Source: a virus. Taken from it: DNA of 64,000 nt. The position numbers were made by a program, and so were the translations under genes. Where the stretch lies: positions 61,802-125,801 of IMG/VR virus record IMGVR_UViG_3300044609_000656; one strand, given 5' to 3'. Positions 1 through 64,000 of the stretch are shown one piece after another (within the stretch, counting starts at the first letter, position 1; each line of letters begins with the position of its first letter). The notes beneath the pieces are model-generated. The model was not told the DNA's origin and searched no databases. It saw only the letters and a program-made list of their open reading frames with translations.

Positions 1-161
1 GTAGAGAGACTATGTTTATTCAAATGCTTGAAGGACTTCATCCAAAAGAAGCTGAGATTATGGTTCTTGTTAAGGACAAAAAACTTCAAGAAAAATATAA
101 GATTACTAAAGATATTGTTGCTGAGGCATACCCAGATATTCAATGGGGAGGTCGCTCTTGA
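1..161 (+). CDS. C-terminal end of a DUF6433-like conserved phage protein (5' partial)
   Basis: The frame is open from base 3 to the TGA at 159-161 and gives about 52 residues; the start lies before the window. The tail contains LEGLHPKEAEI followed by VKDKKLQEKY and ends in GGRS. This 'LHP.EAE...VKDKKL' pattern is what I recall of the DUF6433 family of T4-like cyanophages, whose function is unknown. The next gene starts inside its last codons, so the two are probably co-transcribed. The assignment rests on memory of the motif only. Confidence 0.6.
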   Translation, partial: RETMFIQMLEGLHPKEAEIMVLVKDKKLQEKYKITKDIVAEAYPDIQWGGRS

Positions 162-427
162 ATATCAAAATTCTTCAACAAAATTGTGATCCTGAATTAT
201 CTAATGATAGAAATCTACCTTACAATGCATATCTAGTGCATTATTGTATTGATGATTCACTTTGTTATGATATTGTTATCGCAAATAAAAAGATAGACAT
301 TTTTGATTATTATTGGGATCTGTATAGAGAAGGATTAAAGTGGTATAAACAATCGGAAGGAAGAGTTAACCCTAAACTTTGGAATATAACTCCAAAAGAA
401 ACTAAGAGTAAAAAAAGGGGGGAGTGA
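158..427 (+). CDS. Conserved small cyanophage protein, function unknown
   Basis: 89 residues, acidic to neutral, with no membrane segment. I chose the TTG start at 158 because GGGGAGG at 145-151 is a strong ribosome binding site at the right distance, and it overlaps the previous stop codon. An ATG at 143 would add five residues (MGRSL) but would use part of that binding site as coding sequence. Visible features are LPYNAYLVHY, DIVIANKKIDIFDYYWDLYREG and RVNPKLWN. I recall similar short proteins in other cyanophages, but know no function. Confidence 0.7.
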   Translation: MNIKILQQNCDPELSNDRNLPYNAYLVHYCIDDSLCYDIVIANKKIDIFDYYWDLYREGLKWYKQSEGRVNPKLWNITPKETKSKKRGE

Positions 428-639
428 TGTCTAGTGGATTTGGCGCGGATAAACCTAAAAATGGTAAGGCAGTAGTTGTTATTAATGATAATGAAGTTAA
501 TAAACTTCTAAAAGAATATAAGAAGATTAAAAAATATATGAGATCTTCTTTATACAAAGTAAAAACTATTGATGGTACAGAAGATGTAGTAAAAAATCTT
601 CTGGATGAATATGGTGGCGATTCGGATGAACTCATCTGA
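427..639 (+). CDS. Small hypothetical protein
   Basis: 70 residues starting at the ATG at 427, which overlaps the previous stop in a TGATG junction; a GTG at 424 is a less likely start. The middle is Lys-rich and probably helical (NKLLKEYKKIKKYM) and the C-terminus is acidic. Its last 14 bases overlap the next gene. Only co-translation with its neighbours is evident. Confidence 0.6.
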   Translation: MSSGFGADKPKNGKAVVVINDNEVNKLLKEYKKIKKYMRSSLYKVKTIDGTEDVVKNLLDEYGGDSDELI

Positions 640-1339
640 TTGTTATAATTTTGATTGGGACCAGTATAGGGAACAAATAGATAAATGTGTATCTAAAAAA
701 TATTTTTTAGATTATACACCAGATGGTATAGAGACAGTTGAATTTGATGCATTTTACATATCTAAAAGATATAAAATTCTATACATACCAATATCAAAAA
801 ATGCATCAACTTCTTTAAAGAATTTAATTGACTTTGAACCTGTGTACCAAGTACCAAATGTTCAGAGTCAATTTGATTTAGAAATACCAGAAGAATATAA
901 AAAAGAATATAAAATTTTAGTTGTTACTAGGCATCCAAAGGATAGATGGATTTCTGGATTCAATCAATTTCTTAGCGAGGTTGGGGTTTATCTTTCTACA
1001 CCAAACTCTAGAGATATATTATTAGAGTTAAGAAACAAAAAATTTATATTTGATGGGCATACTTTGCCACAGTTTAGATTTATAGATTACTGCTTTCAAC
1101 CATCAAAAATAAACTTTGACATTAATCTTATTAGAATCGATGAGTTTTTTGAACAAAAAATATCTGATTTTATTGGTTGCGAAGTTCCAATAAAGAAAAA
1201 AAATTTAATGGATGGTGAGTATTTAAAAATTAAAAACTATGAATTATGTTGTAAGATTTTTAATGACTATTGTTTAAGGCATCAAAAATTTATAGATGTA
1301 TACAGTCAAGATTATGTCTTGTACAACAATTCTAAATAA
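626..1339 (+). CDS. Sulfotransferase-family-like protein
   Basis: 237 residues from the ATG at 626, which overlaps the preceding stop region; an in-frame ATG at 605 lies deeper in the upstream gene. Two motifs fit PAPS-dependent sulfotransferases. Residues 55-65 (PISKNASTSLK) resemble the 5'-phosphosulfate loop, usually PKTAGTS or PKCGTTS. Residues 101-112 (TRHPKDRWISGF) resemble the 3'-phosphate motif with its conserved Arg and Ser. The family transfers sulfate from PAPS to sugars or other acceptors. No signal peptide is seen, so action in the host cytoplasm is likely. The acceptor is unknown. It lies just before speD. Confidence 0.65.
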   Translation: MNSSDCYNFDWDQYREQIDKCVSKKYFLDYTPDGIETVEFDAFYISKRYKILYIPISKNASTSLKNLIDFEPVYQVPNVQSQFDLEIPEEYKKEYKILVVTRHPKDRWISGFNQFLSEVGVYLSTPNSRDILLELRNKKFIFDGHTLPQFRFIDYCFQPSKINFDINLIRIDEFFEQKISDFIGCEVPIKKKNLMDGEYLKIKNYELCCKIFNDYCLRHQKFIDVYSQDYVLYNNSK

Positions 1340-1365
1340 AAAAATGTCAAATATTTAAAGTAGAG

Positions 1366-1692
1366 ATGGGGAAACATTACTTATTAAATTTGTATGGGTG
1401 TTCTTTTGTATTGTTAGACGATCAAGAATACCTAATAAAGTTATTAGAAGAAGCAGCTAGTATTAGCGGCGCTACTGTAGTTAATACAATTTTTAAAAAA
1501 TTTGATCCTCAAGGAGTTACTGTACTAACTTTGCTGTCTGAAAGTCATATTAGTATTCATACTTGGCCAGAAAAGGGAGAGGCTGCAGTAGATCTATTTA
1601 CATGCGGCGATTGTAACCCAAAGATTGGGTGTGATATGATAATCGAACAATTATATGCTACGAATCATACACTTAGTTACATAGAAAGATGA
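1366..1692 (+). CDS. speD: S-adenosylmethionine decarboxylase proenzyme
   Basis: 108 residues, the usual size of the bacterial class 1b proenzyme. The self-cleavage site LSES-HISIHTWPE is complete: cleavage between Glu59 and Ser60 would turn Ser60 into the pyruvoyl cofactor. His65 and Cys80 match the processing His and the catalytic Cys of the family. The enzyme makes decarboxylated AdoMet, the aminopropyl donor for spermidine. speD is a well-known auxiliary metabolic gene of marine cyanophages, presumably raising polyamine supply for DNA packaging. A small membrane-protein gene overlaps its stop codon. Confidence 0.95.
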   Translation: MGKHYLLNLYGCSFVLLDDQEYLIKLLEEAASISGATVVNTIFKKFDPQGVTVLTLLSESHISIHTWPEKGEAAVDLFTCGDCNPKIGCDMIIEQLYATNHTLSYIER

Positions 1693-1820
1693 TTGCTAAA
1701 ATTGTTGATGCATTTGGTCCTATTGTAGTTGGGACTATTTTGGGAATTTCATTATTGTTCCCATTTGCATTTTTTATTTACGATTCAGAGAAGAATCCCG
1801 ATAAGTATAATCATAAATGA
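1689..1820 (+). CDS. 43-residue single-pass membrane protein
   Basis: The ATG at 1689 overlaps the speD stop and the TGA at 1818-1820 overlaps the next start. Residues about 12-30 (IVVGTILGISLLFPFAFFI) form one hydrophobic segment, followed by a charged tail ending EKNPDKYNHK. Tight coupling on both sides supports real translation. The function is unknown, and it is too short to show any enzymatic motif. Confidence 0.65.
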   Translation: MIAKIVDAFGPIVVGTILGISLLFPFAFFIYDSEKNPDKYNHK

Positions 1821-2302
1821 AAATTGATACTATTATAATTGATAATTTTTTAGATAAACCAGATTTGGTAAGGTCTTCTGTTATTTGTTTGCCATTTAAA
1901 AATACTGGAACATTTCCTGGTAGTCGTACAGATGCAGCAGACCATGACTACCAGGAAATGGTGCGTGCAAAAATAGAACCAGTAATAGGAAAAAAAATTG
2001 AATTTAGGAGAGATAGAGATTGTTTTAGATTTCAACTTTGTTTAAGAGATGATTCCACTTGGATTCATAAAGATGATGTTGAATGGGCAGGAGTATTATT
2101 TTTAACTCCAGGTGCTCCAATAAATTCTGGAACAGGAATTTATAATGAAGAAAAAAAATTAGTGACAATGATGGGTAACGTATATAATAGATTAATATTA
2201 TATCGCGGAACTCTATATCATAGAAGTATGATTCCTGGGTTTGGAGATTCTGTTGAAACTGGTAGACTCACCCAAGTTTTTTTCTTTGATACTATTGGTT
2301 GA
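1817..2302 (+). CDS. DUF6445-like protein, probable Fe(II)/2OG-oxygenase fold
   Basis: 161 residues. The double-stranded beta-helix signature is visible: His84 and Asp86 (WIHKDD), His135 (YRGTLYHRS) and Arg150 (GRLTQVFFF), with AGVLFLTP and NSGTG between. His-x-Asp...His binds iron and the late Arg usually holds 2-oxoglutarate. It reads like DUF6445, a family related to these oxygenases. The substrate is unknown. A perfect sigma70-like promoter for the next gene begins inside its stop codon. Confidence 0.6.
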   Translation: MKIDTIIIDNFLDKPDLVRSSVICLPFKNTGTFPGSRTDAADHDYQEMVRAKIEPVIGKKIEFRRDRDCFRFQLCLRDDSTWIHKDDVEWAGVLFLTPGAPINSGTGIYNEEKKLVTMMGNVYNRLILYRGTLYHRSMIPGFGDSVETGRLTQVFFFDTIG

Positions 2303-2327
2303 CAAAATAAATTTTTCCTTCTATAAT
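2299..2327 (+). promoter_or_regulatory. Sigma70-like promoter (TTGACA-17-TATAAT)
   Basis: TTGACA at 2299-2304 and TATAAT at 2322-2327 are exact consensus hexamers with a 17-base spacer. They overlap the stop codon of the upstream oxygenase and precede the gene at 2350. Host-type promoters of this kind are expected for early or middle cyanophage genes. Confidence 0.85.
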
Positions 2328-2349
2328 TGAAAAATATATCTTTCTTATC

Positions 2350-2553
2350 ATGACATATAAACCTTATAGTATGGAATGGAATAGGCATAGATACCTTGCT
2401 GAAGCAATTCAACAGTATTTTAATACTGATGCTTCGGCAGACACTATTTTAGATGACATTGTGGATGTTCTGGAGAAGAATGTTGAACATCACAAGACTC
2501 GCGCAGAAAAATTTCAAGAAGTTTTGGATGGATTAAAATCTCTTCCATATTGA
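2350..2553 (+). CDS. Small conserved cyanophage protein, function unknown
   Basis: 67 residues, mostly helical and acidic, with DDIVDVLEKNVEHHKTRAEKF in its centre (a possible amphipathic helix). It begins 22 bases after the consensus -10 box, so its leader is very short. No enzymatic motif is visible. Confidence 0.65.
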   Translation: MTYKPYSMEWNRHRYLAEAIQQYFNTDASADTILDDIVDVLEKNVEHHKTRAEKFQEVLDGLKSLPY

Positions 2554-2578
2554 TTTGAATACTAAATAACCCTATATG
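2550..2578 (+). promoter_or_regulatory. Possible sigma70-like promoter (TTGATT-17-TATATG)
   Basis: TTGATT at 2550-2555 and TATATG at 2573-2578 are separated by 17 bases and overlap the previous stop codon, just before the gene at 2589. The hexamers are imperfect, so this is tentative. Confidence 0.35.
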
Positions 2579-2588
2579 GAGACTACAT

Positions 2589-2915
2589 ATGCTCTCTACA
2601 CAATATCGACTTCGTTTGGAAGCAATCTGCGACAAAATTGCTAAACATCAAGAAGTCACTTTAGATGATATGATTTGGGCAGAGAAACTTGCCAAGGCAA
2701 ATAGGACCGCAGGTACAATGCTCCGCCAAGCAAGAAGAACAGCAGAAAATCCCGACATGAAGAAGGGTGATATGGATGATTTTTTAAATCAACTTGACAT
2801 TGGTGGATTGGGTCACGAACGTTTTGGTATTCGTAGATTTGAAAGTGTTGATGATATTGTAGATTTCTTTTCGGAAGATAGAGATAAGCCTGACGATTGG
2901 AGACAAAGAGATTAA
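2589..2915 (+). CDS. Conserved cyanophage protein, function unknown
   Basis: 108 residues. The N-terminal half is basic and helical (LRLEAICDKIAKHQEVTLDDMIWAEKL, then ANRTAGTMLRQARRTAENPDM) and the C-terminal third is acidic. I recall this arrangement in proteins widely conserved among T4-like cyanophages, none with a known role. A new promoter follows, so this is probably the last gene of its transcript. Confidence 0.7.
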   Translation: MLSTQYRLRLEAICDKIAKHQEVTLDDMIWAEKLAKANRTAGTMLRQARRTAENPDMKKGDMDDFLNQLDIGGLGHERFGIRRFESVDDIVDFFSEDRDKPDDWRQRD

Positions 2916-2940
2916 AATGTATTACATTTTACAAAAAGAC

Positions 2941-2969
2941 TTGCCTATATAATGCAATAGGTCTATAAT
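2941..2969 (+). promoter_or_regulatory. Sigma70-like promoter (TTGCCT-17-TATAAT)
   Basis: TTGCCT at 2941-2946 and the exact TATAAT at 2964-2969 have a 17-base spacer. The promoter should start the transcript carrying the three mini-genes at 3029-3485, which ends at the terminator at 3491-3519. Confidence 0.7.
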
Positions 2970-2975
2970 GACCTT

Positions 2976-3027
2976 ACGTTCATCCCTATGGGACGGAAGT
3001 AAGCCGACTCGGAACGGAACGTTCATC
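2976..3027 (+). repeat. Duplicated leader element ACGTTCATC plus AAGCCGACT motif
   Basis: ACGTTCATC occurs at 2976-2984 and again at 3019-3027. Each copy is followed by (CC)TATGG; in the second copy this is the start codon of the next gene. CCCTATGGG (2984-2992) is a small palindrome. AAGCCGACT at 3001-3009 recurs at 3171-3179 before the following gene, and AAGCCGAAT occurs before gp32. The leader probably has regulatory structure, but no known riboswitch is recognised. Confidence 0.5.
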
Positions 3028-3028
3028 T

Positions 3029-3181
3029 ATGGAAGCACTCATTCTTTCATGCTTACAGGCACAGTTAATTGCTGGGAGAGTTAATAAACAAGACATTCCT
3101 AAACAGATTAAGAATGATTTAATTTGGGAGATTAAACAAATCTCTCCCAAAGAGTGTAAAATAGACGCAAAAGCCGACTGA
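3029..3181 (+). CDS. 50-residue conserved cyanophage mini-protein
   Basis: The ATG at 3029 lies in the second copy of the leader repeat. The protein begins MEALILSCLQAQLIAGRVNK and continues through KNDLIWEIKQISPKEC. It is short, helical and has two Cys. I recall near-identical short proteins in other cyanophages. The function is unknown. Confidence 0.65.
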   Translation: MEALILSCLQAQLIAGRVNKQDIPKQIKNDLIWEIKQISPKECKIDAKAD

Positions 3182-3219
3182 AGGAACGCTCTTTAGCCTC
3201 AAAATTAAGGAGAACCCTA

Positions 3220-3387
3220 ATGTCTAAAGTCGTATATCGTGGTGTCGAATATGACACCAACGACCGCCCAAATCAAACTTTGAAAAGAGAACCTCATGTA
3301 GAAATCTATCGCGGAACAATGTTCTGGGTGGATGAAAATGGAAACAAATTCTCTATGGAAAAGTCAAAGGGAGGTAATGTAAAATGA
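3220..3387 (+). CDS. DUF4278-family small protein
   Basis: 55 residues with the N-terminal signature VVYRGVEYDT and a second half with IYRGTMFWVDENG. 'YRG..Y' at the N-terminus is characteristic of DUF4278, a short family of cyanobacteria and their phages with no known function. The start has the ribosome binding site AGGAGA upstream. Its stop overlaps the next start (ATGA). Confidence 0.7.
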   Translation: MSKVVYRGVEYDTNDRPNQTLKREPHVEIYRGTMFWVDENGNKFSMEKSKGGNVK

Positions 3388-3485
3388 ATACTTACTTCGT
3401 TCGTTACCTCAAGAAAAAAGCAAAGAAGGAAAGTCTTCTTAAAGCTGCACAGTTAAATATGGCAAAACAACCACAAATTGCTTAA
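3384..3485 (+). CDS. 33-residue basic mini-protein
   Basis: The ATG overlaps the previous TGA. The peptide is strongly basic (YLKKKAKKESLLKAAQ) and ends just before a clear terminator. Its position between a coupled start and a terminator supports translation. The composition suggests nucleic-acid or membrane contact, but this is only inference. Confidence 0.5.
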   Translation: MNTYFVRYLKKKAKKESLLKAAQLNMAKQPQIA

Positions 3486-3490
3486 TATAA

Positions 3491-3519
3491 AGAGGGGACT
3501 TGACTCCCCTCTTTTTTTT
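3491..3519 (+). terminator. Rho-independent terminator
   Basis: AGAGGGGA (3491-3498) pairs with TCCCCTCT (3505-3512) around a six-base loop, and a run of T follows to 3519. The stem is eight perfect pairs. The loop contains the -35 box of the next promoter. Confidence 0.9.
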
Positions 3520-3528
3520 ATCTATAAT
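3500..3528 (+). promoter_or_regulatory. Sigma70-like promoter (TTGACT-17-TATAAT) inside the terminator
   Basis: TTGACT at 3500-3505 spans the terminator loop and first stem base, and the exact TATAAT at 3523-3528 follows the T-tract; the spacer is 17. It should transcribe the genes from 3552 onward. Confidence 0.75.
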
Positions 3529-3551
3529 TACCTTTGTTGAGGTTAATAAAA

Positions 3552-3716
3552 ATGGATAGAGAAAAGCTAAAGCTATTAATTAATACTCTTAAACAACTTA
3601 TTGAAGAAATAGAATCTGAAGTTCTTTCAGATACAGAAAGTTATGTACAAGAATATGATTATAGTATAACCGATTACGATGAAGTCTTTGAGGATGACGA
3701 TGGATACTGCGATTAA
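3552..3716 (+). CDS. Acidic 54-residue small protein
   Basis: It starts at the ATG at 3552; an in-frame TTG at 3534 lies too close to the -10 box. The first half is a Leu/Ile-rich helix (KLKLLINTLKQLIEEIE), a possible coiled coil. The second half is very acidic and Tyr-rich. The next gene starts inside it. No known family. Confidence 0.6.
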   Translation: MDREKLKLLINTLKQLIEEIESEVLSDTESYVQEYDYSITDYDEVFEDDDGYCD

Positions 3717-4269
3717 TACCTATCATAGATACCTTAACTTACCTTTCACTATTGGTCCTCTTCCGTTATTTAAGGAACAGGGTAATCAAATCAGACATTT
3801 TTATATTAATGATTATCCATTCTATCCAATGGAAGAATTTTTTGTTGACCTTGGATTGACTCTTCATCTTAAAGAAGTATTTTATACCCCACCATTCTCT
3901 AAGATTCCGATTCATACCGATCATGGTCACTATACAAATCATGCCAAGATTAATATGTCTTGGGGACCTGAAGAAGGTGTGATACAATGGTGGAAGTCTG
4001 ATAAAACTAAAAGAATGCAACTGAATGGTTATCAGGGTAGCACCGATGAATACCATGATAATCTTTGGGCAAATGAGGAAGATTCTGAACTTCTTTATGA
4101 GGCAAATACAAATCGACCTAGTTTAGTTAACGTGGGTGTTTTGCACGGTACAAATAATCCCACACCGCATGGTAGATGGACGTTATGCTTTGTTCCAGTC
4201 AACCAAGCGGGACAGTTTATACACTGGGATTCTGCTTTAGAAATTTTTAAAAATTATTTGGAGAGTTAA
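3700..4269 (+). CDS. Probable Fe(II)/2OG-dependent oxygenase (aspartyl hydroxylase-like)
   Basis: 189 residues from the ATG at 3700. The metal triad and co-substrate Arg are visible: His72 and Asp74 (IPIHTDH), His149 (VGVLHGTNN) and Arg159 (HGRWTLCF). The spacing and late 'H...GRW' segment resemble the aspartyl/asparaginyl beta-hydroxylase and cupin-like branch. Such enzymes hydroxylate proteins or small molecules. The substrate is unknown. The stop is directly followed by thyX. Confidence 0.65.
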   Translation: MDTAINTYHRYLNLPFTIGPLPLFKEQGNQIRHFYINDYPFYPMEEFFVDLGLTLHLKEVFYTPPFSKIPIHTDHGHYTNHAKINMSWGPEEGVIQWWKSDKTKRMQLNGYQGSTDEYHDNLWANEEDSELLYEANTNRPSLVNVGVLHGTNNPTPHGRWTLCFVPVNQAGQFIHWDSALEIFKNYLES

Positions 4270-4986
4270 ATGTCTAATATTGTTAAATTGATTGCTGTTA
4301 CTCAAGGTGCAGGAGAACTTGCTGGAAAGTCTGCACAGGAAGTAATTACATACAATGCTCGTGTAAGCAATCCAAGTAATCAACTTAAATTTGATACTGC
4401 TGCTGGACTTCTTCGTTATTGTATTAAGCAAAATCATTGGTCTATCTTCGAGCAAGCAGATATGACTCTTGAAATCAATACGACTCGTGGTATCGCAGCT
4501 CAAGTGCTTCGTCATAGGTCCTTCACATATCAGGAATTTTCACAACGTTACGCAGATACAAAACTACTTACTGATCTTCCTGAGGTTCCTGAACTTCGCA
4601 GGCAAGACGAAAAGAATCGTCAGAACTCAACTAATGATTTGGATGAACATGTAAGGGAAAAGTTTGAGGGAATGATTGAACAGCACTTTGAAGAATCACA
4701 ACGCCTTTACGATAAGATGCTTGATGCAGGTGTTGCAAAGGAATGTGCAAGGTTTGTGCTTCCACTCGCAACCCCCACCAGAATCTACATGAAGGGTTCT
4801 GTAAGGTCATGGATCCATTATATTGACCTACGCTCTGCTCACGGCACTCAGAAGGAGCATATGGACATCGCAGAAGCAGCACGTTGCGTCTTTATCTGTC
4901 AGTTCCCTGATATTGCTAAAGCACTTGGTTGGGAACCAGAGAACTGTCCAGAATGTATTGATGCCCCATCTATTATCATCCAATAA
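4270..4986 (+). CDS. thyX: Flavin-dependent thymidylate synthase
   Basis: 238 residues, the normal ThyX size. The signature RHR...S is present: Arg81-His82-Arg83, then SFTYQEF and Ser91, followed by QRY. ThyX methylates dUMP to dTMP using methylene-tetrahydrofolate, FAD and NADPH, and is independent of ThyA. Cyanophages carry it to supply dTTP for replication. An ATAAATA late-type motif begins at its stop. Confidence 0.95.
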   Translation: MSNIVKLIAVTQGAGELAGKSAQEVITYNARVSNPSNQLKFDTAAGLLRYCIKQNHWSIFEQADMTLEINTTRGIAAQVLRHRSFTYQEFSQRYADTKLLTDLPEVPELRRQDEKNRQNSTNDLDEHVREKFEGMIEQHFEESQRLYDKMLDAGVAKECARFVLPLATPTRIYMKGSVRSWIHYIDLRSAHGTQKEHMDIAEAARCVFICQFPDIAKALGWEPENCPECIDAPSIIIQ

Positions 4987-4989
4987 ATA
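4983..4989 (+). promoter_or_regulatory. Late-type promoter motif ATAAATA
   Basis: ATAAATA at 4983-4989, 29 bases before the ATG at 5012. It resembles the T4 late promoter core (TATAAATA) used by gp55/gp33-modified RNA polymerase. No -35 box is seen, as expected for a late promoter. Confidence 0.45.
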
Positions 4990-5011
4990 AGTTATCTTTA
5001 TTATAGAAGTT

Positions 5012-5254
5012 ATGGCAATTTATCCTATTATTCATGTTGAGACTGGAGAAAAAAAGGTCGTTGAAATGAGTGTTAATGATATTATGCAGTGGTATAAAGA
5101 TAACCCAGAATGGAGACGAGATTGGTCTGAAGGTTGTGCTTCTACTGGTGAGGTTGGTGAATGGAAAGACCAATTGATTAAAAAGCACCCTGGGTGGAAT
5201 GATGTTCTTGAGAAGGCATCTAGAGCACCAAAATCTAATGTGAAAAAGATTTAA
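5012..5254 (+). CDS. Conserved T4-like phage small protein
   Basis: 80 residues: an N-terminal strand (IYPIIHVETGEKK), then DIMQWYKDNPEWRRDWSEG and a C-terminal KKHPGWNDVLEKAS. I recall this Trp-rich pattern in small proteins of many T4-like phages, sometimes compared to FmdB-type ribbons, but the zinc-binding CxxC pairs are absent. The function is unknown. Confidence 0.65.
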   Translation: MAIYPIIHVETGEKKVVEMSVNDIMQWYKDNPEWRRDWSEGCASTGEVGEWKDQLIKKHPGWNDVLEKASRAPKSNVKKI

Positions 5255-5256
5255 TC

Positions 5257-5841
5257 ATGGTTGGGAATGATAAAACAACGGAACAATATAATGTTACGTA
5301 CTCAGACATTGTAGATCTAATAGATAAAAAAAATATTGTTTCAATCTTTCAAGGTAAAACTGAAGCAGGACCAAGAGCTTTAGGTAATAGGTCTATTCTT
5401 TATGACCCTAGAGATTCTGATGCTAAAGAATTTGTTAATTCGGTAAAAAGAAGAGAGTGGTGGAGACCATTTGCTGCCTCAGTCTTACTTGAACATGCTC
5501 ATGAATGGTTTGAAATGTTGACTATAAAAGAATCTCCGTTTATGATGTATGCAATTCCAGTTAAAGAAGAAAAAAAAGAATTAATTCCAGGAGTTCTTCA
5601 TGTTGACGATACTTGCAGAATTCAAACTGTAACTGAAGAACAAAATTATCACTACTATAATTTAATTAAAACCTTTTATAGTAGAACAAACATTCCAATG
5701 TTGTTTAATACTTCGTTTAATCTTGCGGGAGAAGTAATTTGCCATACTCTTTATGATGCTCTTACCACTATCTCTAATAGTCGTATAGAGTATCTTTATC
5801 TTCCAGAAGAAAATAAATTATACACTTGTTTAAATGACTGA
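5257..5841 (+). CDS. Carbamoyltransferase C-terminal domain as a separate gene
   Basis: 194 residues covering only the C-terminal (YrdC-like) domain of NodU/CmcH carbamoyltransferases: GKTEAGPRALGNRSIL, RREWWRPFAAS, PGVLHVDDTCRIQTV, then NTSFNLAGE. In the family this domain binds carbamoyl phosphate and ATP and forms the carbamoyl-adenylate. The kinase-like N-terminal domain is encoded by the next gene, two bases downstream, so the halves appear in reversed order. They probably assemble in trans to move carbamoyl onto a hydroxyl of an unknown substrate. Confidence 0.85.
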   Translation: MVGNDKTTEQYNVTYSDIVDLIDKKNIVSIFQGKTEAGPRALGNRSILYDPRDSDAKEFVNSVKRREWWRPFAASVLLEHAHEWFEMLTIKESPFMMYAIPVKEEKKELIPGVLHVDDTCRIQTVTEEQNYHYYNLIKTFYSRTNIPMLFNTSFNLAGEVICHTLYDALTTISNSRIEYLYLPEENKLYTCLND

Positions 5842-5843
5842 TT

Positions 5844-6956
5844 ATGTACATCCTTGGAGTTAACATATCACACCATCCATCTCTTGCTCTTCTTAAAGAT
5901 GGAGAACTCATATATTATTTGGAAGATGATAGATGGAACAAAAGAAAGGAAGAACCATGGACGTTAAAAAGTTATATTCGTTCTATCACTGATATTTTAA
6001 AGTATACAAAACATCTTGACCACATTATCTTTGTATCCTTTTGTAGAGGTGATAGTTATACAGAAGATTTTTATGCTGAAGAATCTGATAAGGAGATGAT
6101 TGAGGAGGTTAAAAAACAATTATCTCAATGGACAATAACTTACGGAGAAGAGCATTATTATCTGGAACATCATTTGTATCATGCATGTAGTGCTTTTTAT
6201 GGGTCAGAATTTAATGAGGCGGCTGCATTAGTTTTAGATGGTGGTGGTGCATATGTTAGAGATTACATACGCAATAGAGAATCTGAATCTATGTTTTACT
6301 TTTCAGAGACTGGAAAGTGTGAATTGATTAGTCAAGTTTTTACTCCAAGTTGTATTACTTACTTTGATCCACCATTTGAAATTGAGGATAATAAAATTTT
6401 ATCTTCAACTGGAAGTTGTGGTTGGTTGTTTAACTCTATTGCTGCAGTTACTAGACTACATTCTGCTGGTAAGATTATGGGGTTAGCACCTTATGGTAAT
6501 TCAAGTGAACTTGATAATGATGTTTGGTTTGATTATGATCAAAAAACGGATCGATGGTATACTAACAATAAAAATGTATTAAATACTATTAGAAAGATTT
6601 ATGAAAATGATGATGTAAATCCTAATTTTGATGAATCTTTTTTAAAAAACCCAACTTTTGAACAAAATTCAAATCTTGCAAAAAAACTACAGAATGAAAC
6701 TAAAGAGCATACTATTAGACTAATACAGATGTTACTTGATAAAGTTCAAACAAATAACATTGTTTTATCTGGTGGTTACTTTTTAAACTGTGTTAATAAT
6801 TATGAGTATATTAAAGCATTTCCAAATGTCAATTTTTATGTTGACCCATTATCTCATGATGGTGGAACTGCTGTTGGTGGTGCCAAATATGTTTGGCATC
6901 ATCTCCTAAACAAAAAAACAAAGTATCCATTAAAGAATTTATTTCTTGGTGGATAA
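5844..6956 (+). CDS. Carbamoyltransferase N-terminal (ASKHA-like) domain as a separate gene
   Basis: 370 residues matching the N-terminal domain of NodU/CmcH enzymes: GVNISHHPSLALLKDGEL at the start, the metal-site segment HHLYHACSAFYGS, ALVLDGGGAY, AGKIMGLAPYG, then LSGGYFLNCVNN and DPLSHDGGTAVGG. This domain transfers carbamoyl from the adenylate to the acceptor. The protein stops where the C-terminal domain would begin in a normal enzyme; that domain is the gene immediately upstream. Compare the intact paralogue at 48099. Confidence 0.85.
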   Translation: MYILGVNISHHPSLALLKDGELIYYLEDDRWNKRKEEPWTLKSYIRSITDILKYTKHLDHIIFVSFCRGDSYTEDFYAEESDKEMIEEVKKQLSQWTITYGEEHYYLEHHLYHACSAFYGSEFNEAAALVLDGGGAYVRDYIRNRESESMFYFSETGKCELISQVFTPSCITYFDPPFEIEDNKILSSTGSCGWLFNSIAAVTRLHSAGKIMGLAPYGNSSELDNDVWFDYDQKTDRWYTNNKNVLNTIRKIYENDDVNPNFDESFLKNPTFEQNSNLAKKLQNETKEHTIRLIQMLLDKVQTNNIVLSGGYFLNCVNNYEYIKAFPNVNFYVDPLSHDGGTAVGGAKYVWHHLLNKKTKYPLKNLFLGG

Positions 6957-6982
6957 TAAACCCTATTAATTTTAAAATTCTT

Positions 6983-7738
6983 ATGGCAAGAAAGAGAAGA
7001 CCCGATTTACAACCAATTGGTGTTGGCATGACTGCTAAGCAAATGAAAAGAAGAAAACCAATTAATATGGATTTTCTTCTTGATATTGAACCTCTCAACG
7101 ATAATCAATCTAAATTGTTTGAGACGTTTGATAATGATAAGAATTTAGTTGCATATGGTGCCGCTGGAACTGGAAAGACATTCATCACTTTTTATAACGC
7201 TTTGAAGGATGTTCTTGATGAATCAACACCGTATGAAAAAATTTATATCGTAAGATCTCTTGTTGCCACTAGAGAAATCGGATTCCTTCCTGGTACACAT
7301 GAGGATAAAGCAGATATCTATCAGATTCCATACAAGAACATGGTCAAATACATGTTCCAGATGGCAACAGATGCTGATTTTGAAATGCTTTATGGCAACC
7401 TAAAGACTCAGGGCACGGTTAGTTTTTGGTCTACTTCATTCCTTAGAGGAACTACGTTAGACAAAGCAATTATTATTGTAGATGAATTCCAAAACTTGAA
7501 TTTCCATGAACTTGATAGTATAATTACAAGGTCTGGTGAGAATACTAAAATTTGTTTCTGTGGTGATGCAACTCAATCCGACTTGCAAAAAACCAATGAA
7601 AGAAATGGTATTATTGACTTTATGAAAATTCTTAGAGTTATGCCTTCGTTTGATATTGTTGAGTTTGGTCTTGAGGATATCGTTCGTTCTGGTCTCTGTA
7701 AAGAATACTTAATTGCAAAACACGAATTGGGATTTTGA
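6983..7738 (+). CDS. phoH: PhoH-like P-loop ATPase
   Basis: 251 residues from the ATG at 6983. The Walker A motif is GAAGTGKT (59-66), and AIIIVDEFQN is the Walker B region. The body matches the PhoH family common in cyanophages. It is an ATPase possibly acting on RNA; its phage role is unsettled despite the 'phosphate-starvation' name. No convincing pho box was found upstream. The stop overlaps the start of the exonuclease gene. Confidence 0.92.
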   Translation: MARKRRPDLQPIGVGMTAKQMKRRKPINMDFLLDIEPLNDNQSKLFETFDNDKNLVAYGAAGTGKTFITFYNALKDVLDESTPYEKIYIVRSLVATREIGFLPGTHEDKADIYQIPYKNMVKYMFQMATDADFEMLYGNLKTQGTVSFWSTSFLRGTTLDKAIIIVDEFQNLNFHELDSIITRSGENTKICFCGDATQSDLQKTNERNGIIDFMKILRVMPSFDIVEFGLEDIVRSGLCKEYLIAKHELGF

Positions 7739-8415
7739 TGTTTAATCACGTTGATTTGAAACTCCCTCAACTTAAGAGGGAGACTATAGATGGTGTTCGA
7801 TATTATTTTGTTCCTGAAGAGAACGAACTATTAAAACTAGTCTCTATCACTTCTGTTACTAGTCACAAAAATCGCCAGTTCTTTGCGGACTGGCGTAAAA
7901 AAATTGGTGCAGAGAAGGCAGATAAAATTACACGACAAGCAACAAGTCGTGGAACTGACATGCACCTTTTGACAGAGCATCATCTCAAAAACGAAGAACT
8001 TCCAAAGGTTCAACCACTGTCGGAATTTTTATTCAAAATTGCACAACCAGATCTAAATCGAATAAATAATATTCATGCACTTGAAGGTTCAATGTACAGC
8101 AAGGTTCTAGGAATTGCTGGAACTGTAGACTGTATCGCTGAGTTTGATGGGGAACTTGCCATCATTGATTTCAAGACATCAAAAAAACCTAAACCAGTAG
8201 AGTGGATTGAACATTATTTTGTACAGTGTATGGCGTATGGATGTATGCTGTACGAATTGACAGGACTACAAGTAAAAAAACTTGTCATTATTATGGCATG
8301 TGAAAATGGAGAATGCGTTGTTTATGAAGAATACGACAAAACAAAATACATTAAACTACTCATGGAATACACTAGAGAGTTTCTTAACTACAAATTGGAA
8401 AGCTATGCCAGTTAA
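7738..8415 (+). CDS. PD-(D/E)XK exonuclease, RecB/MGME1-like
   Basis: 225 residues from the ATG at 7738. Visible motifs are SRGTDMHLLTEHHL, GIAGTVDCIAEFDGELAIIDFKTSKK (Asp of motif II, then the D-F-K of motif III) and QCMAYGCMLYEL (the QxxxY motif of RecB-type nucleases). It should degrade single-stranded or broken DNA with Mg2+. Lying between phoH and gp33/gp59/gp32, it belongs to the replication-recombination block. Confidence 0.8.
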   Translation: MFNHVDLKLPQLKRETIDGVRYYFVPEENELLKLVSITSVTSHKNRQFFADWRKKIGAEKADKITRQATSRGTDMHLLTEHHLKNEELPKVQPLSEFLFKIAQPDLNRINNIHALEGSMYSKVLGIAGTVDCIAEFDGELAIIDFKTSKKPKPVEWIEHYFVQCMAYGCMLYELTGLQVKKLVIIMACENGECVVYEEYDKTKYIKLLMEYTREFLNYKLESYAS

Positions 8416-8674
8416 ACTAGAAGACGAGTTTGAAAGGGTATTAGAGAAGAAGTTTTTTTGCCCGACAAAATTTGCTCAAGAGATTGAGGTTCTAGTTAAA
8501 AATAACAAAGATATGAATTATATTGATGCTATTATTCATTTCTGTGAAAAGAATAGTATTGATTTAGAATCAGTTCCGAAACTTATATCAAAACCTTTAA
8601 AGGAAAAGATTAAGTATGATGCGATGGAATTAAACTTCTTAAAGAGGACTTCTAGAGCAAAATTGGTTTTTTGA
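8405..8674 (+). CDS. gp33: Late-transcription co-activator gp33
   Basis: 89 residues from the ATG at 8405, overlapping the exonuclease end by 11 bases. The segment NYIDAIIHFCEKNSIDLE, followed by KLISKPLKEKIK and the ending KRTSRAKLVF, matches the cyanophage gp33 pattern. In T4, gp33 bridges RNA polymerase and the sliding clamp to activate late promoters. Its presence fits the ATAAATA motifs seen before structural genes. Confidence 0.8.
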   Translation: MPVKLEDEFERVLEKKFFCPTKFAQEIEVLVKNNKDMNYIDAIIHFCEKNSIDLESVPKLISKPLKEKIKYDAMELNFLKRTSRAKLVF

Positions 8675-8734
8675 TTCAAAAAAAGTCGAAAAAAACATCG
8701 CGGGGAAAATTTTGAAAACCCCCCTTCTAAAATT

Positions 8735-9322
8735 ATGACTCCGTTTGACGTATATAAGACATATCTTTCGTTAAAAAATCACTTTACAAAAGATAATTAC
8801 GATTATCATAAGTATTGTGGTAAAACTCGTGCCTCTTTGCAATCCTTTTATAAAAGGAAGGATAGATATTGGTTTGAGAAGTTAGGTAGGCAAAAAAATG
8901 ATAAAGAGATTATTGATTTTTTTGTTGCTAATTTTGTTTCCTCTGGAGACGCAGATTCTCTTTGGATTGGTCAAATAATTAGAGAAGGTGAATCTGTGTA
9001 TAACAATTGGAAGAAGAAAAAAGAGTCTTTGGCATATATCTTTAAAGAAGAGACTACCGATTTGTTTACAGAGCATAAGTTTAAAGAAGTTTTTGATTGC
9101 TCAAAGGGACATCCACCTTTACTTAAAAAATTCTTAAATGGCAAAATTAGCATAGAAACTATGGTCATATATGACAGAATATTTCTCTTTGGGAATGATT
9201 TTGATAAAAAATTGATAGATCCAGTTTGGCAATTGGTCTCAAAAAATATCAAAAAATACAATTCCTTCCTAAATATTGATATATTCAAGTATAAGAAAAT
9301 TTTAAAGGAGTGTGTATTATGA
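8735..9322 (+). CDS. gp59: Loader of gp41 DNA helicase, gp59
   Basis: 195 residues, close to T4 gp59 (217). Recognised by MTPFDVYKTYLSLKNHF, YHKYCGKTRAS, YKRKDRYWFEKL, CSKGHPPLLKKFLNGKIS and the ending YKKILKECVL. gp59 binds forked DNA and gp32 and loads the replicative helicase. About 60 bases before the start contain GGGG and CCCC runs of unclear meaning. The stop overlaps the next start (ATGA). Confidence 0.88.
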   Translation: MTPFDVYKTYLSLKNHFTKDNYDYHKYCGKTRASLQSFYKRKDRYWFEKLGRQKNDKEIIDFFVANFVSSGDADSLWIGQIIREGESVYNNWKKKKESLAYIFKEETTDLFTEHKFKEVFDCSKGHPPLLKKFLNGKISIETMVIYDRIFLFGNDFDKKLIDPVWQLVSKNIKKYNSFLNIDIFKYKKILKECVL

Positions 9323-9657
9323 GTTTTTTTGATTCTGAAGTTGTTCGCTCCGAAATTGCACATATTAACGAACTTCAGGAAAAACTATACGATAATATGT
9401 TCAAGTTTTTTAAGATGGATAGGGAAGGAAAACTTGAACATGTAAATGTACTCCAAGATTTGCTTGAGAAGCAAAAAGTATTATATACAAGATTGTCTCT
9501 GTCGGATGATCCAGAGGCAAAAAAGATGAAGGAAAATATATCTAAATCTGCAATGGCAATGGGACTTCCAGAAGGAATGGACATGAATATTATTTTTTCA
9601 AATATGGAAAAACTGATTCAACAAATGAAGGATCAGGTCAACAAAACAGAGGGTTGA
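9319..9657 (+). CDS. DUF1825 family protein
   Basis: 112 residues. The start MSFFDSEVVRSEIAHINELQ and the later LLEKQKVLYTRLSLSDDPEAK match DUF1825, found in cyanobacteria and cyanophages. It is helical and probably oligomeric, with no known function. It lies between gp59 and gp32, and the gp32 promoter starts at its stop codon. Confidence 0.85.
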   Translation: MSFFDSEVVRSEIAHINELQEKLYDNMFKFFKMDREGKLEHVNVLQDLLEKQKVLYTRLSLSDDPEAKKMKENISKSAMAMGLPEGMDMNIIFSNMEKLIQQMKDQVNKTEG

Positions 9658-9682
9658 CGCACTAGGGGACTTGCACTATACT
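9654..9682 (+). promoter_or_regulatory. gp32 promoter (TTGACG-17-TATACT)
   Basis: TTGACG at 9654-9659 and TATACT at 9677-9682 with a 17-base spacer, overlapping the DUF1825 stop codon. The predicted start near 9689 gives a leader of about 60 bases before gp32. Confidence 0.75.
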
Positions 9683-9715
9683 GGTAAGTGTCCACCGCAA
9701 GTCCCCAAAGGACAC
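9665..9715 (+). promoter_or_regulatory. Structured gp32 leader with two alternative inverted repeats
   Basis: GGGGACTTGC (9665-9674) and GCAAGTCCCC (9697-9706) are perfect ten-base complements. GTGTCC (9688-9693) and GGACAC (9710-9715) are a second perfect pair enclosing the right arm of the first. The second pair starts 63 bases before the gp32 ATG. T4 gp32 represses its own mRNA through a leader pseudoknot at a similar distance, so a comparable control is plausible. Confidence 0.55.
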
Positions 9716-9750
9716 ACACAAGCCGAATCTCAAAAATACGAGGTAATCTA

Positions 9751-10698
9751 ATGTCTTTCGCAGATCTTAAAAAGCAATCTTCGCTTGGTTCTCTTACTCA
9801 AAAGTTGGTAAAAGAAGTTGAGAAGATGAACACAAGTTCTAATGGTGCAGATGAGCGCCTTTGGAAACCAGAAATGGACAAAACTGGTAATGGTTATGCA
9901 GTTATTCGTTTTCTCCCTGCTCCTGAAGGAGAAGACCTTCCTTGGGTAAAAATGTACTCCCACGGATTCCAAGGTCCTGGTGGTTGGTATATTGAAAACT
10001 CCCTGACTACTATTGGACAAAAGGATCCAGTGTCCGAATATAATCGTGGACTTTGGAATAGCGGTAACGAAAAGGATAAGGAAACTGTCCGTAAGCAGAA
10101 GCGTAAACTGTCTTATTATTCTAACATCTATATTGTAAAGGACCCCACAAATCCTGCGAATGAGGGTAAAGTATTCCTCTTCAAATATGGTGCTAAAATC
10201 TTTGATAAGGTAATGGCAGCAATGCAACCTGAGTTTGAAGATGAAGAACCCATCAATCCCTTTGACTTCTGGCAGGGTGCGAACTTCAAACTGAAGATTC
10301 GTAAGGTTGATGGTTATTGGAACTATGATAAGTCCGAGTTTGATCGTCAAGCACCTCTTCTTGAAGACGATGATGCTCTAGAGGGTGTATGGAAGAAAGA
10401 ATATTCTCTACAAACTTTGGTTTCTCCTTCTGAGTTTAAAACTTTTGAAGAACTTCAAAAACGTCTTGACTATGTTCTTGGTAAGAAGGGAACTCCTAAG
10501 TATCAAGATTCTGATGAATATGAAGAGGAAGATACCACTCGTGGTTCCTTCAAACCAGACTTCGGTTCACGTCAAACTCAAGAGAGTCAACTTCCAGAAG
10601 AGTTGAGTTCTCAACTTGAATCGTTGACTTCTTCATCTTCTTCTAATGATGAGGATGATGACGCCCTTAGTTACTTCCAGCGCCTTGCTGAAAGTTGA
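9751..10698 (+). CDS. gp32: Single-stranded DNA-binding protein gp32
   Basis: 315 residues from the ATG at 9751 (MSFADLKKQSSLGSL). Seen are the basic N-terminal LAST-like region, an OB-fold core (YAVIRFLPAPEGEDLPWVKM, GGWYIENSLTT) and a long acidic, Ser-rich C-terminus ending DDDALSYFQRLAES that would contact other replication proteins. The zinc-finger Cys/His set of T4 gp32 is not evident. It ends the plus-strand block; gp53 converges from the minus strand eight bases later. Confidence 0.92.
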   Translation: MSFADLKKQSSLGSLTQKLVKEVEKMNTSSNGADERLWKPEMDKTGNGYAVIRFLPAPEGEDLPWVKMYSHGFQGPGGWYIENSLTTIGQKDPVSEYNRGLWNSGNEKDKETVRKQKRKLSYYSNIYIVKDPTNPANEGKVFLFKYGAKIFDKVMAAMQPEFEDEEPINPFDFWQGANFKLKIRKVDGYWNYDKSEFDRQAPLLEDDDALEGVWKKEYSLQTLVSPSEFKTFEELQKRLDYVLGKKGTPKYQDSDEYEEEDTTRGSFKPDFGSRQTQESQLPEELSSQLESLTSSSSSNDEDDDALSYFQRLAES

Positions 10699-10706
10699 TT
10701 AAGTAG

Positions 10707-13088
10707 TTATTCATATAAACGAGGATTATCTCCTCTCTTAATGGTTCTGGACACATACTGTTCAGAACCTTCTTTATATTCCATAATACCTTCAATATCA
10801 TCTAAAACTATACTTAAAAATTCTGGTTTTAGAATGTAAATATTTCTTTTTTTGTTTTCGAGGTTTTCTTCATACTGATAATTTGTTACAGGAACACAAG
10901 ATTCTTTACCAACTATCTCTAATAGTTCTCCTGCTCTGGTGTCGAAATAAACAGTTCCATAAGTAAGTCTCTTTCTCCAGTTGAATCCATCATACTTCCA
11001 TTCTTGTCCACTTCTTTCAAAAATTTCATTAACTTGAGGTTCATATAGATTCCCAGGTTTACTAAAAATTAAATCTGGAGGAGAATTGTATCCTCTTCCT
11101 GGATTTGTTAATGTTATTTCTTTAACCTCACCAGATTCTGTTTTTACAACTGCTTTTGCTGTAATTGGTGGCAATGGATTTTCAATTACAGCAGTTGGAG
11201 GGGTTCTGTAGTTATAACCACGGTCTACCATAATGACTTCATCAACACCACCATTTTTAATTAAAACATAACCAGTTGCTGTTCTGTGTGGAATTGGTGA
11301 TTGAATAAAAATGTTCGGTGGATTACTTGTAGTGTATCCTGCTCCAGCTTTTGTAACCGTGATATTGACAATTTTTTCTGTTGTTGTAGTTCCAACACCC
11401 ACAGTTGCAGTTGCTGTTGCAGTAATGTCTGTACTATAACGGTATAATTTTCTATTACTAGAACCACCAACGATGAATAGTGTCTCTGTTGGATTAGCAT
11501 ACGCATCCATAGGAATTGTGTCACCACTATCCGTTTGAATATTACGAGAACCTAGTAGTGTAAAACTATCTAAATCCCAATTTGCACCTAATTCTAATAC
11601 GTGCATTTGTTTTGTATCTGTTCCAGAGACATATAATTTTGTTCCATCGTCTTTAAACGCAAAACCACGTACAGAAGTTTCTCCAGTTAATGATTGTATG
11701 TTAACTTGTTGTGTTGGTAATGGTTTTAATGTTGTAATATTCCAGTCTACAAGTAATTCGTATTTTTTGATTGTATCTGGATCTTGAGTTTCAATAATAT
11801 ACAAGTAAAACCCATCATCCTGCATTCTAATTCCTGATGATGTGGGCATACTAATCGCACCAGCTACAGTTGCTGTGCTTATATCCCAATCTGTTGATAA
11901 ATCATATTGTGCAATTTTAAAACCAGATCCAGTTAAACCAGAGACATACATTCTCGATCCATCTGGTTTAAATTCAATACCAGTTAGATATATGAAGGAT
12001 ACTCCACCAAAATTTAGAGTTCGAGTTGCAATCTTAGTCCCACTTGCTATATTGTAAGGTGATGATAATTCATAATGCTCAATAACTCCACTAGTATAAG
12101 TATTTGCTCCGTGACATGTGTATATTCTTACACCTAGAGCATCCATAAAGAATCCTTCAAATCCATCTTCTACTGTAAAGTTTGAATCGGTAATAAACAA
12201 TGCACTACTGATAACATCTGGAGGTGGATCTATTGTAACTATTGGTGTAAAAGTATATCCATCTCCAGGATTACTAATCGTTATAGATCTTATAGTTCCT
12301 CCAGCACCAATAACAGGTGTTAATGTTGCTGTAATTGTAGGTGGTGGAGGACTAAATGTAATTTGTGGTTGGAACGTATAACCAGTTCCATTATCAATAA
12401 TTGTAATTAAACCAACTTCTCTATCATCTGGTGGATTATTAAGTTCTACAGATATTGTACCTTTTCTTGGATTTGGTGGTGGAGTAATTGTTACAGATCC
12501 AATTCCAGTATATCCTGCCCCAGGATTTGTAATCGCTAGTTGAGTAACTGTTCCTGAGACTGCATCAACCGATGCTGATCCTGCTGCAAAAATACCAGGA
12601 ATAACCGATGGTAATTGAACGTTAGGGTCTAGCTCTATTTCATATTCTGGTGCTTTGAAAAATCCTTCATTGACTTCTTTTCCACCTTCTACAATTATGT
12701 ACCCTTCTCTTGTCCTAACCTCAGAAGTTTCATAATGATGAATTCCAGAATATAAATTTTCGTAACTTCCGTATTTTTGTAGAACATAGTCATTGAATGC
12801 ATATTGTGTCTTTGGCCACTCATCATAAACATTATTGACGTTATTCGCCAATAAAACTAACCAATCTAATGTGGGGTCATTGTAAAATTTATCAGCTACT
12901 TGATCGGGTCTCTCTTCTCCAATTATAGTATACTTTTGAAAGTAGGAGACATTTTTAAAAATATCATCTCTTATTTTTGCTCTTTTGAACAAATTCTTGA
13001 CAGTAGTATAATCTGATAGAGAATTTTTATTTAATCCTCTAGAAATGTATTCAAAATTAGGTACTTTTTTAAAATATTCTTGCGTCAT
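10707..13088 (-). CDS. gp53: Baseplate wedge protein gp53 with large beta-propeller insertion
   Basis: 793 residues against about 200 in T4. The first ~150 residues are gp53 (YFQKYTIIGEERPDQVADKFY, DWLVLLANNVNNVYDEWP), and the last ~90 give its C-terminus (QEWKYDGFNWRKRL, NIYILKPEFLSIVLDDI). Between them are several 'NPGxGYT...ITPPP' repeats and a repeat domain with FKPDGSRMYVSG, YDLSTDWDIS and FKDDGTKLYVSG, the pattern of a phage-type beta-propeller. The insert probably sits on the baseplate surface. It is the last gene of the minus-strand operon gp4-unknown-gp48-gp53. Confidence 0.85.
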   Translation of the reverse strand: MTQEYFKKVPNFEYISRGLNKNSLSDYTTVKNLFKRAKIRDDIFKNVSYFQKYTIIGEERPDQVADKFYNDPTLDWLVLLANNVNNVYDEWPKTQYAFNDYVLQKYGSYENLYSGIHHYETSEVRTREGYIIVEGGKEVNEGFFKAPEYEIELDPNVQLPSVIPGIFAAGSASVDAVSGTVTQLAITNPGAGYTGIGSVTITPPPNPRKGTISVELNNPPDDREVGLITIIDNGTGYTFQPQITFSPPPPTITATLTPVIGAGGTIRSITISNPGDGYTFTPIVTIDPPPDVISSALFITDSNFTVEDGFEGFFMDALGVRIYTCHGANTYTSGVIEHYELSSPYNIASGTKIATRTLNFGGVSFIYLTGIEFKPDGSRMYVSGLTGSGFKIAQYDLSTDWDISTATVAGAISMPTSSGIRMQDDGFYLYIIETQDPDTIKKYELLVDWNITTLKPLPTQQVNIQSLTGETSVRGFAFKDDGTKLYVSGTDTKQMHVLELGANWDLDSFTLLGSRNIQTDSGDTIPMDAYANPTETLFIVGGSSNRKLYRYSTDITATATATVGVGTTTTEKIVNITVTKAGAGYTTSNPPNIFIQSPIPHRTATGYVLIKNGGVDEVIMVDRGYNYRTPPTAVIENPLPPITAKAVVKTESGEVKEITLTNPGRGYNSPPDLIFSKPGNLYEPQVNEIFERSGQEWKYDGFNWRKRLTYGTVYFDTRAGELLEIVGKESCVPVTNYQYEENLENKKRNIYILKPEFLSIVLDDIEGIMEYKEGSEQYVSRTIKRGDNPRLYE

Positions 13089-13092
13089 CTTA

Positions 13093-14622
13093 TCAATATC
13101 CTATTGGGTGGTTGTCTGATTCGTTATAGTCTTTAGCATAAATTGGTTCTAGCTCCATGAATTGTAAATTCACAGTATAAGAAACCATACCACCGTCTTT
13201 AAAAGACATGTAACTTCCATCTGGTGTGTAATCAACATTACATGCCTGTAATGCACAATCTTTTATCTTACCTATACCAGAATGTTGTTTTCCACTTCCT
13301 CCATGATAAAACTCTATCCCAAAAACTCTTGGTGCTTTTAAGAATAATTCTTTTTCTGAGGTTTGTGCTGCCATACTTGATTTAAAAAATCTTAATATTT
13401 GCTTCACTCTTATACTCTCGTCTTTTGACCTTGGAGTAAATCTAAATGAGAAATTAAATGATCTTAATTGAGGTCCTTGGAATAATAATTCTGTATTTGG
13501 GTTAAAAATTGCACCACCAATCTTAGGTAAAATTTGAACACCTACTGCTTGTTCGGTAAAGTATGCAATGATTGCTTTTTCAATATCTGTATTTGCACTT
13601 TTCATTTTATCAACAACATTTCCAATCTGACCAACAAATCCATCCATACCATCACGTATTCCACCAATTGCTAATTGAGAACCAGCTATCTGAGCAGGAT
13701 TAAATGTTTCTTCATTCCATCCAACAGTATTGGCATCACTAATTCCAGTTTGTATTGGTAATTTAACACTATTACCAGTTGCAGTATTTGCTCTTGAATT
13801 AAAAGATAGATTTTCTGAACTAAATGTTTTCTTCCCGTAATTTTTTTCAGTAAATTTAATATAATCCATATTAGGTGGAAAAGCTAATGGATACTCTATT
13901 GCACCTGCTCCTCCTGTTGCTGCTTGCCCAGAACCAGTTAAAGAATCTATGCTCACTACGGTAGACACCGCATCTGCTGCAGCAGATCTGTTTCCAACTA
14001 CACTACCAGACCCACGAGCATCTGTTGTTTGTTGTTGAGGGTCTGGTGGAGTTCCACCTGGAGGTACTGTTCCATCTGGTTGAGTTGAATTACCTTGCTG
14101 TGGTGGTTGTTGCTGCTGTTGAGCACCTGTTGCAGAGGAACCTAAAACATTTGAATTGGTTGTTAATGATGGTGATTTGGAATTAGCAGAAGTTTGAGCT
14201 GTAGACATTTGTTGGGAAGTTAATTGTCTTCCAGTTCTATCTACAGAGTCTTGATTTATGGCAATTCTTGCCGACTGTGTAAAATTATTTGCAGTTGTGC
14301 CATTACGGTTTATTGCATCTACTAAAGGTTGTCCACCTAAAGTGTTTGCATATTCTGAAGGAATCCATCTATTATTTGGACCTAAAGTAGCTATTCTTTG
14401 ATTAGCATCTAGTGTGTTTGCAGCACCAAGAGGATTGAATGTCTGCAATACGACTATTGTTTCTCTGGTTGATGGAACATAAACTACTCTATAATTTTGA
14501 TTTGTGTCTAGTTGACCTTGATATTGTAATCTTTGAGTTCCGCCAATTATAACGTCAGAATTAGCTAGAGCTGGATTAGTATTCGATATGACTGAACCTG
14601 GTTGTCTTGTAGCTCTAGACAT
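13093..14622 (-). CDS. gp48: Baseplate tail-tube cap gp48
   Basis: 509 residues. The C-terminal half has the gp48/tube-like signature: FTEQAVGVQILPKIGGAIFN, QGPQLRSFNFSFRFTPRS, VKQILRFFKSSMA, and a final SYTVNLQFMELEPIYAKDY. The N-terminal half is low-complexity, rich in Gln, Thr, Ser and Pro, and longer than in T4 (364 residues). In T4, gp48 caps the baseplate centre and starts the tail tube. Four bases separate it from gp53. Confidence 0.8.
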   Translation of the reverse strand: MSRATRQPGSVISNTNPALANSDVIIGGTQRLQYQGQLDTNQNYRVVYVPSTRETIVVLQTFNPLGAANTLDANQRIATLGPNNRWIPSEYANTLGGQPLVDAINRNGTTANNFTQSARIAINQDSVDRTGRQLTSQQMSTAQTSANSKSPSLTTNSNVLGSSATGAQQQQQPPQQGNSTQPDGTVPPGGTPPDPQQQTTDARGSGSVVGNRSAAADAVSTVVSIDSLTGSGQAATGGAGAIEYPLAFPPNMDYIKFTEKNYGKKTFSSENLSFNSRANTATGNSVKLPIQTGISDANTVGWNEETFNPAQIAGSQLAIGGIRDGMDGFVGQIGNVVDKMKSANTDIEKAIIAYFTEQAVGVQILPKIGGAIFNPNTELLFQGPQLRSFNFSFRFTPRSKDESIRVKQILRFFKSSMAAQTSEKELFLKAPRVFGIEFYHGGSGKQHSGIGKIKDCALQACNVDYTPDGSYMSFKDGGMVSYTVNLQFMELEPIYAKDYNESDNHPIGY

Positions 14623-14624
14623 TT

Positions 14625-15272
14625 TTACTTTCCTTTAAAATCCTGATCGTTTTGACCATAACTTTTATATATTCTTGATCCCCGCAACATATTCCTAAAA
14701 GATTTGTTAGTTTGTTTCCAAATATCTTCTAACATTAAATCTTTTTGCTCACCTTTTGTAATAGAAACAAATCCTTCTATAGGTAAGTTGGCGGCGACAG
14801 TCCACTCATTAAATGCAATATCTAAAAGTAGTCCATCAATTTGACTTATTATATATTTAGATATTGAACTATAAGGTAATGTTAATTTTCCATCTTTTAG
14901 ATTGTCAAGAACCATCTTTCTTTTGATTGGGTGAATGTAATGTAAATTACATCCCATAAAAGATTTTCCATCAAAAGATATTACATATACTAAAGGAAAT
15001 GGATCAAATACCTTAACATCTTTTTTAAATGGTGGGTTATATTCAAACATATAAATGTGACCTTGACGAGGAACTCTTCTTAATAAATTTTCGTCTTGAT
15101 CTTCAGGGTCTTCCTGAGCAGAATCTCTTCTCTCATCTAGAATAAATTTTTTGGGATTATTCAAATATTGTCTTGTTAATCTGCGAAATGCTCTTCTATA
15201 AAAGAAAGGTGATCTACCTTCTTCTACTTCTACTTCTTCTTTTAGTTCCTCAAAAAGAGTTTTTTTAGACAT
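14625..15272 (-). CDS. Conserved virion-assembly protein, unassigned
   Basis: 215 residues. The N-terminus is acidic then basic (FFYRRAFRRLTRQYL); the middle has GHIYMFEYNPPFKKDVKVFDPFPLVY and GCNLHYIHPIKRK. I recall similar proteins between gp4 and gp48 in other cyanophages, but not a secure T4 equivalent. Its place between head-completion and baseplate genes suggests a structural or assembly role. Its start overlaps the gp4 stop by one base. Confidence 0.6.
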   Translation of the reverse strand: MSKKTLFEELKEEVEVEEGRSPFFYRRAFRRLTRQYLNNPKKFILDERRDSAQEDPEDQDENLLRRVPRQGHIYMFEYNPPFKKDVKVFDPFPLVYVISFDGKSFMGCNLHYIHPIKRKMVLDNLKDGKLTLPYSSISKYIISQIDGLLLDIAFNEWTVAANLPIEGFVSITKGEQKDLMLEDIWKQTNKSFRNMLRGSRIYKSYGQNDQDFKGK

Positions 15273-15715
15273 TACTTGATTCCTAGTTCGTCTTCTGTAA
15301 TAATTTTAAACTCTAATCTTCGGTCTTTACACCATTCTTCTGCAGCTCTCCATTTTGCTTTATTTACTTCATATGTTTTTGCTTCGTAAATAAAAGATTT
15401 TGTAACCCTTGACTTTCTTGTTGGTGGAACTGTCTGTCTCTTTGGTTTCACTTCAACTACGTAAGTTTTAATATGTCCTGTCGATTCTTTTACTTTTATA
15501 ATAAAATCTGGAAAGTATCGATGAATTTTTTTATCTAATGGTGATATGTAAGGGATATAAAATTCTTCGCTTGCCCATTCAATTATATTTTCATTCAAAT
15601 CACACCAAGCACAAAATTTTCGTTCCCAACTGCTTCTGCAAATAATATTGTTGGGATTTCCTTTATATTTTTGGGGATAGGATGGTTTGTACTTGCTCTT
15701 TATACTTTCGTTCAT
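15272..15715 (-). CDS. gp4: Head completion protein gp4
   Basis: 147 residues, the T4 gp4 size. Signature segments are KYKGNPNNIICRSSWERKF, WASEEFYIPYISPLDKKIHR, YFPDFIIKV and VEVKPK. The E...PDF...EVK arrangement is nuclease-like, in line with the proposed TnsA/PD-(D/E)XK fold of this family. gp4 acts when filled heads are finished before tail joining. First gene of the minus-strand operon; the divergent interval 15716-15756 must hold promoters for both directions. Confidence 0.82.
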   Translation of the reverse strand: MNESIKSKYKPSYPQKYKGNPNNIICRSSWERKFCAWCDLNENIIEWASEEFYIPYISPLDKKIHRYFPDFIIKVKESTGHIKTYVVEVKPKRQTVPPTRKSRVTKSFIYEAKTYEVNKAKWRAAEEWCKDRRLEFKIITEDELGIK

Positions 15716-15756
15716 TAAGTGTACTACATATAATATAAACAGTTAACTTTATTTAG

Positions 15757-16656
15757 ATGGCAACGCCTCCAATATCTTCTGGAGTTACGATGAATACTTT
15801 GAAGAGTAGGATTCTTAATCCTGCTTTAACTTCTCATTATTCAGTTATGATATATCCCCCTCAAGGGTCTTCTCAAGGAAATAATGACGGAGAACCAACT
15901 TTAGCAAATTATATAAGATCTGAATTTGGAATTATTTACGATTTGTCATTGATGGAACTGACATGCACAGAAGCAAATCTTCCAGGGTCTAGTCTTGCTA
16001 CAATAGAAACTCTTGACTATATGGGAGTTACTGAAAAACATGCCTATAGAAGATTGTATGATGATACAATAGACTTTACTTTTTTAGTAACTCAGGATAG
16101 TAATTATCAGCAAATTAGATTCTTTGATGCATGGCTTAGATATATTGTTAGAGAGGATAGTTCTAGATTGAATCAAAGTACCTTTTATGCTAGAGCAAGG
16201 TATCCTTCTGAATATAAAGGTACACTTCAAGTGGTTAAATTTGAGAAAAATTTAGGTAGTAGATTTTCTGTAGGAGGTGTACCTCTTTTGATTTACAACT
16301 TTGTTGATGCTTATCCTAAATCAATAAATTCCATTCCAGTATCCTATGATGCGTCTGATCTATTAAAAGTAACAGTATCTTTTACTTACAGTCGTTATTA
16401 TGTGGATAGGCAACTAACAGCAACATCTGCTAATCAAGAACGCAATCAAAACTCTCCAGGTAACCCAGAAGTTCCTTCTGCTGGTGCTCTTGGCACATTA
16501 AATCCCCAAAATAATGTTACTTCAGAGTTAAGATCGCAAGAATTGCAAAGAAATATTAGTAATGACTCTAGAACGCAACCATTTAATTTAAGGGGATTTG
16601 GTTCAAATTGGGGAACTACTAATAATAGAACAACAACTGGGGGCGGAAATGCCTGA
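15757..16656 (+). CDS. gp54: Baseplate tail-tube initiator gp54-like protein
   Basis: 299 residues. The tube-type core is visible: TCTEANLPGSSLATIETLDY, TIDFTFLVTQDSNYQQIRFFDAWLRYI, then YNFVDAYPKSI and VSFTYSRYYVD. These match the cyanophage gp54 class and the gp19 tube fold. The last ~75 residues are Asn/Ser-rich and probably flexible. gp54 sits on gp48 and starts tube polymerisation. The exact T4 number is inferred from fold and context. Confidence 0.65.
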   Translation: MATPPISSGVTMNTLKSRILNPALTSHYSVMIYPPQGSSQGNNDGEPTLANYIRSEFGIIYDLSLMELTCTEANLPGSSLATIETLDYMGVTEKHAYRRLYDDTIDFTFLVTQDSNYQQIRFFDAWLRYIVREDSSRLNQSTFYARARYPSEYKGTLQVVKFEKNLGSRFSVGGVPLLIYNFVDAYPKSINSIPVSYDASDLLKVTVSFTYSRYYVDRQLTATSANQERNQNSPGNPEVPSAGALGTLNPQNNVTSELRSQELQRNISNDSRTQPFNLRGFGSNWGTTNNRTTTGGGNA

Positions 16657-16662
16657 TAAATA
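16656..16662 (+). promoter_or_regulatory. Late-type promoter motif ATAAATA
   Basis: ATAAATA at 16656-16662, overlapping the previous stop codon and 35 bases before the gp26 start at 16691. It fits the T4-type late promoter core. Confidence 0.45.
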
Positions 16663-16690
16663 AACATACTGAAACTTATATCAGAATATC

Positions 16691-17410
16691 ATGCCTTTAC
16701 CTAAGATATCTACACCAACTTATGAACTTGAATTGCCATCAACTGGTAAAACAATTCAATATAGACCTTTTTTGGTAAGAGAGGAAAAACTTCTTGTTCT
16801 TGCTTTAGAAAGTGAAGATACTAAGCAAATTACTACGGCAATCAAAACCGTAATTAAAAACTGTGTTTTAACAAAAAGCATTAAAGTAGAAGAATTGCCT
16901 ACATTTGATATTGAATATTTATTTCTTAATATTAGAGGAAAGTCTGTAGGTGAAGATTTAGAAGTTAATGTGATTTGTCCAGATGATGAAGAAACATTAG
17001 TGCCAGTTAAAATTAATATTGATGATATTAGTGTTAAAAAGAACGAAGAACATAATAAACAAATTAAAGTTGATGATAGTATTATGATGGAAATGAAGTA
17101 TCCATCATTAGACCAATTTATTAAAAATAATTTTGATTTTGCCTCTGGTGGTACAGTTGAACAATCTTTTGACCTTATTGCTACTTGTATTGATCAAATT
17201 TATACCGAAGAGGAATCCTGGGCAACTTCAGATTTAACTAAAAAAGAAGTTGTTGAGTTTTTAGATCAAATGAATTCATCTCAATTTAAACAAATTGAAA
17301 AGTTCTTTGAGACTATGCCAAAATTATCTCATGAAATTGCAGTTAAGAATCCTAAAACTGGAGTTGAAAGTACTGTAGTTCTGGAGGGACTATCAAGTTT
17401 TTTCGCATAG
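16691..17410 (+). CDS. gp26: Baseplate hub assembly protein gp26 (T4_baseplate family)
   Basis: 239 residues matching the T4 gp26 family: STGKTIQYRPFLVREEKLLVLALES, VIKNCVLTKS, EYLFLNIRGKSVGE, a central CPDDEETL segment and the ending LEGLSSFFA. It is an assembly factor for the central baseplate hub. One codon before the stop lies a classical -1 slippery heptamer, T TTT TTC at 17398-17404. Slipping there would extend the protein into the next frame as a 299-residue fusion. Confidence 0.8.
   Translation: MPLPKISTPTYELELPSTGKTIQYRPFLVREEKLLVLALESEDTKQITTAIKTVIKNCVLTKSIKVEELPTFDIEYLFLNIRGKSVGEDLEVNVICPDDEETLVPVKINIDDISVKKNEEHNKQIKVDDSIMMEMKYPSLDQFIKNNFDFASGGTVEQSFDLIATCIDQIYTEEESWATSDLTKKEVVEFLDQMNSSQFKQIEKFFETMPKLSHEIAVKNPKTGVESTVVLEGLSSFFA
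17398..17404 (+). promoter_or_regulatory. Putative -1 programmed frameshift site (T TTT TTC)
   Basis: In the gp26 frame the codons are AGT TTT TTC GCA TAG, so T TTT TTC fits X XXY YYZ exactly. After a -1 shift the frame reads TTT TTT CGC ATA GCC CTC TCT CAC ATG GAC and stays open to 17589. The downstream ATG at 17422 has no purine-rich ribosome binding site nearby, which favours frameshifting. Confidence 0.6.
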
Positions 17411-17421
17411 CCCTCTCTCAC

Positions 17422-17589
17422 ATGGACTTGGAGAATTATTATAAATTAAATTTTGCGTTAATGCAGTATCATAAATATTCATTAACTGAAATTGAAAATC
17501 TAATGCCATGGGAGCGAGATGTTTATGTTGCTCTGTTGAAGGCTCACTTAGAAGAAGAGAAATTAAAGCAACAACAAAATGGCGGATAA
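17422..17589 (+). CDS. gp51: gp51-like hub assembly segment, probably made as a gp26 frameshift extension
   Basis: If started at the ATG at 17422 it is 55 residues: YYKLNFALMQYHKYSLTEIE, then NLMPWERDVYVALLKAHLEEE. 'h.ysl.EiE.mpWErd.Yv.lL' is common in the second half of phage tail or baseplate assembly chaperones. The frame is open upstream to 17368 without a start codon, and FFRIALSH joins smoothly at the slippery site. The ATG lacks a ribosome binding site. Its last 11 bases overlap the next gene. Confidence 0.6.
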   Translation: MDLENYYKLNFALMQYHKYSLTEIENLMPWERDVYVALLKAHLEEEKLKQQQNGG

Positions 17590-19963
17590 ACCCAAGTATG
17601 TAGAAAAGTTTATATCTTATTCTTCTGTTCAGGCAAAGCGTGGACTGTGGAGATCCATTCTTGCAGAAAGAATGGACTTTGCTAAATTTTTGATTGCAAA
17701 CACATATAATGTAAATGCAGATAGAGTTAAAGATATCTTTTTAAGTGCTTGGGACAAATCTACAAAAGATTATCCGTCACCAAAATATGCTAGACCACAA
17801 AATTCAAAAGAATGGGAGTCGTTTAATAGTTATATTTTATACTTGTGGGAATATTATGTAGAAAATCTAGGAACTAAGAAAAAATTACCAAAAGAAAAGG
17901 ATACTGGTGCATTAGTTCCTACTGATAAAACTAATGGTTCACAACAAGAACCCCCAGGTAAAGAAAGATTATATGAAGGTGTTAATGAAGAAGACCTTGT
18001 TGATGAAGATATTGATGAAAGGGTATTAAAATTATTAGGGATCGATAATGTCTTCGACATTGATTATGCAACATACCTCTCTTTATTAAGGGAGAGAATG
18101 GCTGCTGCTAGAATGACGGGTAATAATATACCAACAGAAGAAGCAGAGTTGTTAACAAATGAGTGGAAGCGAGTAAAGGGTAAAGTTGGTAGATTTAGAA
18201 TTAAAAGAAAAACTGTTAATACTGGAGGATTTGGTGGAGGTCCTTTAGCAATTAGAACAGGTTCATTTTTTGTTGCTCAAAAAGTAGCATTTCCAGAAAA
18301 AGAAGAAGGTGATAAAAAATTAGTTGGTCTTGCAGCAATTGCTGATGATATTGCTGCGATTAGAAAAACTGTTGAGTCTATTGCAGATTTAATGTCTCAA
18401 CAAATTTCTATGATTAGAAAGGAGTTAGAGAAAGATAGGAGACTAAAGGAAGGGAAGAAGAGACAAGATAAGGAAAATCTGTTAGAAAAAGGTGGAAAAG
18501 CAGCTTTAGCACTTGCTAAAAAAATGTTATCACCAGTGCAGAGTCTTTTAGATAAAATTATTCAATTTTTAACCACGGTTCTTGTTGGACATTTGGTATT
18601 AAAATTGTTTAGGTGGTTTGCAAATCCAGAAAACAAAAATAAAGTAGATACAATTCTTCGATTTATAAAAGATTGGTGGCCTGCTTTACTTGCTGGATTT
18701 TTACTATTTGGAACTTCTGCTGGTAAATTAATTAGAACAGTCATTGGTACTTTAACCAAATTAACATTTACAATGGCAAGGAAGGGAATTCCTATGCTGT
18801 TGAACTTTTTAAAGAAAAATCCATATGTTGCTGGTGCTTTAGCAGTCACTGGATTGGCAATTGCCGCAAATGAGGTTACTGGGCAACGTCAAGCAGCATC
18901 TGTTCAAGCAGATAATAAAGCAAGAGCACAAAGAGGAGAAGGTTTAGGAGTTCAGGGAACTGATACTATGGGTGATAAAACCCCTAGTGTGGGTAATTTG
19001 GGACCAACAACTCAATTTGGGTCTCTTCAAGGCGCAAGTGGTGGTGGTAGAATTTTATCTCGTAGAGTAAAAGAAGAACCGATAAAAGCAGATGCATTTG
19101 CTGGGGGAGCACAAGTAACTGAAGATTCTGGACAAAGGATAACGGGAGCAGGAAAAGATACACAATTGATTGCAGCAAGACCTGGAGAAATTGTTATTTC
19201 AAAAGAGGCAGTTAATAAGTATGGAGCAAACTTTTTCTTAAGATTAAACAAATCTGGCGGAGGAACCAACGTTCCTAAAATGGTTAATAATATTCAACTT
19301 GCATCTGGTGGTGGTCTTATTGGCAATGCTTTGGACTTTTTGGGAAATCTTGGACTGCCTGGAACTGGTAGAGTAATGGCACCAAGATACGCTGATATGG
19401 GATATCGGAATAAATTTCTTGGATTAAATCTTAATCGAGTTAGACTTCCACAAATTCCTGGAAAGCAATTCTCACCACAACAGGTTCAGAGATATAATCA
19501 ATCTCCTTCGGCAGCAGGTATGATACGAGATTGGAGTCCTTATGACCCAGTTCAGGTAAGTTTTCCAAAACCAAGACCAATACAATCTGGTTCATTTGTT
19601 GGTGGGGCGTTTAAAAATTTTGGAAAAAATGTTCAGACTATAAAAGGTGCCGCAAGACGCCAAGAAATAATGATGAGACAAATGGGATATGAACCAGATG
19701 GATATGTAAATCTCCGTGGACAACCAGTTATTGGACCACAATCTAGAGTTCTACCAAATAAAAACATTGAAGTTGCATCAAATATTTCACCACCAACAAG
19801 AAGAATTGAAATTACTTCTACAACAATTAATAAAGCTAAAAAACAAATTAAAGCACAACATGGGGTTGGTTCTCGTGACCTTGATACATCTTTCCCTGGA
19901 ACTTACAATAGTACAACTCGTACTAAAAATATAATGACTTATGGTATAAGAGGGATAGCATAA
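17579..19963 (+). CDS. Tape-measure-like tail protein
   Basis: 794 residues. The N-terminal ~170 are helical and charged; a coiled-coil stretch (IRKTVESIADLMSQQISMIRKELEK) follows near residues 260-290. Hydrophobic segments lie at about 325-430, including LVGHLVLKLFRWFA and ALLAGFLLFGTSAGK. A C-terminal ARPGEIVISKEAVNKYG motif (near 540) is typical of tape-measure proteins. Such proteins fill the tail tube, set its length and may enter the host membrane. It could be the gp29 equivalent, but the number is not certain. Confidence 0.6.
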   Translation: MADKPKYVEKFISYSSVQAKRGLWRSILAERMDFAKFLIANTYNVNADRVKDIFLSAWDKSTKDYPSPKYARPQNSKEWESFNSYILYLWEYYVENLGTKKKLPKEKDTGALVPTDKTNGSQQEPPGKERLYEGVNEEDLVDEDIDERVLKLLGIDNVFDIDYATYLSLLRERMAAARMTGNNIPTEEAELLTNEWKRVKGKVGRFRIKRKTVNTGGFGGGPLAIRTGSFFVAQKVAFPEKEEGDKKLVGLAAIADDIAAIRKTVESIADLMSQQISMIRKELEKDRRLKEGKKRQDKENLLEKGGKAALALAKKMLSPVQSLLDKIIQFLTTVLVGHLVLKLFRWFANPENKNKVDTILRFIKDWWPALLAGFLLFGTSAGKLIRTVIGTLTKLTFTMARKGIPMLLNFLKKNPYVAGALAVTGLAIAANEVTGQRQAASVQADNKARAQRGEGLGVQGTDTMGDKTPSVGNLGPTTQFGSLQGASGGGRILSRRVKEEPIKADAFAGGAQVTEDSGQRITGAGKDTQLIAARPGEIVISKEAVNKYGANFFLRLNKSGGGTNVPKMVNNIQLASGGGLIGNALDFLGNLGLPGTGRVMAPRYADMGYRNKFLGLNLNRVRLPQIPGKQFSPQQVQRYNQSPSAAGMIRDWSPYDPVQVSFPKPRPIQSGSFVGGAFKNFGKNVQTIKGAARRQEIMMRQMGYEPDGYVNLRGQPVIGPQSRVLPNKNIEVASNISPPTRRIEITSTTINKAKKQIKAQHGVGSRDLDTSFPGTYNSTTRTKNIMTYGIRGIA

Positions 19964-19964
19964 G

Positions 19965-22900
19965 ATGGCATTTATTGACGCTAAAAAATTATTAAATGCA
20001 TCAGATGAAGGTGGAAGGGTTGCAAAGGTTTCTCAACCAAAAATGTTTTTGGTCCCTGTTAAGAATACAGAATATAAGCAAACTGTAGATTTATCGCAAC
20101 AAATTAATAATGAAGATTTGTCCGATCCTGAAAGGCAAGTTGTTGAAGATATTAAAGTTATACGTGAAAAAGTAGTTAAGATAGAAGATATACTTAAGAA
20201 AACAATTAAAATTAACGTTAAAAAAGTACAACTTCGTGCAAAACAAGATGAAAATAAAAAGAGAAAAGAACAAGAAGATAAGTTAGAACAAAAAAAAGAA
20301 AAGAAAAGGGGACCAGGACTACCAAATATTCCTATCCCAGGAATGAGTATTATTGATAGAATAAAGCAGTTTTTGGGAACTATCTTTACAGGATTTTTAG
20401 TCTTAAGAATATTCAGATTACTGCCAAAGTTGGTTGAGTTTTTGGATTATATAAAACCAGTAACTGCATTTATAGAAGATTTTGTTAAAGGAATGTTTGA
20501 TAAGTTTGTTACGACAATAGATCTTGGATATAAACTTGTAGATGGGGCTCAATCTAAAATTAAAGAATTATTTGGTGATGATGGTGAGAAAAAGTTTACT
20601 GAGTTTACAAGTACTTTTACTAAGTTTATGAATCTCGCAATTATTGCGGGAATGGCATCTATGGGTGGCGAAGACCCACTTAAAGATAAAAGATTTAAGG
20701 GACCAGAAAGACGAGGTTTTGATAGGTCTGGTAGAAGGGTTAATGCAAGAACACAAGAGAGATATAGAAGAAGGTTTGGTGATAATCAATATGGAGATAG
20801 ATTTGGTAATAGGAATTTAAGAAAACTTAGGGGTCAAACACCCAGACCTACTCAAGGACTAGACCAAAGATTAGTTCAGCGTGGAGCGACTAAAATTGCT
20901 GGTAAAAATGTTGGAAGAATTGCTGGAAGAATTCCAATTGTAGGACCACTAATTGATTTTGGTATTAGGTCTTTAGTTTTTAAAGAACCTCTAGGTAAAG
21001 CTGCAGCAGGTGCAGTAGGTGCTGGTGTTGGACAGGCTCTTGGTGCTTGGTTGGGTGGAACTGTTGGAACTGTTGCTGGATCTGTGGTTCCAGTAGTTGG
21101 TAATTTAATTGGAGGAGCTGCTGGTGCTACAATTGGTGGAATTATTGGTGGATTGATTGGCGACCAAATTGGAGCTAGTCTTTATAATGTAATTACAAAA
21201 TCGTCTCCAGATAAGATTGAAGGCAGAGCAAGAGGTGGTAGAGTAGGAGATAAAAGTAGACGTGATCCAGGATTAAAATATGGAAAAAAGAAAAAAAGTA
21301 AAGCAGTACCAATTACAAAATTAAAAGTTGATAAAACTACACCAGGATTAACAACTGGTCAGAAAAAAATAAAAGATTTATATGCTACAACAGATTTTAA
21401 TAAACAACCAGTTCGTAATTTAGTATCTGCTGCTGAAAAATTAAAACAACCCAAGACATCAGTTTTTTCTAAGATTATGTCAATGGGTATTGATTTAATG
21501 TTGGGACATAGACCATCTAAAACAAGTCAAAGAAATGTTGCAAAAGCATTTGCGAGTTTGTTTGCTTCTGTACAAGATTCATCTTCCAATTCTATATCTA
21601 ATGAAATTGCAAGAGCAATTCAAGCATTATCATCTGGTGGTGAAGTTTTAAGTGATAATAGAGATATAAAACGAAAGAATGAATCTATACTTGGATTGAT
21701 GAAGGGTATTGAAAATGCTCTTTCTAGAGATTTAAGTGTATTAAATGCTATTTTAAATATTAAAACCACTCCTCGTACAGATCCAACTCAACCTGGAGGA
21801 GGTGCCCCTGGAGCAAGACTTCGTGGTGGGTCTAATGCCCAAATAGAAGCGGACTTGTTAGATTATTTTGCAGCAATTTATGGAAAAAATGCAGCAATTG
21901 GTATTGTTGCAAATATAAGACGAGAGAGTGGGTATAGAACTGCAACCCCTGATAATCCTAGTTATGAAGGAATGGTTCAATGGGATAGGAATCATAGATG
22001 GCCTAAATTTGTAAAATGGGCGCAAGATAGAGGATTAGACCCCTATAATAGAAATGTTCAGGCACAATATATTGCAATAGATATTAACAATCATGGAATC
22101 GCTGGAGAATTAAAGTCTGCCTCAAGTCCAGAAGAAGCGGCAAGTATTTTTTATAATAAATTTGAAAGAGGTGCTCATAGCAAACCAGTTAAAGGTAATG
22201 CTTATGATCCAAATAATGCACACGAGAATCTAAATAAACAATTTATTGCTGATATAACAGGAAGAAATCCTGATATTGGACGCAGATCTGGTCAGGTTGT
22301 TGTTTATCCTACAGCTAGTTCATCTGGATATAAACCACCAACACCTGGACTTTTTAATGCTGTTGAATATATTACTGGTGATTCTACTCAAGGGTCAAAT
22401 TATGACCCAGGTGGTCACGGGGGACTTAAATATCATGAACATATTGCATTTAGAACAGAAGCGGATAAAGAGAGAGCAAAATCAGCATTAAGAGCAGCTG
22501 GATTTGAGATTGGTAGTGAATATAGACCTGGAGACCGTGGTTATCATGGTTCAAATCTTGCAATTGATGTTCCTCTTTATAAACCTAGTGGTGGTGGAGT
22601 TCAAAAAGGATATTCAGATAATTCTTCAGGGGAAAAACAATTTAGTGCGGAAGTCAGAAGAGTTCTGGGAATAGGAACTTCATCTCAACCACCAAGATCT
22701 CAACCAGCACAGTTGGGAAGAGTGATACGTTCTAGCAATGTTGGGGGTACAACTTACACTGAAAGGGAAGGTGGAAAATATTTTAAAAATGGAAAACCTG
22801 TTGATAAAGCATATTATGATGCCGTTAAAAAAAATCACCCATCTGCTTTTGGAACACAAGCGTCAATATCAACAAATAGACCAAATTCTGGTAATATTGC

Positions 22901-22970
22901 GGCATTAAACCAACGTGCTTCATATGATACTGATGGGACAACTCATATTTTTATTGTAGAAGTTGGTTAA
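19965..22970 (+). CDS. Tail-associated lysozyme with tape-measure-like N-terminus
   Basis: 1001 residues. An N-terminal coiled coil (KVQLRAKQDENKKRKEQEDK) is followed by hydrophobic and glycine-rich segments near 345-410 (GAAGATIGGIIGGLIGDQIGA). At about 622-770 lies a phage tail lysozyme domain with catalytic-type Glu654 in IRRESGY and MVQWDRNHRW. Residues about 810-890 form a second domain with YHEHIAF and GYHGSNLAIDVP, whose His...Asp pattern recalls M15-type peptidases. It probably cuts peptidoglycan during infection. The gene starts two bases after the previous stop. Confidence 0.75.
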   Translation: MAFIDAKKLLNASDEGGRVAKVSQPKMFLVPVKNTEYKQTVDLSQQINNEDLSDPERQVVEDIKVIREKVVKIEDILKKTIKINVKKVQLRAKQDENKKRKEQEDKLEQKKEKKRGPGLPNIPIPGMSIIDRIKQFLGTIFTGFLVLRIFRLLPKLVEFLDYIKPVTAFIEDFVKGMFDKFVTTIDLGYKLVDGAQSKIKELFGDDGEKKFTEFTSTFTKFMNLAIIAGMASMGGEDPLKDKRFKGPERRGFDRSGRRVNARTQERYRRRFGDNQYGDRFGNRNLRKLRGQTPRPTQGLDQRLVQRGATKIAGKNVGRIAGRIPIVGPLIDFGIRSLVFKEPLGKAAAGAVGAGVGQALGAWLGGTVGTVAGSVVPVVGNLIGGAAGATIGGIIGGLIGDQIGASLYNVITKSSPDKIEGRARGGRVGDKSRRDPGLKYGKKKKSKAVPITKLKVDKTTPGLTTGQKKIKDLYATTDFNKQPVRNLVSAAEKLKQPKTSVFSKIMSMGIDLMLGHRPSKTSQRNVAKAFASLFASVQDSSSNSISNEIARAIQALSSGGEVLSDNRDIKRKNESILGLMKGIENALSRDLSVLNAILNIKTTPRTDPTQPGGGAPGARLRGGSNAQIEADLLDYFAAIYGKNAAIGIVANIRRESGYRTATPDNPSYEGMVQWDRNHRWPKFVKWAQDRGLDPYNRNVQAQYIAIDINNHGIAGELKSASSPEEAASIFYNKFERGAHSKPVKGNAYDPNNAHENLNKQFIADITGRNPDIGRRSGQVVVYPTASSSGYKPPTPGLFNAVEYITGDSTQGSNYDPGGHGGLKYHEHIAFRTEADKERAKSALRAAGFEIGSEYRPGDRGYHGSNLAIDVPLYKPSGGGVQKGYSDNSSGEKQFSAEVRRVLGIGTSSQPPRSQPAQLGRVIRSSNVGGTTYTEREGGKYFKNGKPVDKAYYDAVKKNHPSAFGTQASISTNRPNSGNIAALNQRASYDTDGTTHIFIVEVG

Positions 22971-22992
22971 ATAGTAAATATAACTTTCAAAA

Positions 22993-24294
22993 ATGGCTGG
23001 TAATACTCCAAATACAAAAGCAGAATCAGGTAATATATCAAAATGTCTCATTCATTCTAATAGAGGCAGTGGGACTGCTGATATATCTGGCGGTATTGTG
23101 GATTTTTCATATTTTGAAAGTATATTGGATAATTCTGTTAGATTTTCTTTGATAGTTTTGGATTCTGGACATAATGAAGGAAAATCTGATGATATTGCAA
23201 TTTTATATAAACTTAAATTATCTGGATTTGAAAGGGTTGAAGTAACTTTTAATGATAATGATAACAACACATTAAAATTTACTGGAAATAACGCACTTTA
23301 CATTAGCAAAATTTCAAATATATTATCATCATCTGAGCAGATGATTTATACAATTGATCTTTGCTCAAAAGAAATTTTAGCAAATGATTTTTTAAAGTCA
23401 GAAGTATATCAGAGATTTGATGGTGAAATCTCACAATCAGTTAGTATTATTTTAAAAGAAATTTTAAAAACTAAAAAAAATATTATAAGTGACCCTACAG
23501 AAAACAAATATAATTTTTATGGGTCTGGTAAAAAACCATTTGATTTGATAGCGGAAGTTGGAACAATGGGAGTTCCTCAAGGAGCGAAGTCTTCTGCTGG
23601 ATATCTAATCTTTGAAACTTATGATGGATTTAATTTTAGAGCGATTGATAAATTATTTGCTGGAAGTCCTAAGAAAAAATTCATCTACAACGATTCAACA
23701 TTATTACCACAAGGATATGATTCTAAAATTATTAACTATAAATCGTTAAAAACAATAGATGTTCAAAAGAATTTGGATTCTGGAGCATATGGTGGCAGAC
23801 TAGAAACTTTTAATCCATATACACAATCCTTTAGTCCAAAAGCAAAAGAAGTTGGTAATGAGGATCAAAAACCAAGAGGTGGGCAAGAATTCCCCAAAAT
23901 TTCTTCAGACTTTAGTGTTTATGGTGAATATACTAGAAGGTATAGCCATAGAATGGATGTAGGACAAACGCCATCTGGAAATAAAGGAAGGCAACTTGAA
24001 AAAAGAAAGGAAGAAAATTTGGAGTCAGCAAGAACAATAGTTCAATCTGGAATGACTTATAATAAACTGTTTACTTTGTCTGTTGAGATAAGTATCCCAG
24101 GAGATTTTAGTTTAAGGGCAGGTCAAATTGTACATTGTGATTTTCCAGAGCAATCTGGAAAGAAAGAAATGATAGCAAATAAAGAATTAAGTGGCATATA
24201 TATCATATCAGATATATGTCATTACTTGACACCTAAGGCATGTTTAACTAAAATGACATTAGTTAGAGATTCTTACGGTAGAAAACCAAGATAG
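22993..24294 (+). CDS. Central baseplate hub protein (gp27-like)
   Basis: 433 residues. Features of the gp27/gpD hub family are visible: IVDFSYFESILDNSVRFSLIV near the N-terminus, FDLIAEVGTMGVPQG, AGYLIFETYDGFNFR, and the C-terminal SIPGDFSLRAGQIVHCDFP with SGIYIISDICHYLTP. The hub is a trimer carrying the gp5 spike. Gene order (tail lysozyme, hub, gp5-like spike) supports the call, which is by pattern and not by alignment. Confidence 0.7.
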   Translation: MAGNTPNTKAESGNISKCLIHSNRGSGTADISGGIVDFSYFESILDNSVRFSLIVLDSGHNEGKSDDIAILYKLKLSGFERVEVTFNDNDNNTLKFTGNNALYISKISNILSSSEQMIYTIDLCSKEILANDFLKSEVYQRFDGEISQSVSIILKEILKTKKNIISDPTENKYNFYGSGKKPFDLIAEVGTMGVPQGAKSSAGYLIFETYDGFNFRAIDKLFAGSPKKKFIYNDSTLLPQGYDSKIINYKSLKTIDVQKNLDSGAYGGRLETFNPYTQSFSPKAKEVGNEDQKPRGGQEFPKISSDFSVYGEYTRRYSHRMDVGQTPSGNKGRQLEKRKEENLESARTIVQSGMTYNKLFTLSVEISIPGDFSLRAGQIVHCDFPEQSGKKEMIANKELSGIYIISDICHYLTPKACLTKMTLVRDSYGRKPR

Positions 24295-24303
24295 GTTAAT
24301 TAA

Positions 24304-24516
24304 ATGGATAACATTCAACAACATATTGACAATGATAAAATGATTCTTGATGATCCTACTATTTCTCCACAAAGGCGTCGCCATACTGAGGAAGAATTGA
24401 GGGATCTAGAGGCATATCAACAACGTCACCCAGAAGATGACCATGATCCTACATCATTGGAATTATATTGTGACTCTCATCCACATGCATTAGAATGTAA
24501 AGTATATGATGATTGA
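24304..24516 (+). CDS. CP12-like mini-protein inside the baseplate operon
   Basis: 70 residues. The last 20 residues hold Cys56 and Cys65 with eight residues between, in LELYCDSHPHALEC-KVYDD. This matches the C-terminal redox loop of CP12, the small protein that binds GAPDH and PRK and shuts down the Calvin cycle. The N-terminal Cys pair of full CP12 is missing; that half is charged and helical. Known cyanophage cp12 normally lies near talC or psb genes. It could be a true CP12 variant or a structural chance match. Confidence 0.5.
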   Translation: MDNIQQHIDNDKMILDDPTISPQRRRHTEEELRDLEAYQQRHPEDDHDPTSLELYCDSHPHALECKVYDD

Positions 24517-24520
24517 ATAG

Positions 24521-26887
24521 ATGACATTTTCACATTCTGCTGCTTTAGATGTACCTTACAACTTTCTTAAAGATCCACTTGTAAAATATTGGTGGGAAGG
24601 TATTGTTGCGCCAAGAGAAACATGGAGCACTGATTCTCAAGAAAAAGGAATTACAAATCCTAAACAACTTGAAAATTGGGGAAAAAGAGTAAAAGTCAGG
24701 ATACAAAATGTTCATCCAGCTGATAAAAAACTTCTCCCAGATGATCAACTTCCATGGGCAGAGGTTAGAATGGGGTCTGCTGGAAGTGGTCATCAAGGAG
24801 CTGGTTTAATTGGTGGAATAACTCAGGGGTCTAGAGTTTATGGTATTTGGGGAGATATTTCAAAATTAAATAATCCTATAATTTTAGGTACTTTAGGGAA
24901 TAACGAAGAAGTTCCTATTAAAAGAACTCAAGGTCAGAATGGATTTGAATCTTATAGTGGGTATGGAGAAAAAGATATTGTAGCAGCTTTTAATGTTCCA
25001 TTAGTAAAAGGTCTTCCACTAGAAACAACATTTAATGCAAACCTTTGGGGAATAAGCGATAAATCTGTTGTTCAAGAATATACTTTTGGTGTTGCATCCC
25101 CTACAGACTGTGAAAAAATTCCATTAACTGGAATTATGAAGTCTATGCAGGAGTTGATTCAAAAGATTGAAAAGGCTCAAAAACAATTATCAGAGTGGGA
25201 ATCTTCTGCTCAAGGATGGATTTCTGATAAGCAAAAATGGATTCAGGAAAAAACTCAAAAAGCACAAGAGTTTATTGCTGAAGGTTTAAAATGGGTATTT
25301 AAAGAAATCCGTAAATTTGTCGAAGAGAAAATTAATAAAGAAACTAAAAAATTATATGAGAATATAAATCCACCCGATAGAGACAAAGCCAAAAAAGGGC
25401 ATGATGCCCTCATGGAGTTGATTACTTGTCTATTTAATAAATTGATTTCAAATCTTTTTAAGATGATTGGTAATTTTCTTAATCAAATCTTTAATCGTTA
25501 TATCAATGTTCCTGCTTGTGCTGTTCAAAATTTTGTTGCCGACTTATTAGGAAATACAATTGGAAGAATCGCAGGTGCTGTTGATTCTATTATTAGTTCT
25601 GTATCTGGTTTAATTGGAGGAGCATTCAGTATTGCTAATTCAATTTTAAATCTTTTAAAAGCATTGGCTGGATTTTTTGCTTGTGAAGAAGAACAGGAGT
25701 GTCCAGAAACAAAAGAATGGAATATTTTTGAAGGTGGGAAACCAGCAGCAATTTTTGATATTAATTCCATTATTAATTCTGCTCAAGGAATAGCATCTCA
25801 AGTTAGTGGATTGGTTGGTAGTGCGACTGGTGTAGTTGATACTATTGCAGCAGCAGTTGATTTTAGTGGATTAATTAATAGTGCAATTAGTGCAACAAGT
25901 GGGTGTAATGTTGGTCCTGTTTTTTGTGGTCCTCCAACTGTTACTTTTTGGGGTGGTGGTGGAAGTGGTGCAAGAGGAAATGCAATCCTAAGTGCAACAG
26001 GAGACATTTTAGGAGTTGATATTATTGCTGGGGGATCTGGTTATACTAAAGCTCCTTTTATAGACATTAGTGATAATTGTGGTAAAGGTTCTGGGGCGTA
26101 TGCAACTCCAATTATTGCACCAGATGGAGGAACAGATCCAAATACTGGACAACCAACTTATCAAGTTGTTAATGTTGCTGTTCCTAGTCCTGGAGCAGAT
26201 TATCCAACAAGACCTAATGGAGATTTGGGTGGTGATGGTAGGGTCTGGGCACCAGCTGAAAATACTGTGATTAGGACTCCCGATGGAAGATGGGAACAAT
26301 ATCCACCAGGAACAGAAATTCCTCAAAGAGAAGGTGATGTTGTAATTAGACCAGAAGATAAGCAAATATTGGAAGGTGTAGCGCCTGTGATTGGACTTAC
26401 TCCTCCTGGATTTGGTGGTGATAATCAAAATGATGCTGGGTTGCCTCCAGAAAATCAAATTGGAAATGCTACTGGAATCACAGCAATACCTGGAACAGGT
26501 ACTAATGGTGCAACAGAACTTGATGCATTCCCAGTAATTAATATTGGAAGTTATCCAGCAATCTTGTATATTTGTGATTTGGTTATTGAAAATGCTGGAA
26601 TTAACTATTCTTCAGGAGATAAAGTTGTTATTGAACCAAATTCTGGTGCAGAAATTGAAGCTACATTTGGACCATTTGGTGTTTTAACCTCTTTGAGAAT
26701 TATTAATTCTGGAAATGGATTTGTAGAAAGACCAGAGATTTACATTAAATCTGAGACAGGATATAATGCTGTTATTACACCAGTTTTTTGTGTAAGAAGA
26801 ATTGGGGATGACACCGAAGGGACATTAACAGATGAGCAAAAGTTTAAAGTTATCAGAATTGTCGATTGTGTAGGAAGAGTTGATTAA
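24521..26887 (+). CDS. gp5-like baseplate spike protein (OB-fold domain)
   Basis: 788 residues. Residues about 50-135 form the gp5 OB-fold: RVKVRIQNVHPADKKLLP, LPWAEVRMGSAGSGHQG, GSRVYGIWGDI and PIILGTLGNNEE. A helical, coiled-coil region follows (about 200-290), then a membrane-like helical area and Gly-rich repeats such as AGGSGYTKAPFIDIS and INSGNGFVERPEIYI. No lysozyme domain is present, unlike T4 gp5; that activity is in the separate tail lysozyme. The stop overlaps the next start. Confidence 0.75.
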   Translation: MTFSHSAALDVPYNFLKDPLVKYWWEGIVAPRETWSTDSQEKGITNPKQLENWGKRVKVRIQNVHPADKKLLPDDQLPWAEVRMGSAGSGHQGAGLIGGITQGSRVYGIWGDISKLNNPIILGTLGNNEEVPIKRTQGQNGFESYSGYGEKDIVAAFNVPLVKGLPLETTFNANLWGISDKSVVQEYTFGVASPTDCEKIPLTGIMKSMQELIQKIEKAQKQLSEWESSAQGWISDKQKWIQEKTQKAQEFIAEGLKWVFKEIRKFVEEKINKETKKLYENINPPDRDKAKKGHDALMELITCLFNKLISNLFKMIGNFLNQIFNRYINVPACAVQNFVADLLGNTIGRIAGAVDSIISSVSGLIGGAFSIANSILNLLKALAGFFACEEEQECPETKEWNIFEGGKPAAIFDINSIINSAQGIASQVSGLVGSATGVVDTIAAAVDFSGLINSAISATSGCNVGPVFCGPPTVTFWGGGGSGARGNAILSATGDILGVDIIAGGSGYTKAPFIDISDNCGKGSGAYATPIIAPDGGTDPNTGQPTYQVVNVAVPSPGADYPTRPNGDLGGDGRVWAPAENTVIRTPDGRWEQYPPGTEIPQREGDVVIRPEDKQILEGVAPVIGLTPPGFGGDNQNDAGLPPENQIGNATGITAIPGTGTNGATELDAFPVINIGSYPAILYICDLVIENAGINYSSGDKVVIEPNSGAEIEATFGPFGVLTSLRIINSGNGFVERPEIYIKSETGYNAVITPVFCVRRIGDDTEGTLTDEQKFKVIRIVDCVGRVD

Positions 26888-27474
26888 TGGGAAAACCACA
26901 ACTTCATAACCCAATAGAATTGGGAAGCAATTACGGGCATTTAAAACTAGGTCATATTAATATGAATAACACCTATGCTGGTGTTATGTTGAGAAATGGT
27001 CATCCTGGACAACCATCAGAACATTATATGATGTTTATGTCTTCTGGAAAAATGACGGGATCTACGATTAATCGTTGTCCTGGTGTTTATCAAATTATGT
27101 GTGGTGAAAAACCAGTAGATAATACTTCTTTTATTTTAAGAGCTTCTGATGGTGATATTGTTATTGCTGCTCCTTTAGGCAGAATTAGGTTTGAAGCTAA
27201 AAATATTGATATGATTGCTAATGGTAGTGGCAATAAAAGTGGATATATTAATATTGAATCAAATGAAAAAATTAATATTAGATCAAAAAATATAGAAGTA
27301 AATGGAGATTCTGTAGCAAAATTCCTTTCTTCTGGCGTAATGGAAATAGTTGGTAATGGAACACTAAACTTTTATGGTGGATTGATTGATTGTGCAGATT
27401 CTTGTACAACATTGAAAAAATCTAAAGGTATATCTGATTTTGAGGAACAACAAAAAGGTGGAGGATTTATTTAA
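26887..27474 (+). CDS. Spike/needle beta-helix protein (gp5 C-terminal domain-like)
   Basis: 195 residues. The centre repeats strand-turn units such as FILRASDGDIVIAAP, LGRIRFEAKNIDMIAN, YINIESNEKINIRSKNIEVNG, the pattern of the triple beta-helix of gp5/VgrG spikes. In T4 this is the C-terminus of gp5; here it appears as its own gene, one base overlapping the OB-fold gene. It probably forms the membrane-piercing needle. Confidence 0.65.
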   Translation: MGKPQLHNPIELGSNYGHLKLGHINMNNTYAGVMLRNGHPGQPSEHYMMFMSSGKMTGSTINRCPGVYQIMCGEKPVDNTSFILRASDGDIVIAAPLGRIRFEAKNIDMIANGSGNKSGYINIESNEKINIRSKNIEVNGDSVAKFLSSGVMEIVGNGTLNFYGGLIDCADSCTTLKKSKGISDFEEQQKGGGFI

Positions 27475-28244
27475 TGAAAGTACCTGATTTAGAAGTTAAA
27501 AAAACATTATATGTTGGTGTAGGAGATCCTTCCCTTGTTTTGGGTAAAGGACCGCTTCAAATTAGAGGTGGTTCATTTATGGAAGGTCCTTCTGTTTTTG
27601 GCGCAATTCCATCATTCCTTACTGCTACAGTAATGATTGGAAAATGCAATAATTCTGATTTGTTTAAACCACCATTAATACCTGGGGCATTGTGTACAGG
27701 AATTAATAATCCATATTCTCTTGCTGTTACTGGATCAACTGCATTTTTAGGCGTTGTTGATACAAACGCTAATGTAAATGTTGGTGGCAATTTAATTACT
27801 CAAGGTGAGGTTATGTCTCGTTGTGGTGGACATATTCTTTCCGCTAAAAAGAATTTTGATATCCCTCATCCTACAAAAGATGGATGGAGACTTCGCCACA
27901 CTTGCCCAGAAGGCCCATCTAATGATGTATACATAAGAGGTAAATTAAAGAATTTAAATATAATTGATCTTCCAGATTATTGGAGAGAATTGGTAGATGT
28001 TGATTCAATTACAGTTTCTATTACTCCAGTTGGATCTCATCAAAGTATTATTGTTCAGAAGATAGAAGATAATAAAATATATCTTCACGCTGCAAAACCA
28101 ATTGATTGTCATTATCATGTTTTTGGTGAACGCAAAGATGGTGAGAGATTGATACCAGAATATCAAGGTCAAACTCCTGCAGATTATCCTGGTAATAATG
28201 ATGAGTATTCTGTATCTGGATATCACTATGATACGAAGAGGTAA
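27474..28244 (+). CDS. Cyanophage virion structural protein, copy A
   Basis: 256 residues. The C-terminal ~140 share a module with the next gene: FDIPHPTKDGWRLRH, CPEGPSNDVYIRGKL, DLPDYWRELVD, VFGERKDGE and TPADYPGNN. The N-terminal half is Gly-rich with VTGSTAFLGVVD and NVNVGGNLITQGE, as in fibre-type beta repeats. I recall this module in baseplate or fibre proteins of many cyanophages. The exact location in the virion is unknown. Confidence 0.7.
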   Translation: MKVPDLEVKKTLYVGVGDPSLVLGKGPLQIRGGSFMEGPSVFGAIPSFLTATVMIGKCNNSDLFKPPLIPGALCTGINNPYSLAVTGSTAFLGVVDTNANVNVGGNLITQGEVMSRCGGHILSAKKNFDIPHPTKDGWRLRHTCPEGPSNDVYIRGKLKNLNIIDLPDYWRELVDVDSITVSITPVGSHQSIIVQKIEDNKIYLHAAKPIDCHYHVFGERKDGERLIPEYQGQTPADYPGNNDEYSVSGYHYDTKR

Positions 28245-28246
28245 TT

Positions 28247-28900
28247 ATGGCAGATGAAAAGTTTATTTTAAAGAATACGAATAAATCAAATTGTAAAGAC
28301 GAGGGTATTACAGGACCATTTTCTTCAAAATATGATTATATTTTGAAGTCAACAACTGGTGACCCAGATTATCCAGTAGAAGCATGTACCCCTTGGATAC
28401 ATTATAATGTTAAAGTTGGTAACCTAAAAGCAGATGCTCTTGTTCAGGGACAAGACGTTAAAACAGCATCTGTCGGGTCTTTAAATGCAAAAGCTGCTGT
28501 TTGGGATGCTAAGAAATCTTTTGATATTCAACATCCAACTAAACAAGACCATCGTCTCAGATATATTTGTCTTGAAGGTCCTACTGCAGATGTTTATTTA
28601 AAAGGTAAACTTGTCAATGAGTCTTACATCCAATTGCCAGATTATTGGAAAGATTTTGTTGATATGGAAACTTTAGTTATCAATTTAACTCCTAATGGAC
28701 ACTGGCAAGAATTGTTTGTTGATAGGATTGAATGGGGAGATAGAATATACGTTAAGAATAATGCAGGAACTGCTATTAATTGTGATTATGTTGTTTTTGG
28801 TGAACGGATTGACACCACCAAAAATATTTCTGAGTATCGTGGCTTGACACCAGCAGACTATCCAGGTGATAATAGAGAGTACAATATTAACGGTAAGTAA
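28247..28900 (+). CDS. Cyanophage virion structural protein, copy B
   Basis: 217 residues and paralogous to the previous gene over its C-terminal ~140: FDIQHPTKQDHRLRYIC, LEGPTADVYLKGKL, QLPDYWKDFVD, VFGERIDTT and TPADYPGDN. The short N-terminus differs. The tandem pair suggests duplication followed by divergence of the N-terminal attachment part. The stop overlaps the next gene's start. Confidence 0.7.
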   Translation: MADEKFILKNTNKSNCKDEGITGPFSSKYDYILKSTTGDPDYPVEACTPWIHYNVKVGNLKADALVQGQDVKTASVGSLNAKAAVWDAKKSFDIQHPTKQDHRLRYICLEGPTADVYLKGKLVNESYIQLPDYWKDFVDMETLVINLTPNGHWQELFVDRIEWGDRIYVKNNAGTAINCDYVVFGERIDTTKNISEYRGLTPADYPGDNREYNINGK

Positions 28901-29574
28901 TGCACCGAGTACATGAAGCATTCCCTCTGATTGTTTATCAGGGAATGGTGGAGTCCCAGGATAAAATTAAGATTTACTTGGAAGAACTTCGTGATTATTG
29001 GTTTGATGGTTATCAAAACGAAAGTCCAGAGTATTCTGGTAGGATTTTTGCACACCAAAATGAGATTTATCGTCCATTTTTTGAAGAACTTCGCAGTCAT
29101 GTAGATAATTATTTTGGATATCTTAATGTGGACTATTCAAAACTTGATTATCATATCATCAAGTCTTGGGTTGGATACCATAAAGATGATGATACACCAT
29201 CAATTAAACCCCATAATCATAATGCATCAGATTTGAGTTTTGTTTATTATGTTAAAACTGATGAGACTTCTGATAAATTTTGCGTAGCACAAGAAAAAAA
29301 TCCTAATGAATGTGTTGGTGATATGTTCACTGAGGCACTACAAAAGAATTTAATCACTGGATATAATCGTTATAATTGTAATGTTTATAGTATTACCCCT
29401 ATCGAGGGTAGTGTAGTAATTTTTCCAAGTAAAATTGGGCACTTTACTCAAAAGTTTACTGAGAGAAAGGGTGAACGTCTTGTGATTCCTGGTGATATTC
29501 GTGTTACTTTAAAACCACAAAATCCAGATTACCATCAGGGTTCTACACATCCTTCTCAATGGTTACAACTTTGA
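28900..29574 (+). CDS. Fe(II)/2OG oxygenase family protein
   Basis: 224 residues. Visible are KPHNHNASDLSFVYYVK (metal-binding His region), a central variable loop with NPNECVGDMF, and GSVVIFPSKIGHFTQKF followed by GERLVIPGDIRVTL (distal His and co-substrate Arg). This is the pattern of the phage 2OG-FeII_Oxy_5-type proteins. The substrate is unknown. Its end overlaps by 32 bases the convergent gene on the minus strand; together they interrupt the structural operon. Confidence 0.75.
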   Translation: MHRVHEAFPLIVYQGMVESQDKIKIYLEELRDYWFDGYQNESPEYSGRIFAHQNEIYRPFFEELRSHVDNYFGYLNVDYSKLDYHIIKSWVGYHKDDDTPSIKPHNHNASDLSFVYYVKTDETSDKFCVAQEKNPNECVGDMFTEALQKNLITGYNRYNCNVYSITPIEGSVVIFPSKIGHFTQKFTERKGERLVIPGDIRVTLKPQNPDYHQGSTHPSQWLQL

Positions 29575-30283
29575 GAGGGTCGTGTTTTTTATAAATGTTC
29601 TGGACCTCAGACATCCAAGGTTCATCTCTCATCTTCCAATCCATATCATAATCTAATGTGATATGTTCAGAACCAATATACCTATCGATGTATGATTTGA
29701 TTAGGGTTTCTCCCAAGGAGACATCACCCCAATCATTATCATGCATCTCTTTTGTTTTTTCATACAATTTAAGATATTTTTTCATCCAATATCCATTTCC
29801 ATGTGCAAAGTAATCCACATATGAATCTTCTGGATTGCATGGACCTGGATGAACCTTCCACACAGGCAAAACCAAGTCTTTATTTGTTTGAAGGTGAAAG
29901 TTTTTTATAGAGAAGTCTGCTCTGCATTTAATTACAATATTATATTCTCTAGGATCAAATATTCGTAATCCCAGATAATTTGTATACCATTGTCTTAATA
30001 TTCTATATGACCATTCTCTTCCATTTATCTCTAATCCATTTGATTTGAATTTAAATTCTGGAAGAGTTTCTTTATCTCTAAACAAATAATTTTTTGGATT
30101 ATATTTCTTTATTATGTCATCTACATCTATCTGAACTATATCAGAACCCATGTAAAGTTCAGAATAACTGTAAGAACTGATGTATACATCAGTTGAATAT
30201 TTGTCAATAATATTGGTTTTTATGTTTTGGAAGTGGTTCTCCCAATTCCTCATATATCCAGTTAATAATAGAGCAACTTTCAC
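29543..30283 (-). CDS. Glycosyltransferase-like protein, lone minus-strand gene
   Basis: 246 residues starting MKVALLLTGYMRNWENHF, followed by IIDKYSTDVYISSYSYS. Later segments are RILRQWYTNYLGL and YNIVIKCRADFSIKN, where 'hKxRxDf' recalls the metal and sugar-nucleotide site of unclassified viral glycosyltransferases. The whole gene runs against the surrounding plus-strand operon and overlaps the oxygenase end. The sugar and acceptor are unknown; LPS or virion glycosylation is possible. Confidence 0.55.
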   Translation of the reverse strand: MKVALLLTGYMRNWENHFQNIKTNIIDKYSTDVYISSYSYSELYMGSDIVQIDVDDIIKKYNPKNYLFRDKETLPEFKFKSNGLEINGREWSYRILRQWYTNYLGLRIFDPREYNIVIKCRADFSIKNFHLQTNKDLVLPVWKVHPGPCNPEDSYVDYFAHGNGYWMKKYLKLYEKTKEMHDNDWGDVSLGETLIKSYIDRYIGSEHITLDYDMDWKMRDEPWMSEVQNIYKKHDPLKVVTIEKDV

Positions 30284-30284
30284 A

Positions 30285-30291
30285 ATAAATA
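30285..30291 (+). promoter_or_regulatory. Late-type promoter motif ATAAATA
   Basis: ATAAATA at 30285-30291 in the divergent 30-base gap, 29 bases before the structural gene at 30314. It would restart late transcription after the minus-strand insertion. Confidence 0.45.
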
Positions 30292-30313
30292 TAGAAAATA
30301 CATATAATGATTT

Positions 30314-31066
30314 ATGGGAATTGTTGTAACTAAATTACAAGAAGATAAGGAAACTCTTTTAAGGCAAAATCAAATATTGCCACAAAGAATTTCTATTGCC
30401 TCTTCTTTAAGAGATGCTTTTAATGGACCATCTGCAAATGCTGCTCAGCAAAGTTTAAATACTGTAAATGCTGCAAATGCAATTAAAGTCCAAATTGTTG
30501 CTATTGGTGGGAATACTGGTTTATTAACGACAAGATATGGTTCTAGTACGGCAAATATTAGCTCTCAATATGGAAGTGTTGTATCTGGAGTAGGAACTGC
30601 TACTGCTTCATCTTTAGGTATTGTTGGATTGGGGTCTGTAATTATTGCATATGGGACAATTACAGCAGATGTTCTTAAATCTTATGATTACCCAAAAATT
30701 TCTGGAGGAAATTATGGGTCCGACTATCCATTTAATGGAGAGGGATATGTCACTGTTACATCTTCTAATGTTGGACTTGGTGTAAGCACAAGACTATTTC
30801 AAAATGGTGGATCTGAGTTAGGAAAGGTGTTTGATATTATTGGTCCTGCAGTAGATGTAAGTTCTCTTATATCTCAATATAATTCTGGAATTGGTACAGT
30901 GTCTTCTCAGAATAGTATTGCTACAGCAACACAAAAGATAAAAGGAGAATATGAATTGCAAGTTTGGGGTCTTAACAGGCAACTGCAAGAAAATATTGAA
31001 AGATTAACCGAACTCAATGAGGCTCTTGGTTATGCCAATGATCCAGCATACGGTGGACCTTGGTAG
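30314..31066 (+). CDS. Conserved cyanophage structural protein
   Basis: 250 residues. The middle is low in charge and rich in Gly, Ser, Thr and Ala (ATASSLGIVGLGSVIIAYGTI). The N-terminus (QEDKETLLRQNQILPQRI) and C-terminus (QLQENIERLTELNEALGYA) are helical. It ends in AYGGPW. The composition and position suggest a virion component, but no T4 equivalent is recognised. Its stop is followed by the promoter for the tRNA block. Confidence 0.55.
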   Translation: MGIVVTKLQEDKETLLRQNQILPQRISIASSLRDAFNGPSANAAQQSLNTVNAANAIKVQIVAIGGNTGLLTTRYGSSTANISSQYGSVVSGVGTATASSLGIVGLGSVIIAYGTITADVLKSYDYPKISGGNYGSDYPFNGEGYVTVTSSNVGLGVSTRLFQNGGSELGKVFDIIGPAVDVSSLISQYNSGIGTVSSQNSIATATQKIKGEYELQVWGLNRQLQENIERLTELNEALGYANDPAYGGPW

Positions 31067-31072
31067 GGGGGG

Positions 31073-31101
31073 TTGACACCTCAGAACCAATGCCCTATAA
31101 T
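31073..31101 (+). promoter_or_regulatory. Sigma70-like promoter (TTGACA-17-TATAAT) for the tRNA block
   Basis: TTGACA at 31073-31078 and TATAAT at 31096-31101 are exact consensus with a 17-base spacer. The first tRNA begins 62 bases after the -10 box. It should drive tRNA-Gly, the 67-residue gene, tRNA-Leu and possibly onward to tRNA-Thr. Confidence 0.85.
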
Positions 31102-31163
31102 ATAAGGGTAATCAGTTGAGGGGTCGCCCAAATCTCAGTTTAGATCTCTTAATGATTACATCT

Positions 31164-31234
31164 GCGAATGTGGTGTAGCGGTAACATCCCATCCTTCCAA
31201 GTTGGTGTCACGGGTTCGATCCCCGTCATTCGCT
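31164..31234 (+). tRNA. tRNA-Gly (anticodon UCC)
   Basis: The 71-base cloverleaf has acceptor GCGAATG/CATTCGC, T arm ACGGG-TTCGATC-CCCGT and anticodon loop CTTCCAA, giving UCC for GGA codons. The anticodon stem CCATC/GTTGG holds one U-U mismatch (positions 30-40). No CCA is encoded. Confidence 0.9.
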
Positions 31235-31268
31235 TCCCCTTAATTGGGGATTTACAAACTTAATACTT

Positions 31269-31472
31269 ATGAAAACAAAACCACTTTATATTGACCTATT
31301 TGAAATGCCTGTAAAGACAACTCCAGAGAATGTCAAGGAAGCAAACAAAGGTCTCTTCAATTGTACGATGACACTTCCTGCTGCAGCAAAACACTGTGGT
31401 ATGACCCAAAAAGAAATGAAAATGACTTTTAGGGAATATTTGAAGTATCATCCACCCACTTACAAGGTGTAA
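31269..31472 (+). CDS. Small conserved protein between tRNA genes
   Basis: 67 residues. The second half, TLPAAAKHCGMTQKEMKMTFREYL, looks like a short helix-turn-helix. I recall close relatives in other cyanophages. Lying between two tRNAs on one transcript, it may be released by tRNA processing. The function is unknown. Confidence 0.6.
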   Translation: MKTKPLYIDLFEMPVKTTPENVKEANKGLFNCTMTLPAAAKHCGMTQKEMKMTFREYLKYHPPTYKV

Positions 31473-31480
31473 GTTCTTAT

Positions 31481-31563
31481 GGGAGCGTGGTGGAATCGGT
31501 AGACACACCAGACTTAAAATCTGTCGGGCATTGCCTGTGGGGGTTCAAGTCCCCCCGCTCCTA
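31481..31563 (+). tRNA. tRNA-Leu (anticodon UAA)
   Basis: The 83-base class II tRNA has acceptor GGGAGCG/CGCTCCT, anticodon arm CAGA-CTTAAAA-TCTG giving UAA for UUA codons, a long variable arm (CGGGCATTGCCTG) and T arm GGGGG-TTCAAGT-CCCCC. UUA is frequent in this AT-rich genome. No CCA is encoded. Confidence 0.92.
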
Positions 31564-31638
31564 CTGGAAGGAATATTAAAGGGATTGAGTATAACTCTCC
31601 GCCTTCCTTAAACTAAATATAAAGAAACGGTGTAGAGA

Positions 31639-31926
31639 ATGAAGCTTAGAATCACCAAAGCTTATTGCTGGCATTCTCCAGAAATAAATATAAAGAACGT
31701 TGTTATGATGTACTTTGTTAATTCTATACCGTTCACTTGGGATGATTTAACCGAAGAGGAAGAAGCAGACCCATCTACTATTATTGAAGCTAATAATAAC
31801 CTTACATATACTGCAGAAGATTTATTCAGAGCTTCTGCATACTTAATAATGGAAGAAGCACATCCGTGTTTTTTTGAAATGGATTTAGAAAATCCTGAGG
31901 TTTTAGCAGAACTAGATGATTATTAA
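31639..31926 (+). CDS. Hypothetical acidic protein before tRNA-Thr
   Basis: 95 residues, strongly acidic, starting MKLRITKAYCWHSPEINI and containing FTWDDLTEEEEADPSTI and ENPEVLAELDDY. It stops two bases before tRNA-Thr. No family is recognised. Confidence 0.6.
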   Translation: MKLRITKAYCWHSPEINIKNVVMMYFVNSIPFTWDDLTEEEEADPSTIIEANNNLTYTAEDLFRASAYLIMEEAHPCFFEMDLENPEVLAELDDY

Positions 31927-31927
31927 T

Positions 31928-31999
31928 GCCCTTGTAGCTCAGTGGTAGAGCAACGGTTTTGTAAACCGTTGGTCGCTGGTTCAAATCCAGTCGGGGGCT
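31928..31999 (+). tRNA. tRNA-Thr (anticodon UGU)
   Basis: The 72-base cloverleaf has acceptor GCCCTTG/CGGGGGC with two G-U pairs, D arm GCTC/GAGC, anticodon arm ACGGT-TTTGTAA-ACCGT (UGU, for ACA codons) and T arm GCTGG/CCAGT. No CCA is encoded. Confidence 0.92.
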
Positions 32000-32015
32000 T
32001 AGACTAAGAATAGAT

Positions 32016-33122
32016 ATGCTTATATTTGACGCTACTCACAATCAATATGATATGAACAAATATCCTTTTGGGGATATTTTGTTATCTCTAGTTCAAAAAT
32101 ATTACCCAGAAGTAAAAGATCTTCAATATCTCCATGAACATGTATCTTCAAATTCTATTGGAGAACTAGTAAAACATTTAACTAAAGATCTTGTTGATAC
32201 TGATTTTTATATTTTATTTGATAGGATGGTAGAAGAATATGTTGTTCCGCAGTTAAATACTGATATTCTTATACAAAAATTTGGTAATATTAGGGCAACA
32301 ATTCCCAATCAAGATAAGAATGGGACTGTTCTTCCATTCCATCAAGGTAGATGGGTTGGTAATGGTCTCGGATTAAGAACTGTTTGGTTACCTTTTACAG
32401 AAACTTTTGATACAAATTCACTCCAAATTATTGGAATTGATAAGAGTAGAGAAATTACTCGTATGTCTGAGAAAGAAAAATGGTCTCATGAAAAACTAGA
32501 AGAGGTTTGTACTCAAGAATGTTATCCAGTAAATATGTCTCCTGGAACATTTTTACTTTTTACTCAAGAAAATATTCATGGTGGAGTACCAAATAGAACT
32601 GGAAAAACTAGAATGAGTATTGATGTAAGATTATTACTAAGAGATGGACAACCTCATCGAAAATGGCCAGGGGCATACTTTAGAAGATTGCATGATACAG
32701 ATATTCAGTCTCGCAAGATTGAAATTTTACCACATGAAAATGTGGTAACCTATGCAGAATATGAAGGATTTAAAACCAAACATATTGATTTATACTTTCA
32801 GACATTAACTGTTAGGGAGTATTGTTCTAGGATGGGTTATAAATTTCCACATCAAACTGGAGATAATGAAGGAAGAAATCACTCATTTTTAGAGTATTCT
32901 ATAAAACATACAAATTTAGATCATATCATTTTGTTTAGTATTTTTTCTTTACCTGATGACAAATCCAGAAGAACATATATAATGAATCTTGCATTAGAAC
33001 ACAACTGCAAACTTCATTTTGCTAATGAAGAATTTGTTCTTGATAGTCAAGAAATGTTAGAAAAAATAGAATATCTTAGATCTTTTACTAACGATTGGAG
33101 TAATCCTGCATATGAAAATTAA
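32016..33122 (+). CDS. Fusion of two 'sporadic carbohydrate cluster' proteins (2OG oxygenase plus LIC12192-like domain)
   Basis: 368 residues. Residues about 1-225 resemble the sporadic carbohydrate cluster 2OG-Fe(II) oxygenase: LPFHQGRWVGNGLGLRTVWLP, then GTFLLFTQENIHGGVPNRTGKTRMSID with the distal His and Arg. The last ~105 resemble the LIC12192-type partner: TVREYCSRMGYKF, HTNLDHIILFSIFSLP, RRTYIMNLALEHNCKLHFANE. In bacteria these occur as separate genes in surface-sugar loci. The fusion suggests a complex acting on a saccharide. Family names are from memory of their motifs. Confidence 0.65.
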   Translation: MLIFDATHNQYDMNKYPFGDILLSLVQKYYPEVKDLQYLHEHVSSNSIGELVKHLTKDLVDTDFYILFDRMVEEYVVPQLNTDILIQKFGNIRATIPNQDKNGTVLPFHQGRWVGNGLGLRTVWLPFTETFDTNSLQIIGIDKSREITRMSEKEKWSHEKLEEVCTQECYPVNMSPGTFLLFTQENIHGGVPNRTGKTRMSIDVRLLLRDGQPHRKWPGAYFRRLHDTDIQSRKIEILPHENVVTYAEYEGFKTKHIDLYFQTLTVREYCSRMGYKFPHQTGDNEGRNHSFLEYSIKHTNLDHIILFSIFSLPDDKSRRTYIMNLALEHNCKLHFANEEFVLDSQEMLEKIEYLRSFTNDWSNPAYEN

Positions 33123-33273
33123 TCTTTGGCACTGCAAAGAAATGGGTCAATGGCGTTGGACCCTTGTTGATGATTCCCGACCTATTTTAAGACAAGAATC
33201 TGGTCAAAGACCTGATTTACGTGATGCTATGAACGATGTTGCAAATACTGTTGAGTATATGTTAGCAAAATAA
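33112..33273 (+). CDS. 53-residue conserved mini-protein
   Basis: It starts at the ATG at 33112 inside the end of the previous gene: MKINLWHCKEMGQWRWTLVD, then ESGQRPDLRDAMNDVANTVEY. The Trp-rich strand-strand-helix pattern is one I recall from small cyanophage proteins. The function is unknown. Confidence 0.65.
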   Translation: MKINLWHCKEMGQWRWTLVDDSRPILRQESGQRPDLRDAMNDVANTVEYMLAK

Positions 33274-33301
33274 TACCCTCTGTTTATGGTTTTTACTATG
33301 A

Positions 33302-33308
33302 ATAAATA
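33302..33308 (+). promoter_or_regulatory. Late-type promoter motif ATAAATA
   Basis: ATAAATA at 33302-33308, 36 bases before the start of the giant fibre gene at 33338, in one of the few gaps between genes. Confidence 0.5.
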
Positions 33309-33337
33309 AATCATAGTAGCCATCCTAGAGTAATAAA

Positions 33338-36300
33338 ATGGGTCTTAGTCGCTTAGATAATTTTCTGAAAAATAGTAGAGGCGATATTCTATACGTCGAT
33401 CCTTCCAGTATAGACTCTACAGATAGTATTGAAAACCAAGGTAACTCATTAGTTAGACCTTTTAAAACAATTCAAAGGGCACTGATTGAGGCAGCAAGAT
33501 TCTCATATCAAAAAGGATTTGATAATGATAGATTTAGTAGAACAACTATCATTGTTTATCCTGGCGAACATGTAATCGACAATAGACCAGGATGGATTCC
33601 TGTACATGACGCTCCTATTTCTGGTAATAATTGGTTAACTAGAAGTGGTGCATCTTCTAATGACCTCACAGAATTTACTTTAAATTCTGATTTTGACATT
33701 GATTCTCCAGAGAATGATCTTTATAAAATGAACTCCGTTTATGGTGGAGTTATCATTCCTCGTGGCACATCAATCGTTGGTATGGATCTTCGTAAAACAA
33801 AGATTCGTCCAAGGTTTGTTCCAAGTCCTCAAGACAATACAGTTGATTCAACTTGTTTATTTCGAGTAACTGGTACTTGTTATTTTTATCAGTTTACATT
33901 TTTTGATGCGGATCCAAACTCAAATGTATATAAAGATTATGGCACATCAAAGTTTGTTCCCAACTTCTCTCACCATAAACTAACTTGTTTTGAATATGCG
34001 GATGGTGTAAATCCTGTAAAATTTAATGATACTTATTTAAATTACAATACGACTAGAACCGACCTTGACATTTATTATGAAAAAATCGGTTTAGTATATG
34101 GTCCTTCTAGTGGAAGATCTATTTCACCTGATTATCCAAGTGCTGCAATTGATGTTCAATCAAAAATTGATGAATTCCGAATTGTTGGTTCTAAAGGTCA
34201 AAATATTGGAATTTCTAGTATCAGAGCAGGTGATGGTGTAACTTCCAGTAAGAAAATTACAGTAGATCTTGTTGAATCTGTTGATGGATTGGATGTAGAT
34301 ACTCCGATTAGAATTGAAGGTATTCCTAGTGGTGGATACAATGGTTCTTATGTTGTAAAAACTGTAGAATCTACAACTCGGGTTACTTATGAGGTTTCTA
34401 CAGCACCTGTAAATCCTCTTCCTGCTATTGTATCAGGTGCTCCAACTCTTAATATTGTAGTTGACAGTGTTACTTCTGCATCTCCATATATCTTCAATTG
34501 TTCTTTACGTTCCGTTTATGGAATGTGTGGACTTCATGCGGATGGTAGCAAAGCTGATGGATTTAAATCCATGGTGGTTGCTCAGTTCACTGGTATTGGA
34601 CTACAGAAAGACGATAATGCATTTGTAAAATATAATGCAGTATCTGGTGTTTATGAAGATTCTACTGCTGTTTCAAACCTTCATACCAATTCTTCTGCAG
34701 TATATAAACCAGCATACGAAAACTTCCATATTAAAGCATCAAATGATGCATTCCTTCAACTAGTTTCTGTGTTTGCTATTGGATATGCAAATCACTTTGT
34801 TGCAGAATCTGGTGGAGACCATTCGATTACAAACTCCAACTCAAACTTTGGTGCAAAGGCAATTGTTTGTAGAGGATTCAGAAATGACGCTTTCCCAAGA
34901 GATGATACTGGATATATTACCCATATTTTACCACCACAAAGAGTTGATAATAATGAAATAACTATTGAATTTGCTCCTATTGACGTTGAGAAAACAATTT
35001 CTGTAGGTAATACTTCTAGACTTTATCTTTATAATGAGACCAATAGAAATATACCACCAAAATCAGTATTAGAAGGATATCGAATTGGTGCGAAAAATCA
35101 GGACAAATTAAAAGTTGTTATTAATATTGGTAACATTGGTGTTACCAAAGAATCTGTAATTGTAATGCCAGAGACACAGGGAACTGGTAATTATGAGGTA
35201 TCTGCTACAAAATTATCTACTGTAGGTAGAACAGCAATTGGTATTAATAGTATTACCTCTAATATCTTTACAGCAACTCAACCTCACCAATTTATTAATG
35301 GTGAATCTGTACGTATTTTAAGTGATGATGGTGAACTTCCTGATGGTTTGAGGCACAATCAACTTTATTATGCAATTACTGCTGGAATTAATAGTGATCA
35401 GATTAAATTAGCACAAACATTTAATGACACTGTAAGTTTGTCTGCTATCACTGTTAATAGTAAAGGTGGTATTCTTCAGATTGAATCTAGAGTATCTGAT
35501 AAAAAGTCTGGTGACGTTGGGCACCCAATACAATATGATAGTGCTATTGGTCAATGGTTTATTACGGTAAGTTCTACTAATAACTCAATTTATAGTACGA
35601 TTGTTGGTCTTGGAACAGCATCCCTTGGTAGGGCAACTCCAAAAACATTTATTACTAGAACTCCTGATAATAGAGCTCTTGAAGATCGAATTTACAAAGT
35701 AAGGTATGTAATTCCAAGAGATTCAAGTGTTCTTGGTAGACCTCCAGAAGATGCATTTATTATGCAGGAGTCCAGCAATACAACTGGATTTACTAATGCA
35801 GAGGTTGCTAAGTTTAAAAGTATTGCGCCAGCTGTCCTATCTAATACTTCAGAATTAAGAAATCCTAGATTTATTTCGGGTGCTACCTGGGACGGAATTG
35901 TTGGATTAGCGACGTTTACGACAGATACACCACATGAACTGTCTGTTGGTTCTAAAGTTCAAGTTTTTAACATTGTATCAACAGCAAACACAAGTGGATT
36001 AGGAAATACTGGATTTAATGGCGTTTATACTGTTGTATCAAGTCCTACACGGAGAGAATTTACAGTTGGTATTACTACCAATCCAGGAACATTCTCTAAT
36101 AATATTAATCAGAGAACAACAAATCTGCCCAGATATGAGAGAAAAGAATTTAGTAATACGTTCTACATTTATAGAAAGGAAGCAGTCCAGGAATATGTTC
36201 CAAATGCAAAAGATGGAGTTTATCATTTAACTATTCTTGATTCATCATCTTCACCTCAAGTATCTCCATTCCAAAATCTTAGATTCTCTCAACCAGTTAA

Positions 36301-39166
36301 AAATTTATACCCACAACTTGATAGAGATAATCCAGATTCCGATCCAGATCAGACTAGAACGTTTGCTCTACCAACACCACTTGGACTAACTGAGATTAAT
36401 AACCCACAGAATAGTATTACAAAAGAGGTTATTAATAAGAATATTCGTGATTTTGTTGTTGGATTTGGAATTGTTGAGATACATTCAAGTTCTGGAATAT
36501 CTCACACACTTACAACTCAAAAAGATCATGGATTAAATTATATTACTAGAGTTGGAATTACTAGTGCTGGTGTAAATTATGGTGATGGATCTGGAAGCAT
36601 TCAAACGTTGTATAATGCAAGACTGGTAGGATTTGCTGGTTCTACAACTGGAAAATATGCTACTGCAAACATTGAAATTGATTCTGCAGGTGCGATTACT
36701 GGAATTAAAATTGTAGACGGTGGTTCTGCTTTTGGAATTGGTAATACATTAGCAGTTGTTGGTGTAGGAACTACTACTGGATGGGTTCCTGGTTATGTAA
36801 CAGTTTTAAATATTCATAATAGCGTTGGTGATGTAATTAAAATTGATGGTATTCGTGACAGTCGTTTTACTGATTACAATAATGTTTATAAAATTGAGAG
36901 TATTGCAACTGGTGATGATCAAAATGTTAGAGTATCATCTGCGTCAACAGTTTATGCTAGAGATCAATTCCTTGGTCCACAACCAATTACTGGTATTAAC
37001 ACTAATGGACTGAGTAACGTTAATGCTACTGTTCTTTCTGACGTTACTGCCTACGTCACTGGTGAGTCTGTTGGAATCTCTTCGTTAAATTATAATAATG
37101 TGACTGGAATTGCAAGTGTTATCACTTCAAATTCTCATGGATTCTTGGTTGGTAATAGAATTAAATTTGGTGGATTCAACCAGAATATTTACAACGGTGA
37201 ATTTACAATAACAGAAGTTTATAATGTAAGTAGTTTTGCTGTAAAGGTTGGAGTAGGTACAACAACTGCAATTGCATCTGGATCTGGAAGAGTTTATCCA
37301 ATAGGATTTAGTGCTCAAAATAGTGCAATTGATTTTGCTGATGAAGCAGCATCTTCAAGACTTGTTTATCAGTACGCTGGTATCACTACAACTTTAAATG
37401 TTGCTTTAACTGATCCTACAATTAATACTTTGACTGTCACCAATGCCACTCATATGGGTTGGGATATTGGTGATTATCTGGTTCTAGATAATGAAATTAT
37501 GCGTATTAGTGAGTCAATTACTTCTAATACTGCAATTGATGTCTTCCGTGGATTATTTGGAACTCAAAAACAAACTCACGTTGTTGGGTCTGTTATTAGA
37601 AAAGTTAGATTTAAACCAGTAGAATTTAGAAGAAACTCTATTATTCGTGCATCTGGACACACTTTTGAATATCTTGGATTTGGACCTGGTAACTATTCAA
37701 CTGCTTTACCAGAGAGACAAGATAGACAGTTTAGAAGTGTTGAAAGAATTCTATCACAATCAGTATCTGATAATGGTGGTACTCCATTTTATAATGGATT
37801 GGATGATAAGGGTAATGCATATACAGTAACTAAATTTACAAGTGGTGCTACTGGACAAGATTTAATTACTAATGCTCCAATTCCAACAGTAAGAGGAGAG
37901 GACCTTACAAGCAATAGTGATGCTATTGGATTTGATGTTGGTTCTACTGAACAATTAACTATTAATAGGGGATTAAAGGTTGATGGTGGAAAGGACAATA
38001 ATATTATCTCGGAATTTAATGGTCCAGCAGTATTTAATGAAAAAGTAACAATTAATAATTCTGTTGAAGCAAATAGTTTGCTTATTCAGGGTGATCAAAT
38101 TATTGCTAGAGAGTATACCACAGGCATTGGTACGCCATTAATTGCAGGGAACGTTGGCAACGTTGTATATGATGCAGAACCACCATCAGGTGGAGAAATT
38201 GGATGGGTTTATACCAATGATAATAATTGGAAAAAGTTTGGACCTATTCAATCTGGTGGTGATAATTATTATGTTGGTTTATGGAGTGGAGCATTTAAGG
38301 GAGATGGTTCTGGATTAAGTAACGTATCTGACGTTTGGGTATTTGATGGAGTTGGTATTTCAACAACAACCAATGTCGGTATTGAGACTACTTCTGCAAA
38401 AGCTGGTTATTCCCTTTATGTTGCTGGTCAAACATTATTTGAAAATAACGTTGAATTTAGAGCCTCATCGCTAACTTGGAATATTACCAATGGATTCTTA
38501 GTTAATACAGGTATTAGTACCTTTAACCAACAAGTTAATCTTAATACCTTAAGGGTAACTGGTATTTCAACCTTTAGAAATGACGTTTTAATTACAACAA
38601 ATCCAGACACAACTGGTGATATTGATGGTAATTATTTGAGATTCCAGCAAACTGACCAGGCACTTAATGCTTCGTATTTTTATGGTGGATTGAAGTTTGA
38701 AGGTAGAGATATTGGTAATGATGGTGAGCGTGGATACATCAAAGGTGTATCTGAAGGAACCTCAGGTCAATTTGCTATTATCTTTGGAACCCAAGGTTCT
38801 GGTCCTTCTGCACCACAAGAACGACTCAGACTCAACAATGCTGGTAATGCAACATTCTCAGGAACAGTTACAGCAAACTCTGACGAGAAACTGAAAGAAA
38901 ATGTTGTTGGTATTGGTAATGCTCTTAATAAAGTTCTTGATTTGAGAGGTGTTTACTTTAACCGTATTGGTCAACCTGAACGTGAGATTGGTGTTATTGC
39001 ACAAGAGATTGAGAAAGTACTACCTGAATTAGTATATGAAGCTCCTGATGGTACTAAATCTGTTGCATATCAGAACATGGTTGCAGTTTTGATTGAGGCT
39101 ATCAAGGAGCAGCAGGGACAAATTGATGAGTTAAGAAGAGAGGTTGACAAATTAAAAAACACCTAG
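33338..39166 (+). CDS. Giant fibre/baseplate structural protein with S74 intramolecular chaperone
   Basis: 1942 residues, the largest gene here. The N-terminus (MGLSRLDNFLKN, GDILYVDPSSIDSTD, RPFKTIQRALIEAARFS) looks like the start of a pectate-lyase-type beta-helix. Long beta-rich, low-Cys repeats follow. The C-terminal ~95 residues are a peptidase S74 chaperone: Ser1848 in NSDEKLKENV, then VFYF-type YFNRIGQPEREIGVIAQEIEKVLPEL and a final coiled coil. The chaperone trimerises the fibre and then cuts itself off at the conserved Ser. It is probably a receptor-facing virion part. Confidence 0.8.
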   Translation: MGLSRLDNFLKNSRGDILYVDPSSIDSTDSIENQGNSLVRPFKTIQRALIEAARFSYQKGFDNDRFSRTTIIVYPGEHVIDNRPGWIPVHDAPISGNNWLTRSGASSNDLTEFTLNSDFDIDSPENDLYKMNSVYGGVIIPRGTSIVGMDLRKTKIRPRFVPSPQDNTVDSTCLFRVTGTCYFYQFTFFDADPNSNVYKDYGTSKFVPNFSHHKLTCFEYADGVNPVKFNDTYLNYNTTRTDLDIYYEKIGLVYGPSSGRSISPDYPSAAIDVQSKIDEFRIVGSKGQNIGISSIRAGDGVTSSKKITVDLVESVDGLDVDTPIRIEGIPSGGYNGSYVVKTVESTTRVTYEVSTAPVNPLPAIVSGAPTLNIVVDSVTSASPYIFNCSLRSVYGMCGLHADGSKADGFKSMVVAQFTGIGLQKDDNAFVKYNAVSGVYEDSTAVSNLHTNSSAVYKPAYENFHIKASNDAFLQLVSVFAIGYANHFVAESGGDHSITNSNSNFGAKAIVCRGFRNDAFPRDDTGYITHILPPQRVDNNEITIEFAPIDVEKTISVGNTSRLYLYNETNRNIPPKSVLEGYRIGAKNQDKLKVVINIGNIGVTKESVIVMPETQGTGNYEVSATKLSTVGRTAIGINSITSNIFTATQPHQFINGESVRILSDDGELPDGLRHNQLYYAITAGINSDQIKLAQTFNDTVSLSAITVNSKGGILQIESRVSDKKSGDVGHPIQYDSAIGQWFITVSSTNNSIYSTIVGLGTASLGRATPKTFITRTPDNRALEDRIYKVRYVIPRDSSVLGRPPEDAFIMQESSNTTGFTNAEVAKFKSIAPAVLSNTSELRNPRFISGATWDGIVGLATFTTDTPHELSVGSKVQVFNIVSTANTSGLGNTGFNGVYTVVSSPTRREFTVGITTNPGTFSNNINQRTTNLPRYERKEFSNTFYIYRKEAVQEYVPNAKDGVYHLTILDSSSSPQVSPFQNLRFSQPVKNLYPQLDRDNPDSDPDQTRTFALPTPLGLTEINNPQNSITKEVINKNIRDFVVGFGIVEIHSSSGISHTLTTQKDHGLNYITRVGITSAGVNYGDGSGSIQTLYNARLVGFAGSTTGKYATANIEIDSAGAITGIKIVDGGSAFGIGNTLAVVGVGTTTGWVPGYVTVLNIHNSVGDVIKIDGIRDSRFTDYNNVYKIESIATGDDQNVRVSSASTVYARDQFLGPQPITGINTNGLSNVNATVLSDVTAYVTGESVGISSLNYNNVTGIASVITSNSHGFLVGNRIKFGGFNQNIYNGEFTITEVYNVSSFAVKVGVGTTTAIASGSGRVYPIGFSAQNSAIDFADEAASSRLVYQYAGITTTLNVALTDPTINTLTVTNATHMGWDIGDYLVLDNEIMRISESITSNTAIDVFRGLFGTQKQTHVVGSVIRKVRFKPVEFRRNSIIRASGHTFEYLGFGPGNYSTALPERQDRQFRSVERILSQSVSDNGGTPFYNGLDDKGNAYTVTKFTSGATGQDLITNAPIPTVRGEDLTSNSDAIGFDVGSTEQLTINRGLKVDGGKDNNIISEFNGPAVFNEKVTINNSVEANSLLIQGDQIIAREYTTGIGTPLIAGNVGNVVYDAEPPSGGEIGWVYTNDNNWKKFGPIQSGGDNYYVGLWSGAFKGDGSGLSNVSDVWVFDGVGISTTTNVGIETTSAKAGYSLYVAGQTLFENNVEFRASSLTWNITNGFLVNTGISTFNQQVNLNTLRVTGISTFRNDVLITTNPDTTGDIDGNYLRFQQTDQALNASYFYGGLKFEGRDIGNDGERGYIKGVSEGTSGQFAIIFGTQGSGPSAPQERLRLNNAGNATFSGTVTANSDEKLKENVVGIGNALNKVLDLRGVYFNRIGQPEREIGVIAQEIEKVLPELVYEAPDGTKSVAYQNMVAVLIEAIKEQQGQIDELRREVDKLKNT

Positions 39167-39194
39167 TAATATCTGATTATGATTGTAAGTGGTT

Positions 39195-40037
39195 ATGAAT
39201 TTTACTATATTATCAAACCCACCATATCAAGATAATAATAAAGCAAAAAATAATAAACTTTGGTATAAGTTTATTGAATTGGACATCAATCTTCTTCAAA
39301 ATGGCGCAACCATGGCAAAGGTTACGCCATCATCTTTTATTGGAACAACTGGATTTGGCAAAAAGTTCTTTCAAAAATGTCAAACAATTTATAACCTAAT
39401 TCAAATTGATTATACTTCCGATAAGTATTTTACTGAAGGTGTGTCTATTTGTTCATGGATTTTAAAAAAAGAACCATATAAAGGAGTTACAAAAGTTATA
39501 CATGAGACTGGAATCCATTATTTGGATTTGAGAGATGGACTCCCTTTGTTTGGAGAAGAAAAATTATTACATGCTATTTTTAATAAAATTGCAAATTCAA
39601 ATCATCCAAGGATACCTCTTAAGATTGGGCAGGACATTCCAAAAGATGAGTACTGTGATGATGGAAAGTACGAAGTTTACGCCTCAGGAAAAAATATAAA
39701 AAGAACTAATGTTCTTCCGACTACGGGAGACTTACTAAAATTTGTAGTGCCATATTCTTGTTCATATACTGACAGATTTATCACAAATGGATACATCGGT
39801 ATGTTAAACTCATGGTGCCCTATCAAAGATGAAGAGGGAGGTAAATTATTATCAACTATATTTGATATTCCTTTAATTAAGTTGTTTGTTGAAAACTATA
39901 AAACTACTGCTGGATTCGCTGCAGCAGTTAAAAATGCAGAAGTTCCTCTTATAAAGGATTTTAATGATGTGCATCAACAATTTGATTTTACATCTGAAGA
40001 AATAGAGTATTTGAGAGATAAAAATGTCATCCAATAA
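39195..40037 (+). CDS. N6-adenine methyltransferase, catalytic (NPPY) half
   Basis: 280 residues from the ATG at 39195; a GTG at 39189 is possible. The protein begins directly with motif IV, SNPPYQ (residues 7-12), followed by ATMAKVTPSSFIG, then a probable target-recognition region (KYEVYASGKNIKRTN, YTDRFITNGYIGMLN). The AdoMet-binding motif I is absent; it is in the next gene, which overlaps by 14 bases. The two should work as one split enzyme methylating adenine in phage DNA. Confidence 0.75.
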   Translation: MNFTILSNPPYQDNNKAKNNKLWYKFIELDINLLQNGATMAKVTPSSFIGTTGFGKKFFQKCQTIYNLIQIDYTSDKYFTEGVSICSWILKKEPYKGVTKVIHETGIHYLDLRDGLPLFGEEKLLHAIFNKIANSNHPRIPLKIGQDIPKDEYCDDGKYEVYASGKNIKRTNVLPTTGDLLKFVVPYSCSYTDRFITNGYIGMLNSWCPIKDEEGGKLLSTIFDIPLIKLFVENYKTTAGFAAAVKNAEVPLIKDFNDVHQQFDFTSEEIEYLRDKNVIQ

Positions 40038-40443
40038 AAATAAACATAATGAGTCTTTAGGGTCTGAAGTTGAAAGGTCAGACCAGAGAATTTCTGAGAC
40101 TGGAGAAGTTTTTACTCCACCAGATTTGGTTAATGAATTGATTGAGTGTATGGATCAAAGTTTGTTCAAAAATCCCGATTCAAAATTCCTTGATAATTCT
40201 GCTGGAAATGGTAATTTTATAGTAGAATTAAAAAATAAATTATGCAGATATCATGATGAGGACCATGTAATAAACAATATGTTGTATGCTGTTGAGTTAA
40301 TGGAGGATAATCATCGTGAATTATGTAAGAGACTTGGAATTCCCACAACTCATCCACATTATGTTTGTTCAGATGCACTTGAATATCATTACCGATTTGA
40401 TGGTACAATAGGTCATCCCACCTTAGACCAATTTTTTAACTGA
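40024..40443 (+). CDS. N6-adenine methyltransferase, AdoMet-binding half
   Basis: 139 residues. TGEVFTPPDLVNELI (residues 26-40) is the motif X-type segment and FLDNSAGNGNF (55-65) is motif I, the AdoMet site (usually DPacGsGxF). YAVELMEDNHRELCKRL fits motif II. There is no NPPY; that is in the gene immediately upstream. The halves are thus encoded in the reverse of the order normal for gamma-type adenine methylases. Confidence 0.75.
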   Translation: MSSNKNKHNESLGSEVERSDQRISETGEVFTPPDLVNELIECMDQSLFKNPDSKFLDNSAGNGNFIVELKNKLCRYHDEDHVINNMLYAVELMEDNHRELCKRLGIPTTHPHYVCSDALEYHYRFDGTIGHPTLDQFFN

Positions 40444-40495
40444 CCACTCTCCCGATGATGGTTGGTAACTTTTGCTGTATAATATTTCTATCGTT

Positions 40496-41734
40496 ATGAC
40501 ACCCATGCAACTCCGTCCTCATCAATCCGAAGCACTTGACATCATGGACCGCATCCTTAAGGGGATGATTGTGGTTCCCACTGGCGGTGGTAAGTCCCTG
40601 ATTGCTATTATGGATGCTGTTCGTCAGTTTATGACTGGTGACAAAACTATTGTAGTCGTTGCTCCTAGGTTGATGCTCGCTCGTCAGTTGTCTGCTGAGT
40701 TTACTGAGCACATCACCAATGCATCCATTATGCATGTTCATTCTGGTGGCGATCTTCCTTACTTTACAACGACTAAACCAAATCAAATCTTTTCCTGGTG
40801 CTATCACACTAAAGGTAATAAGTTGATCTTTACTACTTATCAGTCTCTGCATCGCATTCAGGAAGCAAACATTGCTGTAGATACGATTTACTATGATGAA
40901 GCGCACAATTCAGTTAAAAAAAGTTATTTCTCTTCCGTCAAGTATTTCTCTTCTGTTGCTAACCGCAGTTATTTCTTCACTGCTACTCCTAAGTATTCTG
41001 CCACTGCTTCAAAACCTGGAATGAATGATGCTAGTGTCTACGGTGGCATTATTTACAATGTTCCTGCTCCGCGTCTTGTTAGTAACGGTTCCATTCTTCC
41101 TCCTAAGATTAACGCCATCAATGTCGGTAGCATTCGTTTGAAGGGCGAGGAAGCGGCAGAGAGGGACTGTATGACCCTTCTGGATACCCTATCCAATGAA
41201 GAGCACATGGAGAAGGTTCTAATCGCTGCTCCTAATACCAAAGTGATGATCCGTATGCTTGCTGAGACTGCCTTTATGGAGGAAGTTCAATCCATGGGAT
41301 ACGATCTCCTTTGGATTACCAGCAAGCATGGTGCATTCCTTAATGACCAGAAAATTACCCGTGAGCAGTTTTTTAATCTTGTACGTGAGTATGGTGCAGA
41401 TCCTGACAAAAAGTTTATTGTTCTGCACTATTCTATTCTGAGTGAAGGTATCTCTGTTCCTGGTCTTACTTCTTTGATTATGATGCGTCAAATGAATGTT
41501 ATTGAGATGTGCCAATCTGTTGGTCGTGTGATTCGTCTTCATCTTGATGATGTAAAGCGTATTCAACAAGGCACTCTTACTCCTGGTAATCTCCAGGAGT
41601 ACACCAAATCTTTTGGTTTTGTTCATGTTCCCGTTTACAACAACGTGGGCATTGCAACGGTCAAACGCCTTCAGAACGTTGTAGATACTGTGTTTGTTGA
41701 AGGTCAACCTGCTATTGCTACTATTAAACGATGA
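40496..41734 (+). CDS. Superfamily 2 DNA helicase (UvsW/type III restriction-like)
   Basis: 412 residues from the ATG at 40496 (MTPMQLRPHQ). Motifs in order: Q-like LRPHQSEALD, Walker A PTGGGKS (28-34), Ia VVVAPRLMLARQL, II YYDEAHN, III FFTATPK, and VI QSVGRVIRLH. It resembles T4 UvsW and other phage SF2 helicases used in recombination, fork rescue and the switch from origin- to recombination-driven replication. TATAAT occurs upstream at 40478-40483 but without a clear -35 box. Confidence 0.82.
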   Translation: MTPMQLRPHQSEALDIMDRILKGMIVVPTGGGKSLIAIMDAVRQFMTGDKTIVVVAPRLMLARQLSAEFTEHITNASIMHVHSGGDLPYFTTTKPNQIFSWCYHTKGNKLIFTTYQSLHRIQEANIAVDTIYYDEAHNSVKKSYFSSVKYFSSVANRSYFFTATPKYSATASKPGMNDASVYGGIIYNVPAPRLVSNGSILPPKINAINVGSIRLKGEEAAERDCMTLLDTLSNEEHMEKVLIAAPNTKVMIRMLAETAFMEEVQSMGYDLLWITSKHGAFLNDQKITREQFFNLVREYGADPDKKFIVLHYSILSEGISVPGLTSLIMMRQMNVIEMCQSVGRVIRLHLDDVKRIQQGTLTPGNLQEYTKSFGFVHVPVYNNVGIATVKRLQNVVDTVFVEGQPAIATIKR

Positions 41735-41904
41735 AAGAAGGATTTATTACAAATGACGGTTATGCCGCAGTTCCATTTGGAAATCAACTTATGATCATCT
41801 ATAATGGAGAGCAACTGCAAGTTTGTAGAACTGTCAACTCAGCTCACAATTTTATTAAAAAACATCGCACACAACCTCAATCTGGAACGGTATTTGTAAA
41901 ATGA
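41731..41904 (+). CDS. 57-residue small protein
   Basis: The start overlaps the helicase stop and the stop overlaps the next start (ATGA both times). The sequence, beginning MKEGFITNDGYAAVPFGNQL, is mixed beta/alpha with TVNSAHNFIKKHR. Coupling supports translation; no family is recognised. Confidence 0.55.
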   Translation: MKEGFITNDGYAAVPFGNQLMIIYNGEQLQVCRTVNSAHNFIKKHRTQPQSGTVFVK

Positions 41905-42095
41905 AAACAAAATTTATTTGTCTGACTCCAATCAGTAAGGAAGCAAAAACTCAGTTTACTCTTGATATGCTACAATTCCATTCTTGTAGAGTTAAAAATG
42001 AAGATAATGACCGATATTATGTCGAATCATTAAATAAAACTTGTTATTTTTGGGTAGATAAAGTATCAGATCCTAATTGGAGAATTGAAAAATGA
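41901..42095 (+). CDS. Small 'FWV' family protein, copy 1
   Basis: 64 residues, distantly related to the proteins at 58526 and 61363: Lys/Ala-rich start, then HSCRVKNEDNDRYYVESLNK, TCYFWVDKV and a final W. The shared pattern is 'C.V..e....y..S.Nk.yFFWV.....W.v'. The function is unknown. Confidence 0.55.
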   Translation: MKTKFICLTPISKEAKTQFTLDMLQFHSCRVKNEDNDRYYVESLNKTCYFWVDKVSDPNWRIEK

Positions 42096-42316
42096 AAATG
42101 GAACCAACTTCAGACCCAACTGCTTTGGTTAAAATTACAGTTGACAGAGAAGGACTGAAAACAATGATTCAGGCAGCTATCTGCGCTATCAGATATGGTG
42201 AAGATTGGAATTTTGGTGATGAGTATGACTTGGATCTCACTCCATATCATGACATGAGAGATCGTCTTATTGAAAAATACAAGGAGGTTTATTCCGATGA
42301 AGATTTCACAATCTGA
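42092..42316 (+). CDS. Small hypothetical protein
   Basis: 74 residues, acidic, with VDREGLKTMIQAAICAIRYG and DLDLTPYHDMRDRLIEKYKEV. The start overlaps the previous stop, and the end overlaps the next gene by 20 bases. The function is unknown. Confidence 0.6.
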   Translation: MKMEPTSDPTALVKITVDREGLKTMIQAAICAIRYGEDWNFGDEYDLDLTPYHDMRDRLIEKYKEVYSDEDFTI

Positions 42317-42479
42317 ACTTAAGCATCAACGTCTTCAAGCATGGTTGCGTGAGCATCAATGTGATGATATTGAATATCTTGGTGAGAAGGAAGGTGAATA
42401 TTGGTATCGTATTGGACCTCACGAAATTACATCAGATCAATTTGAAGATATTGAATTTGTTGGAATGGTTGATGTTTAA
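42297..42479 (+). CDS. Small hypothetical protein
   Basis: 60 residues from the ATG at 42297, preceded by AAGGAGG at the right distance (42281-42287). Contains RLQAWLREHQCDDIEYLGEK and ITSDQFEDIEFVG. Acidic, no known domain. Its stop lies inside the following oxygenase gene. Confidence 0.6.
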   Translation: MKISQSELKHQRLQAWLREHQCDDIEYLGEKEGEYWYRIGPHEITSDQFEDIEFVGMVDV

Positions 42480-42957
42480 AGAGTTTTTTGTAGAAGATGA
42501 GGTAAGTGATTACTTCAATCTTCTACTTAATTTTGTTTCTAATTATCCAGAGACTTTTAAGGATAAAAAACAAAGTTCTTTAAGTGGAAATTGTTTTTAC
42601 ACGTTAAATCTTTTGGATAATATTAACTCAAAAATCTTTTATAACTATATTGATAAAGTTAAATTATTGTGTGAGGATATTTTAAATTTAAAATTAAAAT
42701 ATTTTTATATTCATATGATTGATTATCAAAATGGTGGTAAAATGAATGTGCATAAGCACAACCACAATGAAGATTATAGTTTTATACTTTACTTAAATTC
42801 TTGTAATGATGGTGAAACCATGATTTATATTGATGATAATCAATATAAGATTATTCCAGAAAAAAATAAAGTGTTACTATTTTCTTCTCACATACCTCAT
42901 TCTGCAGAATACTCTGAATCTAAAAGAGTTCTTGTTGGTGGGTTAAGAACCAAGTAG
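42472..42957 (+). CDS. Fe(II)/2OG oxygenase-like protein of the modification island
   Basis: 161 residues from the ATG at 42472. The metal-binding region is VHKHNHNEDYSFILYLN, followed by GETMIYID, and the distal His and Arg are in SSHIPHSAEYSESKRVLVGGLR. It fits a compact 2OG oxygenase. It starts the run of modification enzymes up to 52117. The substrate is unknown. Confidence 0.6.
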   Translation: MFKEFFVEDEVSDYFNLLLNFVSNYPETFKDKKQSSLSGNCFYTLNLLDNINSKIFYNYIDKVKLLCEDILNLKLKYFYIHMIDYQNGGKMNVHKHNHNEDYSFILYLNSCNDGETMIYIDDNQYKIIPEKNKVLLFSSHIPHSAEYSESKRVLVGGLRTK

Positions 42958-42963
42958 GAAATT

Positions 42964-43140
42964 ATGGAAAAACATCAAAAAAGGCGCGATGCATTTAATC
43001 TTTTTTATGAGAGCGTCTTAAAACCAGATTATGAGTTGCGTGAAATTGCCCATGAGCAACAGTGTTATTATGAGTTGATGGAATGGAGGAAAGAAATACT
43101 TACATACTTGGACCTAAAAAGAATAGAAGAATTTAACTGA
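42964..43140 (+). CDS. 58-residue helical small protein
   Basis: Starts at the ATG at 42964 and ends one base before the radical-SAM gene. Charged and helical (YELREIAHEQQCYYELMEWRK). It could be a partner or regulator of its neighbour, but that is only context. Confidence 0.5.
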   Translation: MEKHQKRRDAFNLFYESVLKPDYELREIAHEQQCYYELMEWRKEILTYLDLKRIEEFN

Positions 43141-43141
43141 T

Positions 43142-43960
43142 ATGTTAAAAGTACCTCACGAGATACAATTACACGTTACTCACTCTTGCAATTTAACTTG
43201 TGAGGGATGCACTCATTATATGAATCAAGGTCACTCTGGTTCTGTATCTCTTGAACAGGCATCAGAGTGGATGGAAAACTGGAGTAAAAGAATCATACCT
43301 CAAAGGTTCACATTGATGGGTGGAGAGCCTGCTTTACATCCAGATTTGACTGAATTTGTATATTTGGCAAGAGAAAAGTGGTCAAATTCATATTTGGATT
43401 TAATTTCTAATGGATTTTATCTGTATAAACATCCAAATCTTTGGGAAGCATTAAAAAAAACAAGAACAACTCTTGGTGTATCTGTTCATTCTGATGGTGA
43501 CCCAGAATATAGGCAGAAGTTTGAACCAGTTTATAATCTAATGAGAGAATGGATTGCAAAAGGAGCGCCAGTTGAAATGCGTCCATCAATTATTCATTGG
43601 ATTAGACAATATAAAGGGTTTGGTGATAAAATGGAACCATTTGAAGATGATAATCCAAAGTTAAGTTGGAAGTATTGTGTATCAAAGTTGTGTGTTCAAT
43701 TGCATGAAGGAAAACTTTGGAAGTGTCCCGCTCTTGCATATCTTCCAATGCAAGCAAATAAATATAATCTATCTGAAAAGTGGGAACCATATCTTAAATA
43801 TACACCATTAGAGCATACCTGTACGGATGAAGAATTAAAAGACTTTTTTACTCGTAAGGAAGAATCTTATTGCTCTATGTGTCCTGCCAAAGAAGAGTAT
43901 TTTATTCCTAAAAATCCACTCTTACCAGTAAGTTATTGGAAAAAGTTATATGACACTTGA
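43142..43960 (+). CDS. Radical SAM protein, copy 1
   Basis: 272 residues. The 4Fe-4S/AdoMet motif is Cys16-x3-Cys20-x2-Cys23 (HSCNLTCEGC). TLMGGEPALHPDL is the GGE motif that contacts AdoMet. The C-terminal part has more Cys: KYCVSKLCVQ, LWKCPAL and YCSMCP, like the auxiliary cluster (SPASM/twitch-type) of peptide-modifying enzymes. It shares its layout with the protein at 47273. Reaction unknown; peptide or sugar modification is possible. The end overlaps the next gene by 11 bases. Confidence 0.8.
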   Translation: MLKVPHEIQLHVTHSCNLTCEGCTHYMNQGHSGSVSLEQASEWMENWSKRIIPQRFTLMGGEPALHPDLTEFVYLAREKWSNSYLDLISNGFYLYKHPNLWEALKKTRTTLGVSVHSDGDPEYRQKFEPVYNLMREWIAKGAPVEMRPSIIHWIRQYKGFGDKMEPFEDDNPKLSWKYCVSKLCVQLHEGKLWKCPALAYLPMQANKYNLSEKWEPYLKYTPLEHTCTDEELKDFFTRKEESYCSMCPAKEEYFIPKNPLLPVSYWKKLYDT

Positions 43961-44603
43961 TATTGGTCCAGTCTATCCAGAAGATCCTAGAGATGTAGAG
44001 CACTTTGATTTTTGTGGCAATGAAATCTACAGGGCATATAATCTTCTAAGTAAATATGATATGAAAAATCTCTTAGAAGAGATTGATAATGAATTAGAAG
44101 TTTGTGAAGATAAATGGGATTTATCTGTTGAAGCAACTAATAGATTGTCTCAACGTAAGTTGTGGTATAAAAAAAGTTGGACAAACTTTTTTAAATTAGT
44201 TAAAAAACATCTTTATACTTATTCAGAAATCACTAATGACCCAAGAATAAAAGAGTATAAAGTCCAATCATATTGGGCAAAACGGATGAGGGGGACAACA
44301 GAGGAGAACTATGGGAATGAATTGTATATAAACTATGGTAATAGTCATAGTCATGATAATTTTGATCTTGGTATGATTTATTATCTTAAAAATCCCTCTA
44401 GAATATATGGAACTCTAATTGAGAATAAAGATAGAGAAATCATCATTCCAGGAGATGAAAATTCTTTATTAATACATCATTCTCATGTTAATCATCAACC
44501 AGTTATGCCACCACCTATTGTGGCAAAAGAATACTATAGGTGTGTAATTGTGGTTGATTTTATGCATCCTTCAAAAGTAGATTACTATGAACGCAGAAGA
44601 TAG
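43950..44603 (+). CDS. Putative 2OG-oxygenase-like protein following the radical SAM gene
   Basis: 217 residues. NYGNSHSHDNFDLGMIYYLK and PGDENSLLIHHSHVNHQPV suggest a double-stranded beta-helix with metal-binding His, and YYRCVIVVDFM supplies the late Arg. The N-terminal ~100 residues are helical and unassigned. It is translationally coupled to the radical-SAM gene, so the two probably act on the same substrate. Confidence 0.5.
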   Translation: MTLDIGPVYPEDPRDVEHFDFCGNEIYRAYNLLSKYDMKNLLEEIDNELEVCEDKWDLSVEATNRLSQRKLWYKKSWTNFFKLVKKHLYTYSEITNDPRIKEYKVQSYWAKRMRGTTEENYGNELYINYGNSHSHDNFDLGMIYYLKNPSRIYGTLIENKDREIIIPGDENSLLIHHSHVNHQPVMPPPIVAKEYYRCVIVVDFMHPSKVDYYERRR

Positions 44604-44820
44604 AATTAAATACGCAAGTATAACTCAAAAAATTAATAAAAAAAGAATATCAGACTTAACAGAAGATGAATATGATTGGTTAAAATATCATCCAAATTTA
44701 ATTTCTGAAATTAGAAAACATAAACAAAAGAATGATATTATGAATGCTACTGTCGGCAACAAAAATACGATTGAAGAAATTTTGTTTGATTTGGACTTGT
44801 CAGACCGAATGTATCGATGA
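44587..44820 (+). CDS. Small charged hypothetical protein
   Basis: 77 residues beginning inside the end of the previous gene. Lys- and Asp/Glu-rich (KKRISDLTEDEYDWLKYHPNL), no domain recognised. A probable promoter for the next transcript overlaps its last codons. Confidence 0.5.
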   Translation: MNAEDRIKYASITQKINKKRISDLTEDEYDWLKYHPNLISEIRKHKQKNDIMNATVGNKNTIEEILFDLDLSDRMYR

Positions 44821-44826
44821 TATAAT
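44797..44826 (+). promoter_or_regulatory. Sigma70-like promoter (TTGTCA-18-TATAAT)
   Basis: TTGTCA at 44797-44802 and the exact TATAAT at 44821-44826 with an 18-base spacer. It would start the transcript with the RNA-repair genes. Confidence 0.65.
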
Positions 44827-44850
44827 TGATAATATCTACTATATTGAACA

Positions 44851-45045
44851 ATGCATTCTATCTTTGACATGATGCACGACGAACGTCGTTACGGGTGGGT
44901 TGTAGACAAAAGATATGATTGGATTAATATGCTTCATAAAATGGAAAAAAACAATCCTAGAAGATTTTCAGAATTTCAATATTCAAAAGAAAATATCTAT
45001 CATCATTTAGATAGAATACAACAAGAGCAAAATGTTTATGACTGA
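44851..45045 (+). CDS. Small hypothetical protein leading the RNA-repair operon
   Basis: 64 residues, starting 24 bases after the -10 box. Rich in His, Arg and aromatic residues (MHDERRYGWVVDKRYDWINML), perhaps RNA-binding. Two bases separate it from the RNA ligase gene. Confidence 0.55.
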   Translation: MHSIFDMMHDERRYGWVVDKRYDWINMLHKMEKNNPRRFSEFQYSKENIYHHLDRIQQEQNVYD

Positions 45046-45047
45046 GT

Positions 45048-45788
45048 ATGGATTATTCTTTTCCTGTAATCTACAATATTTCTCAAATACTTAAAGAACT
45101 AAAAAAAGAAGATCATAACATCATCAATCAAGATGAGTTTTGCATAGTAAATTGTAGTAGTAGCGAAACTCCTTTGTTGAGAGAAATAAGAGGACTTGCA
45201 TTTAATCTTGAAGGTAATATAATTGCTAGACCATACCATCAAGCATTTACGTTAGACCAAAGTTTTGAAACTAATTTCGATAAGATTATAAAAAAACTTA
45301 AAAATCTTAATGTTTTTTTGGAAAAATTAGATGGTGTAATGGTATATCCTGTTCCGACCCCTTACGGATACAGACTAACTACAAAAAATGGAATTAATTC
45401 TACATCATTCAATGCTGAAGTTTTTATAGCAAATAAAACTTATTATAATGAGTTTATAAAAATATGCTTAGCAAAAAACTGTACGCCCATTTTTGAGTGG
45501 TGTTCTCCAAACGATAAAATTGTGGTAGAATATCCAGAAGAAAACTTAGTATTAACTGGATTGCGTAATATTAAAACAGGAGTGTATTGCAAATATATGT
45601 TCCTTCGCAAACTTGCAGTTAATTTAAAAATTCCTGTGGTAAATAAAATGTGTGTCAACTACTATGAAATTTCTCAATATATTGATGAAATTAAAAATCA
45701 ACAAGATGCCGAAGGTGTGGTAGTTAGGTTTGATAGTGGGCACATGTTTTATATTAAATCGGAAGCATACTTGCAGAAAAAAAGTTAA
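45048..45788 (+). CDS. RNA ligase, T4 Rnl1-like catalytic domain only
   Basis: 246 residues. Nucleotidyltransferase motifs: Lys93 in EKLDG (motif I), REIRGLAFN upstream, Glu150 in PIFEWCSPNDKIVVEY (IIIa), Glu222 in AEGVVVRF (IV) and Lys237 in YIKSEAY (V). T4 Rnl1 has Lys at both positions of KIK in motif V; here the first is Tyr235. The C-terminal tRNA-recognition domain of T4 Rnl1 (374 residues) is missing. It seals RNA 3'-OH and 5'-phosphate ends using ATP, probably in tRNA repair. Confidence 0.8.
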   Translation: MDYSFPVIYNISQILKELKKEDHNIINQDEFCIVNCSSSETPLLREIRGLAFNLEGNIIARPYHQAFTLDQSFETNFDKIIKKLKNLNVFLEKLDGVMVYPVPTPYGYRLTTKNGINSTSFNAEVFIANKTYYNEFIKICLAKNCTPIFEWCSPNDKIVVEYPEENLVLTGLRNIKTGVYCKYMFLRKLAVNLKIPVVNKMCVNYYEISQYIDEIKNQQDAEGVVVRFDSGHMFYIKSEAYLQKKS

Positions 45789-45793
45789 CTTCT

Positions 45794-46270
45794 ATGGAAC
45801 ACTTAAAAATTAAACCATACCAAACAATTTTAGTTTTAAATTCTAGTTACGAACCAATTAATTTTACTAATTGGAGACGAGCTGTAATTTTAGTTCTAAA
45901 AGAAAAAGTTCAGGTTATATCTGAAAGAGTTATTCGATTACTAAATTATATTAAAGTTCCAATTAATTATGCTGCAAAATGTAAACCATCTAGAGCAATG
46001 GTTTATAAAAGAGATCGTAATACTTGTCAATATTGCGGTTCTACTACTAGACTGACCATAGACCATGTGCTCCCTCGTAGTAAAGGTGGAGATGACTCTT
46101 GGGAAAATTTAGTGGTTGCATGTTCTTCTTGTAATACTAAAAAAGGAAATAAATTATTAGAACATACTAATATGAGATTGATTCGTCAACCAAGAGCACC
46201 TTGGAATAAAGTTGCGTTTGATCTTGCTAATTGTAATGTTCCTGAGTGGAGAGAATATTCATATGAATAA
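45794..46270 (+). CDS. HNH endonuclease-like protein
   Basis: 158 residues. The HNH finger is clear: CQYCG, then LTIDHVLPRSKGGDDSWENL and ACSSCNTKKGN (two CxxC pairs around the DH...N core). The N-terminal SSYEPINFTNWRRAVILVL segment is common in cyanobacterial-type HNH proteins. It overlaps the phosphatase gene by eight bases, so it looks like a regular operon member and not a recent homing insertion. The target is unknown. Confidence 0.8.
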   Translation: MEHLKIKPYQTILVLNSSYEPINFTNWRRAVILVLKEKVQVISERVIRLLNYIKVPINYAAKCKPSRAMVYKRDRNTCQYCGSTTRLTIDHVLPRSKGGDDSWENLVVACSSCNTKKGNKLLEHTNMRLIRQPRAPWNKVAFDLANCNVPEWREYSYE

Positions 46271-46724
46271 ACTTCGTAATCCTTGTGTAATTTTTGATTT
46301 AGATGGCACATTATGCAATGTAAAACATAGACAGCAATTTATTGCAACTCACCCAAGAAATTGGGATGCTTGGAATGCTGGTATTCTACAAGACAGTATA
46401 AATGTTCCTGTTGGAGTTGTTTTTAAGTCTTTGAAAAATACATATTCCAAATTAAAAATGGTCATTCTTACTGGAAGAACGGATAATTATAAGGATGAAA
46501 CTGAATTGTGGTTAAATAAAAATGCAATTGAATATGATGAATTGTATATGAGAAAACAGAATGACCGTAGAGATGATTCTGTAGTAAAGGGTGAGTTTGT
46601 GGATTTTTTGGAAAAGAAGTATAATATATTGTGTGTTTTTGAAGACCGTAAAAGAGTTGTTGATATGTGGGTGAAAAGGGGTATATGGGTATTTGATTGT
46701 GGTCAAACAAAAGGAGATTTTTAA
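46263..46724 (+). CDS. HAD phosphatase, polynucleotide kinase 3'-phosphatase-like
   Basis: 153 residues from the ATG at 46263. HAD motifs: nucleophile Asp12 and Asp14 in FDLDGTLCN, VILTGRTDNY (motif II), MRKQNDRRDDSVVKGEF (motif III region) and CVFEDRKRVVDMW (motif IV). Order and spacing match the 3'-phosphatase domain of T4 PseT/Pnkp; the 5'-kinase domain is absent. With the RNA ligase two genes upstream it forms a partial RNA-repair set, removing 3' or 2',3'-cyclic phosphates before ligation. Confidence 0.75.
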   Translation: MNKLRNPCVIFDLDGTLCNVKHRQQFIATHPRNWDAWNAGILQDSINVPVGVVFKSLKNTYSKLKMVILTGRTDNYKDETELWLNKNAIEYDELYMRKQNDRRDDSVVKGEFVDFLEKKYNILCVFEDRKRVVDMWVKRGIWVFDCGQTKGDF

Positions 46725-47276
46725 ATGTTTTTTCGTAAATTAAACAAGCAGTTTTTTATAAACAACTATAATAAGACTGGTAGAAAAATAGAATATGGAA
46801 TGGATACTCCATATGGATTTGCTGGTATTAAATATTCATATATTAAATCAGAGAATGAAACTGATTTGCTTCAAGTAATACCAGAATCTTATAGAGATAA
46901 TTGTACTCTGTCATTAATGGAGCTGAATTATAAAATTCCTCCACATACTGATAGTAATATTGAGGCTATTGTAAACTTTTATATTAAGACTGATAGATGT
47001 GTAACACAGTTCTATTATCCTCCAGGAGAAACACCTACAACTAAAGTCGCAAATCAAACAGACGGAGCAATCTTTCATGAGGGTTATTTGAGAAAGTCTG
47101 TCAGGTTTATGGCACATCCTGGAGATGCTTATTTGCTTGATGTATCTAAACCACACTCGGTATTTCCAATGGAAGCAGGTCTTCCTGATCGTAAAGCAAT
47201 TTGTTTGCAAATTCTTTATAAGTCTTTTGATGAGGCAGTGGAAATGTTGAAAGAAACTGGATATATTGATGAATGA
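46725..47276 (+). CDS. Fe(II)/2OG oxygenase-like protein before radical SAM copy 2
   Basis: 183 residues. PPHTDSNIEAIVNFYIKT gives the His-x-Asp, GDAYLLDVSKPHSVFPM the distal His and PDRKAICLQ the co-substrate Arg. The segment TQFYYPPGE lies between. It starts at the base after the phosphatase stop and overlaps the radical-SAM start by four bases, so it is coupled on both sides. Confidence 0.65.
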   Translation: MFFRKLNKQFFINNYNKTGRKIEYGMDTPYGFAGIKYSYIKSENETDLLQVIPESYRDNCTLSLMELNYKIPPHTDSNIEAIVNFYIKTDRCVTQFYYPPGETPTTKVANQTDGAIFHEGYLRKSVRFMAHPGDAYLLDVSKPHSVFPMEAGLPDRKAICLQILYKSFDEAVEMLKETGYIDE

Positions 47277-48124
47277 AACAATTTGATACTAAACAAATAG
47301 AACTGCATGTAACTCATACTTGCAATTTTACTTGTGAGGGATGCTCTCATTATTCAAATCACGGTCATTCTGGGACATTAACCCTAGAAACTATAAAAGA
47401 TTGGCTATATATTTGGGGTCAAAGAATAAGACCAAAAACTTTTGTTATTCTTGGTGGTGAACCAACTTTAAATAAAGAACTTACTGATATTGTATATTTG
47501 GTGAGGATGATTTATCCTGATCCATATACACAAATTGACCTTGTATCTAATGCTAGTTTTTTACATAATCATCCAAAACTCCCAAAAGCACTGATAGCAA
47601 CTCAGACAAATTTAGCAATATCTATACACAGCACCACTCATAAAAACTATGTAAAAAAGTTTAAACGTGGATATACTCTTGCTAAGCAATGGAGACATGA
47701 TCTTGGAGTGCATGTAGAATTTTGGGATTATACTAATGAATATTGGACACCACAATATACTGGGTTTGGAAATAATATGATGCCTTATGAGCATAATAAT
47801 CCTAGGCAAAGTTGGGAAAAGTGTTTATCTAAACATGCTATCCAACTACATGAAAATAAATTGTGGAAGTGTCCAGCATTGGCTTATTTACCAATGCAAT
47901 CTAAAAAATATAATTTAAGCGATAAATGGAATGTATATCTTAAATATCAACCATTAGAACCAGATTGTAGTGATGATGAGCTGGAAAAGTTTTTAAACAA
48001 AGAAGATGAGTCATATTGTTCAATGTGTCCTGCAAATAAGGATAAAAATTTTGTAAAAGAAGATCCAACACTACCAGTAAGTTATTGGGAGAAAAAATAT
48101 GATAACATGGGGGATATCATCTAA
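47273..48124 (+). CDS. Radical SAM protein, copy 2
   Basis: 283 residues, a close paralogue of the protein at 43142. Cys17-x3-Cys21-x2-Cys24 (HTCNFTCEGC) binds the cluster; VILGGEPTLNKEL is the GGE motif. The C-terminal Cys set (EKCLSKHAIQLH, LWKCPALAYLPMQ, YCSMCP) and the ending LPVSYW are conserved with copy 1. The centre (HVEFWDYTNEYW) differs, which may mean a different substrate. It overlaps the carbamoyltransferase by 26 bases. Confidence 0.8.
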   Translation: MKQFDTKQIELHVTHTCNFTCEGCSHYSNHGHSGTLTLETIKDWLYIWGQRIRPKTFVILGGEPTLNKELTDIVYLVRMIYPDPYTQIDLVSNASFLHNHPKLPKALIATQTNLAISIHSTTHKNYVKKFKRGYTLAKQWRHDLGVHVEFWDYTNEYWTPQYTGFGNNMMPYEHNNPRQSWEKCLSKHAIQLHENKLWKCPALAYLPMQSKKYNLSDKWNVYLKYQPLEPDCSDDELEKFLNKEDESYCSMCPANKDKNFVKEDPTLPVSYWEKKYDNMGDII

Positions 48125-49523
48125 TAGTCATAATGCTGCATTGTCAGTATTTGTAAAAGACGAATTGGTATTCGCCAGTGAGAGTGAACGTTTTAGTAAA
48201 ATTAAAAATGATCCATATATTTCAGATTCTTTATTAAACTATGCTTTAAGATATGGAAAACCAGAATTAATTTGTTGGTATGAAAATCCTTTAAAAAAGA
48301 GGATGAGACAAATTTATGCAGGTCAAGGTCCATTTGTGAATAATTTTGAAAGATATTATGAGTGCAAGCACAAATTTTTTAACCATCACTATACCCATGC
48401 ATGTGGTGGTTATTTTACTAGTAAATTTAAACATGCTGTTATTTTAGTCATAGATGCTATTGGAGAATTTCAAACACTTACAATTTGGGAAGCAAGTGGC
48501 AATAATTTAAAGTTAAAGTATGAATTAAAGTATCCAAATAGTGTGGGATTACTGTATTCTGCAATGACTCAGCGGTGTGGTTTAAAACCGAATGAAGAAG
48601 AATATATTTTGATGGCTTTATCTGCATTGGGAGATAAACATAAATTAAAAGATGCTATTTTTGATGATTTCATAACAGAAGATTTTAAATGTAAGTTAAA
48701 TTTACATCAGGGATGTAAAGATTGGAGACCAGAAGAATCAAAAGAAGATATTGCTGCGGCAACTCAAGAAGTGTATGAGATTCTTTTTAATAATGCACTG
48801 AGACTTGCTAAAAAATTGGTGCCAACTAATAACCTTGTATTGATGGGGGGTTGTGCTTTAAATTGCGTAGCAAATAAACATGCTTATAATCATTTTAAAA
48901 ATGTGTGGATAATGCCAGCACCTGGAGACAGTGGATCTGCGATTGGTGCTGTATTGGCGCACAAGAAAATTCATATCAAATTCACACCCTATCTTGGATA
49001 TTATCTGCAACATAAACATACAAACACTGAGATTGTAAAATATTTGTATGAGCATAAAGTGTGTGGACTTGCGAGAGGTAGATCGGAGTTTGGTCCAAGA
49101 GCATTGGGTGCAAGGAGTTTAATAGCAGACCCATCTGATCCAGAAATAAAAGATAGAGTTAATAAAATCAAAAATAGAGAATCTTATAGACCATTCTCTC
49201 CAGTTGTTCCTATAGAGTTTGCCAATACTTATTTTGATATGCATCAGGATTTGATAGAAAGTCCATTTATGCAACACACCGTTAGATGTAAATATCCAGA
49301 AAAGTTCCCTGGAATTGTTCATGTTGATGGAACAAGTAGATTGCAAACTGTTAAAAAAAGTGATGCTCCTAGACTTTATAATTTACTATATCAATGGAAA
49401 GCAAAAACTGGTCATCCCATGCTTTTAAATACTAGTTTAAATATTAAAGGGCAACCGATGTTAAATGATGAGAGGGATTGTGATAAGTGGTCTAGACGCT
49501 ATAATATTCAAATATTCTCATGA
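48099..49523 (+). CDS. Full-length NodU/CmcH-type carbamoyltransferase
   Basis: 474 residues with both domains in the normal order. N-terminal: GISSNSHNAALSVF, NHHYTHACGGYF, VILVIDAIGE, LMGGCALNCVAN and PGDSGSAIGAV. C-terminal: RSEFGPRALGARSL, RESYRPFSPVVP, VHVDGTSRLQTV and NTSLNIKGQP. It is shorter than typical NodU (about 570). It uses carbamoyl phosphate and ATP to carbamoylate a hydroxyl, for example on a sugar. It is coupled to the radical-SAM gene upstream and to an SGNH-type gene downstream. Confidence 0.9.
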   Translation: MITWGISSNSHNAALSVFVKDELVFASESERFSKIKNDPYISDSLLNYALRYGKPELICWYENPLKKRMRQIYAGQGPFVNNFERYYECKHKFFNHHYTHACGGYFTSKFKHAVILVIDAIGEFQTLTIWEASGNNLKLKYELKYPNSVGLLYSAMTQRCGLKPNEEEYILMALSALGDKHKLKDAIFDDFITEDFKCKLNLHQGCKDWRPEESKEDIAAATQEVYEILFNNALRLAKKLVPTNNLVLMGGCALNCVANKHAYNHFKNVWIMPAPGDSGSAIGAVLAHKKIHIKFTPYLGYYLQHKHTNTEIVKYLYEHKVCGLARGRSEFGPRALGARSLIADPSDPEIKDRVNKIKNRESYRPFSPVVPIEFANTYFDMHQDLIESPFMQHTVRCKYPEKFPGIVHVDGTSRLQTVKKSDAPRLYNLLYQWKAKTGHPMLLNTSLNIKGQPMLNDERDCDKWSRRYNIQIFS

Positions 49524-50308
49524 CATTTTTAAAATTATCTGAAAGATTTGAACAAAAATTACTTCTTCCAAATCAAGAACTAATCACTGGTAATCATGAA
49601 TGGTTTGACCAAGATACTAAGGAACTTTATAAAACAAATCTAAAAGAACAACCTGATGATTGGTATTATCGGGTTAATAAAGTTGAATATAATTTAAATA
49701 GTGCTGGATATAGAACAAAAGATTTCAATCAAATAAATTGGTCAAAATCAATCGTGATTTTTGGATGTTCTCATGTATTTGGTGTTGGAACTTCAGAGGA
49801 AGATACTATATCTGGACAATTAGAAAGTATGACAAATTGCTCAGTGATTAATTTAGGTTCTACTGGGTCATCCTCTTTATTCACTTTACATAATTCTATA
49901 CTGTTAAATGAGTCATATCCAACTCCAAAGGCAGTTGTTAGTATTTGGACTTCTCCATATAGACTTCCATATTATACTGAAGATCGCGTGATGCATTGTG
50001 GAAATTGGAATTATGATAGATTTAAAATTGGTTATTATTGGAATATTGATAAGAATAATGCAATCACACATTTAAAGTTAAATGCGATGACTTTCCAAGA
50101 ATTTTGGAAAAATAAGACTAATTATTTTGATTTAAGTTTATTTTATGATACTGCTAAAATATTAAATTGTGAATATGTAAATCAAATAGATTCTGCTCGT
50201 GATTTAGTAAAACAAAAATCAGGGTCTTATGTTGCCCATCAAGGAAAATTAACAAATAAAATTATAGCGGGAAGAATAATACAAGGATTAGGATTGCAAG
50301 TTGCTTGA
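49520..50308 (+). CDS. SGNH/GDSL-type hydrolase-like protein, copy 1
   Basis: 262 residues. The block SIVIFGCSHVFGVG (Ser after GC in place of GDS), then VINLGSTGSSSLFTLHN, is the nucleophile and glycine/Asn part of the SGNH fold; a C-terminal ARDL...AHQG gives Asp and His. The family cleaves or transfers O-acetyl and other acyl esters, often on sugars. Copy 2 at 51332 shares the layout. Overlaps the carbamoyltransferase stop by four bases. Confidence 0.7.
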   Translation: MTFLKLSERFEQKLLLPNQELITGNHEWFDQDTKELYKTNLKEQPDDWYYRVNKVEYNLNSAGYRTKDFNQINWSKSIVIFGCSHVFGVGTSEEDTISGQLESMTNCSVINLGSTGSSSLFTLHNSILLNESYPTPKAVVSIWTSPYRLPYYTEDRVMHCGNWNYDRFKIGYYWNIDKNNAITHLKLNAMTFQEFWKNKTNYFDLSLFYDTAKILNCEYVNQIDSARDLVKQKSGSYVAHQGKLTNKIIAGRIIQGLGLQVA

Positions 50309-50322
50309 TAATGTGTTATCAT
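50294..50322 (+). promoter_or_regulatory. Possible sigma70-like promoter (TTGCAA-17-TATCAT)
   Basis: TTGCAA at 50294-50299 and TATCAT at 50317-50322, spacer 17. TGATAA and TTATCA (50306-50311 and 50316-50321) form an inverted repeat across the -10 region that could bind a regulator. Confidence 0.45.
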
Positions 50323-50344
50323 TACACCAGATGCTATAGAGGAC

Positions 50345-50494
50345 ATGGCAATCCGTACATTTTCTGACACAAATTCAAATGACTGGAGTTGGGAAGAGAC
50401 ACCAGAGACTATTGAAGCATTAAAGCAACTTCATAATACAGTAAAACAAGTAAATGAAAATAAAACTCTAAAACCAAAACCTGTGAAAAAATGA
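50345..50494 (+). CDS. 49-residue small protein
   Basis: Starts at the ATG at 50345 after GAGGA and overlaps the next start (ATGA). Acidic N-terminus (DTNSNDWSWEETPETIEALKQ) and a Lys-rich tail. No domain. Confidence 0.55.
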   Translation: MAIRTFSDTNSNDWSWEETPETIEALKQLHNTVKQVNENKTLKPKPVKK

Positions 50495-50703
50495 CAGAAG
50501 ATAAAAAGTTAATTGACGGATGTTTTTACGTAGATCAAAAAAAGTATGGACTTTGGTATTCCACAGACGAAGAAGGTAATGGACTTATCACCTCTCTCAC
50601 TGAGCAGTCGTGTATTCAAGCAACCCGTTTTTATCTTAAAGGACGGCAGGAAGGTTGGACTGAGACCAGAACTTATGAAGGTGAAGTAGGTGGAAAACTC
50701 TAA
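50491..50703 (+). CDS. Small conserved protein
   Basis: 70 residues: FYVDQKKYGLWYSTDEEGNG and CIQATRFYLKGRQEGW. Beta-rich with aromatic residues; function unknown. Its end overlaps a GTG-started gene. Confidence 0.6.
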   Translation: MTEDKKLIDGCFYVDQKKYGLWYSTDEEGNGLITSLTEQSCIQATRFYLKGRQEGWTETRTYEGEVGGKL

Positions 50704-50857
50704 AGAATATCCATATCATGTGTTAGATCCAACAACACCTTGGTATGAGTGGTTATGTTATTGTGAAATTTGTCACCAATTAAATGTTATTGGACAACCA
50801 TCTTTAGGTAGATTTGCTGCATATCGACGTTATTTAAAATCGGTAGGTGTATTGTGA
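50690..50857 (+). CDS. 55-residue small protein with GTG start
   Basis: The GTG at 50690 lies within the previous gene's end, behind GAAGTAGG. The peptide has YHVLDPTTPWYEWLCYCEIC and ends in a basic AAYRRYLKSVG. Cys-x-Cys-x2-Cys could bind metal. The stop overlaps the next GTG start. Confidence 0.5.
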   Translation: MENSKEYPYHVLDPTTPWYEWLCYCEICHQLNVIGQPSLGRFAAYRRYLKSVGVL

Positions 50858-51162
50858 ACATTAAAAACTTTATTAACTGGTTCTTTGTATCCGACAAAGA
50901 AAAGAAAGTAATCGTAGATTGTGCTGATGGTTTTATTGGAAGTAAATTTACTTTACTTGATTTAATTCAATCTTTAGAGACACGGGTGGAATATCTTGAA
51001 CAAAAATATAAAGGAGCACTTGAGGATATTAAGAGGTTAGAAATAGAAAATATAGAGACTACAAACTCTTTGTATGAAATGGAGAACCGTCTTCAAGCAC
51101 AAATTGATGCTCACTGCCCACCAATATATAATATGAAGCAATATACATTGGGAGATAAGTAA
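50854..51162 (+). CDS. Coiled-coil small protein
   Basis: 102 residues with a GTG start overlapping the preceding TGA. Residues about 35-90 form a long coiled coil (LIQSLETRVEYLEQKYKGAL, then RLEIENIETTNSLYEMENRL). It may be an oligomeric scaffold or regulator; I recall similar proteins in cyanophages. Confidence 0.6.
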   Translation: MNIKNFINWFFVSDKEKKVIVDCADGFIGSKFTLLDLIQSLETRVEYLEQKYKGALEDIKRLEIENIETTNSLYEMENRLQAQIDAHCPPIYNMKQYTLGDK

Positions 51163-51335
51163 TGTACGAATTGGATGATTTTGAAAAAGCATTAGCACAT
51201 TTTGGAACAAGAGTTGATATTATTTGTGCTCTTGAAATGGGTGATAAAATTGATGCTCAAACAGCATATAAAGAGATTAAATCAGAACTGAAAGAACTTA
51301 AAAAAGCAAAGAAGCAATATCTTAAAGATCAGTGA
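51162..51335 (+). CDS. 57-residue conserved helical protein
   Basis: The ATG overlaps the previous stop (TAATG). MYELDDFEKALAHFGTRVD followed by a Lys-rich helix. I recall this N-terminal pattern in small cyanophage proteins. The stop overlaps the GTG start of the next gene. Confidence 0.6.
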   Translation: MYELDDFEKALAHFGTRVDIICALEMGDKIDAQTAYKEIKSELKELKKAKKQYLKDQ

Positions 51336-52117
51336 AGGTCAATCCAAATATAATACGTTCAATCAATAATCAAGAGTTTATTCCACTACCAAATACAACA
51401 GTTCAAAATTTTGGACAATCCATAAAAAATGGTGATAAATTTGATATATGTGGTAGTTGGGATTTTTTTGGTTCTGATGATTGCGATAAATATCAGTTAA
51501 ATTTACAACTCCAATCTCCCGACTGGTACTATCGAAAAAATAAAGTAAAATATACTTTAAATTCTCATGGATATAGAACCAAAGAGTTTAATGATATCAA
51601 TTGGTCAAATTCAATAGTTATTTTTGGTTGTTCGTATATTTTTGGAACTGGTATAGATGATTCTCATACAATACCTGCATTTTTGGAAGAACTTTATGAA
51701 ATACCTGTAATTAATTTGGGAATGGGAGGTTCATCAATACAGTTTGCTTTACATAATTCATTAATGCTTTATAAAAAATATGGAACTCCAAAATGTGTGA
51801 TTTATTGTATGCCAGGTATTACAAGATATTTGATGTATCAAAGAAATCGCGTAGAGTTAAAACTTGATTGTGAAAATAATAGTAAATTTGTAGATCATTT
51901 GGTTCCATTTAATCTTATAAATGTTGAGTTAATTAGGAATTTGTGGGAAGGAAAGACTCAATATTATGAATTCTCTTTTTTTCCAACAACATCAAAATTA
52001 TTAGGTTGTGATTTGCATAAACCAATACCAGATGATTATGCTAGAGATATGAGTCATCCTGGCATAAAATCTAATAAATTAACCGCACAAAACATTTACA
52101 AATTTTTGAAGTTATGA
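51332..52117 (+). CDS. SGNH/GDSL-type hydrolase-like protein, copy 2
   Basis: 261 residues with a GTG start. Paralogue of 49520: PDWYYRKNKVKYTLNSHGYRT, then SIVIFGCSYIFGTGIDDSHT, VINLGMGGSSIQFALHNS and a clear Asp-His pair in YARDMSHPGIKSN. The catalytic layout is more complete here than in copy 1. Probably an esterase or acyltransferase on a surface sugar or other small substrate. A separate coupled mini-gene follows. Confidence 0.72.
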   Translation: MKVNPNIIRSINNQEFIPLPNTTVQNFGQSIKNGDKFDICGSWDFFGSDDCDKYQLNLQLQSPDWYYRKNKVKYTLNSHGYRTKEFNDINWSNSIVIFGCSYIFGTGIDDSHTIPAFLEELYEIPVINLGMGGSSIQFALHNSLMLYKKYGTPKCVIYCMPGITRYLMYQRNRVELKLDCENNSKFVDHLVPFNLINVELIRNLWEGKTQYYEFSFFPTTSKLLGCDLHKPIPDDYARDMSHPGIKSNKLTAQNIYKFLKL

Positions 52118-52227
52118 TTAAATATATTAGAAAGATATACAATTTATTTGTAGAATATCTTGAAAATCAAAAAAGCAAAAAATTAGCTAAACAACTTAGC
52201 AAAGAAGATCCTTTCATTTACAAGTAA
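52114..52227 (+). CDS. 37-residue basic peptide
   Basis: The ATG overlaps the SGNH stop. MIKYIRKIYNLFVEYLENQ followed by a Lys-rich tail; amphipathic, possibly membrane-associated. Supported by coupling only. Confidence 0.45.
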   Translation: MIKYIRKIYNLFVEYLENQKSKKLAKQLSKEDPFIYK

Positions 52228-52229
52228 TC

Positions 52230-52571
52230 ATGGCAAAAATTTATGAATCTCCTGATAAAGGAGAGACTATTAGAGAAAGAGAATTTCTTGGTTGGCAAGA
52301 AGTTAAAGAATCTGATTTTAATAAAGTTATGGCAAAAGATCCTAAAAAGACTTGGATTTTGGAAGTTGAAAAAGTACATGAAGAATACTTTATTAGTCTC
52401 CCTGATGATTTGCTTGATGCTGCTAATTTAAAAGCAGGAGATAATATTGAGTGGGTTGATAATGGAGATGGTTCTTTTATTATGAAGAAACTTCCTTCTA
52501 TGACTTATGATGAAATGGTTGCAGAAGGTTGGACTATGACTGGGGATGGATTTTGGATAAAGGATAAATAA
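52230..52571 (+). CDS. AbrB/MazE-like domain protein
   Basis: 113 residues. The segment YFISLPDDLLDAANLKAGDNIEW with DGSFIMKKL (about 53-88) matches the swapped-hairpin AbrB fold ('h.lP.dll..l.l..GD.v.w'). It is flanked by helical ends (EREFLGWQEVKESDF, YDEMVAEGWTMTGDG). AbrB-type proteins bind DNA as dimers, so a phage transcription regulator is possible. Confidence 0.6.
   Translation: MAKIYESPDKGETIREREFLGWQEVKESDFNKVMAKDPKKTWILEVEKVHEEYFISLPDDLLDAANLKAGDNIEWVDNGDGSFIMKKLPSMTYDEMVAEGWTMTGDGFWIKDK
52564..52570 (+). promoter_or_regulatory. Late-type promoter motif ATAAATA
   Basis: ATAAATA at 52564-52570, overlapping the previous stop and 34 bases before the fibre-tip gene at 52598. Confidence 0.45.
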
Positions 52572-52597
52572 GTAAATAAAAGAAATATTATTGTAAG

Positions 52598-53161
52598 ATG
52601 GCAGCAACATTAACCGCTACTGGTTTAACTTTTGATGATGGAACTTCATTAAATTCAAAGTATGGAGTTTTGGCACAAGGAACAGTATCGGTATTCTTCC
52701 AAGCGGCAGCACCTACTGGATGGACAAAATCTACTACTCATAATGATAAAGCACTAAGAGTCGTGTCTGGAACTGGTGGTAACTTTGGATTTGGTGGAGT
52801 ATCTGGTGCTGGTGGACTGTCTTTTAGTACAGTATTTCCAAGTAGCACTTCTCCAGTGAGTGTTAGTTTTAGTGCAAATGTTCCTGTTACGGGCACTGTT
52901 GGAAATACAACACTAACAACTTCACAAATACCAAATCATACTCACAATTCTTTAACTGGTGGAAGTGGAAGTGCTTCAAGTGGAGGATCTAATTTCTTGG
53001 TAAGTGGTTCAAATAATACTGGAGGTGTTGTGTCTCCTGGAGGCACTGGTGGATCACATAATCACCCGTTTAGTGGTAATATAAATTTTACTGCAACTGG
53101 TAGTGGTTCTGTTGATTTAAGACTACAATATATTGACGTTATTCTCTGCTCTTTTGATTGA
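52598..53161 (+). CDS. Tail-collar/fibre-tip-like protein, copy 1
   Basis: 187 residues. PTGWTKSTTHNDKALRVVSG is typical of phage tail-collar domains. Two His-x-His motifs (PNHTHN and SHNHPFSG) surround a Gly/Ser-rich loop, as in the iron-binding tips of T4 gp37 and gp12. The ending LQYIDVILCSFD is also typical. Probably an adhesin that contacts the host receptor. One base separates it from copy 2. Confidence 0.72.
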   Translation: MAATLTATGLTFDDGTSLNSKYGVLAQGTVSVFFQAAAPTGWTKSTTHNDKALRVVSGTGGNFGFGGVSGAGGLSFSTVFPSSTSPVSVSFSANVPVTGTVGNTTLTTSQIPNHTHNSLTGGSGSASSGGSNFLVSGSNNTGGVVSPGGTGGSHNHPFSGNINFTATGSGSVDLRLQYIDVILCSFD

Positions 53162-53162
53162 T

Positions 53163-53738
53163 ATGGCAAGACTAACTTCTACTGGAATTTTATTTAACAT
53201 TGCAGATACAGCAAATTCTATTAATAGTTTTTACTGGATATATCCTGCTGGGACTATAAAGGTATTTTATCAAGCAACTGCACCTACAGGATGGACAAGA
53301 CTTTCTACCCAAAATAATAAAGCACTAAGAGTTGTTTCTGGGACTGGTGGTGGATCTGGTGGTGCAGTAAATTTTACAACGGTATTATCCTCAACGAGTG
53401 GTAACTTTTCTGTAAATGTTAACAGTACATTTCCAGTTGGATTAGCACCCACTACAGTTCAAAATGTTGGTAATACTACGTTAGCATTATCACAATTACC
53501 AGATCATACTCACGTAGGATTAACAGGAGGACTTGGAGGTTCTGGTGCAACTCCATTTAGTTTTGGTGGTTCTTTTCTTGTTTCTGGAACAAGTGGAACT
53601 GGTGGAATGAATGAAAATTCTGGAGGTGGGTCTCATACTCACCCATTTAGTGGATCTGCATCTATGAATGAAACTAGGGCATATTCGTTAAATTTAGCAG
53701 TTCAATATGTAGATACTATAATTTGCTCATTAAACTAA
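53163..53738 (+). CDS. Tail-collar/fibre-tip-like protein, copy 2
   Basis: 191 residues from the ATG at 53163. Paralogue of copy 1: PTGWTRLSTQNNKALRVVSG, PDHTHVG and SHTHPFSG, ending VQYVDTIICSLN. The Gly-rich loop between the His motifs differs in length and sequence, as expected for a receptor-binding part under selection. Confidence 0.72.
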   Translation: MARLTSTGILFNIADTANSINSFYWIYPAGTIKVFYQATAPTGWTRLSTQNNKALRVVSGTGGGSGGAVNFTTVLSSTSGNFSVNVNSTFPVGLAPTTVQNVGNTTLALSQLPDHTHVGLTGGLGGSGATPFSFGGSFLVSGTSGTGGMNENSGGGSHTHPFSGSASMNETRAYSLNLAVQYVDTIICSLN

Positions 53739-53750
53739 ATATGTTATAAT
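53723..53750 (+). promoter_or_regulatory. Possible sigma70-like promoter (TTGCTC-16-TATAAT)
   Basis: TTGCTC at 53723-53728 and the exact TATAAT at 53745-53750 with a 16-base spacer, across the end of the fibre-tip gene and before 53774. Confidence 0.5.
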
Positions 53751-53773
53751 ACAATTACTATTTTGACTTAATT

Positions 53774-54106
53774 ATGGCTCAAATTAAACCTGGAAACTTT
53801 TGCCCCCTAATTCAATCAGATTGTAAGGGACTTGAATGTTCTTGGTATACTCAAATAAGAGGTTCTAATCCAAATACAGGTGAACCTGTGGATGAATGGG
53901 CATGTGCAATTAATTGGTTGCCAATGTTGATGATTGAAAATTCTCAACAACAACGCTCAACTGGTGCAGCAGTTGAATCGTTTAGGAATGAAATGGTTAA
54001 AGCAAATGAAAGTAATATTAATGTTTTGTCTGCTGCTGCTCAAATGCTACAACATGCAAGAGAGAGTAAAGTTCTAACTGCTAACGTACAAGAGGTAACA
54101 GAATAA
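53774..54106 (+). CDS. Conserved Cys-containing phage protein
   Basis: 110 residues. Cys10, Cys17, Cys22 and Cys44 lie in FCPLIQSDCKGLECSWYTQI and EWACAINWLPML, a pattern that could bind zinc or an Fe-S cluster. The rest is helical. I recall close relatives in many T4-like phages; the function is unknown. Its stop overlaps the next start by one base. Confidence 0.65.
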   Translation: MAQIKPGNFCPLIQSDCKGLECSWYTQIRGSNPNTGEPVDEWACAINWLPMLMIENSQQQRSTGAAVESFRNEMVKANESNINVLSAAAQMLQHARESKVLTANVQEVTE

Positions 54107-54906
54107 TGAAAAAATTTACATTAATTGAACAGGATCGATACATTGGTATTGATGATGTTGGTATCTTCTTTGATGGAGATAAATGGCCTTTTGTCGATAT
54201 AGAACATCTTTGGGCGATTCAATGGAGGGATGATGGCACAGAGGATGGTAATGGGTGGATTGAATATGATTCGCCCGTTCCTAATACTCCATGCACTCGT
54301 AAAGACCTCAAACAGTATGTTGAGCATTTTGATGCTGAGTATGAGCGTCAAATGATTATAAAGAGAGAAAGAGAGGAAGAAGAAGGTAAAAAAGTTCTTT
54401 CTTGGCAAGATGCTATGAAAGAATTGGAAGAGCAAATGGAGGAAATGCAAAAGAGGCATGAAGAAAACATTGAGTCTATGAAGGAAGACCATGATTATCA
54501 AATACAAAAAGTTCATGAACGTGTAGCAGAAGCACACGAGAATCTCTTTTACTCTTCAAATACCCTTCAAGATAACATTGAGGAGAGTAAGACTGCATTT
54601 CAGTCCGAGCGTGGATATGATAATATCACGATTTTTGATGGTAGTGTAGATCCATCTCTATTTGATGATTCTGTAGATGAATCATTCTTTGATGATAAAG
54701 GAACGGAATCTTTGCTTGGTACTTACGATATTCAAACAAAACCAGATGATATAATTAAAGACTTTTCAAATATTGACTTAAGTGTACTGGATAGTGAATT
54801 TAATCTTGAGTTATTATTTGAAGAAGATCCAACCGAGCAAGTTGTAAATGAAATTGAAGAACTGATTGAAGAAGTTGAAAATGAGGAGGATTCCACTACT
54901 AAATGA
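54106..54906 (+). CDS. Conserved protein with coiled coil and acidic tail
   Basis: 266 residues. The N-terminal ~75 (DVGIFFDGDKWPFVDIEHLW, AIQWRDDGTEDGNGWIEY) is a module I recall from many phages. A long coiled coil (about 80-160, with EELEEQMEEMQKRHEENIE-type heptads) and a very acidic C-terminus follow. Perhaps a scaffold or regulator; no known activity. Confidence 0.6.
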   Translation: MKKFTLIEQDRYIGIDDVGIFFDGDKWPFVDIEHLWAIQWRDDGTEDGNGWIEYDSPVPNTPCTRKDLKQYVEHFDAEYERQMIIKREREEEEGKKVLSWQDAMKELEEQMEEMQKRHEENIESMKEDHDYQIQKVHERVAEAHENLFYSSNTLQDNIEESKTAFQSERGYDNITIFDGSVDPSLFDDSVDESFFDDKGTESLLGTYDIQTKPDDIIKDFSNIDLSVLDSEFNLELLFEEDPTEQVVNEIEELIEEVENEEDSTTK

Positions 54907-56057
54907 TCTCTAAATTATTTGAGGACAACTATGTTGTTGTCCCTAATTTTATATCATCGGAAAAAGCAAAACAATTAGCAGAAGAATTTAAAGAATATGC
55001 AGATACTTATGACTTGAAAGATGATTCTCAAGTATCTGGATGTAAAAGTAAATATGATTATATTTCTTTTGTAGAGTTATTGTGTGAAAAAACAACCACA
55101 GTGTCTCAGTTAATTGGAGAGACTGTGGTTCCCACGTATTCTTATGCTAGAATTTATCAACACGGTAATGAATTAAAACCCCATATTGACAAGTCTCATT
55201 GTGAGATATCTTTAACTATTAATTTAGATTGCGATCAACCGTGGGCAATATGGATTGAGACTCCTAAAAAGGTTAAAAAGGAAGTTATCTTGAATCCTGG
55301 AGATGCAATGTTGTATCTGGGAATAGAAGGTCCTCATTGGAGAGAACCATTTAAGGGAACTTATTGTAATCAAGTATTTTTGCATTATGTGAGAAGTCGT
55401 GGTCCTTATTTTTCTAGTTATTTTGATAAAGACCATAGAATAACCGAAGATGCGATTAAACCAGTTGAAACTAAACCAGTTGTGACAAAAAGTTTGAATA
55501 GTCTTGCAAGTTATATCAAAATTTATGATGACATTCTTACAAAGGAAGAGTGTGATTATATCATATCAGAATATAAAGATGCAGCAGAGTGGAGAACATC
55601 TGAGATAGGTGTTAATGGTAATCAAAATACTTCTGTTAGGAACTGCGATATTATTAACATATCTCTTGGTCATGTAATTGCTTCAAATCAAGATGTGAGG
55701 AAGAAAATAGATGATATTCTTTTTAACAAGTCTGCAGATGCAGCAAAAAAGTATATTGTAGACTTCCCAGATTGTTTTTTACAGTCCGATAGTGGATATG
55801 ACCTTTTAAGATATCAAGAGGGTGGATATTATATTCAACACACTGATAGTTTTAAAACACAACCAAGAACGATTTCAATGTCATTTAATTTAAATGATGA
55901 CTATGTTGGTGGTGAATTTGCATTCTTTGATAGAGAAATGCAAATTAGAACAAGACCAGGGTCTGTAATTGTATTCCCATCAAACTTTATGTACCCTCAT
56001 GAGGTTATGCCTGTCGTCAAAGGAACACGTTATTCAATTGTTACTTGGTTTACTTGA
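54903..56057 (+). CDS. Two-domain Fe(II)/2OG oxygenase
   Basis: 384 residues with two oxygenase domains in tandem. Domain 1 (about 1-185): ELKPHIDKSHCEISLTINL and NPGDAMLYLGIEGPHWREPF with His-x-Asp and distal His. Domain 2 (about 200-384), prolyl-4-hydroxylase-like: GGYYIQHTDSF, VGGEFAFFDREMQIRTRPGS, NFMYPHEVMPV and GTRYSIVTWF with the co-substrate Arg. Both appear catalytically complete. The substrate is unknown; possibly virion or host protein. Confidence 0.78.
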   Translation: MISKLFEDNYVVVPNFISSEKAKQLAEEFKEYADTYDLKDDSQVSGCKSKYDYISFVELLCEKTTTVSQLIGETVVPTYSYARIYQHGNELKPHIDKSHCEISLTINLDCDQPWAIWIETPKKVKKEVILNPGDAMLYLGIEGPHWREPFKGTYCNQVFLHYVRSRGPYFSSYFDKDHRITEDAIKPVETKPVVTKSLNSLASYIKIYDDILTKEECDYIISEYKDAAEWRTSEIGVNGNQNTSVRNCDIINISLGHVIASNQDVRKKIDDILFNKSADAAKKYIVDFPDCFLQSDSGYDLLRYQEGGYYIQHTDSFKTQPRTISMSFNLNDDYVGGEFAFFDREMQIRTRPGSVIVFPSNFMYPHEVMPVVKGTRYSIVTWFT

Positions 56058-56082
56058 CATGGGTTGTACTTGCTGATATATT
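56054..56082 (+). promoter_or_regulatory. Sigma70-like promoter (TTGACA-17-TATATT)
   Basis: TTGACA at 56054-56059 overlaps the oxygenase stop codon, and TATATT lies at 56077-56082; spacer 17. It starts the small-gene region from 56106. Confidence 0.75.
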
Positions 56083-56105
56083 ATCAATAGTTGTTACTTA
56101 ATTCT

Positions 56106-56327
56106 ATGGCACTCTCTCAATCTGTTGAAACAAGTTTGAAGGAAGCAGAATCTTCTCTTCGTAATGCTCTGTCTTATGCTGCTCGTCAGGAACGTCCAGT
56201 GGTTTGTAATGCAATCTCAAAGTTAATTGTAGATATTGACCATATCATGAGTTTTGATGGTCTTCTAGATAAATTGGAGCAGAGAATGGAAGGTGATAAG
56301 GGAACGTGGGGACCCTTTGGTTCGTAA
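56106..56327 (+). CDS. Small helical protein
   Basis: 73 residues from the ATG at 56106, which lies 24 bases after the -10 box. Helical (VETSLKEAESSLRNALSYAA) and ending in GTWGPFGS. Unknown function. The 96 bases after it (56328-56423) hold no further gene that I can support. Confidence 0.6.
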   Translation: MALSQSVETSLKEAESSLRNALSYAARQERPVVCNAISKLIVDIDHIMSFDGLLDKLEQRMEGDKGTWGPFGS

Positions 56328-56423
56328 AGATATGTTACAACACTCTAAAGATAATATTAAGAAATAACACTTTATGGTTAAATATTGTTAGAATATGCTG
56401 ACAAATTACGGGAGCACCCCAGC

Positions 56424-56585
56424 ATGACATTTTCTTCTAAGGACAACAAACTCACTGACGCCGAATGGCAGGAGATGATCGCTCTTAGAAATGCAATCAA
56501 TACTAATCCAGCTACAGTTCATCCAGAAAAAATGGAACAATTTACGGAATATCTTGTTCGTAGTATGAGGGAGATGGGGGCATAA
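56424..56585 (+). CDS. 53-residue small protein
   Basis: From the ATG at 56424, after GGGAGCACC. Contains DAEWQEMIALRNAINTNPATVHPEKMEQF, a short helical domain that I recall from cyanophage small proteins. No function. Confidence 0.55.
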   Translation: MTFSSKDNKLTDAEWQEMIALRNAINTNPATVHPEKMEQFTEYLVRSMREMGA

Positions 56586-56617
56586 GATTATAGATAATAT
56601 ATCTTATCTCAGCTAAA

Positions 56618-57106
56618 ATGGATTCTGATTTACTTGAATTATACAAAAAAGGTATAAAAACAAAAGAAGATATAGATATAGACTACAAAAGCAGACTAGA
56701 AGAAAAGAGTCGTGTTAAAAACATGATTCTTCTTAAAACTGGTCTGCTTTGTCTTAAGTTGACTGAAGATTATTTTAGGGAAACTCGTTATATTTTAAGT
56801 AGAAGAGAGTTAAGTGAGGGTGAAACAATAGAAATTAAATATAAAAGAAGAGAACTTGATAATAACTTAGATATTGGATCTTTTGTAATAGATGATGATA
56901 ATAAAAAGTATTATAGAGTTCTTCAATTAACTGATACTGATACTCCAAAGACACATTGTTTTATTGACATGAATACTGGTATTGTTTACAAACCACGTAA
57001 CTCTACGTCTGCAAATAAAAAACTTGCATGGGATATTGATGAGTGCATTAGAGTAGCAGATTGGAGAGGATATTACCTAAATGAAGATCCAAAAATAGGA
57101 GAATAA
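56618..57106 (+). CDS. Hypothetical protein, possibly RNA/nucleotide related
   Basis: 162 residues. The N-terminal half is helical and charged (KGIKTKEDIDIDYKSRLEEK). The C-terminal half has YYRVLQLTDTDTPKTHCFID, MNTGIVYKPRNST and NKKLAWDIDECIRV, a compact domain I cannot place. No catalytic motif. Confidence 0.5.
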   Translation: MDSDLLELYKKGIKTKEDIDIDYKSRLEEKSRVKNMILLKTGLLCLKLTEDYFRETRYILSRRELSEGETIEIKYKRRELDNNLDIGSFVIDDDNKKYYRVLQLTDTDTPKTHCFIDMNTGIVYKPRNSTSANKKLAWDIDECIRVADWRGYYLNEDPKIGE

Positions 57107-57110
57107 ATCT

Positions 57111-57512
57111 ATGGGAATGTTTGACACAATTAAAAGCTCTTACGATCTTGGTCCAGGATATCAAAAAGAATTGCAAACAAAAGACCTAGATTCTCTAATG
57201 AATCAATATTGGATTGATCCATTGGGTAGATTATTTTTGATTGACGATTCACATACTGCTGATTTTGTTGAATTAAAAGAAGGTGATGATGGATATAATC
57301 CTGATAGATTATTTTTAAACTTTATTTGGGTTCCAAATGGAATTCATGGTAAAGTTAGACCAGTTTATCACTATGGTGTTGTAGAGGTATATCCTTCTGT
57401 ATGGGATTGCAAATATTCACCCTATCCAAGTTGCAAAATATTTTTTAGGTATGGTATTATAGAAGAAGTAGTTCATAATACGGAACGTTTTGAGAAAGTA
57501 AGATATGCATAG
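57111..57512 (+). CDS. Conserved 'MFDT' phage protein
   Basis: 133 residues. MGMFDTIKSSYDLGPGYQKELQ, then LMNQYWIDPLGRLFLIDDSHTADF and VYHYGVVEVYPSVWD. I recall this beta-rich family in many phages and some bacteria; function unknown. Its end overlaps the next gene by eight bases. Confidence 0.65.
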   Translation: MGMFDTIKSSYDLGPGYQKELQTKDLDSLMNQYWIDPLGRLFLIDDSHTADFVELKEGDDGYNPDRLFLNFIWVPNGIHGKVRPVYHYGVVEVYPSVWDCKYSPYPSCKIFFRYGIIEEVVHNTERFEKVRYA

Positions 57513-57891
57513 TACACTAGTAAGAGGAACCGCACCAAAGAAAAACCGAACCACCATGAACTGGTGGGAATATTGGATTGGACATTGTTGGATGACAGGA
57601 TGGCAAAGTATTCGTGGAGCATTCCGAATCTGGGCAGACCTTATGACTTCCAACTATACCGATTATGCTTTGCCAAGAACCGTAGAAGACCCAGAACAAG
57701 AATGTCTTGAATGGTTTTGGACATCTCTTGGTGAAGATGATACATATCCAAAAGAGTTTCTTGAACATCTAATGCAAATGGTAGATGATATTGAGACTGG
57801 AAAAGAAAAACTTATTCCATTAGATGAAGACTTTTTTAATAGATTAAAGGACCTTACTGAAGACGTGGAGTTGGACGATGAACTTAATTAA
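57505..57891 (+). CDS. Hypothetical acidic protein
   Basis: 128 residues. A basic N-terminus (RGTAPKKNRTT) is followed by Trp-rich NWWEYWIGHCWMTGWQSIRG, then an acidic helical C-terminus. The Trp-rich stretch may lie at a membrane surface. Coupled to both neighbours. Confidence 0.55.
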   Translation: MHSTLVRGTAPKKNRTTMNWWEYWIGHCWMTGWQSIRGAFRIWADLMTSNYTDYALPRTVEDPEQECLEWFWTSLGEDDTYPKEFLEHLMQMVDDIETGKEKLIPLDEDFFNRLKDLTEDVELDDELN

Positions 57892-58168
57892 ATTTAATTA
57901 TAGAGAGGATTTTGGACATGATTGGTATGTACAAATTCTAAACACTGGAAGACACTTTCCAAAATTTATTAAAAACTATTCATTGATTCAGTTGTCAATC
58001 AGTTGGAATGATTCTTCTGGATGGCCTTATTTTCAAATTTGTTTTGGTTCTAATGGTTTTTTTAGCATTCTATTTTGGGTGCATAAATTTGGATTTGATC
58101 TTGATATACTATCACGCACTTGGAATTTTGAATGTTTGGAGAAATTGGATGAAGAATTTACCAGATAA
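57878..58168 (+). CDS. Hypothetical aromatic-rich protein
   Basis: 96 residues: FNYREDFGHDWYVQILNTGRHFP and SGWPYFQICFGSNGFFSILFWVH. Beta-rich and aromatic. The next gene begins within its last seven codons. Confidence 0.55.
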   Translation: MNLIKFNYREDFGHDWYVQILNTGRHFPKFIKNYSLIQLSISWNDSSGWPYFQICFGSNGFFSILFWVHKFGFDLDILSRTWNFECLEKLDEEFTR

Positions 58169-58349
58169 ACTACAACTGGATATAATGTGGACTGTTGCCA
58201 CATCAACCAGTATTGAAACTGGCACAAGACCCCATTACGGGTTTGCCGACCTGCTGTATGATTACCTCACAGACAACCTCAAAAACAAATACGGAGTTGA
58301 ACTTTACGATGGACCTCAAAGAGAAGAAGGCACTACTCAAGAAACTTGA
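58149..58349 (+). CDS. Small 'TSTSIETG' family protein, copy 1
   Basis: 66 residues from the ATG at 58149: LDIMWTVATSTSIETGTRP followed by HYGFADLLYDYLTDN. A paralogue at 60820 has an almost identical core, and 61 bases of DNA are exactly the same. Unknown function. Confidence 0.6.
   Translation: MKNLPDKLQLDIMWTVATSTSIETGTRPHYGFADLLYDYLTDNLKNKYGVELYDGPQREEGTTQET
58174..58234 (+). repeat. 61-base perfect direct repeat, copy 1 (copy 2 at 60845-60905)
   Basis: The bases starting AACTGGATATAATGTGG and ending GGCACAAGACCCCA are identical to 60845-60905. Similarity continues with scattered changes to about 58276. The repeat includes a TATAAT. Both copies lie in the coding frames of paralogous small genes. 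Confidence 0.9.
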
Positions 58350-58566
58350 GACTGCTTACAATACTTGTTTTGATTGTGGGAAGAAGTATGGAGTATATTC
58401 TGTAGGATGCTCCTCTGTTTATGAAGCAAAATGTGGTGTATGTGGTGAAACCAAACCTATCACTGAAACCCGTGACTTTGCTTACTTTGTTACTGGTATT
58501 CGCAAACTGAAACTGGAGATTCAAAATGAGAAGAGTAACAGTCAGACCCAAAAGCAAGAAGGCTAA
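58309..58566 (+). CDS. Zinc-ribbon-like small protein
   Basis: 85 residues from the ATG at 58309. Cys20-x2-Cys23, Cys34 and Cys42-x2-Cys45 (TCFDCGKKYG and KCGVCGETKP) form a probable zinc ribbon, with helices either side. I recall close relatives in T4-like cyanophages. It could bind DNA, RNA or RNA polymerase. It overlaps the next gene by 41 bases. Confidence 0.65.
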   Translation: MDLKEKKALLKKLETAYNTCFDCGKKYGVYSVGCSSVYEAKCGVCGETKPITETRDFAYFVTGIRKLKLEIQNEKSNSQTQKQEG

Positions 58567-58720
58567 AAACCGCCTTGCGAATATGATGGACAACAATCCT
58601 ATCTGCATTGTAGAGCAGGACAAAGGTGATGGTATGATGTTTCTTGCATCAGAGAACCAGAAATACTTTTTCTGGGTGAATATTAACGATTTTTGGGAAT
58701 GTGATTGGGAGGTTATTTAA
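58526..58720 (+). CDS. Small 'FWV' family protein, copy 2
   Basis: 64 residues beginning MRRVTVRPKSKKAKNRLANM, then CIVEQDKGDGMMFLASENQK, YFFWVN and a final WEVI. Very similar to the protein at 61363 and distantly to that at 41901. The basic N-terminus suggests nucleic-acid contact. The stop overlaps the nuclease start. Confidence 0.65.
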   Translation: MRRVTVRPKSKKAKNRLANMMDNNPICIVEQDKGDGMMFLASENQKYFFWVNINDFWECDWEVI

Positions 58721-59142
58721 TGTCTACTACTGCATCGCGGGATACTACCACTGGCACAACATATGAAAAAGAAATTGAAAGTTTATTGGAGCAATACACT
58801 AGTCATGAATTTCAATCACAAGTTAATGTTGGTCTGAAGCGTAATGGTGGCAAGCATTATGTAGATATACTCCTTAATGGAGATATATTGTTGAGTCTCA
58901 AGTATCAACGTGTTCAAGGAACTGCTGAAGAAAAGGTTCCTTTTGAAATTATGAAATTGCATCACACTTGTGTTGATTATGGATATGACTCTGCTATTCT
59001 TGTTCTTGCTGGTCCCGATAAAGCTTGGAAGTGGAAGGATTATTATTTGGGTGAACAGTTTCAAAGTGATATGAAGAAGATTTACCCAACTGTACGCATT
59101 ATTTCACACGAACAATTTGTTGAGGAATTTCTCTGTGACTAA
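58720..59142 (+). CDS. PD-(D/E)XK-type nuclease, paired with Dam methylase
   Basis: 140 residues from the ATG at 58720. TTYEKEIESLLE gives the helix Glu, HYVDILLNGDILLSLKYQ the Asp49 and the S-x-K61 core, and QGTAEEKVPFEIMKL follows. This fits a type II restriction endonuclease-like PD-(D/E)XK protein. It is directly upstream of an adenine methylase, overlapping it by eight bases, the usual layout of a restriction-modification pair. It could instead be a phage nuclease degrading unmodified host DNA. Confidence 0.65.
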   Translation: MSTTASRDTTTGTTYEKEIESLLEQYTSHEFQSQVNVGLKRNGGKHYVDILLNGDILLSLKYQRVQGTAEEKVPFEIMKLHHTCVDYGYDSAILVLAGPDKAWKWKDYYLGEQFQSDMKKIYPTVRIISHEQFVEEFLCD

Positions 59143-59953
59143 TAAACCATTTTTAAAATGGGCAGGTAGCAAGTATCGTGTTCTGCCTCATATCTTGCCG
59201 TTGATTGGTTCTCCCAAACAATACATTGAACCATTCTCTGGTTCAATGGCAGTTGCACTTAACGTAGCATCTGATTGTATGGTGTTGAATGATTTTAATA
59301 GTGATTTGATTTCTCTTTATCGTTATGTAATGAATGACGAAGAGTTTGTTGATGATTGTGAGAAAGTGTGTGCTGATAGCAATAACCAAGAAGTTTTTTA
59401 TCAGTATCGTGATATTTTCAATACAACCTCAGATTCTCGTCATAAAGCGATTTTATTCATCTATTTGAATCGTCATTGTTTTAATGGGTTGACTCGTTAT
59501 AACAAAAAGGGACAGTTCAATGTTCCTTTTGGTAAGTATAGTTCTCCATACTTCCCCCGTAAAGAAATGGAAAACTTCAAAGAAGTATTCAAGCAAAATC
59601 AATCTGTTCGTATGACTGCATATGACTTTGCTGCAGATGAATTGTATCAAAATATAGATTCCAACACAGTGGTCTATTTTGATCCACCATATCTGCCTAT
59701 TAATGATACTGCATACTTCACTGATTATGCATCATGTGGTTTTAATTATGCTGATCAAGTTCGTTTGCGTGATTTAGTTCTAAATCTTGCTAATCGTGGT
59801 GCTCGTGTTATTGTTAGCAATCATGACACTCCAGCAGCACGGGAATTATATTCCTCAGCATCTCTAACGACTATTGATGTTTCTAGAACAATTGCTGCAA
59901 ACAAAAACTCAAGAGAAAAAGTTAAGGAATTGCTTGCTGTCTGGAACAGTTGA
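59135..59953 (+). CDS. Dam-like N6-adenine DNA methyltransferase
   Basis: 272 residues with a GTG start at 59135 inside the nuclease stop region; no ATG is available and a TTG at 59117 is less likely. FLKWAGSK (residues 6-13) is the AdoMet motif of the Dam/MT-A70-like D12 class, QYIEPFSGSMAVAL follows, and DPPY (183-186) is the catalytic motif. Dam enzymes usually methylate GATC. Likely protects phage DNA from its own or host nucleases. Confidence 0.9.
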   Translation: MTNKPFLKWAGSKYRVLPHILPLIGSPKQYIEPFSGSMAVALNVASDCMVLNDFNSDLISLYRYVMNDEEFVDDCEKVCADSNNQEVFYQYRDIFNTTSDSRHKAILFIYLNRHCFNGLTRYNKKGQFNVPFGKYSSPYFPRKEMENFKEVFKQNQSVRMTAYDFAADELYQNIDSNTVVYFDPPYLPINDTAYFTDYASCGFNYADQVRLRDLVLNLANRGARVIVSNHDTPAARELYSSASLTTIDVSRTIAANKNSREKVKELLAVWNS

Positions 59954-60061
59954 TAAACTGTCCACTGGTGCCACATCAATTAAATTTATGGTTTATAATA
60001 ACTTCGGTCCAAACACATGTTTGACTGAATTTATGCTCTCTACTATCGAGGAAAATTGTTA

Positions 60062-60250
60062 ATGAAAACTTCTACTGCTCTTGGTGTTGCTTTTGGTGTA
60101 ATTGTCCTTGCTGTTGCGGGACTATTCTTTGAAGCATGGTTGCTTGGATTGATTCTGTCTTGGTTTGGTGTATCCTTGTCCTTCTGGCAGAACTTTGCTA
60201 TCATCTTCCTTGCTAATCTTATTTTTAAATCTAACGTTTCTACAAAATGA
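60062..60250 (+). CDS. Two-helix small membrane protein
   Basis: 62 residues from the ATG at 60062. Hydrophobic segments at about 8-32 and 35-55 (VAFGVIVLAVAGLFFEAWLLG and FWQNFAIIFLANLIF) with few charges. It overlaps the prohibitin-like gene by four bases, suggesting a membrane complex. The 108 bases before it (59954-60061) hold a TATAAT at 59994 but no clear gene. Confidence 0.65.
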   Translation: MKTSTALGVAFGVIVLAVAGLFFEAWLLGLILSWFGVSLSFWQNFAIIFLANLIFKSNVSTK

Positions 60251-60657
60251 CTAATCGTAATTCTGGTTCTATTGACCCCGCTGTTGCTTGGATTGTGCTT
60301 GGTGTGGGTGTGTTTGCTGCCATCGTATTCATCGGGGGTCCTCAATACAACGTGTGGCAACAATCGCTAGCTGGTAAAGCAGAACTCCAGAAGGCAGAAT
60401 ACACTCGTCAGGTAGCAGTTCTTGAGGCACAAGCAAAGAAAGATAGTGCCCAACAACTTGCTGAGGCAGAGGTTATTCGTGCTGGTGGTGTTGCTAAAGC
60501 AAACCAAATCATCGGTGATTCGCTGAAAGACAACCGTGAGTATCTTCAGTATCTGTATATCACTGGATTGGAAGAAGGTTCTAACAAAGGTAACGTAACT
60601 GTTTATGTGCCAACTGAAGGTGGTATGCCTGTTCCTACTCTTCAAATGAACAAATGA
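60247..60657 (+). CDS. Truncated prohibitin/SPFH-like membrane protein
   Basis: 136 residues. One membrane segment (about 14-31, AWIVLGVGVFAAIVFIGG), then a helical AGKAELQKAEYTRQVAVLEAQ region and AEAEVIRAGGVAKANQII, GDSLKDNREYLQYLYITGL, VTVYVPTEGGMPVP. The helical and C-terminal parts match prohibitin/stomatin C-terminal regions; the SPFH beta domain is missing. It could form rings in the host membrane, altering lysis or superinfection. Confidence 0.6.
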   Translation: MTNRNSGSIDPAVAWIVLGVGVFAAIVFIGGPQYNVWQQSLAGKAELQKAEYTRQVAVLEAQAKKDSAQQLAEAEVIRAGGVAKANQIIGDSLKDNREYLQYLYITGLEEGSNKGNVTVYVPTEGGMPVPTLQMNK

Positions 60658-60836
60658 TGAAACCTAAGTTCCGTGTTATCTTGGAACAGGCAATTGATGA
60701 AGGTGTTCGTTACGGTTATCGTCACGCACACAAACATGTAGAAAATCCAACTGAAGAATCAATCTGTGAACATATTGAGGAGCAGGTTATGTCTTCAATC
60801 TATGAATACTTTGACTTTGATGAAACCACTACCTGA
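60657..60836 (+). CDS. Small hypothetical protein
   Basis: 59 residues from the ATG at 60657 (60654 is also possible), overlapping the previous stop. VILEQAIDEGVRYGYRHAHK and an acidic C-terminus. Helical, no known family. Its last 17 bases overlap the next gene. Confidence 0.55.
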   Translation: MKPKFRVILEQAIDEGVRYGYRHAHKHVENPTEESICEHIEEQVMSSIYEYFDFDETTT

Positions 60837-61005
60837 TAAGAAAGAACTGGATATAATGTGGACTGTTGCCACATCAACCAGTATTGAAACTGGCACAAGA
60901 CCCCAGTACGGGTTCGCCCAGATGCTGTATGATTACATCACAGACAAAAAACCTCTTGTTGAACTCAATTATGACCTACAAAGCAACCCTGAAAGTTCAG
61001 TTTGA
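60820..61005 (+). CDS. Small 'TSTSIETG' family protein, copy 2
   Basis: 61 residues from the ATG at 60820: LPDKKELDIMWTVATSTS and IETGTRPQYGFAQMLYDYIT. Paralogue of 58149 with near-identical DNA. The C-terminus after YDYITDKK differs completely, as if recombination joined different ends. Confidence 0.6.
   Translation: MKPLPDKKELDIMWTVATSTSIETGTRPQYGFAQMLYDYITDKKPLVELNYDLQSNPESSV
60845..60905 (+). repeat. 61-base perfect direct repeat, copy 2 (copy 1 at 58174-58234)
   Basis: Identical to 58174-58234 over all 61 bases, including silent positions; similarity continues to about 60947. The copies are 2.67 kb apart in the same orientation, so recombination between them would delete the nuclease-methylase pair. 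Confidence 0.9.
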
Positions 61006-61375
61006 TTCTGAATGGACTTCCACCAATTACAGTAGTGGTTTTGATGATACAGTGCTCCCCGAAGAGCATTATACTTTTCAGGTTCCTGCCGAAGACCTTA
61101 ACATTTATCAACTGTTTCGCTTCTTCGCAACTGTTGCCCGTGCAATGGGTCACAGTGAAATCAACATTATGAAAGGTGGTTGTGGTCTTGCATTTGGTGA
61201 AGAGAGAAGTCAAGAAGATATGCGTAAGGTTGCCGATGAGTTTGAACTGACTTTGGGTGAGGACTTGAAGAAGAAGTTTGATGATATGCGAGAAGCAGAA
61301 GCAGAGTGGGCACGACTTAAAAAAGGCCCTATGGGAACTGTCCTGACTGATGAGAAAGATCAATGCGTCGAGTAA
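60971..61375 (+). CDS. Hypothetical protein
   Basis: 134 residues from the ATG at 60971. The N-terminal half is strand-rich (YKATLKVQFDSEW, EEHYTFQVPAEDLNIYQLFRF) and the C-terminal half is an acidic helix (EDLKKKFDDMREAEAEWARLK). No recognised domain. Its end overlaps the FWV copy 3 gene. Confidence 0.55.
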   Translation: MTYKATLKVQFDSEWTSTNYSSGFDDTVLPEEHYTFQVPAEDLNIYQLFRFFATVARAMGHSEINIMKGGCGLAFGEERSQEDMRKVADEFELTLGEDLKKKFDDMREAEAEWARLKKGPMGTVLTDEKDQCVE

Positions 61376-61578
61376 CAGTCAAACCCAAAAGCAGCAAAGC
61401 GAAGAATCGTCTTGCTAATACTATGGACAACAATCCTGTTTGTATTGTAGAGCAGGATACTGGCGGTGAATTGTTTCTTGCTTCCGAAAATCGTAAATAC
61501 TTTTTCTGGGTTAGCACTCGTATTGGTGTTAATCGTTTCGGTGACAAATCTGACGCACATTGGGAGGTTGTTGAATGA
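61363..61578 (+). CDS. Small 'FWV' family protein, copy 3
   Basis: 71 residues starting MRRVTVKPKSSKAKNRLANT, with CIVEQDTGGELFLASENRK and YFFWVS, then a short insert and HWEVVE. Close paralogue of 58526. Both copies follow a TSTSIETG-family gene, so the whole block was duplicated. Confidence 0.65.
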   Translation: MRRVTVKPKSSKAKNRLANTMDNNPVCIVEQDTGGELFLASENRKYFFWVSTRIGVNRFGDKSDAHWEVVE

Positions 61579-61844
61579 GTTTTTCTAAGACTGTTTCTGT
61601 TTTTGCTGCACTTGCAAGTATTTTTGCTGCTGGTGCTACTGGTTGGAAACTAGCAGATTCTCAAAAAGAAGTTCCTTTGAGTCCATTAGATCAAAAGGTT
61701 ATGGAACTGGAGAAGAAACTTAAAGAAGTACAAGAACCACAAGTTGCTCCACCACCAATTAATCTTCCAGCACCTATCGTTCAACCAACATCACTTCCCG
61801 CTCCAACACCACCTCCTCCCGTTCCCGAAAATGCCACTCCTTGA
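61575..61844 (+). CDS. Membrane-anchored proline-rich protein
   Basis: 89 residues. An N-terminal hydrophobic segment (VSVFAALASIFAAGATGW) anchors it; a short helix (LDQKVMELEKKLKEV) and a long Pro-rich tail (PTSLPAPTPPPPVPENA) follow. The layout recalls spanin or periplasm-crossing proteins, but no lipobox is present. Role in lysis or envelope contact is only inference. Confidence 0.55.
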   Translation: MSFSKTVSVFAALASIFAAGATGWKLADSQKEVPLSPLDQKVMELEKKLKEVQEPQVAPPPINLPAPIVQPTSLPAPTPPPPVPENATP

Positions 61845-62037
61845 CACTCTTGAATACTTCATTGATGATACTCAAGCATATCTTTCTGATATTGAATGGG
61901 AAATCCGTGAAGAAACCAACTATGATGATGAAGGACATCAAGAACGAATGGATGACTTCTGTGAGCAGTATGATGAACACAAAGCACGATTAGAAGATCT
62001 CAAAACTATCAAATCTATTATTGAAGCACAACAATGA
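61831..62037 (+). CDS. Small acidic helical protein
   Basis: 68 residues from the ATG at 61831 within the end of the previous gene. TLEYFIDDTQAYLSDIEWEIR and DEHKARLEDLKTIKSIIEAQ suggest a helical hairpin. Unknown function. Confidence 0.55.
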   Translation: MPLLDTLEYFIDDTQAYLSDIEWEIREETNYDDEGHQERMDDFCEQYDEHKARLEDLKTIKSIIEAQQ

Positions 62038-62246
62038 CTTACGACGAACTCTATGGTTACATCGTCAAGTATGTTGCCGATCCGCATACTACCATCACAG
62101 AGCACGATCATCGTCGCACCTGCTTGATTCTTAGTGCATTCATGGAGTTTATTCTTGACTGCCAAGAAGAAGGTGTGGATGCGAATACCATTGATATCAC
62201 TGATTTTATTCACGAAAAACTTGACATTCTGGAGGGTAAGAAATGA
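62034..62246 (+). CDS. Small hypothetical protein
   Basis: 70 residues overlapping the previous stop (ATGA). DELYGYIVKYVADPHTTITE, then LILSAFMEFILDCQEEG. Helical; unknown. The stop overlaps the next start. Confidence 0.55.
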   Translation: MTYDELYGYIVKYVADPHTTITEHDHRRTCLILSAFMEFILDCQEEGVDANTIDITDFIHEKLDILEGKK

Positions 62247-62545
62247 GCGGCGGGCACTTTGGAGATTGTGGTTACGATTACTACAAGGTGGGACAATTTG
62301 CTGATGAGTTGGAAGAAGAAATTCTCAACAACGGTAAGGAGAGAAATGAGGACCGAACTTATGGTTATGAGTGGTATCCTAACCACGAACCAGAAGTGAT
62401 TGAGTATCTGAAAGAACAACTGCCAAAGATGCGTAAGATGTCAGAGATTATGAGGCATATTGATTATCTTTATAGTGGTGATCACGGTGATGATACTTTT
62501 ATGGAACGGGTTCAGGAAGTAGAGGAGAAATACAAGGACACTTGA
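62243..62545 (+). CDS. Conserved 'MSGGHF' protein
   Basis: 100 residues. MSGGHFGDCGYDYYKVGQFA is a pattern I recall from cyanobacterial and phage proteins, followed by an acidic helical body (YEWYPNHEPEVIEYLKEQL). It is the last gene before a terminator. Function unknown. Confidence 0.65.
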   Translation: MSGGHFGDCGYDYYKVGQFADELEEEILNNGKERNEDRTYGYEWYPNHEPEVIEYLKEQLPKMRKMSEIMRHIDYLYSGDHGDDTFMERVQEVEEKYKDT

Positions 62546-62556
62546 AGAACTGGTAC

Positions 62557-62583
62557 AAGGGCATCTCCATAGGTGCCCTTTTT
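62557..62583 (+). terminator. Rho-independent terminator
   Basis: AAGGGCA (62557-62563) pairs with TGCCCTT (62574-62580) around a ten-base loop, followed by T to 62583. A TATAAT at 62588-62593 begins five bases later, perhaps the -10 box of the next promoter, though no -35 box is clear. Confidence 0.8.
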
Positions 62584-62614
62584 GCCGTATAATGACTTCA
62601 TACACAACAAACCG

Positions 62615-62773
62615 ATGACCCCTATCAACAAACAACACTGGGATGATCTTTATGCTCGTCTACATGATGCTTATGTGGAGTGTATGAAGCACAATAATCC
62701 CACATATGAACAGAAGATTGCCATGGTCTTAGACCACATGATTAAAAACAAAAAGTATTTGTATATTCGATGA
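62615..62773 (+). CDS. 52-residue small protein
   Basis: From the ATG at 62615: NKQHWDDLYARLHDAYVECM and EQKIAMVLDHMIKNKK. Helical and charged. First gene after the terminator; the next gene overlaps its stop. Confidence 0.55.
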   Translation: MTPINKQHWDDLYARLHDAYVECMKHNNPTYEQKIAMVLDHMIKNKKYLYIR

Positions 62774-62943
62774 TCAGAGCAATCCTAAATCAGTTCCCTG
62801 CTCGCTATGGAACTTATTTTGCTGAAGGTAACAAAATCCGCCGAACATTCTCAAATGGATTTAGTTACATTGTAGAGGAATGTAACTCACCAGAAGAAGC
62901 ACAACGCATCGTAAGTGACCTCAACTATCTTACAGGTAAATGA
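62770..62943 (+). CDS. 57-residue small protein
   Basis: The start overlaps the previous stop and the stop overlaps the next start. RAILNQFPARYGTYFAEGNK, then FSNGFSYIVEECNSPEEAQR. Mixed alpha/beta; unknown. Confidence 0.55.
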   Translation: MIRAILNQFPARYGTYFAEGNKIRRTFSNGFSYIVEECNSPEEAQRIVSDLNYLTGK

Positions 62944-63110
62944 CTGACGCACAAAAGATTGATGCACTCGTTGATCTTCTTGGTGAGGTGATGCACACTC
63001 TGGATATGAAACAATACCATATTGATGATCCAACTGAATCTCATCAATGTGAGGTTGAAGCAGATGCCTACCATCAACAAATGCTCTCTATTCTTCATTC
63101 CAATGACTAA
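62940..63110 (+). CDS. 56-residue small protein
   Basis: MTDAQKIDALVDLLGEVMHT followed by a His- and acid-rich stretch. Coupled both ways. No known domain. Confidence 0.5.
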   Translation: MTDAQKIDALVDLLGEVMHTLDMKQYHIDDPTESHQCEVEADAYHQQMLSILHSND

Positions 63111-63384
63111 AACCTATCCCTACCTCAAATACATTCCACATTTTGTTGCAATTCGGTTGATTGTGCTTGGTCCGTTTGCGATTGCACAAGCAACGGCAGA
63201 GTTTATTTCCAACTCTCTGGATAAAGTATGTCATAAGATTGATAAATTTCTCCCATCACCTTATATTGAAAAGCAAGTAGAATGGGATCAGTTGCCCAAA
63301 CGAAATCAAGAGGCGATTGAACAACTTGCAAAAGCACGGGACACTACCAAAGAACGAATTCTCATTCAAACTGTGAAACCATGA
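63103..63384 (+). CDS. Small protein with one hydrophobic segment
   Basis: 93 residues from the ATG at 63103. Residues about 12-33 (FVAIRLIVLGPFAIAQATA) are hydrophobic, followed by a charged C-terminal half (RNQEAIEQLAKARDTTKERI). Probably membrane-associated; function unknown. Confidence 0.55.
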   Translation: MTKTYPYLKYIPHFVAIRLIVLGPFAIAQATAEFISNSLDKVCHKIDKFLPSPYIEKQVEWDQLPKRNQEAIEQLAKARDTTKERILIQTVKP

Positions 63385-63623
63385 CTAAATCATTACCACA
63401 AAAAACACACGCAGAGACGCTAATCAAGGTCACAGAAGAATACACTCTACGACCCAAAACAGGTGATCGTGCTCGTGTATGTATTGCTACTCTTCAGTAT
63501 CTGCTGGATAACCTTGCTTATGAGCACGAAAGTTGTGATGAGGAGGACTGTGGTTATTCTGGAACTTATGTAGATGCTGACGACATCAACCATCTCATTT
63601 ACCAACTGCAAAAACTGAAATGA
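63381..63623 (+). CDS. Small hypothetical protein
   Basis: 80 residues. TGDRARVCIATLQYLLDNLA and an acidic CDEEDCGYSG stretch with two Cys. Overlaps both neighbours by four bases. Unknown. Confidence 0.55.
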   Translation: MTKSLPQKTHAETLIKVTEEYTLRPKTGDRARVCIATLQYLLDNLAYEHESCDEEDCGYSGTYVDADDINHLIYQLQKLK

Positions 63624-63796
63624 ACTACCTCTGCCTTGTTGATGGTGTCGTAGAATACGGCAGCACAGACCTCAACGACTTCAACCATTATCGTATGGTG
63701 TATTACGAAGACCACAAAGATGCTAAAAATGTAGAGTATCTTGTGCTGACTGCTGAAGCATACGACGAAATGTTCCCTTGTGAGGATGAAGAATGA
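63620..63796 (+). CDS. 58-residue acidic protein
   Basis: MNYLCLVDGVVEYGSTDLND, then HKDAKNVEYLVLTAEAYDEM. Acidic, mixed alpha/beta. Starts in the preceding stop, overlaps the next start. Confidence 0.5.
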   Translation: MNYLCLVDGVVEYGSTDLNDFNHYRMVYYEDHKDAKNVEYLVLTAEAYDEMFPCEDEE

Positions 63797-64000
63797 CTAA
63801 AATCCAACTCAAAGCAATCACAGTTACATACACCAGAACTCTCACAGTTGCTCCCACAACTGAAATGTTTGAAGACTGGGAGGATTATCCAGACCAAGAA
63901 GGATTTGAGAGTTTAGTGCTTAATGAATTGTTTGATAAAATCCATTATGAGATGGGAGGACCTGCAAGTCCTATGCCTTACACTAATGTAGAGCAGTTTG
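63793..64000 (+). CDS. Hypothetical protein (3' partial)
   Basis: 69 residues are visible before the window ends. Starts MTKIQLKAITVTYTRTLTVA and continues through acidic EMFEDWEDYPDQEGFESLVL. Not recognised. Confidence 0.5.
   Translation, partial: MTKIQLKAITVTYTRTLTVAPTTEMFEDWEDYPDQEGFESLVLNELFDKIHYEMGGPASPMPYTNVEQF

Follow-up and report, generated by a model that had tools for sequence, protein, structure and literature searches.

To our knowledge, radical SAM sugar epimerases and dehydrogenases of the "twitch" type are known from antibiotic pathways only. The solved carbamoyltransferase structures nearest to the protein described here, 7xb6 (decarbamoylnovobiocin carbamoyltransferase), GdmN and TobZ, belong to enzymes whose acceptors are hydroxyls of small molecules, in several cases of sugars. 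A phage carbamoyltransferase that produces 5-carbamoyloxymethylcytosine is also known; it co-occurs with thymidylate-synthase homologues, and carbamoyltransferases from unmodified contigs adjoin glycosyltransferases (PMC8670742). Three differential residues are given for these proteins (W408, G421 and R423), the text being silent on which state matches modified DNA (PMC8670742). Here we describe a gene cassette of a freshwater-type cyanophage, found in a stretch of 64,000 nucleotides (the window; positions 61,802 to 125,801 of IMG/VR record IMGVR_UViG_3300044609_000656), which adjoins the tail-fibre gene and which we read, with moderate confidence, as a cytoplasmic sugar- or glycan-tailoring cassette.

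Gene content and organization

All genes that the initial annotation had named in this accessory island are open reading frames at the following window coordinates, listed with the site upstream of the tail fibre.

33301..33308, plus strand: T4-type late-promoter-like AATAAATA, 29 nt before the tail-fibre start; putative function
42472..42957, plus strand: 2OG-A, 2OG-Fe(II) oxygenase (PF13640, E 8e-7, above cut-off)
42964..43140, plus strand: mini-gene, small protein phrog_495 (E 1e-24)
43142..43960, plus strand: rSAM1, predicted SpeY/HygY-like twitch radical SAM protein with epimerase-type Cys (PF04055, E 6e-12; Cys at the position equivalent to HygY 183; tree)
43950..44603, plus strand: 2OG-B, predicted 2OG-oxygenase fold, rSAM1 partner (AlphaFold pLDDT 85; PHD2-type fold, E 2e-6; radical SAM adjacency in two contexts)
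46725..47276, plus strand: 2OG-C, probable 2OG oxygenase (HxD...H...R invariant in 12/12; profiles without support)
47273..48124, plus strand: rSAM2, predicted SpeY-like twitch radical SAM protein, Ala replacing Cys (PF04055, E 2e-12; PDB profile, E 6.5e-13; fold, E 2.1e-12 to SpeY; Ala in 13/13 orthologues)
48099..49523, plus strand: CT, O-carbamoyltransferase of the TobZ/Nol type (PF02543 and PF16861)
49520..50308, plus strand: SGNH1, SGNH-hydrolase-like protein (invariant Ser/Asp/His; CT adjacency in 30/32 loci for both SGNH types together)
51332..52117, plus strand: SGNH2, variable SGNH1 paralogue (39% identity to SGNH1; absent from marine relatives L015-L022)

Within the two coupled gene sets proposed initially, overlaps exist between rSAM1 and 2OG-B (11 nt), 2OG-C and rSAM2 (4 nt), rSAM2 and CT (26 nt) and CT and SGNH1 (4 nt); left out of that description were an RNA ligase, an HNH gene, a PseT-like HAD phosphatase and small ORFs, which lie between the sets (44587-46724). 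Scans for sigma-70 promoters and terminators gave results at chance level. Going upstream from the cassette, AATAAATA is the first site of its kind to have a gene at promoter distance, and the cassette is probably transcribed late, together with the tail-fibre gene.

Conservation of the neighbourhood

The gene order of the cassette repeats above chance in 20 IMG/VR loci, down to approximately 70% protein identity. None of the cultured phages searched carries the cassette, and no near DNA matches were found in phage records. Among 32 non-redundant viral loci of the CT clade, 30 have an SGNH gene of either type next to the CT; in six of these it belongs to a different, non-homologous SGNH family. 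At SGNH loci without a CT, another radical SAM gene lies at most four genes away in 17 of 20; radical SAM adjacency was recorded in 19 of 33 such loci versus 1 of 10 controls (p 0.011). The sugar-gene count at these loci is flat (10 of 33 versus 3 of 10, the control being small), which counts against the sugar-cassette explanation. One relative (L062) retains radical SAM, CT and SGNH genes in a different arrangement and has a GDP-mannose dehydratase in addition.

The radical SAM genes have sugar-related neighbours elsewhere. A third radical SAM gene of the same genome is flanked by 2OG genes, a GDP-mannose dehydratase, an epimerase and a GT6 gene, the relative in cyanophage S-SCSM2R by glycosyltransferases and an amidinotransferase, and, taken together, the relatives in other cyanophages and the third copy stand among GDP-fucose, glycosyltransferase and amidinotransferase genes. 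The cassette itself contains no glycosyltransferase, and different relatives have acquired or shed the RNA ligase, the HAD phosphatase, SGNH2, TalC and rSAM1; both the missing glycosyltransferase and the variability of rSAM1, SGNH2, RNA ligase and HAD count against the sugar-cassette explanation.

Such gains and losses, together with the differences among cultured cyanophages in the region 3' of the tail fibre, would also fit unrelated accessory genes collected in a hyperplastic region, with synteny reflecting no more than the common descent of one phage lineage. This explanation is unlikely: the CT-SGNH adjacency persists despite replacement of the SGNH family, the adjacency of SGNH and radical SAM genes is repeated with other radical SAM families, and L062 keeps the three genes in a new order. 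The initial annotation had held that the genes would be unrelated if they occurred independently in related phages; instead, their order is kept in relatives, and the links of CT with SGNH and of radical SAM with 2OG and sugar genes recur from separate anchors. Its proposal of joint action gains support from the same observations, although a single pathway comprising all of the genes does not, as neither SGNH2 nor rSAM1 is present in every relative.

Radical SAM proteins and oxygenases

Sequence and modelled structure identify rSAM1 and rSAM2 as predicted "twitch" radical SAM sugar enzymes of the kind found in aminoglycoside biosynthesis. The dehydrogenase SpeY was the best PDB match by profile search (E 6.5e-13) and the sole full-length fold match (Foldseek E 2.1e-12, TM 0.68, 287 columns). 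An identification of PDB 7wzv as BlsE was rejected, since BlsE has a CxxxCxMC motif that 7wzv lacks and the fold search names 7wzv as SpeY. Across 55 sequences, the CxxxCxxC SAM-cluster motif and GGEP are conserved to at least 90% at every position and mostly invariant, the SAM-cluster Cys being retained in 54-55 of 55. The C-terminal Cys region, which had been marked for structure prediction, is a predicted twitch domain that keeps the auxiliary-cluster residues C184, C200, C249 and C252 in 55/55 sequences; HygY-like and SpeY sequences have Cys at the identical four positions.

The position that holds the catalytic Cys in a HygY-like epimerase, which we take to be HygY C183, is filled by Cys in rSAM1 and by Ala in rSAM2, so that the epimerase-type hydrogen donor is present in the former and absent from the latter. 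Ala occupies this position in 13/13 rSAM2 orthologues. In a tree of 80 relatives, Cys changed to Ala once, in the CT-linked rSAM2 clade, and to Asn once; 22 of 23 cellular homologues have the epimerase-type Cys. This split predicts one epimerase and one dehydrogenase, which narrows the initial assignment to families modifying sugars, peptides or nucleotides to SpeY/HygY-like enzymes in the case of the radical SAM proteins. The nearest cellular homologues (Mesorhizobium) are solitary, with housekeeping genes around them; their neighbourhoods yield no pathway, which counts against the sugar-cassette explanation.

Neither 2OG-B nor 2OG-C passed the Pfam cut-off or gave a meaningful match in PDB profile searches. 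Because hhalign against a PF13640-like alignment supported neither, 2OG-B was assigned by fold and 2OG-C was kept at motif level. The AlphaFold model of 2OG-B (pLDDT 85) best matches PHD2-type 2OG oxygenases (E 2e-6, probability 1.00) and has the predicted double-stranded beta-helix of 2OG-Fe(II) oxygenases; the gene adjoins a radical SAM gene in two different contexts. 2OG-C, with HxD...H...R invariant in 12/12 relatives, is a probable 2OG oxygenase.

It is rather improbable that the radical SAM and 2OG enzymes have a protein or peptide substrate, with modified residues in the tail fibre or in a short peptide encoded alongside, such as phrog_495. The tail fibre is nearby, S-SM2 has 2OG genes between tail-fibre genes, many twitch/SPASM radical SAM enzymes act in peptide maturation, and the 2OG-B fold is akin to protein hydroxylases; however, a sugar enzyme was the best profile match and only full-length fold match, none of the NCBIfam peptide-maturase models reached cut-off for the radical SAM proteins, and phrog_495, adjacent to rSAM1, is absent from the other contexts of the radical SAM gene.

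Carbamoyltransferase and SGNH proteins

The CT carries both Carbam_trans domains (PF02543, E 4e-37; PF16861, E 2e-49). SGNH1 and SGNH2 gave no Pfam match above cut-off and no meaningful PDB profile match; in 22 relatives the block-I Ser and the C-terminal Asp...His are invariant. In a sister CT clade, the CT gene has no SGNH neighbour and is found in a replication context, between genes read as primase and helicase, which counts against the sugar-cassette explanation.

This sister clade, the known phage enzyme for 5-carbamoyloxymethylcytosine and the RNA ligase and PseT-like genes inside the block favour a role in nucleic-acid modification or repair, in which the CT would carbamoylate hydroxymethylated bases or the block would be an operon for RNA repair with extra modifiers, yet both are very improbable: carbamoyltransferases of unmodified contigs flank glycosyltransferases (PMC8670742), RNA ligase and HAD are missing from many relatives that retain the remaining cassette genes, and DNA carbamoylation is disfavoured because no thymidylate-synthase/dCMP-hydroxymethylase (ThyA-family) homologue was found in the phage's own record (0/1) or in related ones (0/16), all of these being records that may be fragments. 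The modification of DNA bases suggested initially is accordingly unsupported.

Proposed function

The reading as sugar or glycan tailoring is built on the gene content, the conserved order, the SpeY-type fold, the cluster Cys, the Cys/Ala difference between the two radical SAM proteins, the coupling of CT with SGNH and the sugar-gene context of radical SAM relatives, all of which are observed. In the proposed scheme, a 5'-deoxyadenosyl radical of rSAM1 would abstract hydrogen from a sugar carbon, and its Cys would return hydrogen on the opposite face, giving epimerization as in HygY and NeoN. Without this Cys, rSAM2 would pass an electron to the auxiliary [4Fe-4S] cluster and yield a keto-sugar, the type of dehydrogenation that SpeY performs. 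Hydroxylation would fall to the 2OG oxygenases and carbamoylation of a hydroxyl to the CT, and the SGNH protein would take an acyl group off this same glycan or shift it to another place; the order of these reactions and the shared substrate are likewise conjectural. The cassette suggests customized sugars on the phage itself or on its host, and the acceptor may be a phage fibre glycan or a host surface glycan. Tentatively, and with considerable doubt, an aminoglycoside-style phage pathway can be envisaged, by which the phage's own tail-fibre glycan gains an epimerized or keto, hydroxylated and O-carbamoylated sugar, the natural loss of one Cys in a duplicated radical SAM pair having turned an epimerase into a dehydrogenase.

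Comparison with known systems

On this reading, twitch radical SAM sugar enzymes would form a broad phage family, in which a one-residue difference within a tandem pair predicts the type of reaction. The coupling of the CT clade with SGNH provides a handle on the role of many unexplained 'Nol-like' carbamoyltransferases of cyanophages, and likewise on the question of whose glycans phages modify, their own or the ones on the host surface.

With SpeY (PDB 7wzv/7wzx/7x0b), HygY and NeoN, the phage radical SAM proteins share the full-length fold, CxxxCxxC, GGEP, the four auxiliary-cluster Cys and a Cys/non-Cys switch at one position, but they are approximately 18% identical, shorter (272-283 aa), arranged in tandem, outside any antibiotic pathway and known from sequence and predicted fold. 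The CT has both Carbam_trans domains in common with TobZ, GdmN, the novobiocin enzyme and phage 'Nol-like' proteins (phrog_1601), but forms its own clade starting MITWGIS, is coupled to SGNH and is shorter than TobZ. The 5-hydroxymethylcytosine carbamoyltransferase (eLife 2021, PMC8670742) is also phage-borne and of the same family, but its thymidylate-synthase homologue partner has no counterpart in this record or the 16 related ones. Cyanophage glycan clusters such as that of S-SCSM2R (PQ898602) likewise combine a homologous radical SAM protein (43%) with 2OG oxygenases; where that cluster has glycosyltransferases and an amidinotransferase, the present cassette has a carbamoyltransferase and SGNH proteins, beside the tail fibre.

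Source phage and gene content

The window comprises positions 61,802-125,801 of an IMG/VR virus record of 125.8 kb. Outside the window, the record carries two genes of the photosynthetic reaction-centre family (PF00124) that look like psbA and psbD, and the window tail fibre matches tail fibres of Synechococcus myoviruses, Kyanoviridae among them; by sequence, these features identify the source virus as a cyanophage. The genes and overlaps described in the initial annotation were all recovered in place. Between its two gene sets (2OG oxygenases 2OG-A and 2OG-B with the phrog_495 mini-gene and radical SAM gene rSAM1; 2OG-C with rSAM2, the carbamoyltransferase (CT) and the hydrolase SGNH1) are genes for an RNA ligase, an HNH protein (by sequence reading) and a PseT-like phosphatase. 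The SGNH and 2OG-C identities are motif-based.

Two short DNA-methyltransferase-like genes are located at 39195-40443; in relatives, the first aligns with a portion of a longer protein (1048-1055 aa), so this copy may be what is left of a larger gene. The PHROGs labels 'DNA endonuclease V' (phrog_274) and 'ferrochelatase' (phrog_3531, phrog_2954) are assigned to 2OG-oxygenase-like proteins (42472-42957, 54903-56057) and likely represent mislabelled families. A second CT (5257-6956) is split into two genes, the C-terminal part preceding the N-terminal part; further copies in the record are partly fused, partly split, and one of the other CTs adjoins a PfkB kinase and a cytidylyltransferase.

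Conservation of the cassette

Searching with rSAM2 gave 20 viral loci that keep the order 2OG-A, phrog_495, rSAM1, 2OG-B, HNH, 2OG-C, rSAM2, CT, SGNH1 and collar-like genes down to approximately 70% identity; loci were gathered by pattern-seeded searches biased toward relatives, the records are fragments, and genes within loci were called by a simple custom script. The RNA ligase, the phosphatase and SGNH2 vary among the relatives, and rSAM1 is absent from three loci (L017-L019). Protein searches with rSAM2, SGNH1, 2OG-B and CT found the cassette in no record of the phage collection: rSAM2 had no matches beyond S-SCSM2R (43%) and one single-cell virus (28%), the best CT match was 39%, and SGNH1 and 2OG-B had zero matches.

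The initial annotation had suggested that these genes could act together to modify a virion glycan, peptide or DNA base; substrate, reaction order and acceptor are inferred. That they are instead unrelated genes is doubted, mainly because their associations recur from separate anchors. The CT-anchored search gave 42 non-redundant loci, 32 of them from a clade whose CT is at least 60% identical. In 30 of these 32, the gene of 100 aa or more that adjoins CT encodes an SGNH protein, and the two mostly overlap by 4 nt; six of these neighbours are of a different, GDSH type, identified solely by motif. Anchoring on SGNH gave 20 non-redundant loci that lack CT; 17 of them have, within four genes of SGNH and often directly upstream, a radical SAM gene from a different family (PF04055 checked). 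One contig (L062, identical to L329) retains rSAM, CT (61% identical) and SGNH in a different arrangement, with GDP-mannose dehydratase alongside.

On other viral contigs (L220-L269, e.g., L235, L239, L246 and L253), SGNH is paired with a radical SAM from a separate family (CNYxCSYC type); these clusters hold SPASM radical SAMs and some also UDP-glucose-dehydrogenase-like, epimerase and APS-kinase-like genes.

An unlikely role in DNA-base modification

A known phage carbamoyltransferase modifies 5-hydroxymethylcytosine and co-occurs with thymidylate-synthase homologues (PMC8670742). The cassette is probably not a DNA carbamoylation system of this type, since no thymidylate-synthase homologue was found in this record or in 16 related records, which may be fragments. 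Nine CT loci of a sister clade (55-58% identity; within L330-L340) have no SGNH neighbour; their flanking genes read as a T4-type primase and helicase, and that clade may have a nucleic-acid role.

Radical SAM enzymes

The best PDB sequence for a profile of 55 viral rSAM relatives was 7wzv/7wzx/7x0b (E 6.5e-13), titled 'Twitch Radical SAM Dehydrogenase SpeY'. The same entries gave the best fold for the rSAM2 AlphaFold model (pLDDT 93.6; E 2.1e-12, TM 0.68, 287 columns), followed by matches of E 1e-6 or weaker and TM below 0.5. A Streptomyces hygroscopicus homologue from the genome collection, which we take to be HygY, an enzyme studied for its C183, aligns with SpeY across the full domain. Its residue 183 is Cys, and the SpeY equivalent is Ser. 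By its title, a HygY study reports that a single-cysteine mutation in the epimerase reveals dehydrogenase activity.

Three residues occupy the equivalent position across the phage family. rSAM1 has Cys, as do 22 of 23 cellular homologues having a residue there; the 13 rSAM2-type proteins all have Ala; and the clade with the genome's third rSAM copy has Asn in each of its 14 members. In a tree of 80 proteins, the Ala and Asn states each fall on one fully supported branch, and rSAM1 and rSAM2 are sisters (support 99/95). The simplest reading is a phage duplication followed by loss of the epimerase Cys in the CT-coupled copy, rSAM2. A close homologue of the phage rSAM (45-48% identity) that retains Cys stands alone among housekeeping genes on Mesorhizobium chromosomes (L109-L111).

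Sugar-gene context

The third rSAM stands in a run of 2OG, rSAM, two 2OG-B-like genes (the second on the opposite strand), GDP-mannose dehydratase, a GDP-fucose-synthase-like NAD-dependent epimerase and GT6; the run recurs in relatives with a GT11 gene. In S-SCSM2R and others, rSAM neighbours are glycosyltransferases, a short DegT protein, a 2OG protein and an amidinotransferase. This context is descriptive, and the single background comparison, a count of sugar genes near SGNH, was flat. Of the two 2OG-B-like copies, the one immediately following the third rSAM (L028:14048-14701; relatives in L080-L099) is without the HxH...H residues, which are present in the opposite-strand copy and in window 2OG-B, and is perhaps a non-catalytic paralogue.

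Expression

In the window, ATAAATA, the core of T4-type late promoters, is depleted (11 versus 34.7 expected), an apparent avoidance of stray late promoters; TATAAATA occurs 0 times versus 8.7 expected. Five of the ten plus-strand sites are at promoter distance:

4982, 16655, 30284, 33301, 52563; + strand; ATAAATA, 22-29 nt before a gene start

The site at 33301 precedes the tail fibre and that at 52563 the first collar-like gene. Between them, ATAAATA is confined to the interiors of rSAM1 and SGNH2, so read-through from the tail-fibre promoter may be how the cassette is transcribed. In S-SM2, the tail fibre is followed by further fibre genes, with 2OG oxygenases interspersed.

Follow-up and report, generated by a model that had tools for sequence, protein, structure and literature searches.

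A perfect 61-nt repeat in a T4-like cyanophage genome suggests cargo exchange across the core of a small conserved gene

The window analyzed here, a 64,000-nt stretch of a viral record (IMGVR_UViG_3300044609_000656, positions 61,802 to 125,801), contains two copies of a 61-nt sequence, at 58174..58234 and 60845..60905 on the plus strand (as are all features described below), that are equal at 61/61 bases. Around them extends a longer, 132-nt repeat of 87% identity (58145-58276 and 60816-60947), the top family in a scan of the whole window for direct repeats of at least 40 nt. Both copies lie in frame within small open reading frames and form the core of A1 (58149..58349, 66 aa, with relatives in viral contigs) and of A2 (60820..61005, 61 aa). 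Outside the 61-mer, A1 and A2 differ at 16/65 positions over their first 126 nt and are unalignable beyond, in agreement with the first-pass annotation, which had described a perfect direct repeat inside otherwise diverged small genes. Four contigs that belong to this virus (L005, L006, L008, and L009) have both copies unchanged, which rules out a quirk of a single-contig assembly.

A1 and A2 are members of a small, unnamed protein family of T4-like cyanophages. Pfam and PHROG searches with A1 returned no match, a sequence search of the PDB with A gave only matches with E values of 0.8 to 1.0, and the predicted structure consists of two helices (pLDDT of 60). A check of copy number in relatives found one copy in 26 of the 27 other records having the gene, the closest relative (L010) included.

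Each A gene opens a slot that is closed by a gene of phrog_1653 (here termed F), which bears out the earlier report of an "FWV-family" gene after each copy. The first slot holds X (58312..58566; an open reading frame of 84 aa with CxxC pairs, overlapping the end of A1 and the start of F1), followed by F1 (58526..58720; E = 2e-13); the second holds Y (60971..61375; a match to phrog_6458), followed by F2 (61363..61578; E = 5e-14). X and Y are unrelated genes. Among 63 such A-F slots, X is the sole identified cargo in 39, Y occurs in 8, 7 are empty, and 9 contain others; W and homing-type endonucleases are further occupants. Between the two slots of the window lie NUC, a PD-(D/E)XK-type nuclease gene (58720..59142; Pfam PDDEXK_11); a Dam-type adenine methylase gene (59117..59953; TIGR00571; likely start GTG at 59135); p60062, a small membrane-type open reading frame (60062..60250); STO (60247..60657; a match to phrog_11227, "protease"); and the small gene Z (60654..60836), whose 3′ end is overwritten by the start of A2. 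The copies do flank a nuclease-methylase block, as first described, but the full interval is X-F1-nuclease-methylase-p60062-STO-Z. Downstream of F2, p61575 (61575..61844) is the last gene of an extra cassette, A2-Y-F2-p61575 (60820..61826); the p61575-p61831 order recurs in 48 of 142 searched sequences, counting duplicates.

The history of this arrangement is clearest from L010, whose alignment to the window runs up to 60818 and resumes at 61827, with 4 nt between. This genome, with its single A, has the methylase gene (98.6% DNA identity), p60062, STO, and Z; NUC is absent, and a different open reading frame occupies its position. (The predicted structure of a 196-aa open reading frame of L010 was unusable, with a pLDDT of 39.) Z is directly adjacent to p61831 not only in L010 but also in L122 and L025, with the end of Z intact, so the two-slot state of the window looks derived. 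Most of the interval X-F1-nuclease-methylase-p60062-STO-Z predates the second A copy. Because A1 and the majority of the intervening genes are retained in L010, which lacks only A2-Y-F2-p61575, it is this second cassette, rather than the nuclease-methylase block, that was most likely gained laterally. Positions 60942-61621 of the window, a run that begins inside A2, are identical to L088 across 680 nt, and the remainder of L088 mostly does not match the window; this identity of Y-F2 points to a recent import. The gene orders, the empty site, and the 680-nt match are direct observations, and they present two marks of mosaicism by lateral acquisition: a module missing at the otherwise matching site of a close relative and its near-identical counterpart in a phage that is different elsewhere.

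How unusual the shared core is can be gauged from 82 deduplicated A genes (3,320 cross pairs), in which the 61-nt core has a median of 11 differences. Zero core differences occur in just 4 of the 1,917 pairs having at least 14/65 differences outside the core, A1-A2 being one of the 4; the A1-A2 core identity exceeds chance expectation. The exact 61-mer is a rare haplotype found in four A genes (A1, A2, and those of L010 and L125), three of which have different surroundings, and the context of L125 is unrelated. Two further stretches of A2 are also identical to genes in other contexts, nt 1-86 to L125 and nt 59-126 to L084.

Within A, there is almost no linkage between the 5′ part and the 3′ part, as observed directly in 79 of the 82 genes (rho = 0.02, p = 0.35) and in a second run on 80 genes (rho = 0.05). 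As a control for selection bias, the A genes having been picked by A similarity, we used independently chosen loci found via F and p57505, which gave −0.03 (34 genes; 0.18 for the 21 genes of the F-selected subset alone). The 3′ part tracks downstream DNA (0.36, p = 0.001) and the 5′ part weakly tracks upstream DNA (0.12, p = 0.010), although upstream distance correlates with the 3′ part too (0.21). Other genes at equal spacing mostly give values of 0.2 to 0.85, with near-zero values also for the second half of X and for F1 (the latter from 24 HSP-limited sequences); A is not alone in showing 5′/3′ decoupling. On the near-zero, HSP-limited value, F was considered as another handle, a reading withdrawn when full coverage gave 0.42. 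In the AU tree test, rejection extended to every gene represented by 24 or more sequences, so A does not stand out.

We consider it probable (about 0.68) that the core of A is a crossover site for the exchange of neighboring cargo, that the second slot was gained from an L088-like phage, and that the 61-mer stems from recent short-tract exchange. The repeat would be the core of a conserved gene that in T4-like cyanophages bounds a cargo slot jointly with F. Since phages with unrelated genes around A share its core, co-infecting phages can undergo homologous recombination at that point; such a crossover would import a new downstream set, made up of the 3′ tail of A and either no cargo or X, Y, W, or an endonuclease gene. 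The ancestral phage would have had the single slot A1-X-F1, and recombination with the L088-like phage would have placed A2-Y-F2-p61575 between Z and p61831. The perfect 61 nt would then record one or more recent short-tract exchanges of the core, within the genome or between phages, and not a fresh duplication. We infer homologous recombination of the UvsX type, as well as this order of events and the role of the core as a homology handle; a RecA/UvsX-type gene is present in 6 of 8 related records, and a search of the window's own, partial record for a RecA family member gave none. Comparison with relatives suggests that the repeat is mainly the trace of ordinary viral gene swapping, and what was a puzzling perfect repeat becomes a readable recombination history.

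A serious, if less probable, alternative is intragenomic conversion, in which the core of A1 was copied into A2, or the reverse, after the second cassette arrived, and L125 later acquired the core from this phage. An identical tract between diverged flanks in one genome is what a conversion tract of this kind would leave, and short conversion-like patches do occur in the core: L125 and L126 are identical at 495/500 and 371/374 flanking positions but at only 53/60 core positions (p = 2e-5 for the split), so that the directly observed core difference in L125 looks like a short converted patch, which speaks for the favored reading as well, although such a patch was seen in only 1 of 13 near-identical pairs. 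However, the presence of the haplotype in the unrelated context of L125 requires a step between phages in any case, and exchange thus appears not to have been strictly intragenomic. Moreover, the copies in L111, the other two-copy record, differ at 9/61 positions, which argues against a general homogenization of copies within a genome. Joints between the copies, proposed as a check by the first-pass annotation, were searched for in viral contigs, which yielded 0 deletion and 0 reciprocal products of A1-A2 crossover. Of the gene conversion first proposed, recent exchange stands, given silent sites that are variable in the family and a haplotype that is exact in four A genes; its strict confinement to one genome is not supported, as L125 has the haplotype in another context. 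Conversion of this kind would fit together with the gain of the second cassette.

It is unlikely that the two-slot state is ancestral and that the second slot was lost in L010, L122, and L025. Loss would yield the identical gene order, and large deletions affecting such genes are known from S-PM2 (PMC4503421); against this stand the intact end of Z at the junction in three lineages, where the window has a Z end overwritten by A2, the recent import indicated by the match to L088, and the fact that two-slot genomes of this kind were otherwise unseen among the records searched. We likewise give a low probability to a site-specific or endonuclease-driven process, by which a homing-type enzyme encoded within the slot would cleave A of a co-infecting phage, with the slot then copied during repair. 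GIY-YIG or HNH genes do occur in 4 of the 63 slots, and T4-like phages are known to show intronless homing (PMC2993671), but no endonuclease gene was identified in the other 59, both window slots included.

Constraint at the nucleotide level, be it from a binding site, a promoter, or an RNA element, is very unlikely to have kept the 61 nt identical on its own. Third-position changes are few (0 to 5) in codons 20, 21, 23-26, and 36-38, versus mostly 10 to 26 elsewhere, and rare codons persist (GGC25 in 75/81 and GGG31 in 68/81), but codons 10-19 vary freely, which, with the median divergence among relatives, contradicts constraint over the whole repeat; the best 7-codon window was not significant (p = 0.16 by permutation). 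A promoter role for TATAAT was rejected, since only 18/82 A genes carry the motif; sigma-70-like sites in the region number 12, versus 14.2 expected, with two overlapping matches in A1 and none in A2. Also rejected was an overlapping frame (frame +1 is open in 45/82 A genes and reverse frame 0 in 42/82). Rfam gave no match at the gathering score (sub-threshold matches were eukaryotic-type only), RNAalifold gave a weak consensus fold on the A alignment (−1.15 kcal/mol), and hand-drawn hairpins showed no covariation and were no better than shuffles; one A1 fold reached a z of −2.5 against shuffles, but the alignment does not carry it. Of the conserved nucleic-acid function proposed earlier, the promoter lacks support, and a more local constraint, limited to codons 20, 21, and 23-26 of the repeat, is possible, with no structure or overlapping frame accounting for it. 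That the core has been selected as a recombination handle, with cargo trading maintaining the constant silent sites and rare codons of the crossover zone, seems rather improbable; such a gene would amount to a recombination site in coding form. A tandem duplication of A whose copies took up the nuclease-methylase block between them, another early suggestion, can be set aside as highly improbable: the copies do flank the block, but the single-A genome of L010 refutes it for most of the block, the extra part was seemingly imported, and the cargoes X and Y are unrelated.

Modular shuffling mediated by PeSL in T4-type phages was reportedly described by Arbiol in 2010 and Comeau in 2014. Unlike PeSL regulatory cassettes, which are intergenic, the core of A is coding and overlaps neighboring genes, and the repeat lacks a conserved early promoter (TATAAT in 18/82), a supported stem-loop (−1.15 kcal/mol), and an intergenic position (lying inside A1 and A2). 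In lambdoid phages and mycobacteriophages, boundary or linker homology at module edges permits the swapping of unrelated modules; compared with such linkers, the homology here resides inside a whole small gene with its own conserved protein. What A probably shares with PeSL shuffling is that recurring short conserved sequences aid module exchange between T4-like phages (PMC4503421). Intronless homing (PMC2993671) resembles the present case in the endonuclease genes of some A-F slots and differs in that most slots, including the two of the window, lack such genes. In freshwater and coastal cyanophages, uncharacterized small genes fill large regions and keep changing their order, as in the shuffled "ORFanage" of S-PM2, and the route of this trade is called unclear (PMC4503421). 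Window genes p62940, p62034, and p61831 match S-PM2p019, p021, and p022, within ORFs 017-050 of that phage, and a search of S-PM2 for gene A did not find it. Where the S-PM2 paper (PMC4503421) terms the mechanism of acquisition unclear, we describe a recurring A-F slot with a candidate crossover zone inside A, a concrete sequence on which gene trade among cyanophages can be tested.

The perfect 61-nt direct repeat at 58174-58234 and 60845-60905, which the first-pass annotation read as gene conversion, insertion by duplication, or a nucleic acid function, is real, in that direct comparison confirmed the two stretches to be identical. Each lies in frame inside a copy of a small unnamed gene, A (A1, 58149-58349; A2, 60820-61005), and the identity is embedded in a larger, 132-nt repeat (87% identical), downstream of which sits a weaker paralogue pair, F1 and F2 (each phrog_1653). 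Phage mosaicism best accounts for the arrangement: an additional slot for cargo genes (the space between A and F) would have been gained laterally, and the 61-nt core that it shares with the first slot would have been recently exchanged. Elsewhere, a separate direct repeat (52679-52780 and 53250-53351; 102 nt, 78%, spacing 571 nt) is cross-matched in L010, the closest relative, and 54903-56057 encodes a 384-aa protein with PHROG matches labeled ferrochelatase and 2OG-Fe(II) oxygenase (putative, from labels).

The parent virus record (125.8 kb) carries A twice, and the region's top named DNA match is Synechococcus phage S-SRM01, the remaining matches being mostly T4-like cyanophages. No family in Pfam, PHROG, NCBIfam, or PADLOC matched A. 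Only three annotated phage records contain it (two of these are the same phage), and it is common in uncultured viral contigs, with 202 and 166 confirmed relatives in the A1 and A2 searches (best 80 of each retained). Both copies are present in four contigs of the same virus (99.95 to 100% identical where aligned); two further contigs of this virus end inside the region, with one copy each. Among 29 whole records, hand-chosen from the collected contigs and phages and many perhaps fragments, 26 have one A, 2 have none, and 1 has two, which differ at 9 of the 61 core positions.

L010 matches the window at 98.7% (52149-58713), 98.6% (59141-60254), and 94.8% identity (60337-60818), and its alignment picks up again at 61827 (87%); where the window has A2, cargo gene Y, F2, and p61575, L010 has just 4 nt. 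Gene Z is directly joined to p61831 in L010, L122, and L025, its 3′ end in the window being substituted by the start of A2, and the order A-Y-F2-p61575-p61831 also occurs in other loci. Window positions 60942-61621 equal L088 without mismatch over 680 nt; 12 positions differ in 60820-60941, the 5′ part of A2. From the L010 gap, the Z-p61831 junctions, and the L088 identity, we read the second cassette as a probable lateral gain by the window lineage, via recombination with an L088-like phage. Relatives do vary between one and two A copies, a comparison that the first-pass annotation had proposed, and L010 lacks the cassette; that annotation's suggestion that the intervening genes were inserted by duplication is not supported, the methylase being kept in L010, which has one A. 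L010 also has a different ORF at the nuclease position, adjoining the methylase, and an additional ORF upstream of STO. The gene 5′ of this Dam-type methylase is swapped (window 58720-59953; L010 6569-7971): where the window encodes a PD-(D/E)XK-type nuclease, L010 has an ORF of phrog_15364 that matches MutH weakly (E 0.0013, far under the cut-off), and the two may be exchangeable GATC restriction partners.

Across 82 deduplicated A genes (from 119 collected), the core differs at a median of 11 positions per pair; beyond the window pair, L010 and L125 alone share the window's core without a difference, and the one other identical pair is that of the related contigs L029 and L031. The exact 61-mer occurs in eight stretches across all viral contigs: six contigs of the window virus, L010, and L125. 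The L125 gene equals A2 over nt 1-86 without mismatch within unrelated flanks (50/200 matches upstream, 49/204 downstream), and L126, the sister of L125, shares 99% identity with it in both flanks, yet matches at only 53/60 core positions (p 2e-5). Judged from these alignments, a short core patch is what appears to have moved between phages. Perfect runs of at least 61 nt occur in 13 of 2,950 A-gene pairs having unrelated downstream DNA, and a core patch of the L125/L126 type in only 1 of 13 near-identical contig pairs.

Linkage within A was assessed in 79 of the 82 genes. Distances in nt 1-42 show no correlation with those in nt 87-126 (rho 0.02, p 0.35); nt 87-126 track downstream DNA (0.36, p 0.001) and also upstream DNA (0.21, p 0.001), and nt 1-42 track upstream (0.12, p 0.010) but not downstream DNA (-0.13). 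Other genes at the same spacing mostly give 0.2 to 0.85, the exceptions being the second half of cargo gene X and HSP-limited F data (F at full coverage, 0.42); A after split-half reliability correction gives 0.10. Because the original genes had been selected by A similarity, we repeated the test on 160 loci picked via F or p57505, of which 53 contain A; the 34 unique genes give -0.03 (F-picked, 0.18, n = 21; p57505-picked, 0.05, n = 14), and control genes 0.17 to 0.81, uncorrected. Linkage between the first and second halves of X (58312-58566) is likewise lost, which may place another crossover zone near codons 58-66 of that gene.

Third-position changes on the tree number 0 to 5 at codons 20, 21, 23-26, and 36-38 and mostly 10 to 26 elsewhere in A. 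Rare codons are retained (GGC25 in 75/81, GGG31 in 68/81), and codon use in A diverges from background by 1.00 on average, versus 0.26 to 0.61 for 11 other families. Clustering of the silent-constant codons is not significant (permutation p 0.16), and none of the explanations examined (a fold, an overlapping frame, an Rfam family) accounts for them; they may mark the stretch most frequently exchanged. Positions 58206-58232 and 60877-60903, covering codons 20, 21, and 23-26, combine unusual codons with near-zero silent change in relatives and contain an inverted repeat, CCAGT-N6-ACTGG, for which covariation support is absent.

In 63 of the 82 genes, F was located no more than 2.5 kb downstream of A, and the slot between them holds X (39), Y (8), nothing (7), W, another cargo gene (3), X plus GIY-YIG (2), or, once each, Y plus GIY-YIG, W plus HNH plus Y, W plus X, and a phosphoesterase plus p63620. 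In PHROG, the hits of the GIY-YIG and HNH proteins are homing or HNH endonucleases, and the Pfam GIY-YIG matches fall under the curated cut-off. In or near slots we also observed a calcineurin-type phosphoesterase (L045, 2397-3194), a matrixin-like peptidase (L094, 6724-7245), and a D12-class methylase (L063, 1921-2814).

The proposed crossover zone in the A core is the component deserving follow-up; among the papers listed in our literature search, which had limited reach into subscription journals, there was no description of A or the A-F slot. Mosaicism, homing, and cyanophage recombination are treated in PMC2993671 and PMC5112629. PMC4503421 reports deletion of the S-PM2 "ORFanage" (ORF 017-050), deems PeSL shuffling unlikely there, and leaves open how its genes were acquired. 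According to PMC8262927, T4 UvsX-dependent joining occurs at 3-4 nt and classic homologous recombination has a minimum of about 50-150 nt, so the 61-nt identity falls inside the range for the latter.
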